Shown here one piece after another: positions 1-64,000 of a stretch of DNA of 64,000 bases. The position numbers were made by a program, and so were the translations under genes. The DNA lies in contig NZ_CP097269.1 in NCBI RefSeq assembly GCF_028473645.1, positions 1,630,001-1,694,000 on the forward strand. The letters are read 5' to 3'. This DNA comes from Acidovorax sp. GBBC 1281 (GTDB lineage: Bacteria; Pseudomonadota; Gammaproteobacteria; Burkholderiales; Burkholderiaceae_C). The number at the start of each line of letters is the position of its first letter. Within the stretch, counting starts at the first letter, position 1. The notes under the pieces were generated by a model that was not told the DNA's origin, did not search any database, and saw nothing but the letters and a program-made list of their open reading frames with translations.

Positions 1-1524
<1,524 letters not shown>

Positions 1525-1639
1525 TAACTTTGATCATCATTCGATCAAGTTGTTATGCCAAGTGACGCAGTCAAAATACAAGCTGATTCCAAACTCTATG
1601 AATTCGCCGCCTTGATCACATCAAGGTGGCTCCAAGTTA
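1525..1639 (+). other. 23S-5S internal transcribed spacer
   Basis: About 115 bases of comparatively AT-rich spacer separate 23S from 5S. No tRNA cloverleaf is visible. It would be removed from the primary transcript by RNase processing, as in other rRNA operons. Confidence 0.8.
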
Positions 1640-1755
1640 TGCCTGATGACCATAGCAAGTTGGTCCCACTCCTTCCCATCCCGAACAGGACAGTGAAACG
1701 ACTTTGCGCCGATGATAGTGCGGGTTCCCGTGTGAAAGTAGGTCATCGTCAGGCT
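1640..1755 (+). rRNA. rrf: 5S ribosomal RNA
   Basis: A complete 5S rRNA of about 116 bases. Helix I is visible as tgcctgatgac at the start pairing with gtcatcgtcaggc at the end. The internal segments cactccttcccatcccgaac and gatgatagtgcgggttcccg are the hallmark betaproteobacterial 5S loops. It is co-transcribed with the 23S gene and followed by a strong terminator. Confidence 0.96.
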
Positions 1756-1767
1756 CTTACAGCCCAA

Positions 1768-1806
1768 ATCGCCCCGACATCCAACGATGTCGGGGCGCTT
1801 TGCTTT
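1768..1806 (+). terminator. rRNA operon terminator
   Basis: The inverted repeat gccccgacat / atgtcggggc (1771-1795), with loop ccaacg, is followed by a short T-rich stretch. It sits 15 bases after the 5S end, so it most likely ends the rRNA operon. Confidence 0.85.
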
Positions 1807-1848
1807 GGAGAATGAAAATTTTGAATCAAGCAATACAGTTGTAGTCAC

Positions 1849-2589
1849 ATGCAATTACAAGATATTCTTTATTCCCAGGGTTTCGGAACACGAAGGGTAT
1901 GTGCAGGGTTGATCCAACGAGGCTTAGTGTGCTTGTTTGACCCGAAAGCTGATTCATTCAGCATTTGCACGGATTCCTCTGTTGATGTAAAGCCGGATGG
2001 ATTACGTTTTCAGGTTCAAGAGGAAACGTGGGTGTACCAAGCCAAAGCCTATGTGATGCTTCACAAGCCATCTGGGACCGAATGCTCTCAGAAGCCTTCC
2101 ACTTATCCAAGTGTCTATACATTGCTGCCTGTGCCGTTGCGACAACGACCTTGTAAAAGTGCAATACAGGGTGTGCAAGCGGTAGGGCGTTTGGATCAAG
2201 ACACGACGGGACTGCTGTTACTCAGCGACGACGGGCAATTCATTCATCGCATGAGTTCTCCCAAAAAACATGTTCCTAAAGTGTACGAAGTGGCGACGAA
2301 ACACCCTGTGAGCGCAGTTCAAATTTCCCGCTTGCTTGAAGGCGTCGTACTTGATGATGATCCTGTTGCGGTGAAAGCTGCTGCTTGTGTTCAGACATCC
2401 GATCACGGTGTAAGCCTCACTTTGACGGAGGGTAAGTACCATCAGGTCAAACGCATGCTTGCTGCAGTGGGGAACCGTGTGGAGACCCTGCACAGGTCGC
2501 GTATCGGCAATCTGGCATTGCCAACCGATCTGGCACCAGGGCAGTGGAAATGGCTTGATGACGAGGATCTTTCAGCATTGACGAACTAG
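1849..2589 (+). CDS. rsuA: 16S rRNA pseudouridine synthase, RsuA family
   Basis: This 246-residue protein has the RsuA/RluB/E/F architecture. A short S4-like RNA-binding region (roughly residues 1-60, ILYSQGFGTRRV) precedes the pseudouridine synthase fold. The catalytic motif GRLDQDTTGLLLL places the nucleophilic Asp at about residue 116. The family converts a specific uridine of 16S rRNA (U516 in E. coli) to pseudouridine during small-subunit assembly. A later KYHQVKRML segment is also typical of the family. The gene starts about 45 bases after the rRNA terminator. Its base composition is clearly lower in GC than most of the window. RsuA is the most likely member, but RluE/RluF-like specificity cannot be excluded. 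Confidence 0.85.
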   Translation: MQLQDILYSQGFGTRRVCAGLIQRGLVCLFDPKADSFSICTDSSVDVKPDGLRFQVQEETWVYQAKAYVMLHKPSGTECSQKPSTYPSVYTLLPVPLRQRPCKSAIQGVQAVGRLDQDTTGLLLLSDDGQFIHRMSSPKKHVPKVYEVATKHPVSAVQISRLLEGVVLDDDPVAVKAAACVQTSDHGVSLTLTEGKYHQVKRMLAAVGNRVETLHRSRIGNLALPTDLAPGQWKWLDDEDLSALTN

Positions 2590-2713
2590 CCTGCTGCTGA
2601 CCTCAATTTGCGGTCTCTTGCGGTGGCTGATGAGGTGCTGGGTTGTTACCTGATTGGGCAGATACGGTGTACTTGCACCGGCTACACTGCCGCGTGTTGT
2701 GAAAGTACATGCT

Positions 2714-3709
2714 GTGAAGTTTTCATTTAGCGGATGTTTCCGCGGTGCGTTGTTGGGGTGGGCTTTTTTTGCTGCGACCGTGATCAGTGCGGCCCCTTCG
2801 TCACCCCCTCCTGTGTTCGTGCTGAACTCGCTTGAAGCGGATATCAGCGTGATTGATCCGGCTACCTGGACGGAAACCTCGCGGATTCCCACGGGGAAAG
2901 AGCCGCATCACATGTACCTGACACCGGACGAGAAATCTCTCGTGGTGGCAAATGCGTTGGCAGATACGCTGACTTTCATCGATCCCAAGACCGCCCAGGT
3001 GCAACGTACGGTGCGAGGCATTGTTGATCCTTACCATTTGCGGTTCACTCCCGACATGAAATGGCTGATCACCGCAGCCAATCGCTTGAACCACGTGGAC
3101 TTTTATCGTTGGGATGGCAAAGACCTGACTTTGGTACAAAGGGTTGCGACAGCCAAAACCCCAAGTCATCTGTGGGTGGATAGCCAGAGCCGAACGGTCT
3201 ACTCCACGATGCAGGACAGTGATGAGCTCGTTGCGATTGACATCGCAACCCAGAAGATCAAATGGCGGATCAAGACGGGAGCCATGCCGGCCGACATCTA
3301 CGGAAGCCCCGACGATAAGCTCCTGTTCATCGGTTTGACGGGCAGCGACAGTGTCGAGGTGTTCGACGTGTCTGAAAATGCGCCCCGTAGCGTCCAAAGG
3401 ATCAAGACCGGCAGCGGTGCCCATGCGTTTCGCGGTGCGGGTGACAAACGCCATGTGTATGTCAGCAATCGGGTCGCCAATACGATCAGCAAGATCGACA
3501 TGGTCAAACGGCAAGTCGTCGATACCTATCCTGCGCCCGGTGGGCCAGACTGCATGGACGTTTCTGCGGATGGCCGGTGGATTTATGTCAGTGCCCGATG
3601 GGCCCGCAAGATGTTGGTCATCGACACGGTAGAGCGTAAGGTCGTTCAAAAAATCAATGTGGGCAAATCCCCTCACGGCGTCTGGACTCTGCAGCACGCT
3701 CCCAGATAA
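2714..3709 (+). CDS. exported YncE-like beta-propeller protein
   Basis: A protein of about 331 residues built from repeated WD/YVTN-like blades (VFVLNSLEADISVIDP, LVVANALADTLTFIDP, VYVSNRVANTISKID, IYVSARWARKMLVID). This is the YncE/cytochrome-d1-like seven-bladed propeller pattern. A basic start followed by the hydrophobic stretch GALLGWAFFAATVISAA is a good signal peptide, so the protein is probably periplasmic. I chose the GTG at 2714 because it gives a canonical signal peptide; GTG 2699 and TTG 2654 are in-frame alternatives, and none has a strong ribosome-binding site. The substrate or partner is unknown. It lies 11 bases before a secreted deacetylase gene and is likely co-transcribed with it. 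Confidence 0.75.
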   Translation: MKFSFSGCFRGALLGWAFFAATVISAAPSSPPPVFVLNSLEADISVIDPATWTETSRIPTGKEPHHMYLTPDEKSLVVANALADTLTFIDPKTAQVQRTVRGIVDPYHLRFTPDMKWLITAANRLNHVDFYRWDGKDLTLVQRVATAKTPSHLWVDSQSRTVYSTMQDSDELVAIDIATQKIKWRIKTGAMPADIYGSPDDKLLFIGLTGSDSVEVFDVSENAPRSVQRIKTGSGAHAFRGAGDKRHVYVSNRVANTISKIDMVKRQVVDTYPAPGGPDCMDVSADGRWIYVSARWARKMLVIDTVERKVVQKINVGKSPHGVWTLQHAPR

Positions 3710-3720
3710 AACTGGAAAAA

Positions 3721-4536
3721 ATGGCATTGCGCACTTCGACCTTCGTGGGTCTATATGCTATTTTTTTAATAGCATCTGGGGCCGTAAGTACGGCGGAAGC
3801 GGCTGAAGCAGCCGATTGCCAAAAACCGCTGTACCTGACCTTCGATACGGGGCACATGGAAATTGCCCCCTTGGTTGCTGATGTGCTCAAACGAAAAAAA
3901 GTCCTTGTGACCTTTTTTGCAGCCAATGAAAAAACAAAAACGGGCGATGGCAGTTTGGGAACGGCCTGGGCTCCGTGGTGGCATGCACGGGCGGCAGAAG
4001 GGCATGCGTTTGCCTCTCACACGATGGACCATACCTATTGGCGTGCCGATGCTGGCACGCTGACTGCGCCGCAATTCCATGTGCGTTCCTCTTCTGGCCC
4101 TCAGGCAGGCAAGGATTTGACCCTCAGCGCTGAGCAGTATTGCAGCGAAATACGAAGGGCTTCCGATCGCTTGCGCGAAGTGACGGGGGCGGCGCCCCTT
4201 CCACTTTTCCGGGCGCCTGGCGGAAAGACATCGCCTCGCCTTCTGGCTGTTGCCAAATCCTGCGGCTATGCGCACGTCGGTTGGTCGCCAGCAGGCTTCC
4301 TGGGCGATGAACTGCCTAGTGAAAAATTCAGCAATGCAGCCTTGTTGAAGAAAGCACTGGACAATATTCGCAGCGGAGACATTCTGTTGGCCCATCTGGG
4401 CATCTGGTCGCGAAAGGACCCGTGGGCTCCAACGGTGTTGGAGCCGCTGATCGACGGGTTGAAGCAGCGCGGTTTCTGCTTCAGAACGCTGAATGACCAT
4501 CCCGATTACCGCGATTGGCTGAAGGGCAAGCGTTGA
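3721..4536 (+). CDS. exported polysaccharide deacetylase (NodB domain)
   Basis: This 271-residue protein has an N-terminal signal peptide (LYAIFLIASGAVSTAEA) and a NodB/CE4 domain. Motif 1 reads LTFDTG (D42, T43) where the classic form is TFDDG, so one metal-ligand Asp is Thr. Motif 2 is SHTMDH (H100, H104), and a later FRAPGG matches motif 3. CE4 enzymes remove N- or O-acetyl groups from polysaccharides such as chitin, peptidoglycan or exopolysaccharide with a divalent metal. The Thr variant may alter metal binding or substrate. A short hairpin repeat (3755-3775) encodes part of the signal peptide. Confidence 0.82.
   Translation: MALRTSTFVGLYAIFLIASGAVSTAEAAEAADCQKPLYLTFDTGHMEIAPLVADVLKRKKVLVTFFAANEKTKTGDGSLGTAWAPWWHARAAEGHAFASHTMDHTYWRADAGTLTAPQFHVRSSSGPQAGKDLTLSAEQYCSEIRRASDRLREVTGAAPLPLFRAPGGKTSPRLLAVAKSCGYAHVGWSPAGFLGDELPSEKFSNAALLKKALDNIRSGDILLAHLGIWSRKDPWAPTVLEPLIDGLKQRGFCFRTLNDHPDYRDWLKGKR
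3755..3775. repeat. small hairpin related to the dispersed GCTAT/ATAGC repeat
   Basis: A perfect 8-base inverted repeat (atgctatt / aatagcat) around five Ts lies inside the signal-peptide codons of the deacetylase gene. It resembles the hairpin end of the longer dispersed repeat seen at 12378 and 27387. Only the hairpin is recognisable here. Confidence 0.4.
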
Positions 4537-4574
4537 TTCCGATCAGTCGATGGACAGGACAGGAGTTGTGAGCG

Positions 4575-5618
4575 ATGGATTGGTTGACGAACGGTTTTGA
4601 TACCGCACAGCAATGGCTGTTCGAGTCGGTCATTCAGCCTGTGATGTTCGCGACGGGCATGGCGGGGCTGCTGGAGGATGGCTATGCCGCTACCGGGTGG
4701 CTGCTGGTCGGACTGCTGCAGCTGGTGGTGATGCTGGCAATCATTGCGCCGCTGCAGCGCTGGCGGCCCGTAGAGCCCCTGCTCGACCGTGCCGCGGTGC
4801 GGACGGACATTGTCTACACACTGATTCACCGCCTCGGCCTGTTTCGGTTGGCACTTTTCTTCAGTGTCGATCCGCTGTGGGACGCATTTTTCGGCGCGCT
4901 GCGCATGGACGGTATCAGCACGTTCCATCTGGATGCGCTATGGCCGGGCGTGACCGACCTGCCTTGGGTCAGCTTGCTGGTTTATCTGGCAGTGTTTGAC
5001 TTCCTGGACTACTGGATTCACCGCGGGCAACACCACTTCGAATGGTGGTGGCGGCTGCACTCGCTGCACCATTCGCAGCGGCAGATGACCATGTGGAGCG
5101 ACAACCGCAACCACCTTCTGGATGACCTGCTTCGGGATGCGATCGTGGTCACCGTGGCGCAACTGATCGGTGTGGCACCTGGCCAATTCGTGGCCATCGT
5201 GGCCTTGACCCAATTGAGCGAGAACTTTCATCACGCCAATTTGCGTGTGTGGTTCGGCCGCTGGGGGGAGCGTCTCTGGGTGAGTCCCCGGTTTCACCGC
5301 CTGCACCATGCGATCGGCATTGGGCACGAATCGGTGGCGATGCGCCCGGTCCGGTCTCCATCGAAGGGCATGGCGGAGCGCTATGTCCAGGCCGAGCCCA
5401 TCCAGAAACCCGTCACGGTCTTGGGTGGCTGCAATTTCGGCGTGTTGCTGCCTTGGTGGGACATCCTCTTCCGAACTGCCAATTTCGAACTGCGATACGA
5501 CCCGACCGGTGTCCGGGATCAGGTTCAGCCAGGGCCGGATGGCCGTGTTCGCAACTATGGGCGGGGGTTTTGGGCGCAGCAGTGGCGAGGTGTTTTGCGT
5601 CTCCTGGGCAAAGCCTAG
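4575..5618 (+). CDS. sterol desaturase / fatty acid hydroxylase family membrane protein
   Basis: A 347-residue polytopic protein with the histidine boxes of the ERG3/FA-hydroxylase superfamily: HRGQHH (about residue 150), HSLHHS (about 163), NFHHAN (about 217) and HRLHHA (about 241). These His clusters normally bind a di-iron centre for O2-dependent hydroxylation or desaturation of lipids. Several hydrophobic segments precede the boxes (LLVGLLQLVVMLAIIAPL and VSLLVYLAVFDFLDYWI). A good ribosome-binding site (aggag) precedes the ATG. Substrate is not predictable. A second, distinct member of the superfamily lies at 56954-58078. Confidence 0.82.
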   Translation: MDWLTNGFDTAQQWLFESVIQPVMFATGMAGLLEDGYAATGWLLVGLLQLVVMLAIIAPLQRWRPVEPLLDRAAVRTDIVYTLIHRLGLFRLALFFSVDPLWDAFFGALRMDGISTFHLDALWPGVTDLPWVSLLVYLAVFDFLDYWIHRGQHHFEWWWRLHSLHHSQRQMTMWSDNRNHLLDDLLRDAIVVTVAQLIGVAPGQFVAIVALTQLSENFHHANLRVWFGRWGERLWVSPRFHRLHHAIGIGHESVAMRPVRSPSKGMAERYVQAEPIQKPVTVLGGCNFGVLLPWWDILFRTANFELRYDPTGVRDQVQPGPDGRVRNYGRGFWAQQWRGVLRLLGKA

Positions 5619-5655
5619 CCAGCGGTCGGACTTCTGCCCACGCTATGCTCGCGCC

Positions 5656-6534
5656 ATGGCATTGCTGATCGATTCCTTCTGGCGCGCTGCCGCCTATTGC
5701 CTGCACCCCCGCGTGATTGCGCTTTCCCTGCTGCCGTTGCTGCTCATGCTGCTGCTGGCCTGGGTGGCCAGTCATTTTTTCTGGGGCATTGCGGTGCAGG
5801 CGGTCCGCTCCGCACTGGAGTCATCGGACATTCTGGCGATGGTTTGGGGATGGTTTCAGGCCTGGGGCATCGAGCAGGCACCTGCCGCCATCGCTCCTTT
5901 GATCGTGGTGGTTCTCTCGACGCCGGTGATCATGATCTTCTCGGTGCTGGTGGTCGCAGTGATCATGACGCCTGCGCTCGTGACGGTCGTGGCCAAGCGC
6001 CGTTTCCCATTGCTGGAGCGCAAGCGCGGCGCGTCGATGGTGGCCAGCCTGGCATGGTCTCTCGGCGCGACGATGGCCGCCATGGCGGCGCTGGTGGTGT
6101 CCGTTCCGCTCTGGCTCATTCCACCGCTGGTGCTGGTGCTGCCACCGCTGATCTGGGGTTGGCTGACCTACCGCGTCATGGCGTTTGACGCGTTGGCCGA
6201 GCATGCGAGCCGACAGGAGCGTGAAGCCATTTTCAAGCGCCACCGCATGCGCCTGCTGACCATCGGCATCTTGTGCGGCTACCTGGGGGCAGCGCCTGGA
6301 ATCGTCTGGGCGTCCGGGGTGTTGTTCGCTGCGGCGTTTTTAGTCCTGATTCCGTTGGCCGTCTGGATCTATACCCTGGTGTTCGCCTTCTCTTCCCTGT
6401 GGTTCACTCACTACGCGCTGGACGCGCTCCAACAGTTGCGTGCCGAACAAACCGGCGGTATTGCCGGCGGCGGTGCTGGCGCTGTACCCACTCCCATCCT
6501 TACCCCCATTGCACCCGCAAACCCCGCACCATGA
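5656..6534 (+). CDS. EI24-domain integral membrane protein (CysZ-like)
   Basis: About 292 residues with several long hydrophobic segments (VIALSLLPLLLMLLLAWVASHFF, PLIVVVLSTPVIMIFSVLVVAVIM split over two helices, and LWLIPPLVLVLPPLIWGWL). This matches the EI24/CysZ-like fold; CysZ relatives are sulfate permeases, but many betaproteobacterial homologues are uncharacterised. I chose the internal ATG at 5656 because upstream in-frame sequence overlaps the end of the preceding gene and lacks coding character. The stop overlaps the next gene's start (ATGA at 6531-6534), so the two genes are translationally coupled. Confidence 0.75.
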   Translation: MALLIDSFWRAAAYCLHPRVIALSLLPLLLMLLLAWVASHFFWGIAVQAVRSALESSDILAMVWGWFQAWGIEQAPAAIAPLIVVVLSTPVIMIFSVLVVAVIMTPALVTVVAKRRFPLLERKRGASMVASLAWSLGATMAAMAALVVSVPLWLIPPLVLVLPPLIWGWLTYRVMAFDALAEHASRQEREAIFKRHRMRLLTIGILCGYLGAAPGIVWASGVLFAAAFLVLIPLAVWIYTLVFAFSSLWFTHYALDALQQLRAEQTGGIAGGGAGAVPTPILTPIAPANPAP

Positions 6535-7352
6535 CGCCTTCCTTCGGACTCATCATCATTGGCGACGAAATCCTGTCCGGCAAGCGCGCCGACAAGCACC
6601 TGCCAAAGGTGATCGAGCTGCTGGGAGCGCGCGGTTTGCAGCTGGCCTACGCCGACTATGTGGGTGACGACCCAGGCTGCATTACCGCGACCCTGCAGCG
6701 TGCCTTCGCTTCCGGGGATGTGGTGTTTTCCTGCGGCGGTATCGGTGCCACGCCCGACGATCACACCCGCCAATGCGCTGCGCGCGCGCTGAACGTGCCG
6801 CTCCGGTTGCATCCGGAGGCAGAGTCGTTGATTCGGGAGCGCATGCAGGACGTCGCGACGGAGCAGGGCGTGCCTTATGAGCCCGACCGTGCGGACAATG
6901 TGCACCGACTGAACATGGGGGTGTTTCCCGAGGGGGCCCGCATCATTCCCAATCCCTACAACAAGATTCCTGGTTTTTCATGCGACGGCGGTGCCGGCGG
7001 TGCTGTGCACTTCGTGCCGGGCTTTCCCGTGATGGCATGGCCGATGGTGGAGTGGGTGCTGGACCGCCACTGTGCGCAGTGGTTCAACCGCGCCCCCCAA
7101 ACCGAGCATTCCGTCGTGGTCTACGGCGCGATGGAGGCGGCTCTGACGCCGTTAATGGAGCGGATTGAAAGCCAGCACGCGTCGGTACGTGTTTTCAGCC
7201 TGCCAAGCGTGGACCATCCCGTGCATGGGCGCCACATTGAGCTCGGCGTCAAAGGCCCCGCAGAGTTGGTGCCCGCTGCCTGGACCGCTTTGCAGGCGGC
7301 GCTGCATGAATTTGGTGCAAACCGCGGCCCTGAAATGGTGCGCAATCTTTAG
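6531..7352 (+). CDS. CinA-like molybdopterin-binding domain protein
   Basis: A 273-residue protein of the MoaB/Mog (MoCF-binding) fold as found at the N-terminus of CinA proteins: GLIIIGDEILSGKRADKH at the start and FSCGGIGATPDDHTR around residues 65-80. It lacks the C-terminal nicotinamide-mononucleotide deamidase domain of full CinA, so an enzymatic role is uncertain. CinA-type proteins act in pyridine nucleotide repair; stand-alone versions are usually annotated competence/damage-inducible protein A. The start ATG overlaps the EI24 stop codon by four bases. Confidence 0.8.
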   Translation: MTPSFGLIIIGDEILSGKRADKHLPKVIELLGARGLQLAYADYVGDDPGCITATLQRAFASGDVVFSCGGIGATPDDHTRQCAARALNVPLRLHPEAESLIRERMQDVATEQGVPYEPDRADNVHRLNMGVFPEGARIIPNPYNKIPGFSCDGGAGGAVHFVPGFPVMAWPMVEWVLDRHCAQWFNRAPQTEHSVVVYGAMEAALTPLMERIESQHASVRVFSLPSVDHPVHGRHIELGVKGPAELVPAAWTALQAALHEFGANRGPEMVRNL

Positions 7353-7374
7353 AGCCCTGTTTTACTCCATGACT

Positions 7375-7391
7375 TGCACTTTATTGGTGCA
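7375..7391 (+). promoter_or_regulatory. NtrC-type binding site 1 upstream of glnA
   Basis: TGCACT-N5-GGTGCA, a 17-base dyad with one mismatch to the enterobacterial NtrC consensus TGCACC-N5-GGTGCA. It lies about 66 bases upstream of the -24 element of the predicted sigma54 promoter, a normal distance for an enhancer. Confidence 0.78.
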
Positions 7392-7424
7392 AATTGAGTG
7401 GGGTGGCAGATCTGGAAGAGGGCG

Positions 7425-7441
7425 TGCTCCGCCTTAGTGCA
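7425..7441 (+). promoter_or_regulatory. NtrC-type binding site 2 upstream of glnA
   Basis: TGCTCC-N5-AGTGCA, a 17-base match with two differences from the consensus. It is centred 50 bases (about five helical turns) from site 1, so two NtrC dimers could sit on the same face of the DNA. It is weaker by sequence than site 1. Confidence 0.6.
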
Positions 7442-7455
7442 TTGCAGCACCTGGC

Positions 7456-7471
7456 TGGCACGTAACCTGCT
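7456..7471 (+). promoter_or_regulatory. sigma54 (RpoN) -24/-12 promoter of glnA
   Basis: TGGCACGTAACCTGCT carries the invariant GG (7457-7458) and GC (7469-7470) with exactly ten bases between, matching TGGCAC-N5-TTGC. Transcription would begin near 7482, 40 bases before the glnA start codon. Together with the two upstream NtrC-type sites it predicts nitrogen-controlled expression. Confidence 0.82.
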
Positions 7472-7521
7472 TTTCTTTCGTGGTGTTTTTTTCAACAAGC
7501 GCTTAAATCCTGGAGAACCTG

Positions 7522-8937
7522 ATGGCAAAGACCGTTGCAGACGTGATGAAGATGGTGAAGGAGAACGAGGTCAAGTTTGTTGACTTTCGCTTCACCGATA
7601 CCCGCGGCAAGGAACAGCACGTGACTGTGCCCGTGTCCCATTTCGATGAGGACAAGTTCTCTTCGGGTCACGCATTCGACGGCTCTTCGGTGGCGGGCTG
7701 GAAGGGCATCGAAGCTTCGGACATGCAGCTCATGCCCGATCCCAACACCGCCAACATCGACCCGTTCTTTGAGGAAACCACGCTGTTCCTGCAATGCGAC
7801 GTGATCGAGCCAGGCGATGGCAAGGCCTACGACCGTGACCCCCGCTCCATCGCCAAGCGCGCTGAGGCCTACCTGAAGGCTTCCGGCCTGGGCGACACGG
7901 CCTTCTTCGGCCCTGAGCCTGAATTCTTCATCTTCGACGGCGTGCGCTGGTCCAATGAGCCCGGCAAGGTCATGTTCGAGATCGAAGAATACGAAGCGCC
8001 CTGGAACTCCGGCGCCAAGCTCGAAGGCGGCAACCGCGGCCACCGTCCCACGGTCAAGGGCGGCTACTTCCCGGTGCCCCCCGTCGACAGCACGCAGGAC
8101 ATGCGCGCTGAAATGTCCCTGATCCTCGAATCCCTGGGCATTCCGGTCGAAGTGTTCCACCACGAAGTGGCGGGCGCAGGCCAGAACGAGATCGGCACTA
8201 AGTTCAGCACGCTGGTCGAGCGCGCCGACTGGACCCAGGTCCTGAAGTACGTGGTCTGGAACGTGGCCAATGCCTATGGCAAGACCGCGACCTTCATGCC
8301 CAAGCCCTACGCGGGCGACAACGGCTCCGGCATGCACGTGCACCAGTCGATCTGGAAGGACGGCAAGAACCTGTTCGCCGGCGACGGCTATGCCGGCCTG
8401 TCGGACTTCGCCCTCTACTACATCGGCGGCATCATCAAGCACGCACGTGCCCTGAATGCCATCACCAACCCTGGCACCAACAGCTACAAGCGCTTGGTGC
8501 CCGGCTTCGAAGCCCCGGTGAAGCTGGCCTACTCGGCCCGCAACCGCTCGGCATCGATCCGCATTCCCTACGTGGCGAACCCCAAGGGCCGCCGCATCGA
8601 GGCGCGCTTCCCTGATCCATCGGCCAACCCGTACCTGTGCTTCTCGGCCCTGATGATGGCCGGCCTGGACGGCGTGGAAAACAAGATCCATCCCGGCGAA
8701 GCCGCCACGAAGGATCTGTACCATCTGCCGCCTGAGGAAGACAAGCTGGTCCCGACCGTGTGCCACAGCCTCGACCAGGCGCTGGAGTATCTGGACAAGG
8801 ACCGCGGCTTCCTCACCAAGGGTGGCGTGTTCTCCGACTCCATGCTCGACGCCTACATCGACCTGAAGATGGGCGAAGTCACGCGTTTCCGCATGGCGCC
8901 CCACCCCGTGGAATACGACATGTACTACTCGCTGTGA
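7522..8937 (+). CDS. glnA: glutamine synthetase, type I
   Basis: This 471-residue protein is a full-length GSI: N-terminal beta-grasp domain, then the catalytic domain with [38 protein letters not shown] and the ATP/NH4 loop region. It condenses glutamate and ammonia to glutamine with ATP in the cytoplasm, and is the main ammonia-assimilating enzyme. The tyrosine that GlnE adenylylates is present in DLYHLPPEE (Y400), so post-translational control is expected. A GGAG ribosome-binding site precedes the ATG. Transcription is predicted to depend on RpoN and NtrC, whose genes lie just downstream. Confidence 0.97.
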
Positions 8938-8966
8938 TCCCTGGGCTACGGCCACGGGACACACCA

Positions 8967-8995
8967 CCAAAAGGCGGCTTCGGCCGCCTTTTTTC
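8967..8995 (+). terminator. terminator after glnA
   Basis: aaggcggc-ttcg-gccgcctttttt: an 8-base GC stem with a tetraloop and a run of Ts, 30 bases after the glnA stop. It probably ends or attenuates glnA transcription before the 9132-12376 group. Confidence 0.88.
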
Positions 8996-9131
8996 ATGGC
9001 GTTGCCAGCGCCGTGGTCCATGGGCGAATAACCGCCCCGGACCGGGGGCGCCGATTGGCGAGGCCCAGCGATTGGGAGATACTCCCCTGGCATCTCCCGC
9101 ATGCCGCCGGCATGCCTTGCGAGGAACCTGA

Positions 9132-9638
9132 ATGAAAAAAACACTCATCGCACTGATGGCCATCGCCGCCGTGGCTCCCGCCGCGTGGTCGCAGGATCGC
9201 ATCTACCGCTGCGGCAATGAATACACCAACAATGCCAGCCAGGCCAAGGAACGTGGCTGCAAGCTGGTCGAAGGCGGCAATGTGACGGTCGTGCAGGGCG
9301 CGCGGCCAGGCGGGGCGCCAGCGGCCTCGGGTGGCAGCGCGCCGAGCGCCAGCACCTCGCCCGCCAACGCCCCCCGGGTGGACACCAACGACCAGCGCGC
9401 AAGGGACTCCGATGCGCGCGCCATCCTGGAAGCCGAACTCCGCAAGGCCGAGGCACGGCAGGCCGAGGTCGCCAAGGAATACAACAACGGCGAGCCCCAG
9501 CGCACCGCCCTCGAACTGCGCAACCCCCAGCTGTGGATGGAGCGCACCGCCGAGCTGAAGGCCAGCCTCGCCCGCGCGGACAGCGATGTGGCCGGCATCA
9601 AGCGCGAACTCGCCCGCCTGCCCGCGGCCAATCGCTGA
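9132..9638 (+). CDS. exported small protein with C-terminal coiled coil
   Basis: A 168-residue protein with a clear signal peptide (MKKTLIALMAIAAVAPAAWSQ), then a short domain with two cysteines (IYRCGNEYTNNASQAKERGC, the pattern of DUF4124-like periplasmic domains). An Ala/Pro/Ser-rich linker follows (about residues 55-85), then a charged helical region (about 90-165, RAILEAELRKAEARQAEV) that should form a coiled coil. I do not recognise a function. It lies between glnA and ntrB, and ntrB starts two bases after its stop codon, so the two are almost certainly translated from one message. Confidence 0.75.
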   Translation: MKKTLIALMAIAAVAPAAWSQDRIYRCGNEYTNNASQAKERGCKLVEGGNVTVVQGARPGGAPAASGGSAPSASTSPANAPRVDTNDQRARDSDARAILEAELRKAEARQAEVAKEYNNGEPQRTALELRNPQLWMERTAELKASLARADSDVAGIKRELARLPAANR

Positions 9639-9640
9639 GC

Positions 9641-10717
9641 GTGGTGGCTTCTTCCAAACCCGATACCGCGCGCTACCAGGCGCTGGACCTCGTGTCCACG
9701 CTGGTGGCTGTGCTTCAACCCGACGGGGCCGTGCTGTTCGCCAATGCGTCCCTGGAGAACATGCTGGGGCTGTCGCGGCGCACGCTCGAAGGCTCCGACT
9801 TCAGCGGCTATTTTTCCGACCCGGCGCTGCTGCAGACGGCCCTGGCCGGAGCGCGTGGGCAGGACTTCGCCGCGCTCCGCTTCGAGGCCGCGCTTCGCCG
9901 CGCCCAGCAGCAGGATGCGATGCCCGTGCACGTGCACCTGGCGGTCGCAGAGCACACCGGCGAAATCCTGGTCGAAATGTGGCCTCTGGAGGCGCAGGCC
10001 CGGCAGGACCGCGAAGAGCGCCTGCGCGAACAGGCTCTCGCCAACAAGGAGTTGATCCGCAACCTGGCGCACGAGATCAAGAACCCCCTGGGCGGCATTC
10101 GCGGCGCGGCGCAGTTGCTGGAGATGGAGCTCGACAATCCCGAGCTCACCGAATACACCCAGGTCATCATCCATGAGGCGGACCGGCTGCAGAGCCTGGT
10201 GGATCGCCTGCTGGCACCGCACCGCCATCCGCACCTGGTGGGCGACGTGAATATCCACGAGGTGTGCGAGCGTGTGCGGTCGCTGGTGCTGGTGGAGTAC
10301 CCGCAGGGGCTGCGAGTGCAGCGCGACTACGACACCTCGATTCCCGAGTTCCGCGGCGACCGCGCGCAACTCATCCAGGCCCTGCTGAACATCGTGCAGA
10401 ACGCCGCTCAGGTGCTGACCGAACGCATCGCCGTGGGCGACGCGCTCATCACGTTGAGCACGCGCGTGGCGCGCCAAGTCACCTTCGGCCGGCAGCGGTA
10501 TCGGCTGGCACTGGAATTGCATGTCATCGACAACGGACCGGGCGTGCCCGAAGCCATCAAGGAGCGGATTTTCTATCCTTTGGTGACGGGGCGTGATGGG
10601 GGATCGGGGTTGGGGCTGACGCTGGCGCAAACCTTTGTGCAGCGGCACCACGGATTGATCGAATGCGACAGCGTGCCGGGTCGCACCGATTTCCGAATCC
10701 TCATTCCCTTGCCTTGA
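9641..10717 (+). CDS. glnL: nitrogen regulation sensor histidine kinase NtrB
   Basis: About 358 residues from the GTG at 9641 (GTG 9644 is also possible); upstream sequence overlaps the previous gene in another frame. An N-terminal PAS domain (LVAVLQPDGAVLFANASLENMLGLS) is followed by the dimerisation/phosphoacceptor helix NLAHEIKNPLGG (H144), then a HATPase domain with N box (QALLNIVQNAAQ), G1 (VIDNGPGVP) and G2 (GRDGGSGLGL). There are no membrane segments, as expected for NtrB. It phosphorylates or dephosphorylates NtrC under control of the PII protein, reporting the glutamine/2-oxoglutarate balance. ntrC follows 42 bases later. Confidence 0.95.
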   Translation: MVASSKPDTARYQALDLVSTLVAVLQPDGAVLFANASLENMLGLSRRTLEGSDFSGYFSDPALLQTALAGARGQDFAALRFEAALRRAQQQDAMPVHVHLAVAEHTGEILVEMWPLEAQARQDREERLREQALANKELIRNLAHEIKNPLGGIRGAAQLLEMELDNPELTEYTQVIIHEADRLQSLVDRLLAPHRHPHLVGDVNIHEVCERVRSLVLVEYPQGLRVQRDYDTSIPEFRGDRAQLIQALLNIVQNAAQVLTERIAVGDALITLSTRVARQVTFGRQRYRLALELHVIDNGPGVPEAIKERIFYPLVTGRDGGSGLGLTLAQTFVQRHHGLIECDSVPGRTDFRILIPLP

Positions 10718-10759
10718 GGTCCCGATAAGCAATCCATGGGAACAAGGTAGAACCAACAC

Positions 10760-12376
10760 ATGAAGCCGATCTGGATAGTAGATGACGACCCCTCGATCCG
10801 CTTCGTCCTAGAGAAGGCGCTGGCACGCGAGAGCTTGCCGACGCGCAGCTTCACCCACCCGCGCGAGGTGCTGGAAGCGCTGGCTGAAATCACCCCCGGC
10901 GATCCCGAGCGGCAAGGTCCGCAGGTGCTGGTGAGCGACATCCGTATGCCGGGTGGCTCGGGCCTGCAGCTGCTGGAGAAAGTGCGCGAACAGCAGCCGG
11001 GCCTGCCCGTCATCATCATGACGGCGTATTCCGATCTGGACAGCGCGGTCTCCGCTTTTCAGCGTGGCGCTTTCGAATACCTTCCCAAGCCCTTCGACCT
11101 GCCCAAGGCGGTGGAACTGATCCGCCGCGCCGTCGAAGAAAGCCAGCGCGAAGAAGTCACTGAAGAGCGCCAGACCGCCACCCCTGAAATGCTGGGACAG
11201 GCCCCGGCCATGCAGGACGTGTTCCGGGCCATCGGGCGACTGAGCCAGAGCCAGGTCACGGTGCTCATCACCGGCGAATCGGGCTCGGGCAAGGAACTGG
11301 TGGCGCGCGCGCTGCACAAGCATTCGCCCGTGGCCGGCGGCCCCTTCGTGGCCATCAACACCGCGGCCATCCCGAAAGACCTGCTGGAAAGCGAACTGTT
11401 CGGCCACGAGCGCGGCGCGTTCACCGGCGCGCAGACGCAGCGGCGCGGGCGCTTCGAGCAGGCGGAGGGCGGCACACTGTTCCTCGATGAAATCGGCGAC
11501 ATGCCGTTCGACCTGCAGACGCGGCTGCTGCGCGTGCTGTCCGACGGCCAGTTCTACCGCGTGGGCGGCCATGCCGGCGTCAAGGCCCATGTGCGGGTGA
11601 TCGCGGCGACCCACCAGGACCTGGAACGCCGGGTGAAGGACGGCGTGTTCCGCGAAGACCTTTTCCACCGCCTCAACGTCATCCGGTTGCGTCTGCCCGC
11701 GCTGCGCGAGCGCCATGAAGACGTGCCCATGCTGACGCGGCACTTCCTGCAGCAGAGCGCGCGGCAACTGGGCGTGGAACCCAAGCGCATCTCCGACGCC
11801 GCGCTCGTCCGGCTGGGTCAGTTCGGCTTTCCAGGCAACGTGCGGCAACTGGAGAACATCTGCCACTGGCTGACCGTGATGGCACCAGCGCAGGTGATCT
11901 CGCTGCAGGATCTGCCGCCCGAAGTCCTGGAGGCGCCGGTGGCGGCAACGCCGCTGGAAGTCGCGGCGGCCGTGCCGGAGCCGCTCCGGGAAGCGCCGGT
12001 GTCCGCGCTGGCGGCCCCGGCTTCGCAAGGCACCGCACCGGCCATTCCTGCGGCGGCGCTGCCCCGGGAAGACCGGGGGTTTGCGGCGCCGGCCCTGGGT
12101 GCGGCCATCCCGCCGGCCGGGGCGTCGCAGGTGATCCTCGCCGACCCGCCGGGTTGGGAGCAGGCGCTGGAAGCCGAGGCGCACAAGCTGTTGTCCGGGG
12201 GGCAGACCGAGGTCTGGGATGCGCTGTCGCGGCGCTTCGAGTCGCGCCTCATCCGCACGGCGCTGGCCGCCACGCACGGACGGCGCATGGAGGCAGCGCA
12301 GCGCCTCGGAATCGGTCGCAACACCATCACGCGCAAGATCCAGGAGCTGGGCCTGGATGCACCCGAAGATGCATGA
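10760..12376 (+). CDS. glnG: nitrogen regulation response regulator NtrC
   Basis: This 538-residue protein has the three NtrC modules: a receiver with phospho-acceptor D60 (VSDIRMPGGSG), an AAA+ sigma54-activation domain (Walker A GESGSGKE near residue 172, the sigma54-contacting GAFTGA loop at 219-224, and FLDEIGDMP), and a C-terminal Fis-type helix-turn-helix (AAQRLGIGRNTITRKIQELGL region). Phosphorylated NtrC oligomerises at enhancers and drives open-complex formation by RNA polymerase-sigma54. The linker between the AAA+ and HTH modules (about residues 390-455) is long and Ala/Pro-rich, making the protein roughly 70 residues longer than E. coli NtrC. Confidence 0.96.
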   Translation: MKPIWIVDDDPSIRFVLEKALARESLPTRSFTHPREVLEALAEITPGDPERQGPQVLVSDIRMPGGSGLQLLEKVREQQPGLPVIIMTAYSDLDSAVSAFQRGAFEYLPKPFDLPKAVELIRRAVEESQREEVTEERQTATPEMLGQAPAMQDVFRAIGRLSQSQVTVLITGESGSGKELVARALHKHSPVAGGPFVAINTAAIPKDLLESELFGHERGAFTGAQTQRRGRFEQAEGGTLFLDEIGDMPFDLQTRLLRVLSDGQFYRVGGHAGVKAHVRVIAATHQDLERRVKDGVFREDLFHRLNVIRLRLPALRERHEDVPMLTRHFLQQSARQLGVEPKRISDAALVRLGQFGFPGNVRQLENICHWLTVMAPAQVISLQDLPPEVLEAPVAATPLEVAAAVPEPLREAPVSALAAPASQGTAPAIPAAALPREDRGFAAPALGAAIPPAGASQVILADPPGWEQALEAEAHKLLSGGQTEVWDALSRRFESRLIRTALAATHGRRMEAAQRLGIGRNTITRKIQELGLDAPEDA

Positions 12377-12377
12377 C

Positions 12378-12436
12378 AAAAAGGCCTCCACGGCAATGAA
12401 AGCGCCGGCATGTAGCTATTGATTTTGTAGCAATAG
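12378..12436. repeat. dispersed Comamonadaceae-type repeat, copy A
   Basis: Starts with aaaaaggcct, continues through an imperfect GC-rich arm, and ends in a hairpin ctattg / caatag. The same order (aaaaaggcct ... gctat ... atagc) occurs at 27387-27442. It starts two bases after the ntrC stop codon. I recall similar small elements scattered through Acidovorax genomes; that memory is not verified here. Confidence 0.6.
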
Positions 12437-12571
12437 AGCAAGATCCGGCCAGTGTTTTCACGCCGGCCCGTGCAGGCACGAGTCCTACAGGCGTGCGGTG
12501 CACAGGCCGACCTCCGGCGCAATGGATGCCTTGAAGAATGAAGGCACTGTTCAACCAACCGGAGTTACTTC

Positions 12572-13540
12572 ATGTCCGATTTCAACGATGCAAACCGCGA
12601 CCCTCTGACCAACGAGCCTGGCGCACATCCCGTGGGCACCGGCGTCGGCGCTGCTGGTGGCGCGATGGCGGGAGCGGCGGCCGGTGCCTTCGGCGGCCCG
12701 ATCGGCGCCGCGGTGGGTGGTGTGGCGGGTGCGGTGGTCGGCGGCCTGGCCGGCAAGGCGGCTGCCGAGTCCGTCAACCCCACCGTGGAAGACGCCTACT
12801 GGCGTGAAAGCTACGACCGCGAGCCCTACTATGTAAAGGGCCGTGCCTATGACGAATACCGTCCTGCCTACGAACTTGGCTGGAGCTCGGTCGGCCGCTA
12901 CGACGGTGACTTCGAAGCCGTCGAACCCAACCTGGCCCGCGACTGGGGCACGGCACGCTCGACCAGCCGCCTGGAATGGGAAGAAGCCCGTCCCGCTGCC
13001 CGCGCCGCCTGGGAGCGCGCAGGCCGCGGCACCACTTTGGCCTCCGACTCCACGTACGGCAACACCTACGACAACACCACCGCCCTGGTGGACAACGACG
13101 ACGTGGTCGATGTGCTGGACGACCTGCTGGAATCCTGCCGCGATGGCGAATACGGCTTCAAGGCTTCGGCCGAGCACGCCGACTCGCCGGAACTGAAGGG
13201 CATCTTCCTGCGCCATGCCAGCGAATGTGCAGCTGCGGCCACGGAACTGGAACGCGAAATCCGCAACCACGGTGGCGAGCCATCCAGCGGTGGTTCGATG
13301 TCCGGTGCGCTGCATCGCGGCTGGGTGTCCGTCAAGGCGGCGATGTCCACGCGTGACGACAAGGCCGTGCTGGAAGAGTGCGAGCGCGGCGAGGACGCGG
13401 CCGTGGCCCGTTACCGCAAGGCGCTGAAGGCGTCTCTGCCGGCCAACGTGCGTGCCATGGTGGAACGCCAGGCCGAAGGCGCCCAGCGCAACCACGACGA
13501 AGTGCGTGCCTTGCGCAATCGCTTCCAGGCTGCGGCATAA
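12572..13540 (+). CDS. glycine-zipper plus DUF2383 (PA2169-type) protein
   Basis: This 322-residue protein has three parts. Residues about 15-70 are a glycine-zipper (GTGVGAAGGAMAGAAAGAFGG), predicted to insert in or associate with a membrane. Residues about 70-165 carry repeated aromatic/acidic motifs (DAYWRESYDREPYYVKGR, YELGWSSVGRYDG, LEWEEARPAARAAWERA) of a type found in many proteobacterial stress proteins. Residues about 175-320 match the four-helix DUF2383/PA2169 fold (VVDVLDDLLESCRDGEYGF). The function is unknown; the family is often stress-related. The GGAG at 12561 is the ribosome-binding site. Confidence 0.75.
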   Translation: MSDFNDANRDPLTNEPGAHPVGTGVGAAGGAMAGAAAGAFGGPIGAAVGGVAGAVVGGLAGKAAAESVNPTVEDAYWRESYDREPYYVKGRAYDEYRPAYELGWSSVGRYDGDFEAVEPNLARDWGTARSTSRLEWEEARPAARAAWERAGRGTTLASDSTYGNTYDNTTALVDNDDVVDVLDDLLESCRDGEYGFKASAEHADSPELKGIFLRHASECAAAATELEREIRNHGGEPSSGGSMSGALHRGWVSVKAAMSTRDDKAVLEECERGEDAAVARYRKALKASLPANVRAMVERQAEGAQRNHDEVRALRNRFQAAA

Positions 13541-13636
13541 CGCGTCCGTAGCGGGTTCCGCGAAAGCTGAGCTGTCGCTGTCACCGCCACTGCGGTGGCC
13601 GTGGCGGTGGTTATTTCGCTGCAACCCTGTGCCCCG

Positions 13637-13662
13637 AGAGCCCCGGACTCCGGGGCTTTTTT
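13637..13662 (+). terminator. terminator between 12572 gene and effector-like gene
   Basis: agccccgg-act-ccggggcttttttg: an 8-base stem and six Ts, about 100 bases after the DUF2383 gene stop. It insulates the PIP-box promoter downstream from read-through. Confidence 0.85.
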
Positions 13663-13690
13663 GCGTTTGCCAGCAATCCTGCAAATCCCG

Positions 13691-13753
13691 TTCGCATCGT
13701 GCTGCGGCGCTTCGCTTTGGGGCCTGCAACGGTCCGTGGACGAACCCTAGAGT
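13691..13753 (+). promoter_or_regulatory. PIP box and -10 element (HrpX-type promoter)
   Basis: TTCGC (13691-13695), exactly 15 bases, TTCGC (13711-13715), then 32 bases to TAGAGT (13748-13753). This matches the full plant-inducible-promoter consensus TTCGB-N15-TTCGB-N30-32-YANNNT recognised by HrpX/HrpB-family activators of type III secretion genes in Xanthomonas, Ralstonia and Acidovorax. It ends 67 bases before the ATG of the next gene. Confidence 0.87.
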
Positions 13754-13820
13754 GAGCGGTTCACCGGTGGTGTGCTCACCCGGTGGACCATTTCGTTCAC
13801 AACAAAAGGGGGGAGATTTC

Positions 13821-15353
13821 ATGAACGCAATCCACAGCAGCCCGGTATCTGCCCGGCGGCCGGGTCCCGAACGGGGGCAGAGCTTTCCTGGTGCCGATCG
13901 GCGCGAGCCCAACGCCAGTACGGCCGCGCCCCCGCAACGCTCCCGTGCGCAAACCACGGCGTCTTCGGGCGGGCTCCAGCCGCTTTTTCCACGCTCTGGC
14001 AGGCCGCACGGCGACGCCGTCGCGCCTTCGCCCCGGGCCGCATTGCCGCGGCCACCCGGGTCGGTGCGACCGGCCGGGGGCGAGCATGCCGCCATGCCTG
14101 GATCCATCTCCTCCCTGGAGGCCGCTTCGTTCGTCGAGATCGACCTGTCCGACAGCGTGTCCGACCGGACCTCGGTCTATTTCTCCGCCCGAACGTCTCT
14201 CCCTCGGGAGGAGGCGTTGCATGACGCCGCTGAGGACACGATCGCCTCGCTCCTGGGCCCGGGCGCCGCGCAGGCGCCGGACGTGGTCGCGCGGCTGGAG
14301 CGCAACACCGAAGTGCTTTTCACGAAAGGCATCGACACCCCGAAGAAGCTCCACGATTTCCTGAGCCAGGCGTGGCGGCACGATGCGACGTTGAGTTTTA
14401 TCGGAATGGGCTTTGCCGACGGTGCGGGCTACATGGCCGCCATGACGGCGGCCAACGAAAAGCTGGTGGCGATGCTGCCGCTGGCGCTGCTCAAGAACCC
14501 CTCCTTGCTGGGGCTGGCGGTGGGCGTCGGCGTGGGCGCGGTGGATGTGTTCACCAGCGTGGTGGGCGGGGCCATCATCAAGCCCGGTATCTACAACGAC
14601 TACGGCGGGAATGCCCGGCTGCCGGCGTCACTGCGGCCGGATCCGCATGCAGAGATTGTCAAGAACGCGGGCGTTTCGGCGGGGCTCAACGTGGCCAAGA
14701 ACCTGCCCAGGACGGTGGAGCCCTACATCCAGGCGGCCATCGAGGACCGGGGCGACCACAGCGTGAACCGTGCCTGGGCGGACCGCATCGACGCGACCTT
14801 CATCGATGGGTTCGGTGGCATGCTGGCCGCCGGGGCGAAGAACGTGATGAAGCTGTCGCAGACGGTGCCGTATGACGCTCGCATGCTGCTGCGCGACGAC
14901 CTGCCCGAGGTCATCGACAAGACCCAGGCCTCCTGGGGCGACAGGATCAAGGCCATGGGCCCGTCGGCGCTGCAGGGCGCCAAATCCCTGGTGACCTCGC
15001 CCGTGCCGGTCGCGGTGGTGGCCACGGTGGGCCTGTTCGCATCCGAGCTCTTCGCCGCCAACGCCAGCATCGACCTCGCAGGATCGCCGGCATCGCTGCC
15101 CCCCGACCGGGCCGATGCCGGCATGCTGGCGGGCAAGCGGGCCTCGTCGGTCATGCTGTTCGGACTCATGTCGGGGCTGATCGAAATCGGGGCCCCGTAT
15201 GTGGCCCAGGGCGGCGCCTACGCCGCCCGGAAAATCAAGGACGGCTGGCAGCAGGCGCCCAACGTGATGGCCTGGGCGCAGGAGCGCCTGGGGCCCACTG
15301 CCCGCAGGCCGTCGGATGTGGAAATGGGGCTGGCGGGCGCGGCCCGTCGCTGA
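13821..15353 (+). CDS. putative type III secreted effector
   Basis: About 510 residues from ATG 13821, preceded by the purine-rich ggggggaga. An in-frame extension upstream to 13452 would cross the terminator and promoter and is rejected. The first 100 residues are rich in Ser, Pro, Arg, Ala and Gln, poor in acidic residues and low in order (MNAIHSSPVSARRPGPERG), typical of type III secretion signals. The body has three hydrophobic stretches: about 217-253 (LLGLAVGVGVGAVDVF), 395-416 (VAVVATVGLFASELFAA) and 443-463 (SVMLFGLMSGLIEIGAP). They suggest membrane insertion or interaction. I recognise no catalytic domain. The perfect PIP box is the main functional evidence. Confidence 0.75.
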   Translation: MNAIHSSPVSARRPGPERGQSFPGADRREPNASTAAPPQRSRAQTTASSGGLQPLFPRSGRPHGDAVAPSPRAALPRPPGSVRPAGGEHAAMPGSISSLEAASFVEIDLSDSVSDRTSVYFSARTSLPREEALHDAAEDTIASLLGPGAAQAPDVVARLERNTEVLFTKGIDTPKKLHDFLSQAWRHDATLSFIGMGFADGAGYMAAMTAANEKLVAMLPLALLKNPSLLGLAVGVGVGAVDVFTSVVGGAIIKPGIYNDYGGNARLPASLRPDPHAEIVKNAGVSAGLNVAKNLPRTVEPYIQAAIEDRGDHSVNRAWADRIDATFIDGFGGMLAAGAKNVMKLSQTVPYDARMLLRDDLPEVIDKTQASWGDRIKAMGPSALQGAKSLVTSPVPVAVVATVGLFASELFAANASIDLAGSPASLPPDRADAGMLAGKRASSVMLFGLMSGLIEIGAPYVAQGGAYAARKIKDGWQQAPNVMAWAQERLGPTARRPSDVEMGLAGAARR

Positions 15354-15389
15354 CCGCTGGCGGCCCGCGGAGCCGCGCGGTTTCGGTGG

Positions 15390-16166
15390 TCAGTCCAGCG
15401 TGGCGACGACCGGCGCGTGGTCGCTGGGCTGCGGGTTCTTGCGCGGCGCGCGGTCGATGGTGCAGGCCGTCACGCGCCCCCGCAGCGCTTCGCTCACCAG
15501 GATGTGGTCGATGCGCAGGCCGCGGTTCTTCTGAAAGCCCAGCATGCGGTAGTCCCACCACGAGTAGCTCTTTTCGGGCTGGTCGAACAGGCGGTAGGCG
15601 TCGGTCAAGCCCAGTTGCAGCAGCTGCTGGAAGTGGCCGCGTTCCTCCACGGTGTGGTGGATGGTGTCCTTGAGGCCCACCGGATCGAACGAGTCGCGGT
15701 CTTCGGGGGCCACGTTGAAATCGCCCAGCAGGGCCAGGCGCGGGTGCGCCTGCAATTCCTCGCGCAGCCAGCGGTGCAGCGCTTCGAGCCACAGCATCTT
15801 GTAGGAGAATTTTTCCGATCCCGGTGCCTGGCCGTTGACGAAATAGCCATTCACCAGCCGCAGGGGGCCGTCCGGGGTGTCCAGGGTGGCGGCGATCACG
15901 CGGGCCTGCGCGTCTTCGTGGGCGGGGATGTTCCGCACCACGTCGCGCAGCGGGCTGCGGCTCAGGATGGCGACGCCGTTGTAGGTTTTCTGACCGAAGG
16001 CCACCGCGTGGTAGCCGATCTCCTTCAACGCTTCGTGGGGAAACTTTTCGTCCACCAGCTTCAGTTCCTGCAGGCACAGCGCGTCAACGGGGTTGTCGGC
16101 GAGCCAGGCGATCACCTGGGGCAGGCGCACGGAGAGGGAGTTGATGTTCCAGGTGGCAAGTTTCAT
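15390..16166 (-). CDS. xth: exodeoxyribonuclease III
   Basis: A 258-residue Mg-dependent AP endonuclease/3'-5' exonuclease. Family motifs are all present: MKLATWNINSLSVRLPQV at the start, LQELKL (metal-binding Glu), LLGDFNVAPEDRD, SYSWWDYR and the C-terminal PSDHAPVVATLD with the catalytic His. It repairs abasic and 3'-blocked ends in the cytoplasm. The start MKLATWN (16166) is chosen over upstream ATGs because it matches the conserved N-terminus. It converges with the effector-like gene, 36 bases apart. Confidence 0.95.
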   Translation of the reverse strand: MKLATWNINSLSVRLPQVIAWLADNPVDALCLQELKLVDEKFPHEALKEIGYHAVAFGQKTYNGVAILSRSPLRDVVRNIPAHEDAQARVIAATLDTPDGPLRLVNGYFVNGQAPGSEKFSYKMLWLEALHRWLREELQAHPRLALLGDFNVAPEDRDSFDPVGLKDTIHHTVEERGHFQQLLQLGLTDAYRLFDQPEKSYSWWDYRMLGFQKNRGLRIDHILVSEALRGRVTACTIDRAPRKNPQPSDHAPVVATLD

Positions 16167-16507
16167 GTTCGACCCATCTTGTTGGCGCACGCGCCGTTCG
16201 TCTTCGGAGCATCCCCCGCTTGCGGCCATGTGGCTTCGCGCGGGGATGAGTCCGCCGATTTTCCCTCGGGTGGGCTCCGCCCGCGCGAAATCGCTGGGCT
16301 AGGGGGCGCTGCGGTGTCGGGTAGGTCCGAATGCCGTGCCGCTTTGGGTCGAGAAGGCCTGCAATGGCCGGGAAAAGAGGCCTGAGTGGCAGCGCGGGGA
16401 AACCGAAGGCGGCAGGCCGCGCGGCGGAGAACGAAGGCGTCGTAAAGACAGGGGAGGGGGCTAATGCGCGGCGCCTTGAAGCCGCGACCTTCGCCCAGCG
16501 AAAGCGT
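16167..16507. other. 341-base intergenic stretch
   Basis: GC-rich spacer between exonuclease III and the receiver-domain gene. It must hold the promoter of xth (minus strand). I see no convincing ORF, terminator or repeat. Confidence 0.5.
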
Positions 16508-16876
16508 TCAGCGCAGCGGCGACAGGATGCCCGTGAGGCGCCGCCAGTCGACGGGCTTGAGAAAGTGGTGGTCCACCACCGCCAGCAGTTCGGTGACGCG
16601 GTCGTTGGTGTCCGTCCAGCCGGTCAGGGCGATCAGGACGATGTCGTCCTTGTGCTTTTCGCGCACGCGCCGCGCCAGTTCCAGCCCGTCCATGCCCGGC
16701 ATGTCGAAATCCAGCAGCACGCAGGCCGGTTGGTGCTTTTCGATGTAGTTCAGCGCGTCCGCGCCGCTGTTGGCAATCGCAGCGGTAAAACCATCCAGTT
16801 GGAGGGCCATGGCTGCCAGCTCCGCTGTCTCGGGATGATCGTCCACCACCAGTATTTCCGCCGCCCTTTGGGTCAT
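16508..16876 (-). CDS. single-domain response regulator
   Basis: A protein of 122 residues (or 130 from an ATG at 16900) consisting only of a receiver domain: ILVVDDHPETAELA (acidic pair), VLLDFDMPGMDG (phospho-acceptor Asp), ALTGWTD (Thr switch) and FLKPVDW (conserved Lys-Pro). There is no output domain, so it must act by protein contact or phosphotransfer (CheY/DivK/Spo0F style). No kinase gene is adjacent; the large hybrid kinase at 18472 is the nearest candidate partner, which is only a guess from proximity. Confidence 0.85.
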   Translation of the reverse strand: MTQRAAEILVVDDHPETAELAAMALQLDGFTAAIANSGADALNYIEKHQPACVLLDFDMPGMDGLELARRVREKHKDDIVLIALTGWTDTNDRVTELLAVVDHHFLKPVDWRRLTGILSPLR

Positions 16877-17006
16877 TCCGCTCGTCTTTCTAGTAACCAC
16901 GTTTTATACCTGCAAGCGCTCGAACCGGCTATGTCAAAAGACATGGCACGGCCGCCGGCCCTGTCTGACCGACGGGGTTCCTGCAATAGGGGTTTGTGGG
17001 TGGCCA

Positions 17007-18080
17007 TCATGGCAACGGAGCGAGCGATGCGTCGGCACGCGCGGCCTCCTGCGGGCCGCGCACCTGCGGCAGGCAGTCGGGGTATTCGCGCTGGATGAAG
17101 GTGACCAGCGCCTCGCGGACCCGGCAGCGCAGGTCGAACGCCAGGCCCGACGATCGGGCCGAGACCAGCACGCGGATCTGGATGGTGCGCTCGGTCACGT
17201 CGGTGAGCTGCAGCACGCTCACACGCCGGTCCCACTCCGGTGCCGTCTTCAGGATGCGGTCCAGTTCGGCACGCAGCGGGTCCAGCGGCAGGCGGTAGTC
17301 CGCGAAAAGGAACACGGTGCCCAGGATCTGCGAGCTGGTGCGGGTCCAGTTCTGGAAAGGGTTCTCGATGAACCACTGCAGCGGGATGATCAGCCGCCGC
17401 TCGTCCCAGATGGCCAGCACCACGTAGGTGCCCGTGATTTCCTCCACGCGGCCCCATTCTCCCTGCACGATCAGCACGTCGTCGATGCGGATGGGCTGGG
17501 CCAGCGCGATCTGCAGGCCCGCGATGATGTTGCTGAACACGGGCCGTGCCGCGATACCGGCCACGATGCCGACCACGCCGGCCGAGGCCAGCAGGCTGGC
17601 GCCCACCTGCCGGGCGCCGGGAAAGGTCATGAGCATGAGCGACACGGCGGCCATCACCACGCCCGTCATGGCAGTGCGCGACAGCACCCGGGCCTGGGTG
17701 GCGACGCGGCGCGCCGTCAGGTTGTCTTCCACGTTCGCCGGATAGCGGGCGATGAGCCCGTCCGCCACCCCGCCGATGGCGGCGATCAGCGCCCAGGCCG
17801 TCACCGCGATGAGCGCCAGCCCCGTGAGGTGCCGCACCGTGCCGAGGTGGGGCAGCGTATCGGCGGCGGCCACCCAGACCAGTTGCGTGGCGAACAAGGG
17901 CAGCAGCACGCGCATGGCGGGCACGCAGGCCTGCACGACGGTCTGCAGCACGGGCAGCCCGCGCGTGGCCCGCAGGGCGAGCAGCGCGGCGATGCGGTGG
18001 GCCATGGCACCGGCCATGGCGGCCAGGCTGGCGCCGAGCAAGGTGGCGAGCCAGGGGGAGAGGGACAGAAAATCCAGCAT
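17007..18080 (-). CDS. MscS-family mechanosensitive channel
   Basis: A 357-residue protein with four to five N-terminal hydrophobic segments, followed by the pore-lining helix and beta domain of the MscS family (VGASLLASAGVVGIVAGIAA, then FSNIIAGLQIALAQPIRIDD and VEEITGTYVVL). The family forms inner-membrane channels that open on membrane tension and release solutes after hypo-osmotic shock. A GGAG ribosome-binding site precedes the start on the minus strand. It is longer than E. coli MscS, mainly at the N-terminus. Confidence 0.87.
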   Translation of the reverse strand: MLDFLSLSPWLATLLGASLAAMAGAMAHRIAALLALRATRGLPVLQTVVQACVPAMRVLLPLFATQLVWVAAADTLPHLGTVRHLTGLALIAVTAWALIAAIGGVADGLIARYPANVEDNLTARRVATQARVLSRTAMTGVVMAAVSLMLMTFPGARQVGASLLASAGVVGIVAGIAARPVFSNIIAGLQIALAQPIRIDDVLIVQGEWGRVEEITGTYVVLAIWDERRLIIPLQWFIENPFQNWTRTSSQILGTVFLFADYRLPLDPLRAELDRILKTAPEWDRRVSVLQLTDVTERTIQIRVLVSARSSGLAFDLRCRVREALVTFIQREYPDCLPQVRGPQEAARADASLAPLP

Positions 18081-18471
18081 CGTCGAGGGGGCTCCTTGGG
18101 ATGGGGTGGCAAGAAAAGAGACGGCGGCGGGAAGGGCGGGCCGCTTCGGGGCTGCCGCTCGCCAGCCGGGCGAGATGGCAAATGAACAGGGCCGGTTAAA
18201 CCCCCCGGATTTTTTATCGGGCGGTGCCCTGTCCGCAGGGGGCCGGGGCCGGGTACATCCCGATTGTCCAAAAAATGCTTGGAAGTAAAAGGTTCCAAGA
18301 ACTGTTACGTTTTGACATACTGCAGGGCGCGTGCCCCTCGGGCATGTCCTGACCAGTGTGTGTGTCCTGCCGTGATGGAAGGTTCAAAGCGACTGTGATG
18401 GTGTCTCCAGGAATGCATAGCGTGCGCGCCGCCTGCGCGACCGCCTTCGGCCCCCGGGGCCGGCCAGCGGC
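18081..18471. other. 391-base divergent intergenic region
   Basis: The spacer between the divergent mscS-like gene and the hybrid kinase. It holds an inverted repeat cttggaa-N8-ttccaag (about 18274-18298) and, on the plus strand, a TTGACA-like hexamer near 18312. These could be regulatory, but I cannot assign a regulator. No ORF with coding character is seen. Confidence 0.4.
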
Positions 18472-23397
<4,926 letters not shown>

Positions 23398-23409
23398 CAG
23401 GACCACCCC

Positions 23410-24540
23410 ATGGACATTCCCCATTTCTATGCCGACGAGTCCCCTTTTGTCGAAAAGCCCATCGCCACCGTGCTGGTGGTGGACGACACGCCCGACAACC
23501 TCACGCTCATGGGGACGCTGCTGCGCGACCACTACCACGTCAAGGTCGCCAACCAGGGCGAGAAGGCCCTGCGCATCGCGCAGTCGGCCCCGCCGCCCGA
23601 TCTGATCCTGCTGGACATCATGATGCCCGGCATCGACGGCTACGAGGTCTGCCGCCAGCTCAAGGCACACCCGCAGTCGCGCGACATTCCCATCATCTTC
23701 CTCACCGCGCGCTCCACGTCCGACGATGAGCGCACGGGCCTGGCGGCCGGCGCGGTGGACTACATCACCAAGCCCATCAGCCCGCCCATCCTGCTGGCAC
23801 GCGTGCACACGCACCTGGCGCTGAAGGCCACCGCCGATTTCCTGCGCGACAAGAGCGCGTATCTCGAGCGCGAGGTGGCCATGCGCACGCTGGAGGTGCA
23901 GGCCATCCAGGACGTGACCATCATGGCCATGACCTCGCTGGCCGAAACGCGCGACAACGAAACGGGCAACCACATCCGGCGCACGCAGCTGTACGTGAAG
24001 GCCCTGGCCGAGCATCTGCGCACGCACCCGCGCTTCGAGCAGGCGCTGACCGAACGCATGATCGAGCTGCTGTACAAGTCGGCGCCGCTGCACGACATCG
24101 GCAAGATCGGCATTCCCGACCGTATCCTGCTCAAGCCCGGCAAACTCACCGTGGAAGAGTTCGAGGTCATGAAGACGCACACCACGCTGGGCCGCAACGC
24201 CATCGAAGACGCCGAGCGGCGCCTGGGCATGCGCGTGGCGTTCCTGAGCGTGTCGAAAGAGATCGCCTACAGCCACCAGGAAAAGTGGGACGGCACCGGC
24301 TACCCGGAGGGCCTGGCGGGCGATGCCATTCCCGTCTCGGCCCGGCTCATGGCCGTGGCCGACGTGTACGACGCGCTCATCAGCAAGCGCATCTACAAGC
24401 CCGCGTACTCGCATGAACAGGCCTGCGCCACCATCGTGCGGGGCCGCGGCGCGCATTTCGACCCCGACATGGTGGACGCCTTCGTGGAACTGGCCGACGA
24501 CTTCCGCGACATCGCGGTCAAGTATCCCGACCCGCAATAG
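23410..24540 (+). CDS. response regulator with HD-GYP c-di-GMP phosphodiesterase domain
   Basis: A 376-residue RpfG-type protein. Residues about 18-140 form a receiver (VLVVDDTPDN, LLDIMMPGIDG, FLTARS, YITKPI), and residues about 165-370 an HD-GYP domain. The latter has HDIGKIGIPD, HTTLGRN, SHQEKWDGTGYPEGL and FDPDMVDAF, so both the HD pair and the GYP motif are intact and c-di-GMP hydrolysis is expected. It follows the hybrid kinase by 12 bases, implying one operon and one signalling pathway. In Xanthomonas the equivalent RpfC/RpfG pair controls virulence and exopolysaccharide; whether the input here is a diffusible signal is not shown by the sequence. Confidence 0.93.
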   Translation: MDIPHFYADESPFVEKPIATVLVVDDTPDNLTLMGTLLRDHYHVKVANQGEKALRIAQSAPPPDLILLDIMMPGIDGYEVCRQLKAHPQSRDIPIIFLTARSTSDDERTGLAAGAVDYITKPISPPILLARVHTHLALKATADFLRDKSAYLEREVAMRTLEVQAIQDVTIMAMTSLAETRDNETGNHIRRTQLYVKALAEHLRTHPRFEQALTERMIELLYKSAPLHDIGKIGIPDRILLKPGKLTVEEFEVMKTHTTLGRNAIEDAERRLGMRVAFLSVSKEIAYSHQEKWDGTGYPEGLAGDAIPVSARLMAVADVYDALISKRIYKPAYSHEQACATIVRGRGAHFDPDMVDAFVELADDFRDIAVKYPDPQ

Positions 24541-24565
24541 CCGCCGAAGGCCGCAGGCCGGCGGA

Positions 24566-24614
24566 AAAGAAAAAAGGGACTGCCGCGCGACCCACGGGCC
24601 GCAGCGGCAATCCC
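24566..24614 (-). terminator. terminator of the suhB gene
   Basis: Read on the minus strand, a stem gggattgccgc / gcggcagtccc with a GC-rich loop is followed by cttttttctttt. It lies about 20 bases after the suhB stop. It could also slow read-through from the HD-GYP gene. Confidence 0.75.
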
Positions 24615-24633
24615 TTCGCGCGGGCGCTGTCGG

Positions 24634-25566
24634 TCAGCGGGCGCCGGTGGCGGCTTCGCCGTCCTCGGCCGGGGTGGCCGGCACCACGTCGTCCAGGCCG
24701 TCCGTGGGCAGCGAGAGGTTGGCCGCCGCCTGGCGCACGGCCGCCTTGTCACCGGCGCTGGCGAACTGGCTGTATTTGCTCAGGATGGGCACCAGCTGGC
24801 CGTAGATGCGCGGTGCGCCGGCCAGGCATTCGCGCTGCTCCAGGAAGTCCGCCTCGCCCGTGAAGTTGCCGACCAGGCCGCCGGCCTCGGTCACCAGCAG
24901 CGAGCCGGCCGCCACGTCCCAGATCGACAGGCCGGTCTCGAAGAACGCTTCGGTGTAGCCCGCGGCCACGTAGGCCAGGTCCAGCGCGGCGGCGCCCGGG
25001 CGGCGCAGGCCGGCGGTGCGCTGCATTACGTCGGCCATGATGTTCAGGTAGTTCTTGAAGTTGTCGCCCGGGCGGAACGGAAAGCCGGTGGAGATCAGGC
25101 ATTCCTTGAGCTGCGTGCGCTTGGAGACGCGGATGCGGCGCTCGTTCAGGTAGGCGCCGCGGCCCTTGGTGGCGGTGAAGAGGTCGTTGCGGGTCGGGTC
25201 GTAGATCACGGCCTGCTCGACCTTGCCGCGCACGGCCAGCGCGATGCTCACGCAATAGACCGGAAAGCCGTGGATGAAGTTGGTGGTGCCGTCCAGCGGG
25301 TCGATGATCCAGACGAACTCCGAATCCTTCGCGCTGTACTCGCTGCCCGATTCCTCGGCCAGGATGCCGTGGCCGGGGTAGGCGGTGAGCAGCGTCTCGA
25401 TGATAGCCTTTTCGCTCGCGTGGTCCACCTCGGTCACGAAATCGTTGATCTGCTTTTGCGAGATCCGCACGGATTCCACGTCCAGGGCCGCGCGGTTGAT
25501 GATGGCGCCGGCGGCGCGTGCGGCCTTGATGGCCACGTTGAGCATGGGGTGCAGATTGGTCGACAT
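24634..25566 (-). CDS. suhB: inositol monophosphatase family protein (SuhB)
   Basis: A 310-residue protein with the Li+-sensitive Mg-phosphatase motifs: ILAEESGSE (metal-binding Glu pair), [17 protein letters not shown] (about residues 85-101) and [15 protein letters not shown] (about 213-227). It hydrolyses inositol-1-phosphate and related compounds; in enterobacteria SuhB also joins the rRNA antitermination complex. The C-terminus carries about 40 extra residues rich in Ala/Glu. Its start faces trmJ, with about 137 bases between them. Confidence 0.93.
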
Positions 25567-25703
25567 TGGATTGTGGCGTGGGCCGGGCGCGCGGCAAGGG
25601 CGGCCTGGCGGTTCAGGAACGGGGAATGGCGCCCCGGCGATGCGGACGGCGACAATGAGCGCGCGATTTTACCCGTACTGCCTTTTTTCACCGACCGCGC
25701 GCC

Positions 25704-26504
25704 ATGAAGACCCGTTTCATCCTCCTCCACACCAGCCATGCCGGCAACGTCGGCGCCGCCGCCCGCGCCATGAAGACCATGGGCTTCGGCGACCTGGTGC
25801 TCGTCGCCCCGCGCTGGGCCAACGTGCTGCGCCGCGAGGAAACCATCCAGCGCGCCAGCGGCGCCTTGGACGTGCTGGAGAACGCGCGCATCGTCGCCAC
25901 GCTGGACGAGGCCCTGGACGGCATGAGCCACCTGTGCGCCACCGCCATGACCCCGCGCGACTTCGGCCCGCCGACGCGCTCGCCGCGCGAGCATTTCGAG
26001 TTGCTATTGAAAAGTGAGCAATATGCCCTAGAAGAACATGCGCTGGAGCCCGATTCGGCTCCAACGTCCACCGCCGAGGCCGGCGTGGCCTTCCTGTTCG
26101 GCAGCGAGCGCTTCGGCATGGCCAACGACGACGTGTACCGCTGCCACGTGGCGCTGTCGATTCCCACCAACCCCACCTTCGGCTCGCTCAACCTGGGCGC
26201 GGCCATCCAGGTCGTCGCCTACGAATGGCGCCTGGCGCTCGGCGGGTTCTCCACCGCCGCGCTGCCGCAGGAAGGCACGGCCGCACCCGTCACCGAGCGG
26301 GCCGATGCCGCGCAGGTGGCCGGCATGCTGGCGCACTGGGAGCGCGCGCTGGTGGACATCGGCTTTCTCGACCCCGCCGCGCCCAAGAAGCTCATGCCGC
26401 GCCTGAACCAGTTGTTCAACCGCGCGCAACTCACGCCCGAGGAAATCCACATCCTGCGCGGTGTCGCCAAAGCCATGACCGGCGCCGCGCAGGCAAAGCG
26501 CTAG
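25704..26504 (+). CDS. trmJ: tRNA (cytidine/uridine-2'-O-)-methyltransferase TrmJ
   Basis: A 266-residue SPOUT (SpoU) methyltransferase. The N-terminus FILLHTSHAGNVGAAARAMKT holds the motif 1 Asn/Arg region. FLFGSERFGM and LSIPTNPTFGSLNLGAA are motifs 2 and 3, which form the knotted SAM site. TrmJ methylates the ribose at position 32 of several tRNAs. The segment near residues 100-116 (LLLKSEQYALEEHALEP) is encoded by a copy of the dispersed repeat (26003-26050) and looks like an in-frame insertion in a surface loop. A C-terminal helical extension (MPRLNQLFNRAQLTPEEIHILRG) is typical. Confidence 0.93.
   Translation: MKTRFILLHTSHAGNVGAAARAMKTMGFGDLVLVAPRWANVLRREETIQRASGALDVLENARIVATLDEALDGMSHLCATAMTPRDFGPPTRSPREHFELLLKSEQYALEEHALEPDSAPTSTAEAGVAFLFGSERFGMANDDVYRCHVALSIPTNPTFGSLNLGAAIQVVAYEWRLALGGFSTAALPQEGTAAPVTERADAAQVAGMLAHWERALVDIGFLDPAAPKKLMPRLNQLFNRAQLTPEEIHILRGVAKAMTGAAQAKR
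26003..26050. repeat. dispersed repeat, copy C, inside trmJ
   Basis: gctattgaaaagtgagcaat followed by atgccctagaag and gcgctggagcc. The order and word content resemble the 12378 and 27387 copies. It is in frame and translated. The match is by eye and imperfect. Confidence 0.5.
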
Positions 26505-26549
26505 ACTCGGCGGCTCTTTTTCCGCTGCGCCCCCACGCCCCACCACCCC

Positions 26550-27335
26550 ATGTTTGCCCGCCTGCGCTCCGACGTCCAGTGCATCCTCGACCGCGACCCC
26601 GCCGCGCGCAGCACCTGGGAGGTGGTCACCTGCTACCCCGGACTGCACGCGATCTGGCTGCACCGGCCGGCGCACTGGTGCTGGCGCCACGGCCTGCCGT
26701 GGCTGGGGCGCTTCATTTCGCATTTCGCGCGCTGGATGACCGGCATCGAGATCCACCCGGGCGCCAAGATCGGCGAGCGCGTCTTCTTCGACCATGCCAT
26801 GGGCGTGGTGGTCGGCGAAACCGCCGAAATCGGCGACGGCTGCACCATCTACCAGGGCGTGACCCTGGGCGGCACATCGCTCTACAAGGGCGCCAAGCGC
26901 CACCCGACGCTGGGCAAGGACGTGGTGGTGAGCGCCGGCGCCAAGGTGCTGGGCGGCTTCGAGGTGGGGGACGGCGCCAAGATCGGCAGCAACGCGGTGG
27001 TCATCAAGCCCGTGCCGCCAGGCGCCACGGCCGTGGGCATCCCGGCCCGCATCATTCCCTCCAAGGCCGGCCAGAGCGCCGACGTGACCGAGCCGCAGGC
27101 CTCGCGCCCGTTCACCGCCTACGGCATCACGCAGGAAGACGACCCGCTCTCGCAGGCCATGCGCGGCCTGATCGACAACGCCTCGTCGCAGGAGCACCAG
27201 ATCGCGCTGCTGTGGCAGGCCATCGAAAAGCTTTCGGCCAACCCGCAGGCACCGGCCAAGGACTGCGTGCCCTGCGACGCGGCGCGCGAGGAGCAGTTCC
27301 AGGCGGACAAGCTCAACGAGCTGGTGGGGAAGTAG
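26550..27335 (+). CDS. cysE: serine O-acetyltransferase
   Basis: A 261-residue protein of the CysE/EpsC class. An N-terminal helical region is followed by a left-handed beta-helix of hexapeptide repeats ([61 protein letters not shown]). It transfers acetyl from acetyl-CoA to L-serine, giving O-acetylserine, the cysteine precursor, and is usually feedback-inhibited by cysteine. The catalytic His/Asp region HPGAKIG...DHAMG is intact. The C-terminal tail (about residues 185-261) is long and contains a CVPC motif. Confidence 0.94.
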
Positions 27336-27386
27336 CCGGCGCGGTGGTCAGTGGCCGGTGGCGGCCCCGGCTTCGGTGTGCAAGCC

Positions 27387-27442
27387 AAAAAGGCCTGCAA
27401 CGCAATAAATACTAGGGCGTTATGCTATAAAAAATATAGCAT
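27387..27442. repeat. dispersed Comamonadaceae-type repeat, copy B
   Basis: aaaaaggcctgcaacgcaat, then actagggcgt, then the perfect hairpin tgctata-aaaaa-tatagca. It occupies the space between cysE and the mog stop codon, touching that stop. Same layout as copy A at 12378. The hairpin might also serve as a weak bidirectional terminator. Confidence 0.6.
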
Positions 27443-28056
27443 CAGCGCCGCACGGCCGATTTCGGCCGGAACGCCTTGCACACCGCGTCGTGCGTTTCCA
27501 GGTACGGCCCGCCGATCAAATCGATGCAGTAGGGCACCGCGGCGAAGATGCCCGGCACGATCTGGCTGCCGTCCTCGCCCCGCAGGCCCTCCAGCGTTTC
27601 CGCAATCGCCTTGGGCTGGCCAGGCAGGTTGACGATGAGCGTGCTGCCGCGCACCACCGCCACTTGGCGCGAGAGGATGGCCGTGGGCACGAAGCGCAGG
27701 CCGATCTGGCGCATCTGCTCGCCGAAGCCCGGCATCTCCTTGTGGGCCACGGCCAGCGTGGCCTCGGGCGTGACGTCGCGCAGGGCGGGGCCCGTGCCGC
27801 CGGTGGTCAGCACGAGGCTGCAGCCGGCGGTGTCGGCCAGCTCGATCAGCGTGGCGCTGATGGTGGCCTGGTCGTCGGGGATCAGCCGGGGCTCGAAGGC
27901 GATGGGGTTGCGCAGCGCGCGGGCCAGCCAGTCCTGCAGTGCGGGCAGGCCCTTGTCCTCGTAGACGCCGGTGCTGGCCCGGTCGCTGATGGAGACGATG
28001 CCGATGCGCACCGGCTCGAAGCCGCCGGTTGCGGCAGGTGCCACGGCGTCAGGCAT
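27442..28056 (-). CDS. mog: molybdopterin adenylyltransferase
   Basis: About 204 residues with the MoaB/Mog fold: VRIGIVSISDRASTGVYEDKG near the start and LTTGGTGPALRDVTPEA around residue 85. Mog adenylylates molybdopterin before molybdenum insertion. This fits the presence in the same window of two molybdoenzymes (YdeP-type at 52135 and NasA at 61578). The start at 28056 overlaps the stop of yjgA by eight bases, so the two are translationally coupled. Longer upstream starts would run deep into yjgA in another frame and are rejected. Confidence 0.9.
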   Translation of the reverse strand: MPDAVAPAATGGFEPVRIGIVSISDRASTGVYEDKGLPALQDWLARALRNPIAFEPRLIPDDQATISATLIELADTAGCSLVLTTGGTGPALRDVTPEATLAVAHKEMPGFGEQMRQIGLRFVPTAILSRQVAVVRGSTLIVNLPGQPKAIAETLEGLRGEDGSQIVPGIFAAVPYCIDLIGGPYLETHDAVCKAFRPKSAVRR

Positions 28057-28714
28057 CGCGGCCGGTCTCTTCGTGGCGGGCGTGGGTGGCCGCGTCTTCC
28101 ATCTGCTCGCGCACCAGCTGGAACAGCTCGCGGTAGGCGCGGCCCTTGCGTGGGGCCAGGCCCTCGGACACCTGCACGTTCGCGACCTTGCCCTCGGGCT
28201 GCGCATCCTTGCGCGCCTGGCGGATGAGCGCGCGGATCTGCTGCGTGTCGGTGCGCGGAAAGCGCTCCAGCCATTCGGGCAGCGCGGCGTCGTCGGCGAT
28301 CAGCCGGTCGCGCCAGCGCTCGGAGGCGTGCAGCGCGAGCTTTTCGGCGGCCGAGCCGTTGTGCTGCTCGTCCAGCGCGGCCTGGGCGGCGGCCACGGCG
28401 GTGGGATCGAGCTGGCGCATGATCTTGCCGACGTACTGCATCTGGCGGCGCTTGCCCTCGAAGTTGGTGATGCGCCTGGCCTCGGCCAGCGCGTCGCGCA
28501 GCTTCTCGGGCAGCTGCAGGCGTTCCATCAGGTCGGCGCGCAGCGTGAGCAGGTCTTCGCCGAGCTTCTGCAGCGCATCGCTCTCGCGCTTCAGGTCGGT
28601 CCGGCTCGCTTCGTGCGTGCCTTTGAGCTCGGCTTTCAGTTCGATGTCCAGCTCGCTGCCTTCGGCAACGAACTGGCCTCGCACGTAGTAGCCTTTTTTG
28701 GGTTTGCGTGACAT
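28049..28714 (-). CDS. yjgA: ribosome-associated protein YjgA (DarP, DUF615)
   Basis: This 221-residue protein begins MSRKPKKGYYVRGQFVAEGS and carries the DUF615 motifs KLGEDLLTLRADLMERL, FEGKRRQMQYVGKIMR and GKGRAYRELFQLVRE-like C-terminal sequence. The E. coli homologue (DarP) binds late 50S precursors and aids 23S maturation. The start at 28714 was preferred over 28783 because the extra 23 residues look non-homologous. It faces pmbA divergently, with about 86 bases between starts. Confidence 0.9.
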   Translation of the reverse strand: MSRKPKKGYYVRGQFVAEGSELDIELKAELKGTHEASRTDLKRESDALQKLGEDLLTLRADLMERLQLPEKLRDALAEARRITNFEGKRRQMQYVGKIMRQLDPTAVAAAQAALDEQHNGSAAEKLALHASERWRDRLIADDAALPEWLERFPRTDTQQIRALIRQARKDAQPEGKVANVQVSEGLAPRKGRAYRELFQLVREQMEDAATHARHEETGRDA

Positions 28715-28800
28715 GGTGGGGGCAATGGGAGGGGCACGCGTGTGCCCATACAGGCTTCGGCACCTTGGCGCCGAAGGCGGCAAGTATCATAGCCGCCGAT

Positions 28801-30210
28801 ATGAATACACCCAGCCCACGCGCCGCCGGCGCCGCCCCGAAGACACCCGACAGCGGTTTCAGCTACACCCGCCCGTTTTTCGAAGACCTCGTGGACCGAG
28901 CCCTGGCGCACGCCAAGAAGCTGGGCGCCACCGACGCCGGCGCCGAGGCCTCCGAGGGCTGCGGCCTGTCGGTCAGCGTGCGCAAGGGTGAGCTGGAGAA
29001 CGTCGAGCGCAACCGCGACAAGTCGCTGGGCGTGACGGTCTACATCGGCCACCGGCGCGGCAACGCCAGCACCTCGGATTTTTCCAACGCCGCCATCGAG
29101 CAGACGGTGCAGGCCGCCTACGACATCGCCCGCTTCACCGCCGAAGACCCGGTGGCCGGCCTGCCGGACGAGGCCGACATCGCCCCCGAGGACTCGCACC
29201 GCGAGCTGGAGCTGTTCCACCCCTGGGCCATCACCAGCGAGGAGGCCGCGCGCATCGCCATGGAATGCGAAGCCGCCGCGCTGCAGACCAGCCGCCGCAT
29301 CACCAACAGCGAAGGCGCGGGCGTGTCGGCCCAGCAGAGCCACTTCTTCAGCGCCCACACGCGCGGCTTTCGCGGCGGCTATGCCAGCTCGCGCCACAGC
29401 CTGTCGGTGGCGCCCATCGCCGCGCTGCCCGGCAAGAATGCCGACATGCAGCGCGATGCTTGGTACAGCTCCATGCGCGATGCGCGCGAGCTGGCCGCGC
29501 CGGCCCAGGTGGGCCGCTACGCCGCCGAACGCGCCCTGAGCCGCCTGGGCAGCCGCAAGATCCCCACCACGCAGTGCCCCGTGCTGTTCGAGTCGCCCCT
29601 GGCGGCCGGCCTGCTGGGCGGCTTCGTGCAGGCCGTGAGCGGCGGCGCGCTGTACCGCAAGAGCACCTTCTTGCTCGACTCGCTGGGCAAGCCGGTGCTG
29701 CCCAAGCACATCGACATCCTGGAAGACCCCTTCATTCTTCGCGGCAAGGGCAGTTCGCCCTTCGACGACGAAGGCGTGCGCGTGGCGCCCCGCAAGGTGG
29801 TGGATGCCGGCCGCGTGGAGGGCTACTTCCTGTCCAGCTACTCGGCGCGCAAGCTGGGCATGAAGACCACCGGCAACTCGGGCGGCTCGCACAACCTCAC
29901 GCTCACCTCGCGCCGCACCCGCGCGGGCGACGACCTCGACGCCATGCTGAAAAAGCTGGGCACCGGCCTGTTCGTGATCGAGCTGATGGGGCAGGGCGTG
30001 AACTACGTGACGGGCGACTACTCGCGCGGCGCCAGCGGCTTCTGGGTGGAGAACGGCCAGATCGCCTACCCGGTGCATGAGATCACCATCGCCGGCAACC
30101 TGAAGGACATGCTGAAAGGCATCGAAGCCGTGGGCGCCGATGCCTACAACTACGGCGCCAAGACCGTGGGCTCGATCCTCGTGAACCGCATGAAGGTGGC
30201 GGGCAGCTGA
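28801..30210 (+). CDS. pmbA: metalloprotease-family protein PmbA (TldE)
   Basis: A 469-residue TldE/PmbA protein. Characteristic segments include EASEGCGLSVSVRKGELENVERNRD near the start, QRDAWYSS, KSTFLLDSLGKPVLP and the C-terminal QGVNYVTGDYSRGASGFWVENG. PmbA pairs with TldD in a cytoplasmic protease complex that matures microcins and degrades CcdA; TldD supplies the active metal site and is not in this window. The ATG at 28801 matches the expected N-terminus. It is followed by a strong terminator. Confidence 0.94.
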   Translation: MNTPSPRAAGAAPKTPDSGFSYTRPFFEDLVDRALAHAKKLGATDAGAEASEGCGLSVSVRKGELENVERNRDKSLGVTVYIGHRRGNASTSDFSNAAIEQTVQAAYDIARFTAEDPVAGLPDEADIAPEDSHRELELFHPWAITSEEAARIAMECEAAALQTSRRITNSEGAGVSAQQSHFFSAHTRGFRGGYASSRHSLSVAPIAALPGKNADMQRDAWYSSMRDARELAAPAQVGRYAAERALSRLGSRKIPTTQCPVLFESPLAAGLLGGFVQAVSGGALYRKSTFLLDSLGKPVLPKHIDILEDPFILRGKGSSPFDDEGVRVAPRKVVDAGRVEGYFLSSYSARKLGMKTTGNSGGSHNLTLTSRRTRAGDDLDAMLKKLGTGLFVIELMGQGVNYVTGDYSRGASGFWVENGQIAYPVHEITIAGNLKDMLKGIEAVGADAYNYGAKTVGSILVNRMKVAGS

Positions 30211-30242
30211 TGCAGCACGCAGCGATGCCGAAAGCACCTGCC

Positions 30243-30280
30243 CCAACAAAAAACCCGCCAGCGGCGGGTTTTTTGTTGGG
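30243..30280. terminator. bidirectional terminator between pmbA and IPTL-CTERM gene
   Basis: ccaacaaaaaacccgcc-agc-ggcgggttttttgttgg is a long near-perfect stem flanked by A and T runs, so it can end transcription from both sides. Confidence 0.9.
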
Positions 30281-30295
30281 CTGAGCGAAAACCGA

Positions 30296-31012
30296 TCAGC
30301 GCTGGCGGCGCAGGCGGGCGATGCCGAACATGCCGAGCAGCGAGGCCATCAACATTAGGCCCCATTCGGATACGGTGGGAATCGGCGATGCCGTCACCGC
30401 GGCGGCCGCCATGGAGAAGCTCACGGGCGAGGCGTTGGCCGTGCTGCGGGAGGTGTCGGTCACGGTGGAGACGAGGCAGGTGTTGGTGACCCCGCTGTTG
30501 CCCGTGCCCACGGTCTGGCAGCCGGAATTGTGGGTGGCGGTGCCTGCGTTGCTGGCGATCACTGCGGCCGTGAAACGGTCCGCCGTGGTGTGGGGCGCCG
30601 TGCCCGTCAGCCACAGCACGGCCTGCATCAGATTCACGTTCGTGATGTTGCCGGAGGCGTCGGTGGAGATGCGCAGCGTGTTCAGGCGCGCATTGGCATC
30701 GGTCGAGGCGACGGTATCGAGCCCGGTGGAGAAGCTGTAGGAGGTGACGGTCGAGCCGATCTCCAGGTTGCTGGCGTTGGCCGGCAGGTTGCCGGCCGTC
30801 GTGAACGTGCCGGTCACGTTGTTCGTGGTCAGGAAGTTGGCGCATAGGCTCGCGGGCGTCGTGGTGCAGTTCGTGTAGTTCTGCAGGCTGGCGTAGTTGC
30901 CGGTGCTGTTGATGTTGACCGTGGCACCGAACGATGTGCCGGCCGCCAGGGTGAGCACGGTGCCCAATAGGATTTTTCGGCGCTGTTGCACAAATCGAAT
31001 TGCAGACGGCAT
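30296..31012 (-). CDS. IPTL-CTERM sorting-signal surface protein, N-terminus remodelled by an IS
   Basis: About 238 residues. The C-terminus (IPTVSEWGLMLMASLLG, then RLRRQR) is an IPTL-CTERM tripartite signal: motif, membrane helix and basic tail, used for exosortase-like processing in Acidovorax relatives. The body is Thr/Ser/Asn/Ala-rich with paired cysteines, as in secreted surface proteins. The only sensible start (31012) lies inside the adjacent insertion sequence: residues 1-11 (MPSAIRFVQQR) are translated from its end, then KILLGTVLTLAAGTSFGA supplies a signal-peptide core. The native start has therefore been lost or replaced, and expression would depend on sequence in the IS. Confidence 0.72.
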   Translation of the reverse strand: MPSAIRFVQQRRKILLGTVLTLAAGTSFGATVNINSTGNYASLQNYTNCTTTPASLCANFLTTNNVTGTFTTAGNLPANASNLEIGSTVTSYSFSTGLDTVASTDANARLNTLRISTDASGNITNVNLMQAVLWLTGTAPHTTADRFTAAVIASNAGTATHNSGCQTVGTGNSGVTNTCLVSTVTDTSRSTANASPVSFSMAAAAVTASPIPTVSEWGLMLMASLLGMFGIARLRRQR

Positions 31013-32029
31013 GACCCCAACCCCAGACGGACCTATGCCACAGCAGTCACCGACACGGTGTGAGGACGGCCGATCTGACTGAACCGATTGAGCAAGGCCA
31101 CGCGGACATGCAGCTCCACAACCTGGCGGTCGAACGTGCGCGCGATCACCCGTTCGCCCAGTCGCTTGAAGCAGTGCATCTTCGTCTCCACAAGGCTGCG
31201 CCGGTGGTAGCCGCTCCACTTCTTCCAAATGCCGCGACCCAGGCGCTGGCACGCCCGAATGGCCTCATTACGATGCGCCGAGCCCGGACTCGACTTCTTC
31301 CAATGGCTGGCGTTCTTGCGGGGCGGGATCACCGCCATCGCGTGCCGCTCGGCAATGGCGTCCAGGCAGGCGCGCGTGTCGTAGGCGCCATCGGCACTGA
31401 CGCTTTCGATGGATTCGTCAGTGGGAATCTGAGCCAGCAACCCGGGCAACATCGGCGCATCCCCAATGGCGTTGCTGGTCACCTCGATGGCGCGTATTTC
31501 CAGCGTCTGCGCGTCGATGCTCAGATGGACCTTGCGCCATTCGCGCCGGTATTCAGCACCATGCTTCTTGCGTTTTCACTCTCCTTCGCCCAGGAACTTG
31601 ATGCCGGTGCTGTCCACCAGCAACTGCAGCGGCGAGTTGGTTCGCTGGTAGCTCAGTTCGACCTGCAAGGTCTTTTGGCGCCGGCAAACAGTGCTGAAGT
31701 CAGGTACCGGCCAGTCCAGCTTTGCCAGCCGCAGCAGGCTCTGCACCATGCCCAGCGCCTGTCGCAAGGGCTGGCCGAACAGGCACTTGATGCTCAGGCA
31801 GAACTGGATTGCTGCGTCCGAGAAGGTTCGGCTGCGTCCACGCCTGCCGGTCGGCGTGCCAAACCACTGCATGCCCTCATCTAGCCACATCGTCAACGAG
31901 CCTCGCGCTTTCAGCGCCGCGTTGTACGCCTTCCAGTTCGTCGTGCGGTACTTGCTCCGCTGCCTGTTCTTCGTCTCTGTCACGCAGTCAGTCTACGGGC
32001 ATCAGCATCGCGATTTGTGCAACAAAGCC
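30979..32029 (-). mobile_element. IS5-family (IS903-group-like) insertion sequence
   Basis: About 1051 bp bounded by 18-base imperfect inverted repeats: GGCGCTGTTGCACAAATC at 30979-30996 and, reversed, GGCTTTGTTGCACAAATC at 32012-32029 (16 of 18 identical). Length, termini and the single transposase fit the IS903 group of IS5, which normally makes 9-base target duplications. The flanking nonamers (ggatttttc left, caagcccgg right) do not match, and the two flanks are unrelated in content. An adjacent deletion or recombination probably followed insertion. Confidence 0.87.
31033..31983 (-). pseudogene. IS5-family transposase with an internal stop
   Basis: The frame begins MTETKNRQRSKYRTTNWKAYN and runs 316 codons to 31033, but codon 136 (31576-31578) is TGA, where homologues have Trp in a GEGEWKRKKHG context. 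The frame is open on both sides: MTETKN...FLGEGE, then KRKKHGAEYRREWRKVH. DDE-type landmarks remain: LLVDSTGIKF (first Asp), SADGAYDTRACLDAI (second) and the C-terminal helix with KWSGYHRRSLVETKMHCFK (Glu). A single TGG-to-TGA change is the simplest explanation, so the element is probably unable to transpose on its own. Confidence 0.88.
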
Positions 32030-32033
32030 CAAG

Positions 32034-32193
32034 CCCGGTGTCTCCACCCCATTTTTGATCACTTCACTCGTCGGCAAGATGGCATCTAGAGTCCTGCAGT
32101 CCTTCCCCTGGCTTTATGTCAAAAAGTCCAGCATCAGCGCGCCCAACCGAACCTTGGCAATGTGTTGGCGATATTTTGGCGTAGATGTCCCGT
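32034..32193 (-). pseudogene. remnant of a tartrate/isopropylmalate dehydrogenase-type gene
   Basis: On the minus strand this aligns well with the intact dehydrogenase gene at about 43628-43783. Shared blocks include gacatctacg, gcgctgatgctggactt and gatgccatc. Relative to the intact copy one base is missing after gacatctacg, and a TAA follows gactttttgaca, so it cannot be translated. It corresponds to the region from DIYGQNIANP to about KTGPKTP, in the last quarter of the protein. The IS right end lies at 32029, immediately next to it. Confidence 0.8.
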
Positions 32194-32296
32194 GAATGCC
32201 TTTTCGCAACAAGCTCCCTTATGTTCGCTACCGCACATAAGTCATTCCGCGTTGTTCATATACTTTTTGAAACACTCAAGCGAACAAGCCACACCT

Positions 32297-33025
32297 ATGT
32301 CCCGCGTTCCACTGCAACCTGACGACGTCTCCAGCAACGGAATACTGCATGCGATGGCCGCAGACGATTTGCAGCGCTGGCTACCCCTCATCGATGTGCT
32401 GGAGCTTCCGCTGGGGCAGGTGCTGTACGAGTCCGGCGCGGCGGTGCGGCACATCTACTTTCCGTCCACCGCCATCGTGTCGCTGCTGTATGTGATGGAA
32501 GACGGCTCCTCCGCGGAGATCGCCGTCGTGGGGCGGGAAGGCGTGGTGGGCATTTCCCTCTTCATGGGGGGCGGGTCGATCCTGAGCCGGGCCGTGGTGC
32601 AGAGCGCCGGCCGGGCCTTTCGCATCCGGGCCGATCGCATCCGCGGCGACGTGGCCAATCCGGCCATCCTGCCGCTGCTGCTGCGCTACATCCAGGCACT
32701 CATCACGCAGATGTCGCAGACCGCGGTCTGCAATCGCCACCACATGCTGGACCAGCAACTGTGCCGTTGGCTGCTGCTCAGCCTGGACCGGCTGGAGGGC
32801 AGCACGCTCGTCATGACGCAGGAGCTGATCGCGGGCATGCTGGGCGTGCGGCGCGAAGGCGTGACGGAAGCGGCCATGAAGCTGCAGAAGGCTGGGCTGA
32901 TCCGCTACACGCGCGGGCGCATCGAGGTGCTGGACCGGCCTGCGCTGGAGCAGCGCTCGTGCGAGTGCTACGCCGTGGTCAAGCGCGAGTACGACCGGCT
33001 GTTGCCGCCCTCGCACAGCCTCTGA
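32297..33025 (+). CDS. Crp/Fnr-family transcriptional regulator, copy 1
   Basis: A 242-residue protein with an N-terminal cyclic-nucleotide-binding-type beta-roll (about 20-140, VYFPSTAIV-like HIYFPSTAIVSLLYVMEDGSS and VGREGVVGISLFMGG) and a C-terminal winged helix (about 170-230, MTQELIAGMLGVRREGVTEA). The cNMP-contacting Arg/Glu of CRP are not evident, so the ligand is unknown. It is paralogous to 42617-43516, sharing long identical stretches such as GVRREGVTEAAMKLQKAGLI. It converges on the 3' end of the exopolysaccharide-like operon. The start MSRVPLQ (32297) is preferred; the upstream extension is derived from non-coding remnant DNA. Confidence 0.87.
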   Translation: MSRVPLQPDDVSSNGILHAMAADDLQRWLPLIDVLELPLGQVLYESGAAVRHIYFPSTAIVSLLYVMEDGSSAEIAVVGREGVVGISLFMGGGSILSRAVVQSAGRAFRIRADRIRGDVANPAILPLLLRYIQALITQMSQTAVCNRHHMLDQQLCRWLLLSLDRLEGSTLVMTQELIAGMLGVRREGVTEAAMKLQKAGLIRYTRGRIEVLDRPALEQRSCECYAVVKREYDRLLPPSHSL

Positions 33026-33093
33026 GCGGTTCGTTCCGGGGCTGCGCCGCAGGGCCGGTCATTCCGCAAGCGGCGGTTGCGCTGTCCTTTCTC

Positions 33094-33930
33094 TCAGCGC
33101 ATGGCGTTCGGCGATACGTCGCTCATGACCCAGGAGTACAGCGCCACGAACACGAGCGCATCGAACACGGCGCCGAAGCAGATGTACAGCACCGGCATGT
33201 AGAGCACCGACAGATGGTGCATGAGGAACGCCTGCGCCATCACCTGGTGGGGGATGAGCAACGCGAAGAACGCCAGGATCGCCAGGGTGTTGCCCACCTT
33301 CGACAGCAGGCTTTCGTTCAGGATGTAGTAGCCGGCGCCCAGCATCACCGGCGTGGCGACCATCATCACGTAGCCGATGAACATCAGCTCTTCGCTGTGC
33401 CGGGAAATCGTGTACGGAAAATGCTGCGGGATGAACCAGAAGTAGGCCAGCGCGAACGCCTGCACCACGCCGATGATGCGCATCGGGTACTTGAGGGGCA
33501 GGCTGGCTTTGCGCATCCGCAGCGAGGCCAAGAGCAGCACCACCACCATGCCCGCCGCGGCCGCCATGCCGGCCATGCCGGGCAGGGGGCGGTCGCTCGC
33601 GCCCGCGGTGAGCGCCATGCCGTCCGAGCCCACGCGGCCGTCGATCAGCAATCGCCGCAAAGGAATGTCCAGGGCCTGCGACCAGAACACGATGACGTCC
33701 CGCCAGAAGTCGAACAGGTCGCGCCGCCCCCACACCAACAGCGCACACAGCGCCGCGGGCAGCACGATGGCCTGGATCAGCAGGAAGGGCGTCACCTTCA
33801 GGGGGGTCATGGAGCGGTGCGGGCGGCTGTGCACCTGCCTGCCGGTTTCGCGCAAGGCCTCGAAGGTGGCGGCGAAGGCGCGGCCGTGCGGATGCGCGGC
33901 ATCGGCCGGGATGGGGGTGGTTGGTGTCAT
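33094..33930 (-). CDS. polytopic membrane protein, last gene of the EPS-like operon
   Basis: About 278 residues with some seven hydrophobic segments (LIQAIVLPAALCALLVWG, MAAAAGMVVVLLLASL, IIGVVQAFALAYFWFIP, LMFIGYVMMVATPVMLG, TLAILAFFALLIPHQVM, LYICFGAVFDALVFVAL). I do not recognise a family. By position, 11 bases after the outer-membrane barrel gene, it may be an inner-membrane accessory of polymer synthesis or export. The reading frame continues upstream into the barrel gene's region, but the ATG at 33930 gives the only plausible start. Confidence 0.75.
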   Translation of the reverse strand: MTPTTPIPADAAHPHGRAFAATFEALRETGRQVHSRPHRSMTPLKVTPFLLIQAIVLPAALCALLVWGRRDLFDFWRDVIVFWSQALDIPLRRLLIDGRVGSDGMALTAGASDRPLPGMAGMAAAAGMVVVLLLASLRMRKASLPLKYPMRIIGVVQAFALAYFWFIPQHFPYTISRHSEELMFIGYVMMVATPVMLGAGYYILNESLLSKVGNTLAILAFFALLIPHQVMAQAFLMHHLSVLYMPVLYICFGAVFDALVFVALYSWVMSDVSPNAMR

Positions 33931-33941
33931 GGCGTCTCTGC

Positions 33942-34775
33942 TCAGAAATCGTGGAACAGGCCGACGGTGGCGCCCGCCCGCCGGTACAGCGGGTTGCTGT
34001 AGCGGTTCACGGCCAGCAGCAGGCCGGTGTTCTGGCCGATCCAGTGTCGCCAGGCGATGCTGGCCTCGCGGCTGGTGAAGTTGACCAGCTGCGTGGCGGG
34101 GCCGGTGGCCAGATAGCCTTCGCCCCCCCAGCCGACCCGCGCGGTCACCAGGTCGGCCTTGGCGCGGCCCCAGGTCAGGGCCACGAAGTGCTGGCGCGTG
34201 TTCACGCTGCCCGGGGCGCTTTCGTTGAAGCGCACGCCGCCCTCGACGATCCAGGGCGCCTCGAAGTAGTAGGTGGCCCCCAGCAGCACGCTGCGGTCGG
34301 AGTGACCGTCCGGCGCCCTGTAGTAGCCCGCGCCCAGGGTGCCCACCAGCCGGCGGTCGGCCAGGAATTTGCGGTTCAGCGTGGCGTCCACGCGGTACTT
34401 GGGCAGGTAGAACGCGCCGTCGCCAGCGCCGAGGGTCACCGAGCCGTACCAGTCTTCGTCGAAACGGTATGTATCTCCCACGCCCAGGTAGGTGCCGCCC
34501 ACGCCGAAGCGCCGGTGCGAAGACAGCTCGCCCTGCAGCACATGGCCGGGCAGGCCCCATCCGCCGGTGAGCGTCATGTCGCGCCAGTTGCCGTAGGGGC
34601 CGCTCAGGTGCTGCGTCCCCGCGCTGAGCTGCAGGCTGCGGGTGCGCTCTTCGACGGGTGCGGGCGGCGCGGGGATGACCAGGTCCTGTCCTGTGGCGGG
34701 TGCCTGGGCCAGGCCGGGCGCGGGCGCGCACAGGGCAAGCAGCCAGAGAAAGTGAAGGGCCGGGTGGCGTTGCAT
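33942..34775 (-). CDS. YaiO-type outer-membrane beta-barrel protein
   Basis: A 277-residue protein with a signal peptide (LHFLWLLALCAPAPGLAQA), then alternating amphipathic strands rich in Gly and aromatics (LQLSAGTQHLSGPYGNWRDM, YGSVTLGAGDGAFYLPKYRV, LVGTLGAGYYRAPDGHSD, ATYYFEAPWIVEGGVRF), ending in a terminal Phe as outer-membrane barrels do. The pattern resembles the YaiO family, found beside glycosyltransferase and deacetylase genes in E. coli. Here it is the natural outer-membrane exit or anchor for the operon's polymer. The start MQRHPALHF is chosen because it gives the cleanest signal peptide. Confidence 0.78.
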   Translation of the reverse strand: MQRHPALHFLWLLALCAPAPGLAQAPATGQDLVIPAPPAPVEERTRSLQLSAGTQHLSGPYGNWRDMTLTGGWGLPGHVLQGELSSHRRFGVGGTYLGVGDTYRFDEDWYGSVTLGAGDGAFYLPKYRVDATLNRKFLADRRLVGTLGAGYYRAPDGHSDRSVLLGATYYFEAPWIVEGGVRFNESAPGSVNTRQHFVALTWGRAKADLVTARVGWGGEGYLATGPATQLVNFTSREASIAWRHWIGQNTGLLLAVNRYSNPLYRRAGATVGLFHDF

Positions 34776-34806
34776 GCGGGGGGCTCCAATGGGGGGGGCG
34801 GGTCGG

Positions 34807-35829
34807 CTAGCGGCAGGCGGTCGCGGGAGGGGCGGCGACCACACCCTTGCTGGCCAGGATCTGGAAGGACACTTCGTCGGTGACCGCCCAGCGGGCCGAA
34901 TGCCGCAGCGGGGCGCTGTGGCGCACCCAGCAGCGGGCGGTGTCCGGGTCGTTGCGGCGCAGCGCCAGCACGGCGATGATTCCCCACGGGTAGTCGGTTT
35001 GGCCCTGGGCCAGCCACTCGCTTCGGTGCCGGCGCATCCAGTCGCGGTAATGGGCGTCGGCCGAGTCCGGCAGGAGGGGAAAGCCCACCATCAGCGGAAA
35101 CAGCTGGGCCACGTGGTCCGGGTAGAAGGCCGCCGGTTGCGCGCGCTGCTCCATCTGCGTGGACACCAGGAAACGGCGGTTCACCGGGTCCCAGAACGTG
35201 TCGTGGATGGCCTGCGCCAGCCGCTCGGACGGCTCGGCGCCCGGCGCGCTCAGGGGCTCGCGCACGCGCAGCGACCAGACCTCCAGGTTGTCCATGAACA
35301 GGCCGTGCAGGTACACCGGCGACACCATGTAGATCCCGCGCGAGGGCTGGTAGAGGTGGGCCAGCGCCGCCCGGCTGGTGGTCTGGCTCTTGCGCAAGGC
35401 GGGCGAGGCTTTCACGTGCGCCGGCATGGCCTGCAGCAGCCTGAGCCACATCGCCAGCAGCGAGTCGTCGGCATCGGCGGTCTTGCAGGCCTTCCACCCG
35501 CCGCCGTCATCGCGGCAGAAGCGGTCGAACGTGCCGTCGGGTTTTTGCTGCGGCACCAGCCAGTCCGCGAACCGGACGGCCGGGCCCTGGATGTCCAGGC
35601 CGTTGTCGTGCGCGAGCAGCAGCGCCTGCAGCGTGAAGTAGGGGTCGCTGGCCGCGCCGCCATGCAGGATGGTGATGGCGCCGCTGTCGCCGCCGTACGC
35701 CTGCAGGTCCAGTAGCGTGGCAGCGCCCGCCCTGCTGGCGGTGCCCGCGGCGTTGGCGAAGGGCAGGGGCAACGCCATGGCCGCGATGGCGGCCAGGGCT
35801 TGCAGGGCGCGGGAGAGGCGGGTGTTCAT
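34807..35829 (-). CDS. exported alpha/alpha-toroid-like protein (possible glycoside hydrolase or lyase)
   Basis: A 340-residue protein with a signal peptide (LQALAAIAAMALPLPFANAAG). The rest resembles six-hairpin (alpha/alpha toroid) carbohydrate-active folds: DWLVPQQKPDGTFDRFC, KTADADDSLLAMWLRLLQA and DTFWDPVNRRFLVSTQ. The TADADDS segment carries acidic residues placed like those of such enzymes. No specific GH or PL family is recognised. A periplasmic polymer-trimming role parallel to BcsZ or AlgL is an inference from context. Its ATG overlaps the stop of the preceding gene (ATGA at 35826-35829). Confidence 0.65.
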   Translation of the reverse strand: MNTRLSRALQALAAIAAMALPLPFANAAGTASRAGAATLLDLQAYGGDSGAITILHGGAASDPYFTLQALLLAHDNGLDIQGPAVRFADWLVPQQKPDGTFDRFCRDDGGGWKACKTADADDSLLAMWLRLLQAMPAHVKASPALRKSQTTSRAALAHLYQPSRGIYMVSPVYLHGLFMDNLEVWSLRVREPLSAPGAEPSERLAQAIHDTFWDPVNRRFLVSTQMEQRAQPAAFYPDHVAQLFPLMVGFPLLPDSADAHYRDWMRRHRSEWLAQGQTDYPWGIIAVLALRRNDPDTARCWVRHSAPLRHSARWAVTDEVSFQILASKGVVAAPPATACR

Positions 35830-36881
35830 GCCTGCTTCACCATGCCGATCTCGTGGGCCCAGAGCGTGCCGTGCACGACCGCGCCTTCCTCCGCCACGAT
35901 GCAGCGCCCGCTCACGGTCGTCAACGCATCGGGCAGCCCGACAACGGTGCGCGCACCGAGCATCACATCGCCTTCGCACACCACCGGCCCCAGCGCTAGC
36001 GCACCGGGCAGCAGGTACGCGGACTGCTCGCAGGTGATGGCGCCGTGCACGACGGCCCCTTCTCCCAGCGTGATGCCGCCGCGCGCCTTGATGTCGCCGA
36101 CCACGGTGGTGAAGGGGCTGATGGTGAGGAACCCCGTCACCACCAGGGAGCCACGGTAGATGGAGTGCTCCGCCAGCGTGCAGTCACCCCGCACCATGTA
36201 CAGCTGCGGGGTGCGCTGGATGGCGTGCGCCAGCGTGGCATAGCTGGCCGTCTGCTGGGCCGGCGGCGTGGGGGTGGGCGGGGCCGTGGAGGGCTGACCC
36301 GTGCCCGGGCCTCCCAGCCGCACCACGGGCGCATGGAGCCGCTCGAACCAGCAGGGGGCGGCCAGCTTCACCGCCGCGCCCGCGGACACGCGCCGCAGGG
36401 CCGTGCTGCCGGGGCCCAGGCGCAGCTCTCCGTCGGCATGCGCCCAATCGGTGATCTTGCTGCCGTTACCCAACTCCAGGTCGCGCGTGGCATAGAGGCT
36501 GGAGAACGCGCTGCCGGCACCCACGTGCATGCTGCCTTCCACGAACACGGGCTGCAGCGCGACGATGGCCGCGGGCGTCGTCACATCGCCGCACGCCAGC
36601 AGGCGGGCCCGGGCGCTGGCCCATGCCGCAGGCGCGGCGTCGGGCGGGATCAGGTCGAAGGACTCGTACCCCGTGGACTCGCCGTGGCCGAGCCGGGCCT
36701 GCGCATCGGCGCGCAGCCGCCGGGCGAAGTGGTCGATGTCGGCCGCATGGTCGGGTGGAACCAGCAGGGCCGCGCTGTCGGTCGGGCGGCGCCATTCGCG
36801 GATGGCGGGCACGAAAGGCAGCAAGAACAGCGCGGCGCAGGCCGTCGCGAAGGCCAGCAGCATGGAAGGGTATTCAGGCAT
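35826..36881 (-). CDS. membrane-anchored bactofilin-like polymer-forming protein
   Basis: A 351-residue protein with one N-terminal membrane helix (LLAFATACAALFLLPFVPAI), a mid region (about 40-220) with short beta-repeat stretches (VFVEGSMHVGAGSAFSSLYA), a Pro/Thr-rich linker near residues 190-210, and a C-terminal repetitive beta domain (about 220-345). That domain has turns such as IYRGSLVVTGFLTISPFTTVVGD and ITLGEGAVVHGAITCEQ, characteristic of bactofilin-type right-handed beta-helices. It could scaffold the synthase in the inner membrane. The gene overlaps both neighbours (8 bases upstream, 4 downstream), indicating tight translational coupling. Confidence 0.75.
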   Translation of the reverse strand: MPEYPSMLLAFATACAALFLLPFVPAIREWRRPTDSAALLVPPDHAADIDHFARRLRADAQARLGHGESTGYESFDLIPPDAAPAAWASARARLLACGDVTTPAAIVALQPVFVEGSMHVGAGSAFSSLYATRDLELGNGSKITDWAHADGELRLGPGSTALRRVSAGAAVKLAAPCWFERLHAPVVRLGGPGTGQPSTAPPTPTPPAQQTASYATLAHAIQRTPQLYMVRGDCTLAEHSIYRGSLVVTGFLTISPFTTVVGDIKARGGITLGEGAVVHGAITCEQSAYLLPGALALGPVVCEGDVMLGARTVVGLPDALTTVSGRCIVAEEGAVVHGTLWAHEIGMVKQA

Positions 36882-38178
36882 TTTTGACCTCGTTGCGGTA
36901 ACGCGCCGTCTTGTCCCACACCATCTCGCGCTTGAAGAGAGCGTCCAGAAGCAGGCTCCACACGGCGCCGGAGATGGCGAACAGGCTCACCATGAAGCCC
37001 AGCATGTTCAATGGCAGCAGCCGCAGGCGCCGGCGGTTGCCATCGATCAGCACCGCGATGACGATCTCGAAGAACGCGGCGAAGTTGCCCAGCGTGCCGT
37101 AGACCATCAGCGCGAACACGGGGATCAATTGCGACAGCAGCGACCCTGCATTGAGGAAGTACAGCCCCAGCGCCAGGCACCAGCCGGCCAGCATGATGAG
37201 CGGGATCACGAAGACGAACAGCAGCAGCATTCCGTCCACGCGCTGGCCCAGCGTGAGGTAGGGGCTGGTGACGAATTTCCACCAGTGCCGCGCCAGCACC
37301 TGGTTGTGCCCCTTGGCCCAGCGCTTGACCTGCTTGATGCGCACGGGCCATTCCTCGGGCACTTCCTCGTAGCACTCCGAGCGGTTGGTGTACACGGTCT
37401 TCCAGCCGTTGAACATGAGCCGGAAGGTGATGTCGGTGTCCTCGGCCAGCGTGTCGTCGTGCCAGCCGCCCACGGCCTCCACGGCCGACATGCGCACGCC
37501 CCCCACGGTGCCGCCGTACTGCGGCATCAGGTTCATGTTCATCCGCGCCTGCTGGTCGACCTGGTAGCCGGCCGAGCGCTCCAGGTCCAGCAGCCGGGTC
37601 AGCAGGTTCGCGCCGCTGTTGACGGGCACCACGCGGCCCATCACCGCACCCACTTCCGGATCGAAGAAGGGCGCCACCAGTTGCTTGAGCAGCCCGCGCC
37701 CGGGCACGTAGTCGGCATCGAAGATGATGGCGATGTCGCCCTCGGCAAAGCGCAGTGCGTCCTTGAGCGCCGCCGACTTGCCCGGCTTGCCGCTGGTGCG
37801 GTGAAAGGGGGCCAGCCGGGACGGGAACCGTTCGTCGTAGCCGTTGATGATCTGCGCCGTCGCATCGCTGGAGCGATCGTTCACCGGAATGATCATCATG
37901 CGGTCGGCGGGGTAGTCGGTCTTGAGCAGCGCCTCGATGCAGCCGGCGATGACCTTCTCTTCGTTGTGCGCGGCAATGAACACGGTGATCATGGGCCACT
38001 GAGCCACCGCGATGTCCAGATAGGGGTGGCGCTGCGTGCCGACGAGCCGGCTCATGGTGAACGCGAAGTGCCTGATGCCGTACAGCACCATGAACAGCAC
38101 CACGAACATCAGCAGATAGGCCATCACGGCGGCGACCGGCTGCGCCGAGAAGGCGGGAAGAAGTCCGAGCGGATGCAT
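36874..38178 (-). CDS. processive family 2 glycosyltransferase (polysaccharide synthase)
   Basis: A 434-residue protein. An N-terminal helix pair (VMAYLLMFVVLFMVLYGI) precedes a GT-A domain with VFIAAHNEEKVIAGCIEALL, IIFDADYVPG (DxD-type), AEDTDITFRL (catalytic Asp) and QVKRW (QxxRW, acceptor binding). At least four C-terminal hydrophobic segments follow (MLLLFVFVIPLIMLAGWCLA, LIPVFALMVYGTLGNFAAF). This is the hallmark of membrane synthases that polymerise and extrude a sugar chain (PgaC, HasA, BcsA relatives). With the epimerase gene immediately before it, the donor may be UDP-ManNAc or UDP-GlcNAc. It has no PilZ domain. Confidence 0.9.
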   Translation of the reverse strand: MHPLGLLPAFSAQPVAAVMAYLLMFVVLFMVLYGIRHFAFTMSRLVGTQRHPYLDIAVAQWPMITVFIAAHNEEKVIAGCIEALLKTDYPADRMMIIPVNDRSSDATAQIINGYDERFPSRLAPFHRTSGKPGKSAALKDALRFAEGDIAIIFDADYVPGRGLLKQLVAPFFDPEVGAVMGRVVPVNSGANLLTRLLDLERSAGYQVDQQARMNMNLMPQYGGTVGGVRMSAVEAVGGWHDDTLAEDTDITFRLMFNGWKTVYTNRSECYEEVPEEWPVRIKQVKRWAKGHNQVLARHWWKFVTSPYLTLGQRVDGMLLLFVFVIPLIMLAGWCLALGLYFLNAGSLLSQLIPVFALMVYGTLGNFAAFFEIVIAVLIDGNRRRLRLLPLNMLGFMVSLFAISGAVWSLLLDALFKREMVWDKTARYRNEVKNA

Positions 38179-38182
38179 GGTG

Positions 38183-39301
38183 TCAGGCCGCCAGGGGCAA
38201 GGGCATGGGTGCGGCGGGCACCAGGTGGCTCGCCAGCACGGAGACGATGCGCTGGCAGGCCTGGCCGTCGCCGAAGGGGCTGTGCACCTGCGCCATCTGC
38301 CGGTGCGCGTGGGGGTCGCCCAGCAGCCGCGTGACGTGCGAGACGATGGCGTCGTACGACGGACCGATGAGCAGCGCGCAACCGGCCTGCACGGCCTCGG
38401 GCCGCTCGGTTTCGTCACGCAGCACCAGCACGGGCACGCCGAAGGTCGGGGCTTCTTCCTGCAGTCCACCCGAGTCCGTGAGCAGCAGCCAGGCATCGGC
38501 GAGCGCCTGCTGCATGTCCATGTAATCGAGCGGATCGCTCAGCTGGATGTTGGCGATGCCGCCCAGCAGCGCCTGCACCGGCTCGCGCACCACGGGGTTC
38601 TTGTGCACCGGAAACAGCACCTGCAGCCCGGGGTTCTGCCGCGCCAGATCGGCGATGGCCCGGCAGATGCCGCGCACGCCTTCGCCCCAGCTCTCGCGTC
38701 GGTGGAAGGTGACCAGCAGGTGCCCCCGACCGGTGGTGCGACGCCGCACCCCGTGGTGGGTGCAGGTCCAGTGCTGCGCATCCACCACGGTGTTGCCCGT
38801 CACGTGGATGCGTTCGTCGGGGATGCCCTCCGACCGCAGCGCGGTGCGCGAGCGCGAGGTGGGCGGAAAGTGGAACTGCGCGAGCCGGCTGATCATCTGG
38901 CGCAGCCCTTCTTCGGGAAAGGGCCGCGCCAGGTTGTAGGTGCGCAACCCCGCCTCCACGTGGGCCACGGGCAGGCCACGATAGAAGCCCGCCAGCGCGC
39001 CGATGAAAGCGGACTCGGTATCGCCCTGCACGATGACCAGCGCATAGTCTTTCGCCTGCAGCACCCCGTCGATCTGGCGGCGGCAGCCGGCGCTGAATTC
39101 CTGCAGGGTGCTGCCTTCGCGGTGGAGCACGATGTCCGGCCGGATGGTGAAGCAGTCCAGCATCTGGATGGCCATTTCATCGTGCTGGCCCGTGTGCAGC
39201 CAATGCACGTGGGCCCAGCTGAGCGACCGCAGTGCGTGGTACAGGGGTGCCAGCTTGATGATCTCGGGGCGCGTGCCCGAGACGATGAGAATGTCCTGCA
39301 T
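38183..39301 (-). CDS. wecB: UDP-N-acetylglucosamine 2-epimerase (non-hydrolysing)
   Basis: A 372-residue WecB-type enzyme: VSGTRPEIIKLAPLYHAL at the start, HTGQHDEMAIQMLD, VIVQGDTESAFIGALAG, HVEAGLRTYNLARPFPEE and LLTDSGGLQEEAPTFGVPVL near the C-terminus. It interconverts UDP-GlcNAc and UDP-ManNAc in the cytoplasm. Its stop lies four bases before the synthase start, which suggests it supplies the synthase with UDP-ManNAc. The start MQDILIVSG is chosen to match the conserved N-terminus of the family; an upstream ATG at 39445 would add about 48 unrelated residues. Confidence 0.92.
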   Translation of the reverse strand: MQDILIVSGTRPEIIKLAPLYHALRSLSWAHVHWLHTGQHDEMAIQMLDCFTIRPDIVLHREGSTLQEFSAGCRRQIDGVLQAKDYALVIVQGDTESAFIGALAGFYRGLPVAHVEAGLRTYNLARPFPEEGLRQMISRLAQFHFPPTSRSRTALRSEGIPDERIHVTGNTVVDAQHWTCTHHGVRRRTTGRGHLLVTFHRRESWGEGVRGICRAIADLARQNPGLQVLFPVHKNPVVREPVQALLGGIANIQLSDPLDYMDMQQALADAWLLLTDSGGLQEEAPTFGVPVLVLRDETERPEAVQAGCALLIGPSYDAIVSHVTRLLGDPHAHRQMAQVHSPFGDGQACQRIVSVLASHLVPAAPMPLPLAA

Positions 39302-39530
39302 GGCTCGATCCTTTGCGGTGGTGGGGGTGGAGAGGAAAGAGGAAAAAGCCAGGCATCCCGGAGGGGGCGCAGTGCCGGCGGGCACGCTGCAGTGGAGTGG
39401 CGGGAGCCCCATGCTCCATCGGCCCGATCTCTTTCTGAACGGCACGGGCGATGGTGCGTGCGGTTTGGCGAGCGGTCTGTTCGCTGACCCACATAGCGCA
39501 GCGCTTGCCCGGCACAGCGTCAGTGGGGGT

Positions 39531-42044
39531 TCAAGGAATGAACGCGGGGTTGCGCTGCGCCTGGAACTGGGCCTGCGTCACCGGCTTGCCCGTGACCAGC
39601 CAGACCGTACCGCCGTCCGAGACGGTCACCGACCCCGCGGTGACGATGGTGGGCCGCAGGTAGCGGGCCTTGGGCAGCATCCACACCATCTCGGCCATCG
39701 TGGTGGGGTGCGTCGCCGTGAAGCGCGTCGTCGTGCCGTTCGCCAGCAGGGTCTGGGTCCAGCCCACCTGGTTGCGCGTTGCCATGAAATCGGCCAGGCG
39801 TGGCATGGTGTACCACCTGAACTTCGCGCCCTTCGTCTGCCCATAGGCCAGCAGACCCTTCACGACGTCGATCCAGTCGTTCGCGCCGGGCGGGTGTGCG
39901 TACACCATGCGGCTGGTGTTGTAGTTGACCGAGAAGTCCACCATGGCCTGGTACCAAGCGTTCACCTCGGCCTTGGGCACGTTGTAGTCCTGCCATTCCT
40001 CGAACGTGGCATACGTGCCCTGGGGCGTGACCGGGAACACCCACAGCGCCGGGTTGAGCAGCACGCCGTCTCGGTACTGGCGCGTGGCGCCCAGCCCGGT
40101 GTGGCCGCCGAAGTAGGCCGCCACCACGCCTTGCTGCTCCAGCCAGGTCATGGCCCATGGCGGATTGTTGCCCTGGGGGGCCGAGTAGCCGCGCGCCGGG
40201 CGGCCCACGACGGTGTCCACTGCGCTCCTGTTCTGCACCAGATACGGCTGGAACTCCGCAGCGTTGTTCTCCGTGGCGTTGAGGCCGTAGTCGTCGTGGA
40301 TCCACCCGCCGTGCGATCCGATCGCATGGCCTTTCGCGTCCAGCCGACTAAGCAACTGCTGCGCCACCGTGTTGTTGTTCAGGTTCCAGCCCAGGCCGTC
40401 GCCCGGCACGATGGTGTCGGGCCCCGCCGTCATCTCCATGGAGAACTTGTGCGTGTTGAAGACGCCGGCAGCCTCCAGATGCAGCGAAGGCTGCTGCGCG
40501 GCCATCGAGTCCAGATGCCAGTCCAGCGTCATTCCGGCCACCCCGTTGGGCATGGCCGACAGGTGGGCTCCTTGTACGAGGTGTTCCATGAAGTAGCGCA
40601 GAAAGCCGTGCATCGGCAATGCGTCGGTGCGCCCCTTCAGATAGGTCAGGGGCATGTTCACGAACAGCACCTTGCCTGTGCCGGTCGTCTGAATGCCCGC
40701 CACGAGTCCGAACGACGGGGACAGCGCCAGCGGTGTTCCGGCGTAGGTGCCGGTGGTCACGTAGGTCGGATAAATCAGGTGGCCCAGCAGGTAGCCGTTG
40801 TACGCGTCCAGCGTGTCCACTTCCGCCGCCTGCAGCGATTCACCGGCGAGCGAGGCACTGGCCTGCGATGCCTCCGCCGATGCCACCGTCAGCGGATGCC
40901 GTGCCAGGCCGGCGGGCTGCACGCGGGTGGCGGCCGCCGGCTGCCGGCCTTTGAATGCCTTGCCGAAATCCACGGTCACCGACCGAGCGCGCACCTGTCC
41001 CGCCGCCGAGCGTTGCCGGTCCTGCACGGAGTAGGAAGGCAGGGACTGGAACTGCTGCGGATCGAACCCCTTGACCCCGCCCGGGTCGCCGGGACTGGTG
41101 GGCAGATAAAGCGCCTCGCCCACGGCCAGGCGCGCCGCTCCCAGGAGGCCGTTGCTTCCCGTCGGGGCCTGGCCCGTGCCGGGTGCGACCGCGGAGGCTT
41201 CGGAGGCGGTGGCCGACGATTGCACCAGGTTGTAGGGCAGCGACTTTCCCGGGGGCACGAGCAGCTCGCGCATGGTGCTGCGCATGGCCGTCACCGGGCC
41301 CAGTCCCACCATCTGGCCCAGCAGCGCGTCGTACAGCACATAGTCCACCCCCGCCAGATCGCTCAGCCGCGATTTCGGAATGGGATAGACGGGCTGGTTG
41401 TTGGCATTGAGCGTCAGGGCGCCGAAGTCGTAGGTCAGCAGTGCCCGCCCGCCTGCCGTCACATAGCTGCGCACGGAGGCCAGCAATGCATCCGTGGCGA
41501 TCACGTGCAGCTGGTCGGGCAGCACGAGCCCGGCGTACTTGAGCGCCTTGGCCGGGGCCATGGCCAGGAACTGCGCGTCGGTGACCACGGCGATGCGCGT
41601 GCCCGTCTCCGATGCGGCATCCAACCAGGCCGTCACGCGCGGATCGGTCGCGGGCTGGTCGTCGGGCAACAGCAGCATCAGCAGGCCCGGGTCTTCCACC
41701 CCGTTGTTGAAGGGAGCGACCACCGTAGCCACCGTAGCCACCGCTGCCCGTTGCGTTGCTGGCTGCGCGGCCACCGCATCGGCCGCCATTTCGGTGGCGG
41801 GGGGCTGCGTGGAGGATGGCAATTGCACCGCCTTGACCTGGGGCAGCCAGCGGTCGCCCGCAGCGGCCGGGGTGGAGGACTGGGTGCCGGCGGCGGCCGT
41901 GCTGGCTGCCGATTCGCCGCTGCCATCATCGCCGCCGCCGCATGCGGAAAGCAGCACAAGGAGACCCGCACACACGAGGCGCCCCGCATGCCCGCGTTGC
42001 CGGGTGCTGGCGGCATGGTGGAAGAAGGCTCTGAAGATGGACAT
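39531..42044 (-). CDS. deacetylase-like lipoprotein, first gene of the EPS-like operon
   Basis: This 837-residue protein has a lipoprotein signal ending in a lipobox (LVLLSAC) followed by GGGDDGS. Residues about 45-110 are a low-complexity Ala/Thr-rich linker. Residues about 115-230 look like an alpha/beta amidotransferase-like domain (LLMLLLPDDQPATDPRV, VTAGGRALLTYDFGAL). Residues about 500-740 resemble a NodB-type deacetylase: TLDWHLDS, GSHGGWIHDD (His motif), YSAPQGNN and VYAHPPG. Layout and context recall PgaB and PelA, which deacetylate polymer in the periplasm. The motifs are divergent, so activity is not assured. A 229-base gap separates it from wecB. Confidence 0.75.
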   Translation of the reverse strand: MSIFRAFFHHAASTRQRGHAGRLVCAGLLVLLSACGGGDDGSGESAASTAAAGTQSSTPAAAGDRWLPQVKAVQLPSSTQPPATEMAADAVAAQPATQRAAVATVATVVAPFNNGVEDPGLLMLLLPDDQPATDPRVTAWLDAASETGTRIAVVTDAQFLAMAPAKALKYAGLVLPDQLHVIATDALLASVRSYVTAGGRALLTYDFGALTLNANNQPVYPIPKSRLSDLAGVDYVLYDALLGQMVGLGPVTAMRSTMRELLVPPGKSLPYNLVQSSATASEASAVAPGTGQAPTGSNGLLGAARLAVGEALYLPTSPGDPGGVKGFDPQQFQSLPSYSVQDRQRSAAGQVRARSVTVDFGKAFKGRQPAAATRVQPAGLARHPLTVASAEASQASASLAGESLQAAEVDTLDAYNGYLLGHLIYPTYVTTGTYAGTPLALSPSFGLVAGIQTTGTGKVLFVNMPLTYLKGRTDALPMHGFLRYFMEHLVQGAHLSAMPNGVAGMTLDWHLDSMAAQQPSLHLEAAGVFNTHKFSMEMTAGPDTIVPGDGLGWNLNNNTVAQQLLSRLDAKGHAIGSHGGWIHDDYGLNATENNAAEFQPYLVQNRSAVDTVVGRPARGYSAPQGNNPPWAMTWLEQQGVVAAYFGGHTGLGATRQYRDGVLLNPALWVFPVTPQGTYATFEEWQDYNVPKAEVNAWYQAMVDFSVNYNTSRMVYAHPPGANDWIDVVKGLLAYGQTKGAKFRWYTMPRLADFMATRNQVGWTQTLLANGTTTRFTATHPTTMAEMVWMLPKARYLRPTIVTAGSVTVSDGGTVWLVTGKPVTQAQFQAQRNPAFIP

Positions 42045-42212
42045 GATCCCGCCCTTTCGTGGTGATGAGCGGCCATTGGGCAGGAGGGGTTGCGGCGGTT
42101 CTGTTCGCTGCCGTACATCGACGACGCCGGCCTGGGTACGCTGGCGAACGGATGGTGCGATCCAAAGCCGCTAAAACGGCTGAAAACATGTTCGAGACGA
42201 AAGGCCCCCGCC
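42045..42212 (-). promoter_or_regulatory. probable promoter region of the EPS-like operon
   Basis: The 168 bases upstream of the operon must contain its promoter. An inverted repeat agccg-N6-cggct lies at about 42163-42178. No specific regulator site can be named, though a Crp-like regulator gene begins about 400 bases further on. Confidence 0.4.
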
Positions 42213-42392
42213 ATGGACCACCACACCATCGCATCCCAAGCCACCGTGCCGCCCGAAGGCCAGGCGCCGGGTTCCCTGGAGCATTTGCAGGCTGCACTGG
42301 CACAGGCTCTCGCGCAGATTGCAGACCTCGAAGAGGAAAAGCGCCAAATGATGCTGGCGGCCAACCATGTGCATTGGCTGACCATGCTCTAG
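42213..42392 (+). CDS. small hypothetical protein (59 aa) with a short coiled coil
   Basis: A 59-residue ORF, divergent from the EPS-like operon: MDHHTIASQATVPPEG, then a heptad-like stretch LQAALAQALAQIADLEEEKRQ. The ribosome-binding site is weak (gaaagg about ten bases upstream). Nothing is recognised. It could be a true small gene linked to the operon or the downstream regulator, or a chance ORF. Confidence 0.4.
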   Translation: MDHHTIASQATVPPEGQAPGSLEHLQAALAQALAQIADLEEEKRQMMLAANHVHWLTML

Positions 42393-42616
42393 CCGGACCC
42401 ACCCCCTGAACAAGGCTTCGGTGCCAGTGCTTGGCCCTGTGGCGGTGTCCGGCGGCCAGCGGTGGGCCTGTGGTTCCACTGCGTGTGCCCGCCGCGAAAC
42501 GCTCTCTTTGGTGTGCGGGCCTGCACGGGCGGGTTTTATGTGTTCGCTATCGAACAGAGAAGTTGAAAAGGTTTACCTATATTGATTTGACATTTCCACT
42601 CTCATCACGCCCCACC

Positions 42617-43516
42617 ATGCGCATGCAATTAAGTATCCCCGAGGTGTCACGCAACACGCTTGTGGCGGCGCTGGATGATGTCGATCTGCAGCGGTGGCTG
42701 CCTTTCCTGGAGATGGTGGACCTGCCTCTGGGCAAGGTGCTGTCCGAGGAGAACGTGACGACCAGCCACGTCTACTTTCCCACCACGGCCATCGTCTCCA
42801 AGTTGCACGTGATGGAAGACGGCTCGTCCGCGCAGCTGGCGGTCGTCGGCAACGAGGGCGTGGTGGGCATCTCGGTCATCATGGGCGGCGTTTCGGGCGC
42901 CATCCGGGCCGTGGTACTGAACGCGGGCAAGGCATTGCGCATGCGCAGCGAGTTCTTTCGCGAAGAAGTGAACCGCCCACCTGTCCTGCATCTGCTGCTG
43001 CGCTACATCCAGGCGCTCATGTCGCAGATGTCGCACACGGCCGCGTGCAACCGGCACCATGTGCTGGACCAGCAACTGTGCCGCTGGCTCCTGCTGAGCA
43101 TGGACCGGACCCAGGGCAACTGGCTGTTCATGACGCAGGAACTGATCGCCACCATGCTCGGCGTGCGGCGCGAAGGCGTGACCGAAGCCGCCATGAAGTT
43201 GCAGAAGGCCGGCCTGATCCGCTACGCCCGGGGCCGCATCGAGGTCATGGACCGGGTCGGGTTGGAACGGCGGGCCTGCGAATGCTACGGCGTGGTCAAG
43301 AGGGCCTATGACCGCCTGCTGCCGAGATGCGATGACCACCTTCTCTACCTGCCGGAGCCGGCGCGGGGGGATGGTGCGGGCCATGGGCTTGCGCGGGAGC
43401 CCTATCGCATCCTGCCGTACGCCGCCATGGAACCCGTCCATGCGCGACTGGACAGTCTCGACCTTGGCCATCGCACGCACCTGCCAGCATCGAAGGGAGC
43501 GCCGGACCCGCGTTGA
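42617..43516 (+). CDS. Crp/Fnr-family transcriptional regulator, copy 2
   Basis: A 299-residue paralogue of 32297-33025. The beta-roll (VYFPTTAIVSKLHVMEDGSS, VGNEGVVGISVIMGG) and winged helix (MTQELIATMLGVRREGVTEA) align along nearly the whole of copy 1. This copy has about 60 additional C-terminal residues after YDRLLPRCDD that look unstructured (Pro, Gly, His, Arg-rich), possibly from loss of an earlier stop codon. It is upstream of and divergent from the EPS-like operon. The start MRMQLSIPE is chosen from alignment with copy 1; a longer start at 42431 is unlikely. Confidence 0.85.
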   Translation: MRMQLSIPEVSRNTLVAALDDVDLQRWLPFLEMVDLPLGKVLSEENVTTSHVYFPTTAIVSKLHVMEDGSSAQLAVVGNEGVVGISVIMGGVSGAIRAVVLNAGKALRMRSEFFREEVNRPPVLHLLLRYIQALMSQMSHTAACNRHHVLDQQLCRWLLLSMDRTQGNWLFMTQELIATMLGVRREGVTEAAMKLQKAGLIRYARGRIEVMDRVGLERRACECYGVVKRAYDRLLPRCDDHLLYLPEPARGDGAGHGLAREPYRILPYAAMEPVHARLDSLDLGHRTHLPASKGAPDPR

Positions 43517-43560
43517 AGGAGTCGCTGCCAGCGCCGCCTTCAATGCTCGCTGTGGGTGGA

Positions 43561-44652
43561 TCAGCCCCGGGCGATTCGTGCCGCGATGGCCTCGCCCACC
43601 TGGGTGGTGTTGGCCGTGCCCCCTAAGTCGGGCGTCTTCGGCCCGGTTTTGATGACCTCTTCGATCGCCGCCACGATGGCATCGTGCGCCTGCCGCCCTG
43701 CGCCCTGGCCTTGCGTCAAGAAGTCCAGCATCAGCGCACCCGACCAGATCATGGCGATGGGGTTGGCGATGTTTTGGCCGTAGATGTCCGGCGCCGAGCC
43801 ATGCACGGGCTCGAACAGGCTGGGGAAGGTGCGCTCGGGGTTCAGGTTGGCCGAAGGCGCCAGGCCGATGGTGCCGGTGGTGGCGGGCCCCAGGTCGCTG
43901 AGGATGTCGCCGAACAGGTTGGTGGCGGCCACCACGTCGAAGCGCCCGGGCTGCAGCACGAAGCGCGCGGTGAGGATGTCGATGTGCTGCTTATCCAGCG
44001 TGACCTCGGGGTACCCCTTGGCGATGTCGTCGGCGCGGGCGTCCCACCAGGGCATGCTGATGGCGATGCCGTTGCTCTTGGTGGCGAGGGTCACGTGCTT
44101 CTTGGCGCGGCTCTGCGCCAGGTCGAAGGCGAACTTCAAGAGGCGGTTGGCGCCGTGGCGCGAGTAGACCGATTCCTGGATGACGATCTCGCGGTCGGTG
44201 CCCTCGTACATGATGCCGCCCAGCGACGTGTATTCGCCCTCGGTGTTCTCGCGCACGACGAAGTAGTCGATGTCGCCGGGCTTCCTGCCGGCCAGGGGAC
44301 ACGGCACGCCTTCGAAGAGGCGCACGGGGCGCAGGTTGATGTACTGGTCGAACTCGCGGCGGAACTTGAGCAGCGAGCCCCACAGGGACACATGGTCGGG
44401 CACGGTGGCGGGCCAGCCGACGGCGCCGAAGAAGATGGCGTCCACGCCGGCGAGTTGGGCCTTCCAGTCGTCGGGCATCATTTTTCCGTGAGCGGCGTAG
44501 TAGTCGCAGCTGGCCCAGTCGATGGTGCGGCATTCCAGTTCGAAGCCGAAGCGCTCGGCCGCGGTCTGGATGGCCCGCAGGCCCTCGGGCATGACTTCCT
44601 TGCCGATGCCGTCGCCGGGGATCACGGCGATCTGGTACTTGGTTTTTTGCAT
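43561..44652 (-). CDS. ttuC: tartrate dehydrogenase / beta-decarboxylating dehydrogenase
   Basis: A 363-residue member of the isocitrate/isopropylmalate dehydrogenase family. It shows IAVIPGDGIGKEVMPEG, VVRENTEGEYTSLGG (the TTDH/IPMDH loop), the catalytic Tyr/Lys region, TNLFGDILSDLGPATTG and the NAD-binding EPVHGSAPDIYGQNIANP. These enzymes oxidise tartrate, D-malate or isopropylmalate with NAD. The divergent LysR-type gene argues for the tartrate/D-malate branch (TtuC/DmlA) rather than leucine biosynthesis. A decayed copy of its 3' region lies at 32034. The start MQKTKYQIAVIP follows the conserved N-terminus. Confidence 0.87.
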   Translation of the reverse strand: MQKTKYQIAVIPGDGIGKEVMPEGLRAIQTAAERFGFELECRTIDWASCDYYAAHGKMMPDDWKAQLAGVDAIFFGAVGWPATVPDHVSLWGSLLKFRREFDQYINLRPVRLFEGVPCPLAGRKPGDIDYFVVRENTEGEYTSLGGIMYEGTDREIVIQESVYSRHGANRLLKFAFDLAQSRAKKHVTLATKSNGIAISMPWWDARADDIAKGYPEVTLDKQHIDILTARFVLQPGRFDVVAATNLFGDILSDLGPATTGTIGLAPSANLNPERTFPSLFEPVHGSAPDIYGQNIANPIAMIWSGALMLDFLTQGQGAGRQAHDAIVAAIEEVIKTGPKTPDLGGTANTTQVGEAIAARIARG

Positions 44653-44760
44653 GGGGGTCCTTGTGGAAAAAAGCAGAGCGGCAGGTGCCGGATGGGGGCA
44701 TTGTTCGGCAGTGCCGCGCAAAATACAATCCGCCGCCTGTGGTCTCATTCTTCACACTTC

Positions 44761-45711
44761 GTGCATAAAATTCCTTCCAACGACGACCTGCGCGTGTTCA
44801 CCGTGGTGGTGCGCAAATCGAGCTTCCGCGAGGCCGCGACCGAGCTGGGCACCTCGCCCGCCTATGTGAGCAAGCGCATCCGACTGCTGGAGGAGGATTT
44901 GGCCGTCAAGCTGCTGCACCGCACCACGCGCCGCGTGGTGGTGACGGAGGAGGGCGAGCGCGTCTTCCACTGGGCGCAGCGCATCCTGGACGATGTGGAC
45001 CAGCTGCTGCAGGAGGTGGCGGTCACGCGGCGCGAGCCCCGCGGCCTGCTGCGGGTGAGCTGCAGTTTCGGCTTCGGGCGGCGCGTGGTGGCGCCGGCGT
45101 TGTCGCGGTTGGTGGAGCGCCATCCGGCCCTGCAGGTGCGGCTGGAGGTGTTCGACCGGCTGGTGGACGTGGCGGGCGAGGGGTTCGACCTGGACGTGCG
45201 CGTGGGCGACGAGATCGCGCCGCACCTGATCGCGCGGCGGCTGGCGGACAACCACCGGGTGCTGTGCGCGGCGCCCGCCTATCTGGCGCGCCATGGTATG
45301 CCGCGCACGCTGGCGGAGCTGTCCAGCCACGACTGCCTCGTCATCAAGGAGCGTGACCACCCGTTCGGCGTGTGGCGCCTGCGCAGCGGCGGCGTGGAAG
45401 AGTCGGTGAAGGTGCGCGGCCCACTGTCGGCCAACCACGGGGAAATGGTGGTGCAGTGGGCCGTGCACGGCCGCGGCATCACGCTGCGCTCGCTGTGGGA
45501 CGTGGGGCCGCAGTTGCGCGCAGGGCATCTGGTGCCGGTGCTGCCCGAGTGGCGGCAGGAGGCGAATGTGTGGGCGGTGTATCCCACGCGGCTCCATCTG
45601 TCGGCCAAGGTGCGCGTATGCGTGGAGTTTCTGCAGGAGCACTTCCGCCAGGAGTGGGCGGCCAGCGGTGATGCTGAACGCAGCGGTGCGGTGGACGGTG
45701 CCGGGGATTGA
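44761..45711 (+). CDS. LysR-family transcriptional regulator
   Basis: About 316 residues from GTG 44761. The N-terminal winged helix (FTVVVRKSSFREAATELGTSPAYVSKRIRLLEE in pieces) and the type 2 periplasmic-binding-like effector domain are complete. The GTG start is needed because the helix begins close to it. Divergent from the dehydrogenase with a 108-base shared spacer, it is the probable activator of that gene, in the manner of TtuA/DmlR with tartrate or D-malate as inducer. The inducer is inferred, not seen. Confidence 0.88.
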   Translation: MHKIPSNDDLRVFTVVVRKSSFREAATELGTSPAYVSKRIRLLEEDLAVKLLHRTTRRVVVTEEGERVFHWAQRILDDVDQLLQEVAVTRREPRGLLRVSCSFGFGRRVVAPALSRLVERHPALQVRLEVFDRLVDVAGEGFDLDVRVGDEIAPHLIARRLADNHRVLCAAPAYLARHGMPRTLAELSSHDCLVIKERDHPFGVWRLRSGGVEESVKVRGPLSANHGEMVVQWAVHGRGITLRSLWDVGPQLRAGHLVPVLPEWRQEANVWAVYPTRLHLSAKVRVCVEFLQEHFRQEWAASGDAERSGAVDGAGD

Positions 45712-45789
45712 GAGGGAGGGGCAGCCGGGTGCGGTGCGCCGTCACCCGGCTTTGCAAGGACGCGCATTGCACGCGTCCCGGGTGCCGGA

Positions 45790-46236
45790 TCAGCCGGCCA
45801 GCGCGGCCTTCACGGCGGCGGAGACCTGGCCCATGTCGGCCTTGCCGGCCAGCCGCGTCTTCACCACGCCCATGACCTTGCCCATGTCGCCGGGGCCCGC
45901 GGCACCCAGTTCGGCCACGATGGCTTTCACGGCGGCCAGGGTTTCCTCGGCGGACATGCGCGCGGGCAGGTAGGCCTGCAGCACGGCCGTTTCAGACTTT
46001 TCCTTGTCGGCCAGGTCCTGGCGGCCCGCGCCTTCGAAGGCGGTGATGGAGTCCTTGCGCTGCTTGATGAGCTTGTCCAGGATGGCGACGACGGCAGCGT
46101 CGTCCAGCGTGATGCGCTCGTCGACTTCCTTTTGCTTGATCGCCGCCTGCAGCAGGCGGATGGTGCCCAGGCGCTCGACGTCCTTGGCGCGCATGGCGGT
46201 CTTCATGTCTTCGGTGATCTGTTCTTTGAGGCTCAT
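45790..46236 (-). CDS. yqeY: GatB/YqeY-domain protein
   Basis: A 148-residue YqeY protein: MSLKEQITEDMKTAMRAKD, RLGTIRLLQAAIKQKEVDE, VVAILDKLIKQRKDSI and AYLPARMSAEE. It shares the tail domain of the GatB subunit of Glu-tRNA amidotransferase, but its stand-alone role is not settled. It follows rpsU on the same strand, an old conserved pairing. A GGAGAAC ribosome-binding site precedes the ATG. A hairpin separates it from rpsU. Confidence 0.92.
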   Translation of the reverse strand: MSLKEQITEDMKTAMRAKDVERLGTIRLLQAAIKQKEVDERITLDDAAVVAILDKLIKQRKDSITAFEGAGRQDLADKEKSETAVLQAYLPARMSAEETLAAVKAIVAELGAAGPGDMGKVMGVVKTRLAGKADMGQVSAAVKAALAG

Positions 46237-46290
46237 GGTGTTCTCCGTTCAAATCAGGGGTGGGTGGGGTGGCGCGCTGTGCCCCAAACG

Positions 46291-46326
46291 AAAAAACCCG
46301 CGCTTGGCGTCCCTAGCGCGGGTTTT
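46291..46326 (-). terminator. hairpin between rpsU and yqeY
   Basis: On the minus strand, aaaacccgcgct / agcgcgggtttt forms a 12-base stem with A/T tails and a run of Ts (cgttttttcg). It could end most rpsU transcripts and let a fraction continue into yqeY. Confidence 0.8.
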
Positions 46327-46354
46327 GCGGCGGTGAGGCCGGCTCTGTCAGAGC

Positions 46355-46567
46355 TTAGTACAGCTTCTTGGGCAGCTGCATGCTGCGAACGCGCTTGTAG
46401 TGGCGCTTGACGGCGGCGGCCTTCTTGCGCTTGCGCTCGGCGGTGGGCTTCTCGTAGAACTCACGGGCGCGCAGGTCGGTCAGCAGGCCGAGCTTTTCGA
46501 TGGTGCGCTTGAAGCGGCGCAGGGCGACGTCAAAGGGTTCGTTTTCTTTTACGCGGATGGTGGTCAT
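46355..46567 (-). CDS. rpsU: 30S ribosomal protein S21
   Basis: A 70-residue S21: [20 protein letters not shown] at the start and a basic C-terminus ([15 protein letters not shown]). Length and composition are those of the family. It sits by the 16S 3' end in the ribosome and aids initiation. The downstream yqeY matches the usual neighbourhood, but dnaG and rpoD are not present here. Confidence 0.97.
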
Positions 46568-46866
46568 TAGCTAATGGTTTCCAAAATGTGCCCACAGAGG
46601 GTATCCAGGAGATCGGGCCTGAATGCCGTGTGTAGCGGGTCCCCCGTCTGTAACTAGTATTGGCCGACGGGGTATTGCCAGCAAAGCCGAAGATTATAGC
46701 CCTGTAATCTGCTCTGTCGATGGGTGCGGTCCGATCGCGTTGTCACCGGGCGTATGGCTTGGAATTTGCATGGGGCCCGGTGGCGCTGATTCGATTCATC
46801 CCCCCGTTCGTTCCCGCAACCGCCCCGCGCCGGTCTTTCCCCGCGCGGGGCCCCAAGCACGACACC

Positions 46867-49800
46867 ATGGCAATCATGCACCGCGTATCGGGCTGGCTGG
46901 GCCGGCTCAGTGTGGGCCGCAAGCTCATGCTCATCTACCTGCTGGACCTGACGGCCGTGATCTACGTCTCGGGAATCCTGATCCACGAGAAATTCCTGGC
47001 CATCGATTTCGCGCGCAAGGAGATCGTGGGCACCGCCTATGCCTCGGTGGTGCGCGACGGGCTGATGGGGGCGTTCATGGAGGGCGACGGCATCGCGGGC
47101 ATCCTGCTGATGGACCGCCTGGCCGCGGTGCGCAGCGATCACGACGGCGCACTCAAGACCGGCGAGCCGGCCGCGCGCTTCGAGGCGCTGCTGCGCCAGT
47201 CGGCCACCGGCGACCCGGCGGGGCGTGGAGCGGTGGGCGCAATGGGGGCGGCCGGCGAGCCGGTGCGCGGGCCCTTGCTGCGGCAGGGGCGCGAGCTGCT
47301 CACGACCGTGGGCAACCAGTCCAACCTGATCCTCGATCCCGACCTGGACAGCTACTACGTGATGTCGCTGATCCTGCTGCGCTTTCCGGAGCTGCTGCAG
47401 GTCACGCACGACACGGCGGCCTTCCTGAATGCGCCCGGCGCCCGCCAGGGCGACCACCGCGCGGCCGAACTGCTCACGCTGGCGGGCCGGCTCGATGCGG
47501 TGATGCTGGGCATCGATGCCGACTACGACCAGGCCTTCATCGCTGGCTCGCCCGCGCTGAGGGCGGCGCTGGACGCGCAGCGCGCGGCCTTGCGCCAGGC
47601 CGGCAACGACCTGCAGGCGCTGCTGCAGGGCATCGCCCAGGGCGAGGGGCGCACCGCCGCGGCCGAGCTACCCGCGCGCCAGCGTGCGCTGCTGGGCGCG
47701 CTGCAGACGGCGTGGGTGCAGGGCACGGCGCAGCTGGACCGCCTGCTCTACGCCCGGGTGGACGACCTCTTTGCGCGCATGTGGCTGCACCTGGGCACGG
47801 CCGTGCTGCTGCTGGGCTGCATCCTGAGCCTGGTCACGCTGGTGGCGCGGCAGATCGCCAAGCCCCTGCAGCAGTTGGCTCGTGTGGCCGACGAAGTGCG
47901 CCGCAGCGGCGACCACACCCTGCGCGCGCACTGGACCAGCCGCGACGAGATCGGCCGGCTGGTGACGGCCTTCAACGGCATGCTGGCGCAGCTCGACCGC
48001 GAGCGCGTGCTGCAGCAGGAGCTGGCCGCCAGCGCGCGCGCCGCCGAGGCCCAGCGCGAGCTGGTGGAGGCGCTGCCCATTCCGATGGTGGTCACCTCCG
48101 TGCCCGAGCACGAGGTGCTGCACGCCAACGCCCCGGCCGGCCTTTGGCTGAACGGCACCACGCTAGACCCCTGGCGCACGGGCATGGACCCGGGTGTGCG
48201 CGCACGCTTTTTCCAGCGGCTGGCCGACCAGGGCGTGGTGGACGAGTTCGAGGTGCGCTGGAAAGGCAGCGCCGAGCCGCTGTGGGCCGTGCTGTCGGCG
48301 CGGCGCCTGCACTTCCAGGGGCGCGATGCCATGCTGACCGCCTTCACGCCCATCAACGTGCTCAAGGTGATGGAGCAGCGGCTGGAGCTGTGGGCCAAGG
48401 TGTTCGAGGCCTCGTCCGAGGGCATCATCATCATGGCTGCGGACCAGAAGATCCTGAGCGTGAACAAGGCGTTCTGCCGCAGCACGCATTACGACTTCTA
48501 CGAGGTGATCGGCGAGAACCTGGGCTTCCTGCTGGAGGACCCGGGCGAGCCGCCGCTGGGCGCGCGCATCGCCCGCACGCTGCTGGACAAGGAGTCCTGG
48601 CAGGGCGAGGTGCGGTTCCGGCGCCGCTCGGGCGAGACCTACCCGGCCTGGCTGATGGTGTCGGCGGTGCGCGAGGGCGGCAAGGGCGGCGCCGTGGCCA
48701 ACCACATCGGCATCGCCATCGACATCACCGACCGCAAGCGCAACGAGGAGCGCATCCAGTTCCTGGCCCACCACGACGTGCTCACCGAGCTGCCCAACCG
48801 TTCGCTGTGCGTGCAGCGGCTGCAGGCGGCCATCGCGCATGCCGCCATCACGGGCGAGCGCGTGGCGGTGCTGTTCATCGACCTGGACCGCTTCAAGTCC
48901 ATCAACGACACGCTGGGCCACCACATCGGCGACGGGCTTTTGCGCTCGGTGGCGGCGCGGCTGCTGCAGGCCGTGCGCACGCACGACACCGTGAGCCGCC
49001 TGGGCGGTGACGAGTTCGTGATCGTGATGCGCGACGTGGAAGGCCCGGACGACGTGCTGCAGGCCGTGGAGCGCCGGTTGATCCCGCTCATCCGCCAGAG
49101 CCACCCGGTGCAGGGGCACGAGCTGAACGTGTCGTGCAGCGTGGGCATCGCCGTGTACCCCGACGACGGCACGGGGCTGGACGAACTGATGCGCCGTGCC
49201 GACGCCGCCATGTACGAGGCCAAGACCACCGGCCGCGACATGGCGCGCCTGTATTCGCTGGAGACCGACCGGCGCGTGCAGGCCCGCCAGGCCATGGAGC
49301 AGATGCTGCGCCGCGCGCTGGAGCGCCACGAACTGGAGCTGCACTACCAGCCGCGCGTGGACACGCGCTCGGGCCGCCTCACGGGCGTGGAGGCGTTGGT
49401 GCGCTGGAACCACCCGGTGCTCGGCCAGGTGCTGCCGGGCGAGTTCATCCCCATCGCGGAAGAGGCCGGCCTGATCCGCGCCATCGGCGGATGGGTGCTG
49501 GAGCAGGCCTGCCTGCAGTGGGCCCGCTGGCAGGCCGGGCCGGGCGCTGCCGCGATGCCCGCCGGTGCCCCCGCGGTGCCCTCCGGCACTGCCGCCGCCT
49601 CCGTCCAGGACGCCCGCCGGGTGCGGCCGCCCCTGGCCCTGGGGGGGCTGCCGGTGTCGGTCAACCTCTCGGCCGCGCAACTGGCCGACCCGGCGCTGGT
49701 GCCCGACATCCGCACCCTGCTGGCGCGCTGCGGCATGCCGCCCCGGTGGCTGGAGCTGGAGCTGACCGAATCGCAGCTGATGGAGAACGCAGAGGCCACC

Positions 49801-50181
49801 CAGCAGCAGCTGGCCGCGCTCAAGGCCCTGGGCGTTCAGCTGTCCATCGACGACTTCGGCACCGGCTATTCCAGCCTGGCCTACCTCAAGCGCTTCGACA
49901 TCGACAAGCTCAAGGTGGACAAGTCCTTCATCCGAGACATGTTGACCGACGGGGCCGACATGGCCATCACCCGCGCCGTCATCGCGCTGGGCCACACCCT
50001 GGGCCTGAAGGTGGTGGCCGAGGGCGTGGAGGACCTGGCCACGGCGCAGGCCCTGGGCTTGCTCGACTGCGACGAACTGCAGGGCTACCACTTCAGCCAG
50101 GCGCTGCCCGTGCCGGCGCTGGAGGCATGGGTGCGGGGCTATGGGGGTGAGCGGCCCCGGCTGGCGTTGCTGCCGTCGTGA
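46867..50181 (+). CDS. membrane sensor with HAMP, PAS, GGDEF and EAL domains
   Basis: About 1104 residues (ATG 46876 is an alternative). Two membrane helices flank a mostly helical periplasmic domain (about 35-300). A HAMP domain follows (IAKPLQQLARVADEVRRSG), then PAS modules, GGDEF (RLGGDEFVIVM near 711, with an RTHD inhibitory I-site five residues before), and EAL (VEALVRWNHPV near 840, DDFGTGYSSLAYL near 994, VVAEGVED near 1048). Both c-di-GMP synthesis and hydrolysis motifs look intact. The EAL domain carries an insertion of about 40 Ala/Pro-rich residues (near 895-932). Its 3' end overlaps the convergent monooxygenase gene by 43 bases. Confidence 0.93.
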   Translation: MAIMHRVSGWLGRLSVGRKLMLIYLLDLTAVIYVSGILIHEKFLAIDFARKEIVGTAYASVVRDGLMGAFMEGDGIAGILLMDRLAAVRSDHDGALKTGEPAARFEALLRQSATGDPAGRGAVGAMGAAGEPVRGPLLRQGRELLTTVGNQSNLILDPDLDSYYVMSLILLRFPELLQVTHDTAAFLNAPGARQGDHRAAELLTLAGRLDAVMLGIDADYDQAFIAGSPALRAALDAQRAALRQAGNDLQALLQGIAQGEGRTAAAELPARQRALLGALQTAWVQGTAQLDRLLYARVDDLFARMWLHLGTAVLLLGCILSLVTLVARQIAKPLQQLARVADEVRRSGDHTLRAHWTSRDEIGRLVTAFNGMLAQLDRERVLQQELAASARAAEAQRELVEALPIPMVVTSVPEHEVLHANAPAGLWLNGTTLDPWRTGMDPGVRARFFQRLADQGVVDEFEVRWKGSAEPLWAVLSARRLHFQGRDAMLTAFTPINVLKVMEQRLELWAKVFEASSEGIIIMAADQKILSVNKAFCRSTHYDFYEVIGENLGFLLEDPGEPPLGARIARTLLDKESWQGEVRFRRRSGETYPAWLMVSAVREGGKGGAVANHIGIAIDITDRKRNEERIQFLAHHDVLTELPNRSLCVQRLQAAIAHAAITGERVAVLFIDLDRFKSINDTLGHHIGDGLLRSVAARLLQAVRTHDTVSRLGGDEFVIVMRDVEGPDDVLQAVERRLIPLIRQSHPVQGHELNVSCSVGIAVYPDDGTGLDELMRRADAAMYEAKTTGRDMARLYSLETDRRVQARQAMEQMLRRALERHELELHYQPRVDTRSGRLTGVEALVRWNHPVLGQVLPGEFIPIAEEAGLIRAIGGWVLEQACLQWARWQAGPGAAAMPAGAPAVPSGTAAASVQDARRVRPPLALGGLPVSVNLSAAQLADPALVPDIRTLLARCGMPPRWLELELTESQLMENAEATQQQLAALKALGVQLSIDDFGTGYSSLAYLKRFDIDKLKVDKSFIRDMLTDGADMAITRAVIALGHTLGLKVVAEGVEDLATAQALGLLDCDELQGYHFSQALPVPALEAWVRGYGGERPRLALLPS

Positions 50182-50516
50182 ATCGCGCGCGAATCGGCCG
50201 GCGCCTGCGCGCGGTCGTGCAGCCCGTAATCGCGCAGCACCGCCGCCACGCGCAGGCGGTAGTCGGCGAACACGCCTGCGCGGCCGGCGGCCTGCGCATG
50301 GCGGTGGCTCTCGCACTGGCGCCACTGCGCCACGGCGGCCTCGTCGCGCCAGAACGACAGCGACAGCAGCTTGCCCGGCTGGCTGAGGCTCTCGAACCGC
50401 TCGATGGAGACGAAGCCGTCCATGCGCTCCAGCTCGCAGCGCAGCGCGGCGGCGGTGTCCAGGTAGGGCTGGCGGCCTGCGGCACTGGGCACGACCTCGA
50501 AGATGACGGCGATCAT
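50139..50516 (-). CDS. antibiotic biosynthesis monooxygenase (ABM) domain protein
   Basis: A 125-residue protein with the ABM dimeric ferredoxin-like fold: [20 protein letters not shown], then [15 protein letters not shown] and [17 protein letters not shown]. Family members are cofactor-free oxygenases or heme-degrading proteins; a substrate cannot be assigned. Its start overlaps the stop of the NIPSNAP gene (ATGA at 50513-50516). Its end overlaps the GGDEF-EAL gene on the other strand. Confidence 0.82.
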
Positions 50517-50917
50517 GCGGTGGCCCCTGCGGCGGGCGGCTCTCCTGCGGATCCCAGCAGCGACAGCAGCGACAGCGGCGGGTGCGGCGGCAGGGCGGGG
50601 CGCTGGAACGTGCCCTCCACCACCTCGGCGAAGGTGCGCTGCTCGCGCAGGATGAAGCGCTGGCGCTGCGCCCGCTCGAAGTTGGCGCAGCCTTGCGGAT
50701 CGGTCCGCAGCCGTGCGCGGTAGGCCTCGTAAGCGGCCAGGCTGTCGAACGCGATCAGGCCCCAGGCCTCGTCGTTGGTGCCCTCGCTGGGCACGAAATA
50801 GCCCAGCAAATGGCCGCCGCAGCGCGGGATGATGTGGCCCCAGTGCGCGGCGTACTCGCGGAACGCGTCGATCTGGAAGGGGTCGAGCCGGTAACGGATG
50901 AAGCAGGTGAGGGCCAT
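50513..50917 (-). CDS. NIPSNAP family protein
   Basis: A 134-residue protein: [19 protein letters not shown], then [21 protein letters not shown] and [17 protein letters not shown], the NIPSNAP ferredoxin-like fold. Function is unknown in bacteria; neighbours are often oxidoreductases. It is coupled to the ABM gene and divergent from an ArsR-like regulator 158 bases away, so the three probably form one regulated unit. Confidence 0.85.
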
Positions 50918-51074
50918 GGAGGGTTCCTTGAGCAGAAGGTTGGGGAGGCGAAGGCGGAGGGCCGGCGGGGCGCCGCATCGCACGGCAAGGCTGACATTGG
51001 GCCGCGTTCCGCGGGGTCGATGCTTCGCCGTGGAACGAAGCATCGCGGCCGGCACCTGCGGCACACTGGCCGGC

Positions 51075-51818
51075 ATGAACACCAACCAGATCGCGCACAT
51101 CGCCGCGCTCGTCGGCGAGCCGGCGCGCACCGGCATGCTGCTGGCGCTGATGGACGGGCGCGCGCTCACCGCGCGCGAGCTGGCCGATGCGGCGCGCATC
51201 ACGCCGGCCACCGCCAGCCGCCACCTGGCCCTGCTGGTGCAGGCGCGCCTGCTGTCGGTGCAGAGCCAGGGCCGCCACCGCTACCACCGCCTCGCCTCGG
51301 CCGAGGTGGCGCGGCTGCTGGAGGGGCTGATGCAGCTGGCCGCGGGCCAGGCCCCGCCGGCGCGCCCGGTGGCGGTGGGCCCGCGCGATGCGGCGCTGCG
51401 CAGGGCGCGCACCTGCTACGACCACATCGCCGGGCGGCTGGGGGTGGCGGTGGCCGAGCATCTGCTGCAAGAGGGCGCGATCGTGTTCGACACCGAGGCG
51501 AGCGGGCAGGTGACCGACCGGGCCGCCGCCGTGCTGGGGCGCCTGGGGCTGGACCTGGCGGGCCCGTCCGCCGGCCCGCCGCAGCGGGGTCCGCGCCCGC
51601 TGTGCCGCCCGTGCCTGGACTGGAGCGAGCGGCGCCCGCACCTGGCCGGGCGCCTGGGCGCGCTGGTGTGCGCGCACTGCCTGGAGCAGGGCTGGCTGGT
51701 GCGCCGCGAAGGCTCGCGCGCGCTCGCCATCACCCCGCCCGGGGCCGCCGCCCTGCAGGGCTGGCTGGGCACCGCGCGCTGGAGCGGCGTGGTGCAAGCG
51801 GCATCGCCCGGCGCCTGA
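51075..51818 (+). CDS. ArsR-like winged-helix transcriptional regulator
   Basis: A 247-residue protein. The N-terminal helix-turn-helix ([40 protein letters not shown]) is of the ArsR type. The C-terminal 140 residues include four cysteines in two clusters (LCRPCLDW and CAHCLEQG) that could bind metal or sense redox. It probably represses the divergent NIPSNAP-ABM pair. The inducer is unknown. Confidence 0.85.
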
Positions 51819-52134
51819 AACGACGAGGCCCGATCGGGCCCTGGCCCTTCCTGGCCTGCAGCGGCAGCCGCTCGGCCCGCTGCGCCGGCGCGTCGGCGAA
51901 GAATCCACCGGCCCGCTGTCGGCCAACGCGCATGGCCATTAGGCGCTCCATCCGACAGGGCCTGCACGGCCCCCAGCCGCGTAATCGGGGGCCACGCCCC
52001 ATTGCCCGCCGAGCCCCGCATGCCACCCCCTTCGATCGATCGATTCCGACACCGCCATCCGCTGCGCGCCCGCCCTGGCTTCCTGGAGCGGGCCGCTGCC
52101 CCGCACCGCCACAGGCCCGCGTCGAAAGCGGTCC
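51819..52134. other. 316-base intergenic stretch
   Basis: GC-rich DNA between the ArsR-like gene and the YdeP-type gene. A palindromic gatcgatcgatt run lies near 52034. No gene or clear promoter or terminator is identified, except a weak hairpin just after the regulator gene. Confidence 0.4.
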
Positions 52135-54477
52135 ATGTCTGATAAGCCGTCGCCCCCCGCCCAAGACCTGGCCACGCCAGCCAGCAGCGCATCACCCAAT
52201 GCAGAGCAGGATCCCCCGCCGTCCGGTGGCTGGGGCTCCGTCAGAGCGGTCGCCGGCACCCTGCTGCGGGATCGCCCGGGCGTCACGGTGATCAAGGCGC
52301 TGGCCCTGCAGAACAAGCACGACGGTTTCACCTGCTCCAGTTGTGCCTGGGCCAAGCCGCTGCACCCGCATCCCGCCGAGTTCTGCGAGAACGGCGCGAA
52401 GGCGACGTCGTGGGAGCTGACGGACCGGCGCCTGGACGCCGCCTTCTTCGATTCCCACGCCTTGGCGGAACTCGCCGGCTGGACCGACCACGCGCTGGAG
52501 GCGGGCGGGCGGCTGACGGTTCCTCTGCGCTACGACGCCGGCCGGGACCGGTATGTCGAGGTCTCCTGGCAGGAGGCCTTCGACGGCATCGGCCGGGAGC
52601 TGAAAGCGCTGCAGCCCGATGCGGTGGTGTTCTACGCGTCGGGCCGGGCGTCGCTGGAGACGTCGTACCTGTGGCAACTCTTCGCCCGGCTGTATGGGAC
52701 CAACAACCTGCCCGACAGCTCGAACATGTGCCACGAGAGCACATCGGTCGGCCTCAAGAAGTCCATCGGTTCGCCGGTGGGCACGGTGGACCTGGACGAC
52801 TTCGACCAGTGCGACGCCATCTTCTTCTTCGGCCAGAACGTCGGCGTGTCCAGCCCGCGCATGCTGCATTCCCTGCAGGACGCGCGGCGCCGCGGCGTGC
52901 CCATCGTGACCTTCAATCCGCTGCGCGAGAGCGGCCTGGTGGCGTTCAACAACCCCCAGTCGCCGGTGGACATGCTCACGCCGGGCAGCACCGCCATCAG
53001 CACGCAGTACCTGCAGGTCCGGCCCGGGGGCGACATCGCCGCGCTGACCGGCCTGTGCAAGTTCGTGATCGAGGCGGACGATGCCGCGCTGGCGTCGGGC
53101 GGCCCCCGCGCCATCGATGCCCGGTTCGTCGCCGAGCACACGCAGGGCTACGACGAACTCGCGCAGGCGATGAGCGCCGCCTCGTGGGCCGACATCGAAA
53201 GCGACTCCGGCCTGTCCCGCCCGGCGCTGGAGGAGGCCGCACGCACCTACCTTGCGGCCGAACGCGTCATCGGCATCTACGGCATGGGGCTCACGCAGCA
53301 CCGCGAGGGCGTGCTGAACGTGCAGATGCTCGCAAACCTGCTGCTGCTGCGCGGCAACGTGGGCAAGCCCGGCGCCGGGCTGTGCCCGGTGCGCGGGCAT
53401 TCCAACGTGCAGGGGCAGCGCACGGTGGGCATCACCGAGAAGCCGGAACTCGCCCCGCTGGACCAGCTGGCCTCGCAGTTCCAGTTCGAGCCGCCGCGCA
53501 AGAAAGGCCTGGATACCGTCGCCGCCTGTCGGGGCATCCTGGACGGTTCGGTGCGGGCGTTCCTCGGCCTCGGCGGCAATTTCGTGCGCGCGGTGCCCGA
53601 GACGGCGCTCATCGAGGGCGCGTGGCGCGGGATGCGGCTGACCGTTCAGATCGCGACCAAGCTCAACCGCAGCCACGTGATGCATGGCGAGGTGGCCTAC
53701 CTGCTGCCGTGCCTGGGCCGGGTGGAGATCGACCGGCAGGCCGGCGGCGAGCAAACGGTGTCGACCGAGGATTCGACGGGTTTCATGCACCCCTCCCGTG
53801 GCGTGGCCGAGCCGGCGGCCGCGACGCTGCGCTCCGAGCTGTCGATCGTGGCGGGCATCGCGCAGGCCACCCTCGCGCCGAACGCCCGCGTTCCATGGTC
53901 CGGGTGGACCGACGACTACGCCCGCGTGCGGGACGCCATCGCGCTGACCTTTCCCAAGATCTTCCATGACTTCAACCGCCGGTTGGCGGTCCCGGGCGGC
54001 TTCGCGCGGCCCATCGCGGCCCGCCATCGGGTGTGGGAGACCGACAGCGGCAGGGCCGCCTTCGTCGCGCCCGGCGGCCTGCAGGCCGATCCGGACCAGG
54101 TTCCCACGCCCGTGGACGGCGAGGTGCTGCGCCTTTTCACGATCCGCAGCGACGACCAGTTCAACACCACCATCTACAGCCTGAACGACCGCTTTCGCCG
54201 GATCGAGGGCACGCGCCAGGTGCTGTTGATGAATGCCCACGACATCGAACGGCTCGGCCTGCAGGCCGGCGCCCGGGTGACGGCGCGCACGCAATGGCGC
54301 CAGGACGACGTCCGCCGCGAGGTGGCCGGACTGACCGTCCTGGCCTACGACCTGCCGCGCGGTGCCGTGGCGGGCTACTACCCCGAACTCAACCCGTTGA
54401 TGCCCCTGGACCACCACGCCAGGGAAAGCCACGTGCCCGCCGCCAAGTCCATTCCCGTCCGCCTGTTCCCAGGCTGA
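52135..54477 (+). CDS. FdhF/YdeP-family molybdopterin oxidoreductase
   Basis: A 780-residue member of the YdeP branch of formate-dehydrogenase-like enzymes. CSSCAWAKPLHPHPAEFCENG near residue 65 resembles the shortened Fe-S motif of YdeP proteins. Mo-bisMGD binding segments follow (VVFYASGRASLETSYLWQLF, DSSNMCHESTSVGLKKSIG, DAIFFFGQNVGVSSPRM), then an aspartate-decarboxylase-like C-terminal domain. E. coli YdeP contributes to acid resistance, but its reaction is undefined. No signal peptide is seen, so it is cytoplasmic. A catalase-like gene follows after 38 bases. Confidence 0.87.
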   Translation: MSDKPSPPAQDLATPASSASPNAEQDPPPSGGWGSVRAVAGTLLRDRPGVTVIKALALQNKHDGFTCSSCAWAKPLHPHPAEFCENGAKATSWELTDRRLDAAFFDSHALAELAGWTDHALEAGGRLTVPLRYDAGRDRYVEVSWQEAFDGIGRELKALQPDAVVFYASGRASLETSYLWQLFARLYGTNNLPDSSNMCHESTSVGLKKSIGSPVGTVDLDDFDQCDAIFFFGQNVGVSSPRMLHSLQDARRRGVPIVTFNPLRESGLVAFNNPQSPVDMLTPGSTAISTQYLQVRPGGDIAALTGLCKFVIEADDAALASGGPRAIDARFVAEHTQGYDELAQAMSAASWADIESDSGLSRPALEEAARTYLAAERVIGIYGMGLTQHREGVLNVQMLANLLLLRGNVGKPGAGLCPVRGHSNVQGQRTVGITEKPELAPLDQLASQFQFEPPRKKGLDTVAACRGILDGSVRAFLGLGGNFVRAVPETALIEGAWRGMRLTVQIATKLNRSHVMHGEVAYLLPCLGRVEIDRQAGGEQTVSTEDSTGFMHPSRGVAEPAAATLRSELSIVAGIAQATLAPNARVPWSGWTDDYARVRDAIALTFPKIFHDFNRRLAVPGGFARPIAARHRVWETDSGRAAFVAPGGLQADPDQVPTPVDGEVLRLFTIRSDDQFNTTIYSLNDRFRRIEGTRQVLLMNAHDIERLGLQAGARVTARTQWRQDDVRREVAGLTVLAYDLPRGAVAGYYPELNPLMPLDHHARESHVPAAKSIPVRLFPG

Positions 54478-54515
54478 TGCGCCCGCCCCCACCCTCTCAC
54501 TGCCAAGGACCCGCC

Positions 54516-55631
54516 ATGCGCCAAGACCCCGCCAGCCAGTCGCCCGTACGCTACCACCCCGCCGTCGAGCAGGCCGATCCCGACGAGCCGCAGGTGTTCG
54601 CCGACCTGGACCAGACGCTCGCCAAGATCCGCGAGACGACGTTCGAGCACAGCGGCCACGCGCGCCGCAGCGTCCATGCCAAGGCGCACGGCGTGCTGCG
54701 GGCGCAATTGACGGTGCTGCCGGACTTGCCCGAGCCGCTCGCCCAGGGGCTGTTCGCACGGCCCGGCACGTACGACGCGATCCTGCGGTTCTCCACCAAC
54801 CCGGGCGACGTGCTGGACGACAAGGTGTCCCTGCCCCGGGGCCTGGGCTTGAAGGTCCTCGGAGTCGAGGGCGAGCGGCTCCCGGGTTCGGAGTCCGACA
54901 CCACCCAGAATTTCGTCTTTGCGGACAGCCCGGTCTTCGCTGCGCCCACGGCCCGGAAATTCCTGAGCAACCTCAAGCCCCTGGCGGCCACGACCGATGT
55001 GGCGCAGGGGGCCAAGAAAGCGCTGTCGGCCACCCTGCAGGTGGCGGAAAGGGTCGTCGAGGCCTTCGGCGGCAAGAGCGGCAAGCTGATCTCGCTGGGC
55101 GGCCATGCCCCGACGCACGTGCTGGGCGCCACCTTCTTCTCGGGCGCGGCCTTGCGGCACGGCCAGTACATCGCCAAGCTGTCGCTGGCGCCGGCATCGG
55201 ACGCCTTGAAGGCGCTGGTGGACCAGAAGGTCGATCTCGACGGCCGGCCCGATGGCCTGCGCGAGGAGGTGGTCCGCTTCATGGCGGTGCACCCCGCGCA
55301 GTGGGACCTGCGGGTGCAGCTGTGCACCGACCTGGAGTCGATGCCGGTCGAAGACGCGTCCGTGGAGTGGCCGCAGGAACAGAGCCCCTACATCACCGTG
55401 GCCCGGCTGGTGGCGCAGCCGCAGACCGCGTGGAGCGAGGCCGTGGCCGCCGTGTCGGAAGACGGGCTCTTCTTCAGTCCCTGGCGCGGTCTGGCGGACC
55501 ACCAGCCCCTGGGCAATGTGATGCGCGCCCGCAAGCTGGCGTACGAACGCTCCGCGCAGTTTCGCGCGGACCGCAACCAGACGCCGGTGCGCGAACCGAG
55601 CGAAATTCCGCCGTCCATCGGGCGTGCATGA
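54516..55631 (+). CDS. catalase-family (SrpA-like) heme protein
   Basis: A 371-residue protein with the small-catalase core: HARRSVHAKAHGVLRAQLTVL, then FSTNPGDVLDD and GLGLKVLGVEGERL (His/Asn regions), a long middle part, and a C-terminal RKLAYERSAQFRADRN segment that could carry the proximal heme Tyr. It is shorter than typical catalases (about 480 residues) and may act as a peroxidase. The ATG at 54516 is chosen because the upstream frame overlaps the YdeP gene in another phase. Confidence 0.82.
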   Translation: MRQDPASQSPVRYHPAVEQADPDEPQVFADLDQTLAKIRETTFEHSGHARRSVHAKAHGVLRAQLTVLPDLPEPLAQGLFARPGTYDAILRFSTNPGDVLDDKVSLPRGLGLKVLGVEGERLPGSESDTTQNFVFADSPVFAAPTARKFLSNLKPLAATTDVAQGAKKALSATLQVAERVVEAFGGKSGKLISLGGHAPTHVLGATFFSGAALRHGQYIAKLSLAPASDALKALVDQKVDLDGRPDGLREEVVRFMAVHPAQWDLRVQLCTDLESMPVEDASVEWPQEQSPYITVARLVAQPQTAWSEAVAAVSEDGLFFSPWRGLADHQPLGNVMRARKLAYERSAQFRADRNQTPVREPSEIPPSIGRA

Positions 55632-55691
55632 CCGCAGGCCCTGGCCTCTTGCCGGGGCCCGGACTGCCGCCGGTGCCCGTGCCGGCGGGGC

Positions 55692-56945
55692 TCAGCCGCC
55701 CGGCAGCGCCTGCGCGCAGGCGTGCGCGCTGGCCCAGGCCCACTGGAAGTTGTAGCCCCCCAGCCAGCCGGTCACATCGACCACCTCGCCGATGAAGTAC
55801 AGCCCCGGCTGGGCCTTGGCCTCCATGGTCTGCTGCGACAGCGCGCGCGTGTCCACGCCGCCCAGCGTCACCTCGGCCTTTTTGTAGCCCTCGGTGCCCG
55901 TGGGCACCAGCTCCCAGCGCGACAGCCGCTCGGCCAGGCGCGCCAGTGCCTTATCCGAGGCCTCGTTGATGGGCCGCTGCCAGTCCGCATCCTGCTGCAC
56001 CCAGGTGTCGGCCAGCCGGCTGGGCACCAGCGCGGCCAGTTCGTTGGCGACGAGCCTTCTCGACCGGGCCTTGGCCTGCGCCAGCAGGGCGGGCAGGTCG
56101 GTGCCCGGCGCGAGGTGGATGGACAGCGGCAGGCCCTCCTGCCAGTAGCTGGAGATCTGCAGCACCGCCGGGCCCGACAGGCCCCGGTGGGTGAACAGCA
56201 GGTCTTCGTGGAAGGTCATGCGCGCCTTTTTGGCGCCGGTGGAAATCTCCACCGGCAGCGCCAGCCCCGCCAGCTGGGCGTAGGGCGCCCAGGCATCGCC
56301 ATCGAACGTCAGCGGCACCAGCCCCGGGCGACGCTCCACCAGCGCAATGCCGAACTGCTGGGCGATCCGGTAGCCGAAGTCGGTGGCCCCGATCTTCGGG
56401 ATGGACAGGCCGCCCGTGGCCACGACCACGCTGCGCGCCTCGACCGTCCCGCGATCGGTATCGATTTGATAGCAGTACCCCCTAGTGGAATCTGTGCCAG
56501 GGGCCGAAAACACCACATGCTTGATCCGGCATGGCTGCCAGCGCTCCACGCCACCCGCGGCGCATTCGGACAGCAGCATCTGGATGATGTCCTCCGCCGA
56601 GCGGTCGGCGAACAGCTGGCCCTTGTGCTTTTCGTGGTGGGCGATGCCGTGCCGGTCCATCAGCGCGATGAAGTCGGCCGGCGTGTAGCGCGACAGCGCC
56701 GAGCGGCAGAACTGCGGGTTCTGCCCCACGAAGTGCTTGTGCGGCGCGGCCGGGTCCAGGTCGCGGTTGGTGAAGTTGCAGCGACCGCCGCCCGAGATGC
56801 GGATCTTCTCGGCCACCTTCTCGGCGTGGTCGATCAGCAGCACCGAGAGGCCGCGCTGCCCCGCCTGCGCGGCGCAGAACAGGCCCGCCGCGCCGGCGCC
56901 GATGACGACGGCGTCGAAGCGCCGCGCGGTGCCTGCCGTGGTCAT
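55692..56945 (-). CDS. HI0933/YhiN-family flavoprotein
   Basis: A 417-residue FAD-binding protein: AVVIGAGAAGLFCAAQAG (dinucleotide-binding), ISGGGRCNFTN (the family signature), VVATGGLSIPKIGATDFGY and, at the end, GEVVDVTGWLGGYNFQWAW. Members are predicted aminoacetone-like oxidoreductases of unknown substrate. The segment FSAPGTDSTRGYCYQIDTD near residues 145-165 is encoded by a possible copy of the dispersed repeat (56463-56510). A further ORF extends upstream through the sterol-desaturase gene in another frame; the real start is the ATG at 56945. Confidence 0.9.
   Translation of the reverse strand: MTTAGTARRFDAVVIGAGAAGLFCAAQAGQRGLSVLLIDHAEKVAEKIRISGGGRCNFTNRDLDPAAPHKHFVGQNPQFCRSALSRYTPADFIALMDRHGIAHHEKHKGQLFADRSAEDIIQMLLSECAAGGVERWQPCRIKHVVFSAPGTDSTRGYCYQIDTDRGTVEARSVVVATGGLSIPKIGATDFGYRIAQQFGIALVERRPGLVPLTFDGDAWAPYAQLAGLALPVEISTGAKKARMTFHEDLLFTHRGLSGPAVLQISSYWQEGLPLSIHLAPGTDLPALLAQAKARSRRLVANELAALVPSRLADTWVQQDADWQRPINEASDKALARLAERLSRWELVPTGTEGYKKAEVTLGGVDTRALSQQTMEAKAQPGLYFIGEVVDVTGWLGGYNFQWAWASAHACAQALPGG
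56463..56510. repeat. possible dispersed repeat, copy D, inside the HI0933-type gene
   Basis: gatttgatagcagtacccc, then ctagtggaatctgtgccagg and ggccgaaaac. Read on the plus strand this resembles the reverse of copy A/B (atagc ... ctag ... ggcc ... aaaa). It is in frame and translated. The match is approximate. Confidence 0.42.
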
Positions 56946-56953
56946 GGACGCCA

Positions 56954-58078
56954 CTAGCCCTTCCACGTGAACGGGAATTTCAGCTGCTTCATGAAGCCGT
57001 TGGGCACGTAGTCGCCCAGCACGCCGTAGTGCTCGGGCCAGAGCTTGGTGCTCTTGACCGCCGTGCCGAAGGCGTAGTCGATGAAGGCGAAGTGCGCGGC
57101 ATAGTTCCTGTCCAGCGCCTCCTGGTCCTGGCTGTGGTGCCAGTGGTGGAAGTTGGGCGTGACGATCAGGTAGCGCAGCGGCCCCAGCCGCACGCTCACG
57201 TTGGCATGGTTGAACACCGCCTGGAAGCCCACGATCACGATGTACGCGTCGATCACCTCCTTGGAAAAACCCAGCACGTAGATCGGCGCAAGCACCAGCG
57301 TGCGGGTGATCAGCAGCTCCAGGATGTGCTGGCGCGAGCCGGCCATCCAGTCCATGCTCTTCACGCTGTGGTGCACCGCGTGCAGTCGCCACAGCACCGG
57401 CACCTCGTGGTAGGCCCGGTGCGTCGCGTACTGCACCAGGTCGGCCACCAGCACGATCAGGAACAGCGCCACCCAGAAGTTCAGCCCCTGCACCCAGCCG
57501 CGGATACCGTCGCTCGCCGCCCAGCCGAAGAATTGGTGCACCATCAGGTTGGTGGCCAGCAGCACGAAGCCCACCACCATGTGGTTCACGATGAAGTGGT
57601 GGAAATCGGTCTGCCACTCGGCGCGGAACACCGGCTGGTCGCGCCGCAGCGCAAACAGCTTCTCGATGAAGATGAAGATCAGCGCGCTGCCCAGCAGGTC
57701 CAGGATGAACCAGTCCAGCCCGATGTAGGGCGTGTTGTCCGCGAAGTCGTTCACCGGCACCTTGTGCCCGCCCAGCAGCGCGGTGGACACCACCAGCAGG
57801 AAGGCCGCCGCCGACAGCCAGCGCGAGCGGTTGAACAGCATGTTGACCAGGGAGATGCCGCCCGCGGCCACCAGCGCGGCCAGCATGATCATGCGGATCA
57901 CGTCCACGTTGTAGCTCTTGCGCAGCTCCGGCGTGGTGAGGTATTGGGGAAAGTGGAAGGCCAGCACGCCGAGCATGCACAGGATGGCCAGCGACAGGGC
58001 GATCACGCCCGAGACCATGCCGCGGCCGGTGCGCAGTTCGCCGTGGCTGGCGGTGAGTTCGTTGAGTTTGTCGAGCAT
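56954..58078 (-). CDS. sterol desaturase / fatty acid hydroxylase family protein
   Basis: A 374-residue membrane protein with His boxes YATHRAYHEVP, RLHAVHHSVKSM, FNHANVSV and NFHHWHHSQ around residues 220-320, and about six hydrophobic segments before them (GVIALSLAILCMLGVLAF, MIMLAALVAAGGISLVN, ALFLIVLVADLVQYA). Predicted di-iron lipid hydroxylase of unknown substrate. It lies nine bases before the flavoprotein gene on the same strand, so the two are probably co-transcribed. Not a close paralogue of 4575-5618. Confidence 0.87.
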   Translation of the reverse strand: MLDKLNELTASHGELRTGRGMVSGVIALSLAILCMLGVLAFHFPQYLTTPELRKSYNVDVIRMIMLAALVAAGGISLVNMLFNRSRWLSAAAFLLVVSTALLGGHKVPVNDFADNTPYIGLDWFILDLLGSALIFIFIEKLFALRRDQPVFRAEWQTDFHHFIVNHMVVGFVLLATNLMVHQFFGWAASDGIRGWVQGLNFWVALFLIVLVADLVQYATHRAYHEVPVLWRLHAVHHSVKSMDWMAGSRQHILELLITRTLVLAPIYVLGFSKEVIDAYIVIVGFQAVFNHANVSVRLGPLRYLIVTPNFHHWHHSQDQEALDRNYAAHFAFIDYAFGTAVKSTKLWPEHYGVLGDYVPNGFMKQLKFPFTWKG

Positions 58079-58191
58079 TTTTTCTCCGGGCGGGAACGCC
58101 GGGCGCGAGTGTAGCGAAGCCGCATCACCGGCCCCGAAAGCGCCGCGCCGGGCCCGTGCCGCGGCCCTGCGCGCTTTTAGAATCGCGCGCC

Positions 58192-58698
58192 ATGACGATC
58201 AACCTCCCGGCCAATCAGCTCAGCATGACGGTGCTGATGTCCCCCGACATGGCCAATTTTTCGGGCAACGTGCACGGCGGCGCGGTGCTGCGGCTGCTGG
58301 ACCAGGTGGCCTATGCCTGTGCCACGCGCTACTCGGGCTGCTACGCCGTCACGCTCAGCGTGGACCAGGTCACCTTCCTGCAGCCCATCCACGTGGGCGA
58401 ACTGGTCACTTTCCTGGCCTGCGTGAACTACACCGGCAACTCGTCGATGGAGGTGGGGATCAAGGTCGTGGCCGAGAACATCCGCACGCAGGTGGTGCGC
58501 CACGTGAACAGCTGCTTCTTCACCATGGTGGCCGTGGACGAGGACCGCAAGCCCGTCGCCGTGCCGCCCCTGTCGCCCTCCACCGCCGACGAGCGCCGCC
58601 GCTGGGAGGCCGCGCTGCTGCGCAAGGCGGTGCGCAAGGAGCAGGCCGAGCGCTTCGAGCAGGTGCGGCTGGCGGCCGCGGGGCCGGCGGCCCGCTGA
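58192..58698 (+). CDS. acyl-CoA thioesterase (hotdog fold)
   Basis: A 168-residue protein of the YciA/BACH type: MSPDMANFSGNVHGGAVLRL (with the catalytic Asn/His-Gly-Gly stretch), DQVAYACATRYSG, VDQVTFLQPIHVGELV and the C-terminal CFFTMVAVD. It hydrolyses acyl-CoAs in the cytoplasm. The start MTINLPANQ at 58192 is chosen over an upstream ATG at 58156. It diverges from the sterol-desaturase gene. Confidence 0.9.
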   Translation: MTINLPANQLSMTVLMSPDMANFSGNVHGGAVLRLLDQVAYACATRYSGCYAVTLSVDQVTFLQPIHVGELVTFLACVNYTGNSSMEVGIKVVAENIRTQVVRHVNSCFFTMVAVDEDRKPVAVPPLSPSTADERRRWEAALLRKAVRKEQAERFEQVRLAAAGPAAR

Positions 58699-58840
58699 GG
58701 CCGGCAGTAAGCCGGCAGGAGGCCCCACGGCCCTGCGCCAGGGCATGCAAGGCTTCGCACCGTGGCGGCGCCCGGCCGCCCCGGCATTCACCATGCTCCC
58801 GCCGCCCGCCATCGGGGCGGACCGAAACAGGGAGTGAGCC

Positions 58841-59728
58841 ATGACAACGACCGACCGGGCCAGGCCCCGCGCCAGCGCGCCGGCCCCGGCAGCGCCCAGT
58901 GCGCCCAATACGACGGGCATGCCGGCGGCGCACGCCGTGGCCGCCCAGGTGCCGCGCCGTGCGCGCAGCGAGGAGCCGCCCGAGGGGTTTCCGCCGGACA
59001 CCAGGGTGCGGATCAGCGGCGCCGAGACCAGCGCTTCGGGCGCGAAACGGCGCAGGATCGATCTCGCGGCCGTGCCACCGTCACCGCCGCCACGCCTGCT
59101 GGAGCGTGCGGCACCGCCGCAGCGGGCGCATTCGCTACCGCCCGAGGGCCGTGGCGCGCAGTCCGACGCTCCCTTGCCGTTTGCGCAACTGGTCGGCGAG
59201 GCCACGTCGCGCGGGCTCGACCGCGATTGGGGCACCTTGCAGTCGGCCCGGGTGAAGAACGGCGTGCCGCAGATCCATGCCTGGGAGGAGGCCCTGCATC
59301 CGCAGCGCGTGTCCGTCCCGCTGGGCAACCCGCGCGGCGTGCGGCTGGCGCAGGTGCTGGACCTGCAGGCGATCCGGGATGGCACGCCCGTCCTGTGGTC
59401 GGTCGGCATGGGCGCAACGCTGCACCTGGGACCGCACGCGCGGGTCGATGCGCCGTCGTCCGAGCCCGCCGGCAAGGAGCGCCGGATCGGACACCCCGCG
59501 CTGGTCGCGGGAACCCGGGACGAAGCCACGGGCCACTGGTGGGGCAAGCAGACCCGCATCTCGGGCGAGTTGCTGTGGGATGCCGGCCGCGAGACGTTCT
59601 TTATCACCAACCAGTCGGGCCGCTACTCCCGGCACCCCGACCGCGGCGCCTCGCAGATGGAGCAGGTGGCGCGGCACTTCCAGGCGTGCGGGATGGCGGT
59701 GGAGGTGCGGCTCGTCCGGGGCGCGTGA
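58841..59728 (+). CDS. unknown protein with effector-like N-terminus
   Basis: A 295-residue protein. The first 110 residues are disordered and rich in Ala, Pro, Arg and Ser (MTTTDRARPRASAPAPAAPS), with a basic patch AKRRRID near residue 70. The C-terminal 180 residues look folded: LPFAQLVGEATSRGLDRDWG, IRDGTPVLWSVGMGATLHLG, GHPALVAGTRDEATGHWW, ISGELLWDAGRETFFITNQS, then GRYSRHPDRGASQMEQ. I do not recognise the domain. The composition recalls type III effectors, but no PIP box is found upstream (one TTCGC at 58753 has no partner at 15 bases). The ribosome-binding site is agggag. Confidence 0.65.
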   Translation: MTTTDRARPRASAPAPAAPSAPNTTGMPAAHAVAAQVPRRARSEEPPEGFPPDTRVRISGAETSASGAKRRRIDLAAVPPSPPPRLLERAAPPQRAHSLPPEGRGAQSDAPLPFAQLVGEATSRGLDRDWGTLQSARVKNGVPQIHAWEEALHPQRVSVPLGNPRGVRLAQVLDLQAIRDGTPVLWSVGMGATLHLGPHARVDAPSSEPAGKERRIGHPALVAGTRDEATGHWWGKQTRISGELLWDAGRETFFITNQSGRYSRHPDRGASQMEQVARHFQACGMAVEVRLVRGA

Positions 59729-59762
59729 TCGTCCCTGGCGCCGCGCGCGGAAGGCGCCGCGT

Positions 59763-60593
59763 TCAGCCCCCGGCCGCGTTGCGCCGCGCGGAGGGCACGG
59801 GGTCCGCGCTGCGAGGGCCGTCCTGGGCCGCCGCCACGCCGCGCACCACATCACCCACCACGATGACCGAGGGGCTGGCGAGCCGCTCGCGCTCGATGGT
59901 GGCGTGCAGTTCGCCCAGGGTGGTGAGCGCGTGGCGCTGCCGGGGCAGGCTCACGTGCTGGATGACGACCACGGGCGTGCTGGCGGGCAGGCCGGTGAGC
60001 AGCTCCTGCTGGATGTGCGCTGCGCTGCTCACGCCCATGTAGATGACCAGGGTGAGGCGCGCATCGCGTGCCGTGGCGGCCAGCTGGCGCCAGTCGGTGC
60101 CGCTGTCGCCGGGCTTGGCGTGGCCGGTGACGAATACCACGCCGTGCGCGTGTTCGCGGTGGGTGAGGGGCGTGCCCAGGAGCGTCATGCCGGCCAGGCC
60201 CGCGGTGATGCCGTTGACCACCTGCACGTCGATGCCGGCCGCGCGCAGGTGCTCGACCTCCTCGCCGCCGCGCCCGAAGATGAAGGGATCGCCGCCCTTG
60301 AGGCGCACCACGTTCTCGCCCTCGTTCACGGCCATGACCATGAGCTTTTCGATGAAGGCCTGCGGCGTGCTCTTGCAGCCGCCGCGCTTGCCCACGTGGA
60401 CGACGCGCGCGCCGGGCGGGGCCATCGCCACGATCTCGTCGCTCACGAGGTCGTCCACCAGCAGCACCGTGGCCGCCTGGATGGCCTTCAGCGCCTTGAT
60501 GGTGAGCAGTTCCGGATCGCCCGGTCCGGCGCCGACCAGCGTGCAGCGGCCAGGGGCGACGCCTTCGTAGGCGGGAGGGGTGGGATGGGTCAT
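59763..60593 (-). CDS. cobA: uroporphyrinogen-III C-methyltransferase
   Basis: A 276-residue SUMT: CTLVGAGPGDPELLTIKAL, then VLLVDDLVSDEIV, VRLKGGDPFIFGRGGEE and VVNGITAGLAGMTLLGTPLTHRE. It uses SAM to make precorrin-2, the first step to siroheme. Located at the 3' end of the nitrate-assimilation operon, it would supply siroheme for nitrite reductase. Its ATG overlaps the ybiB stop by four bases (60590-60593). The C-terminal tail of about 20 residues is poorly conserved. Confidence 0.93.
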   Translation of the reverse strand: MTHPTPPAYEGVAPGRCTLVGAGPGDPELLTIKALKAIQAATVLLVDDLVSDEIVAMAPPGARVVHVGKRGGCKSTPQAFIEKLMVMAVNEGENVVRLKGGDPFIFGRGGEEVEHLRAAGIDVQVVNGITAGLAGMTLLGTPLTHREHAHGVVFVTGHAKPGDSGTDWRQLAATARDARLTLVIYMGVSSAAHIQQELLTGLPASTPVVVIQHVSLPRQRHALTTLGELHATIERERLASPSVIVVGDVVRGVAAAQDGPRSADPVPSARRNAAGG

Positions 60594-61513
60594 GGGTTTG
60601 TCTCCAAGGGGATCTGGCCCGCAAGACGCAAGATGTGTTCCACCTGGCGGGACAGCGGTGCGGGCACCGGCAGCGCGCCGTCGAGCACCTGCCGCGTGTA
60701 GCGGGCGGTCGTGTCCACGTCGATGTCCAGGGGCAGGCCGGGCACCTCGCTGGCGGTGCCGGGCTGCTGCTCTTCCCACAGATGGTGCGCGCCGGCGACG
60801 AAGGCGTCGTAACGGGGCGTTCGGCGCGGATCGGCGGCCACTTCGCCCTCCAGCCCGCGCGAGAGCAGAGCGTTCATGCCCAGCGTGCCGAAGGTGGCGT
60901 GCAGCATCTCCTGGTACTCGGGGTGGGTGTAGGCGGTGACGACCAGCGACGGCCCGGCGCACGGGTTCATCAGCTTGACGACGCTGTGGCCCGGGTTGCG
61001 CAGGCCGATCATTTCGCGCGCGGCCAGCAGGCGCGCAAGGCCCGGGTGCAGCAGGCCGGTGCCGATGTGCGCGACCGTGCCGTTTGCTATCTTTTCAGGA
61101 GCATCCAGGGCAGGTATTCCCAAGGCATCGAGCACATCCGAGGCCAGAATGCGCCGCGCCTCGGTGCGCATGCCATGCAGCAGCACGGGCAAGCCCTCGC
61201 GCGCCAGCAGCAGCGCCAGCAGCGGGGTGAGCACGGGCAGCTTGCGTGCGCCGTTGTAGCTGGGCAGCACGACCACGGGCCGGTCGCTGGCGGGCAGGCG
61301 GGCCAGGCGGGCGTGGGTGGCGTCGAGAAAACCGCACATCTCCTCGGCGGTCTCGCCCTTGATGCGCATGGCGATGCAAAAGGCGCCGATCTCCAAATCG
61401 GTGACCTGGCCGTCCAGCACCTGGCCGAACAGGTCGGCGGCCTGTTCGCGGCCGATGGCGCGCGCGCCGCGCGCGCCGCGGCCGAGGTCCTTGAGATAGT
61501 GGCTGATGCCCAT
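60590..61513 (-). CDS. ybiB: YbiB-type glycosyl transferase family protein (TrpD2-like)
   Basis: A 307-residue member of the anthranilate-phosphoribosyltransferase-like YbiB/TrpD2 group: MGISHYLKDLGRGARGARAI, FCIAMRIKGETAEEMCGFLD, VVLPSYNGARKLPVLTPLLA and KLMNPCAGPSLVVTAYTHPEY. These proteins bind nucleic acid in E. coli and are not known to have TrpD activity. The start MGISHYLK (61513) matches the family. A possible degenerate copy of the dispersed repeat lies within it (61085-61126). It lies between nasA and cobA, a common arrangement in Comamonadaceae as I recall. Confidence 0.87.
   Translation of the reverse strand: MGISHYLKDLGRGARGARAIGREQAADLFGQVLDGQVTDLEIGAFCIAMRIKGETAEEMCGFLDATHARLARLPASDRPVVVLPSYNGARKLPVLTPLLALLLAREGLPVLLHGMRTEARRILASDVLDALGIPALDAPEKIANGTVAHIGTGLLHPGLARLLAAREMIGLRNPGHSVVKLMNPCAGPSLVVTAYTHPEYQEMLHATFGTLGMNALLSRGLEGEVAADPRRTPRYDAFVAGAHHLWEEQQPGTASEVPGLPLDIDVDTTARYTRQVLDGALPVPAPLSRQVEHILRLAGQIPLETNP
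61085..61126. repeat. possible dispersed repeat, copy E, inside ybiB
   Basis: gctatcttttcaggagcatc followed by cagggcaggt and cccaaggc. It shares the gctat...agc...ggc order with other copies, but is the weakest match. It encodes the PALDAPEKIANGT region. Confidence 0.3.
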
Positions 61514-61577
61514 GGCGTGGGGTTTTTCTGGCGGATCGGAGGGGACCGGATTCTCTCCCACTTCTGCCAACTTCTGG

Positions 61578-64000
61578 TTATATGGCGGGGGCGGCCGTGG
61601 CCGGCGCCTCGGGCGCGGGCGGGGCCAGCGGCGCGGTGGCGCGCACCAGGCGCTTGAGTTCGGGCACGCACGAGCCGCACTGGGTGCCGCAGCGCAGCGC
61701 GCCCTGCAACTGGCCCAGCCGCTCGGCCTCGGTGCCGTGGCACTCCGCCAGGTGCGCGGCGATGGCGGTGTCGGTCACGTTCAGGCAGCTGCACACCGGC
61801 TTGCCGCGCGACGGCACGGCCTGCACACCGGCGGGCGCCTGGGCGCCGGGCACGAGCAGCAGGCGGCCATAGCCTTGCGCGGGCCGCTCTTCCTGCAGCA
61901 GGGTCTTCAGCCACGCCTCGGCCCGGGTGTCGCCCGCCAGCAGCAGGCCGGCCAGCAGGGTGTCGCCGCCCTGGCGCTCCAGCCGCAGCGCGCGGCGCTG
62001 GCCCTGGCGGCGGTCGGCGTAGCGCAGGGTTTCGGCGGTGGCCAGGCCCAGCAGGGCCTCGATGCGTTCGATCAGCGCATCGGGCGCGGGCCCGTGGCCG
62101 GCGGCGCGCAGCAGCACGCCGTGGCGCTCGCGCTGCGGGCCGGCCAGCGGCGCGTTGTTGCTGAAGGGCACGCAGGTGGCGAAGGGCAGGGCGGGCATCA
62201 GCGCGGCCAGCGCCTCGCGCACGGCCAGGGTGCCGTCCGCCGGCAGCCAGGCCATGGCCAGCAGCCGCCAGGGCAGCTCGGCCTTCAGGATCTTGACGGC
62301 GGTGTGCTTGAGTTCGGGCTGCTTGGATGTGGGGCAGAAGGCCGGCGTGGTGAGCGCGTTCACGCCCGCCAGCGGCGTGCCGTCGGGCGACTGCCCGCTC
62401 AGGTATTCGCTGCCCCAATGCATGGCGATGAAGGCCTGCGACAGGCCCACGTCGGTGCTGCCCTGCACCGGCACGACGATGGCGCCCCGCGCGCTGGCGA
62501 CCTGCACCAGGTCGCCGTCGGCCAGTTGTCGGCGCGCCATGTCCTGCGGGTGCATCTGCACGCTGGGCTCGGCCACGTGGCCGAACAGGCGGCCCAGCGT
62601 GCCGGTGCGGCTCATGCCGTGCCACTGGTCGCGCAGGCGGCCGGTGGTGAGGCTGAAGGGGTAGCGCGCCTGGCGCGGCTCGGCCACGGGCTGCCAGGCG
62701 TGGGCGGCGAAGCGCGCGCGGCCGTCGGCGGTGGGGAAGATGCCGTCTTCGTACAGGCGCGCCTTGCCCAGCGGGCGGGGCGCGGCCGAAGGATCGGCAT
62801 CGGCGTCCGCAGCGTCCGCAGCGCCTGCCGGGCACGGCCACTGCTGGGGGCCGTGGGCATCGAGCAAGGCCCATGAGAGGCCGGTGATGTCCAGGTCGCG
62901 TCCGCGCGTGGTCTCGCGGTGCTCGTTCCACACGGCCTCGGCGCCTCGCTCGGCCTCGCCGTCCCCGGTGGCATACGGAAACAGCGTGGGCCGCCCCGGA
63001 CGCAGCCGCGCCTCCAGCCGACGGGCGAACTGCACGCCGATGGCCCAGTCGTGGCGCGTGTCGCCGGGCGCGGGCACGGCGGGGCGCACGCGGGAGATGC
63101 GGCGTTCGCTGTTGGTGACGGTGCCGGTCTTCTCGCCCCAGGTGGTGGCGGGCAGCAGCAGGTCGGCGTACTGCGACGTGGCGGTGGTGGCGAAGGCCTC
63201 CTGCACCACCACGAACTCGGCGCGCTCCAGCGCGCGGCGCACGGTGGCCTGGTCGGGCAGGCTTTGCGCCGGGTTGGTGCAGGCGATCCACAGCGCCCGG
63301 ATCTCGCCGTCGGCCGCGGCCTGGAACATCTCCACCGCGGTCTTGCCGGGCGTGCCCGGCACCTCGGGCACGCCCCACAGCGCGGCCACCTCGGCGCGGT
63401 GCCGGGGGTCGGCGAGGTCGCGGTGGGCCGACAGCAAATTGGCCAGGCCGCCCACCTCGCGCCCGCCCATGGCGTTGGGCTGCCCGGTGAGCGAGAACGG
63501 CCCCGCGCCCGGCCGGCCGATCTGGCCCGTGGCCAAGTGCAGGTTGACGAGGGCGGCGTTCTTGGCCGTGCCGCTGGCGCTCTGGTTCAGGCCCTGGCAG
63601 TAGAGGCTGAGCGTGGGCTGGCGCGCGGCACCGGCACCATCACCCACCCCGGCGAACCAGCGCGCGGCGGTGGCCAGATCCGCTTCGCTGATGCCGCACA
63701 CCTCGGCCACGCGGGCGGGCGTGCAGTCGCGCACCAGGGCCTTGAGCGCGTCGAAGCCGGTGGTGTGCGTGGCGATGTAGGCGCTGTCCACCCAGCCTTC
63801 CCACAGCATGAGGTGCAGCATGCCGTGGAACAGCATGACGTCGCTGCCCGGCTGGATGGGCAGGAACAGGTCGGCCAGCCCGGCGGTCTCGGTGCGGCGC
63901 GGGTCGGCCACGATGATCTTCATGCCCGGGTTGGCGGCCTTGGCGTCCTCGATGCGGCGAAACAGGATGGGGTGCGCCCACGCGGTGTTGCTGCCCACGA
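61578..64000 (-). CDS. nasA: assimilatory nitrate reductase catalytic subunit (5' end outside the window)
   Basis: Over 800 C-terminal residues of a large molybdoenzyme; the start lies beyond position 64000, so the N-terminal Fe-S and first Mo-cofactor segments are not visible. Seen are GSNTAWAHPILFRRIEDAK, IIVADPRRTETAGLADL, SLYCQGLNQSASGTAKNAAL, TGQPNAMGGREVGGLANLL and FVVVQEAFATTATSQYADLLLPATTWGEKTG, split across the domain. These are the assimilatory NasA pattern. The C-terminus carries a BFD-like [2Fe-2S] domain (CSCLNVTDTAIAAHL and CGTQCGSC), typical of NasA. It reduces nitrate to nitrite in the cytoplasm. ybiB and cobA follow on the same strand. Confidence 0.92.
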   Translation of the reverse strand, partial: VGSNTAWAHPILFRRIEDAKAANPGMKIIVADPRRTETAGLADLFLPIQPGSDVMLFHGMLHLMLWEGWVDSAYIATHTTGFDALKALVRDCTPARVAEVCGISEADLATAARWFAGVGDGAGAARQPTLSLYCQGLNQSASGTAKNAALVNLHLATGQIGRPGAGPFSLTGQPNAMGGREVGGLANLLSAHRDLADPRHRAEVAALWGVPEVPGTPGKTAVEMFQAAADGEIRALWIACTNPAQSLPDQATVRRALERAEFVVVQEAFATTATSQYADLLLPATTWGEKTGTVTNSERRISRVRPAVPAPGDTRHDWAIGVQFARRLEARLRPGRPTLFPYATGDGEAERGAEAVWNEHRETTRGRDLDITGLSWALLDAHGPQQWPCPAGAADAADADADPSAAPRPLGKARLYEDGIFPTADGRARFAAHAWQPVAEPRQARYPFSLTTGRLRDQWHGMSRTGTLGRLFGHVAEPSVQMHPQDMARRQLADGDLVQVASARGAIVVPVQGSTDVGLSQAFIAMHWGSEYLSGQSPDGTPLAGVNALTTPAFCPTSKQPELKHTAVKILKAELPWRLLAMAWLPADGTLAVREALAALMPALPFATCVPFSNNAPLAGPQRERHGVLLRAAGHGPAPDALIERIEALLGLATAETLRYADRRQGQRRALRLERQGGDTLLAGLLLAGDTRAEAWLKTLLQEERPAQGYGRLLLVPGAQAPAGVQAVPSRGKPVCSCLNVTDTAIAAHLAECHGTEAERLGQLQGALRCGTQCGSCVPELKRLVRATAPLAPPAPEAPATAAPAI

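Follow-up and report, generated by a model that had tools for sequence, protein, structure and literature searches.

The locus and its genes

Seven open reading frames, A to G, can be read from the sequence between positions 33094 and 42044 of the window (the whole stretch of DNA that was analysed, 64,000 nt), all of them on the minus strand and flanked by two regulator genes (Table 1). An earlier note on this DNA had claimed seven such genes; they are present where it had placed them, and the family assignments agree. B and C are separated by 4 nt, E and F by 31 nt and F and G by 11 nt, while C and D overlap by 8 nt (36874-36881) and D and E by 4 nt (35826-35829). Given these junction lengths, B to G form a compact group and A, at 229 nt from B, is set apart; the tight coupling described in the earlier note, including both overlaps, therefore holds for B to G and does not extend to A. 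The interval between A and B also holds a weak terminator-like site (39361-39349). The starts of R1 and R2 are probable ATG codons counted from the translation, and the searches with R2 used a longer frame.

Table 1. Genes of the locus and the adjoining regulators, in window coordinates
Gene	Position	Strand	Start	Assignment
A	39531..42044	-	42044	837-aa deacetylase-like lipoprotein
B	38183..39301	-	ATG 39301	non-hydrolysing UDP-GlcNAc 2-epimerase, WecB type
C	36874..38178	-	ATG 38178	processive GT2 polysaccharide synthase
D	35826..36881	-	ATG 36881	membrane-anchored bactofilin-like protein
E	34807..35829	-	ATG 35829	exported glycosidase-like (alpha/alpha) toroid
F	33942..34775	-	ATG 34775	YaiO-family outer-membrane beta-barrel, 277 aa, without TPR region
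G	33094..33930	-	ATG 33930	polytopic inner-membrane protein
R2	42617..43516	+		Crp/Fnr-type regulator, divergent from A; PF13545 53 bits
R1	32297..33025	+		Crp/Fnr-type regulator paralogous to R2 and convergent with G; PF13545 57 bits

The synthase and the epimerase

C scores 102.7 bits against PF13641; hydropathy gives it one membrane segment at the N-terminus and four at the C-terminus, and the D.D, ED and QxxRW motifs are present in 66 of 66 sequences. It lies below the cut-off of every GT2 equivalog: the best-scoring, PgaC/IcaA, gives 125.1 bits against a cut-off of 422.3, and CelA/BcsA gives 76.2 bits against 699.1. With a synthase so far below the PgaC and CelA cut-offs, the profile search gives the cluster no place in a characterised EPS family, which supports the reading of the earlier note. 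C matches six families of glycosyltransferase type; two further membrane matches stay below cut-off, and MshEN is absent. Most synthase-dependent systems have a c-di-GMP receptor domain; the Pfam profile search found none in A to G. B scores 397.5 bits against the wecB model TIGR00236, whose cut-off of 210.15 is exceeded by all five B proteins tested (that of the window and four others). A search of the genome of the window found no second epimerase of this kind (single match at E<=1e-5).

The bactofilin-like protein

Bactofilins have roles in cell shape and in localising cell-wall enzymes. D has a single N-terminal membrane helix (5-31) and, behind it, an N-terminal beta-solenoid at about 93-189; the bactofilin domain occupies roughly 220-349 at the C-terminus. 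D scores 24.0 bits against Bactofilin PF04519 (cut-off 27.9), or 26.1 in the genome search. Within a Foldseek shortlist, on which both fold comparisons rest (84 chains for the domain comparison), the C-terminal domain superposes on the Thermus thermophilus bactofilin 6rib at 1.3 A over 100 residues, and its match to the filament-forming bactofilin spans nearly its whole length; the full-length Foldseek search gave no match at E<=0.001. The structure model thus strengthens the earlier call of D as bactofilin-like, and D differs from 6rib in adding a membrane anchor and an N-terminal solenoid and in being tied to a synthase gene. Lysine and arginine are more frequent after the helix than before it in 63 of 66 sequences and equal in three, a charge pattern that places the domain in the cytoplasm. 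In three loci (L054, L059, L061) D has only 241-254 aa, the N-terminal solenoid being lost and the bactofilin domain kept.

Envelope components

The exported alpha/alpha-toroid assignment of E, made in the earlier note, gains strength from a moderately confident model (pLDDT 75.4), whose best Foldseek match is the polysaccharide hydrolase MmpH (E 7e-4). D119, D122, D180 and E183 are identical wherever the residue is present among 67 aligned sequences. A comparison of E with the (alpha/alpha)6 toroid of GH126 (CPF_2247, PssZ) did not separate this family from other toroids. Neither E nor G has a matching Pfam or NCBIfam model. F is matched by YaiO PF19413 (116 bits, cut-off 23.9) and by TIGR04390 (200.2 bits, cut-off 32) over residues 47-277 of 277, and no TPR protein or family was found among A to G, F included. 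G has seven hydrophobic segments in the copy of the window and six or seven in 48 of 66; 43 database proteins are related to its Bacillota form, and a comparison with the sequences of solved structures gave no match at E<=1.

A consists of an N-terminal domain, a low-complexity insert and a divergent CE4/NodB-like domain, which carries an HxD and an HGGWxH motif and scores 22.7 bits against Polysacc_deac_1 PF01522 at 557-637, just below the cut-off of 23.1. HGGWxH occurs in 29 of 29 homologues (the pattern accepted R as well as H in its final position) and the strict HxD[SN] in 16 of 29, with H510, H578 and H583 conserved at 1.00 and D512 at 0.97. The metal motif of CE4 deacetylases is H-x3-H; HGGWxH is longer by one residue, which is also visible in a weak alignment to 2j13 (E 0.041). 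The lipobox LLSAC is seen in the window's own sequence, and with scripted starts the pattern is present in only 4 of 29 A proteins. Both A and E are presumably active enzymes.

Conservation of the gene set

Family HMMs detected all of B to G in 62 of 66 other loci; of the remaining four, three are cut by contig ends and one, from Bacillota, lacks F only. B was detected in 64 of the 66 loci (both loci without it are cut by contig ends), F in 63 (the exceptions being the cut contigs L031 and L045, plus L063) and homologues of G in 65. A was found in 28 loci and not in the fetched stretch of the other 38, and therefore lies outside the invariant core. In 65 of 65 loci, C and D are encoded on the same strand; in 62 of these the spacing of the two genes is -70 to +25 nt. 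Among 20 control stretches of 19.9 kb (four elsewhere in the genome of the window, 16 in other carrier genomes), the same HMMs gave no match to A, C, D, E, F or G and one to B. The co-conservation of the gene set is more than chance. Moreover, the pairwise divergence of C to G is correlated (rho 0.84-0.91; largest permuted value 0.41), and the divergence of B is correlated with that of C to G at only 0.36-0.45. D emerges as the constant partner of the synthase C, which it may contact directly and scaffold, possibly as a polymer.

These counts have a defined scope. The loci were fetched via E (L102-L104 also), via G (L091-L099) or via both (L100, L101), and the presence of the respective anchor holds by construction. 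The HMMs were built from matches in L012-L066 and then applied to L012-L063, so the scores of these 52 loci are not independent; training did not include the 14 loci L091-L104 or the 20 controls, and the threshold of 50 bits was applied to unseen data in the 14 new loci only. Scores there include those of E in the eight loci L091-L098 (62-83 bits) and, in L099, of D (81 bits) and G (73 bits). The count of 66 was made after removal of L064 and L065 (Bacillota, with a match to E only) from the 54 E-fetched loci, and of six from a set of 20 loci, L085-L090, which repeat L046, L048, L044, L059, L050 and L031; the short loci L001-L011 and L067-L084 and a second E match in G367 are also outside. A few genes are split over two pieces or two frames, namely C (L029, L099), A (L094) and F (L096).

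The search with G alone reached 15 genomes besides that of the window. Nine gave the new loci L091-L099, with B to F in nine of nine; the other six had already been fetched via E, five of them with B to F and one being a 3.8-kb contig with C, D and E. A plasmid search with D matched one record, and on a Cupriavidus megaplasmid members of all seven families stand side by side on a single strand. The survey of joint conservation suggested in the earlier note thus turned up no refutation, with B to G together in 62 of 66 loci and the full set on this megaplasmid. The system occurs in many genera, patchily. Of 398 genomes of the phylum searched with G, four gave a match, one of them the genome of the window; all four belong to the order, and the search thus shows no spread beyond Burkholderiales in Pseudomonadota. 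The Bacillota MAG locus L063 has the arrangements G-C-D and B-E, without F, and adjoins CotH, VTC and DUF4956 genes.

Comparison with known systems

No description of such a system was found in open-licence papers. The E. coli NfrBA/NGR system is reported to be c-di-GMP-dependent and to make a postulated ManNAc polymer, and nfrB homologues adjoin an epimerase gene in species without a separate WecB pathway (PMC8669469, PMC8669472). It shares with A to G a GT2 synthase, dependence on a WecB epimerase and an outer-membrane exit protein. However, C has no MshEN, and an NfrA-type protein with TPR and barrel is absent; A to G have a bactofilin subunit, a toroid, a deacetylase and protein G instead. 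The best reading is that NfrBA/NGR, absent from the list in the earlier note, is a close functional analogue of which A to G are not a member.

The PNAG system (pgaABCD), whose deacetylase lipoprotein is PgaB, resembles the locus in its PgaC-like GT2 and deacetylase lipoprotein and differs in that the synthase here is below the equivalog cut-off. Among the profile matches of A to G, there is no PgaA, PgaB, PgaD or other Pga name and no Pel-named match, in a library whose content for the Pga and Pel models is unconfirmed. Listeria Pss is reported to have a beta-1,4-ManNAc backbone with galactose, a deacetylase PssB and a hydrolase PssZ (PMC6307706). It belongs to a monoderm. No bactofilin is known in that system. 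Gram-positive Pel operons are reported to lie beside an accessory cassette of CotH, polyphosphate polymerase and DUF4956 (PMC7112168); the genes beside L063 are alike, but the synthase here is a GT2, without a Pel-named match, and such a cassette is absent among A to G. The Gluconacetobacter cortical belt, whose protein is unidentified in the paper that describes it (PMC7811197), shares the idea of a cytoplasmic skeleton that aligns polysaccharide synthases, although it serves cellulose and not the polymer of A to G. In E. coli K-12, yaiX-yaiP-yaiS-yaiO place side by side, by annotation, a glycosyltransferase, an acyltransferase fragment, a deacetylase and a YaiO barrel. These genes were rejected as orthologues: C and YaiP are distant GT2 proteins (27% identity, 1e-11), D against yaiX is at chance level, and the HMMs gave no match in the yai region to A, B, D, E, F or G.

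Proposed mechanism and alternatives

It is probable that the locus encodes a synthase-dependent exopolysaccharide machine for a ManNAc-type, partly deacetylated polymer, with the bactofilin as constant partner of the synthase. B would convert UDP-GlcNAc to UDP-ManNAc, ManNAc being the likely donor sugar, and C would polymerise the sugar and extrude the chain through the inner membrane. D, as the constant partner of this synthase, would sit at the cytoplasmic face on its one helix. Self-association of its bactofilin domain is probable, and in this way D is proposed to cluster or position C, with G completing the inner-membrane complex. Trimming or editing of the chain would fall to the exported toroid E. 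Some acetyl groups would be removed by A, which in the window is a lipoprotein, probably of the outer membrane, and F would be the exit pore. In the 38 loci where A was not found, deacetylation would therefore need another enzyme or be absent. Against this main reading, UDP-ManNAc could feed another product.

A GlcNAc-type (PNAG-like) polymer, with the epimerase serving a branch or minor sugar, seems unlikely. PgaC/IcaA is the best GT2 equivalog for C, at 125.1 bits, and a deacetylase accompanies the synthase, as in Pga; yet this score is far below 422.3, no Pga accessory protein was matched, and the epimerase persists in all loci save the two that are contig-cut, even if its divergence does not track that of C to G. 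It is quite possible, though short of an even chance, that D is no scaffold and instead a passive or allosteric small subunit with a non-polymerising beta-helix, as PgaD is the small subunit of the PgaC synthase. The closeness and co-divergence of C and D fit a 1:1 subunit, and the extra N-terminal solenoid and membrane anchor could block filament growth, whereas the retention of the bactofilin domain where the solenoid is lost and its nearly full-length match to a filament-forming bactofilin speak against this reading.

The Bacillota version without F, and a regulator type that says nothing on biofilm, would suit a product retained on the cell (a glycan of the capsule or wall, or a lipid-linked one) in place of a biofilm polymer that is secreted; the YaiO barrel in 63 of 66 loci and the processive GT2 motifs of C make this decidedly unlikely. 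As E resembles glycosidases and A deacetylases, a catabolic cluster degrading external polysaccharide might be imagined, but synthase motifs intact in 66 of 66 sequences together with a nucleotide-sugar epimerase are biosynthetic and no uptake family was identified among A to G, which leaves this reading highly improbable.

An extension of the exopolysaccharide reading may be offered only tentatively, as we somewhat doubt it: the membrane-anchored bactofilin could be an obligate synthase subunit that polymerises under the inner membrane and aligns synthases in arrays, as a cytoskeletal track, and G-C-D with epimerase and toroid could be a module common to monoderm Bacillota and diderm Burkholderiales, to which diderms add the YaiO pore. 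Were a bactofilin indeed locked to an exopolysaccharide synthase, matrix secretion would be tied directly to the cytoskeleton. The way in which synthases line up is an open question even for cellulose, as the cortical belt shows (PMC7811197), and the locus is a compact system for asking how they are arranged. For a probable ManNAc polymer it would also be a second machine, built differently; such a polymer is postulated to act as phage receptor in E. coli (PMC8669472). In E and G the locus offers two proteins without a Pfam or NCBIfam match.

Regulation and surroundings

Between 32900 and 42600, no sigma-70-like promoter was found. FNR-like palindromes number 12 in the window against 6.7 expected, and the interval between A and R2 has none. 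In loci and controls, respectively, crude patterns that stand for c-di-GMP genes occur in 23/66 and 3/20 for GGDEF, 17/66 and 5/20 for EAL, and 47/66 and 18/20 for a PilZ-like pattern. R1 is 66% identical to R2, and Crp/Fnr relatives lie near 32 of the 66 loci and near 0 of the 20 controls.

Gene content and organisation

Central to this locus is a block of seven consecutive genes, of which B to G are compact and A is set apart. As read from the sequence, 4 nt separate B (WecB-type epimerase) from C (processive GT2 synthase), C overlaps D (membrane-anchored bactofilin-like protein) by 8 nt, D overlaps E (exported (alpha/alpha) toroid) by 4 nt, and gaps of 31 and 11 nt lead on to F (YaiO outer-membrane barrel) and G (polytopic inner-membrane protein). 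The seven-gene operon of the earlier note is thus tight for B to G, with both overlaps present, but not for A (deacetylase-like lipoprotein), which lies 229 nt from B. The A-B gap holds a weak terminator-like site; the scanned region contains nine such sites, against 3.9 expected from shuffles.

Features of the operon and its surroundings (window positions)
Feature	Position	Strand	Remarks
A-G block	42044 to 33094	-	Seven consecutive genes; letters give transcription order
R2	42617-43516	+	Crp/Fnr-type; divergent from A
R1	32297-33025	+	Crp/Fnr-type; convergent on G; paralogue of R2, 66% identical
Transposase DDE pieces	31033-31983	-	Adjacent pair (PF13737, PF01609); IS remnant beside R1
IPTL-CTERM sorting-motif protein	30296-31252	-	PF18203, 40.3 bits; near the exopolysaccharide operon

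The epimerase and YaiO assignments proposed for B and F were borne out, the former by 397.5 bits against the curated cut-off of 210.15 for non-hydrolysing UDP-GlcNAc 2-epimerases, the latter by a family match; a genome search at E<=1e-5 yielded no second such epimerase. The suggested mismatch with known systems also held for the GT2 enzyme C, whose top equivalog, PgaC, reaches 125.1 bits (cut-off 422.3) and whose score with the cellulose synthase model is 76.2 bits (cut-off 699.1), the remaining glycosyltransferase families matched all falling under their cut-offs. Profile searches matched no family to E or G, and the deacetylase match of A (22.7 bits) is under the cut-off of 23.1. Among 29 A sequences, the HGGWx[HR] pattern occurs in all, SAPxGN in 25 and strict HxD[SN] in 16, and alignment conservation is 1.00 for H510, H578 and H583 and 0.97 for D512. 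The window's A carries a clear lipobox, a pattern seen in 4/29 sequences with script-chosen starts; judged by sequence, predicted lipoprotein status is not generalisable beyond this copy.

Distribution and co-conservation

With the window's genome counted, E was found in 8/399 genomes of the order, and G in 4/398 of the phylum and 16/299 of the family; given these low counts, the system is patchy. Named genomes scanned with E yielded 54 loci, by their titles from Acidovorax, Polaromonas, Ramlibacter, Curvibacter, Hydrogenophaga, Limnohabitans, Thiomonas, Oxalobacteraceae and others, as well as three Bacillota. A set of 66 loci, comprising 52 of these and 14 new ones from genome searches, was searched with iterated HMMs. 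At a threshold of at least 50 bits, the complete B-G set occurs in 62 of the 66, whereas the 20 control stretches hold a single B match in total. Co-occurrence elsewhere is thereby confirmed, for B to G rather than for all seven as a unit, since A was found in only 28 loci. The four incomplete loci are L012, L031 and L045, where contigs end within the block, and L063, which has no F; of the 14 new loci, 12 contain all seven families. Further, a search with G alone reached 15 genomes beyond the window's. Nine of them gave new loci, each with B-F, and six gave loci already known via E, five with B-F and one a 3.8-kb contig with C, D and E. Against plasmids, tblastn with D alone matched one record, Cupriavidus sp. 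P-10 pMTS1, where the seven families are consecutive on one strand in the order B-A-C-D-E-F-G.

L063 is a MAG contig titled Eubacteriales, and bin contamination would alter its taxon label and leave its gene order unaffected. G, C and D overlap or nearly so, followed by DHHW, a 205-aa protein, VTC, DUF4956 and CotH proteins, with B and E after these. Single-sequence tblastn (nominal database 2e8) gave 3e-124 for C (46% identity), 6e-82 for B, 2e-9 for E, 3e-9 for D and only 6e-4 for G, whose relatives form a set of 43 proteins. D of L063 (2317-4038) carries a fusion to BspA-type leucine-rich repeats; it is bactofilin-like at 17.8 bits, under the cut-off. PMC7112168 places a CotH, polyphosphate polymerase and DUF4956 cassette beside Gram-positive Pel operons, which supports an exopolysaccharide role for L063. 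In the other Bacillota loci, L064 and L065, E is the sole match.

C-D pairing and co-divergence

In 65/65 loci, C shares its strand with D, and D directly follows C in every one of 19 order patterns of the seven families (for duplicated A or E, the best copy alone was ordered). The C-D gap, with script-chosen starts, is -70 to +25 nt in 62/65 loci, the exceptions being L049, L062 and L029. For C, D, E, F and G, pairwise identities rise and fall together across 63 loci, one of them the window's, with rho 0.84-0.91 (maximum 0.41 in 200 permutations per pair); for B with C-G, rho is 0.36-0.45. B stands first in one locus group (66-72% identical to the window's B) and between E and F in a second (39-45%); three second-group B proteins and that of L063 exceed the wecB cut-off. 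The simplest reading is that the epimerase gene was exchanged or moved, yet retained (64/66 loci), and this retention speaks for a need for its product.

Proposed mechanism and regulation

B would convert UDP-GlcNAc to UDP-ManNAc, and C would polymerise the sugar and pass the polymer through the membrane, with D as cytoplasmic and G as membrane partner; E would trim the polymer, A deacetylate it and F provide the exit. Here we infer the sugar identity, the C-D contact and the assembly of D. Among systems studied by experiment, NfrBA/NGR of E. coli is the nearest analogue: two papers report that N4 infection requires NfrB, NfrA and, among ECA genes, wecB only, and postulate a ManNAc polymer (PMC8669469, PMC8669472). 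Unlike NfrBA/NGR, the A-G system has neither an MshEN (c-di-GMP) domain nor a TPR-barrel exit protein, so it is no member of that family, though it would work in a similar way. Among open-licence PubMed Central papers, no title or abstract was found describing the A-G operon or placing a bactofilin in a synthase-dependent system.

The operon may be controlled at the level of transcription: Crp/Fnr relatives occur near 32/66 loci and 0/20 controls. The single pattern tried found no regulator binding site upstream of A. A third Crp/Fnr copy (G000:C1:1759363-1760046), 58% identical, has one internal TGA in its reading.

Further observations

A second E-type toroid (274-307 bits) lies near the operon in L036, L039, L040, L042, L048, L050, L052, L053, L056, L057, L059 and L060. 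L039, L040, L042 and L103 have the operon in two opposed halves, still in one neighbourhood, with C-D-G opposite E-F and B accompanying C-D-G in L103 and E-F in the other three. Finally, GC in window 1-8000 is 0.505-0.615, against about 0.64-0.75 in the rest, which suggests a foreign stretch.
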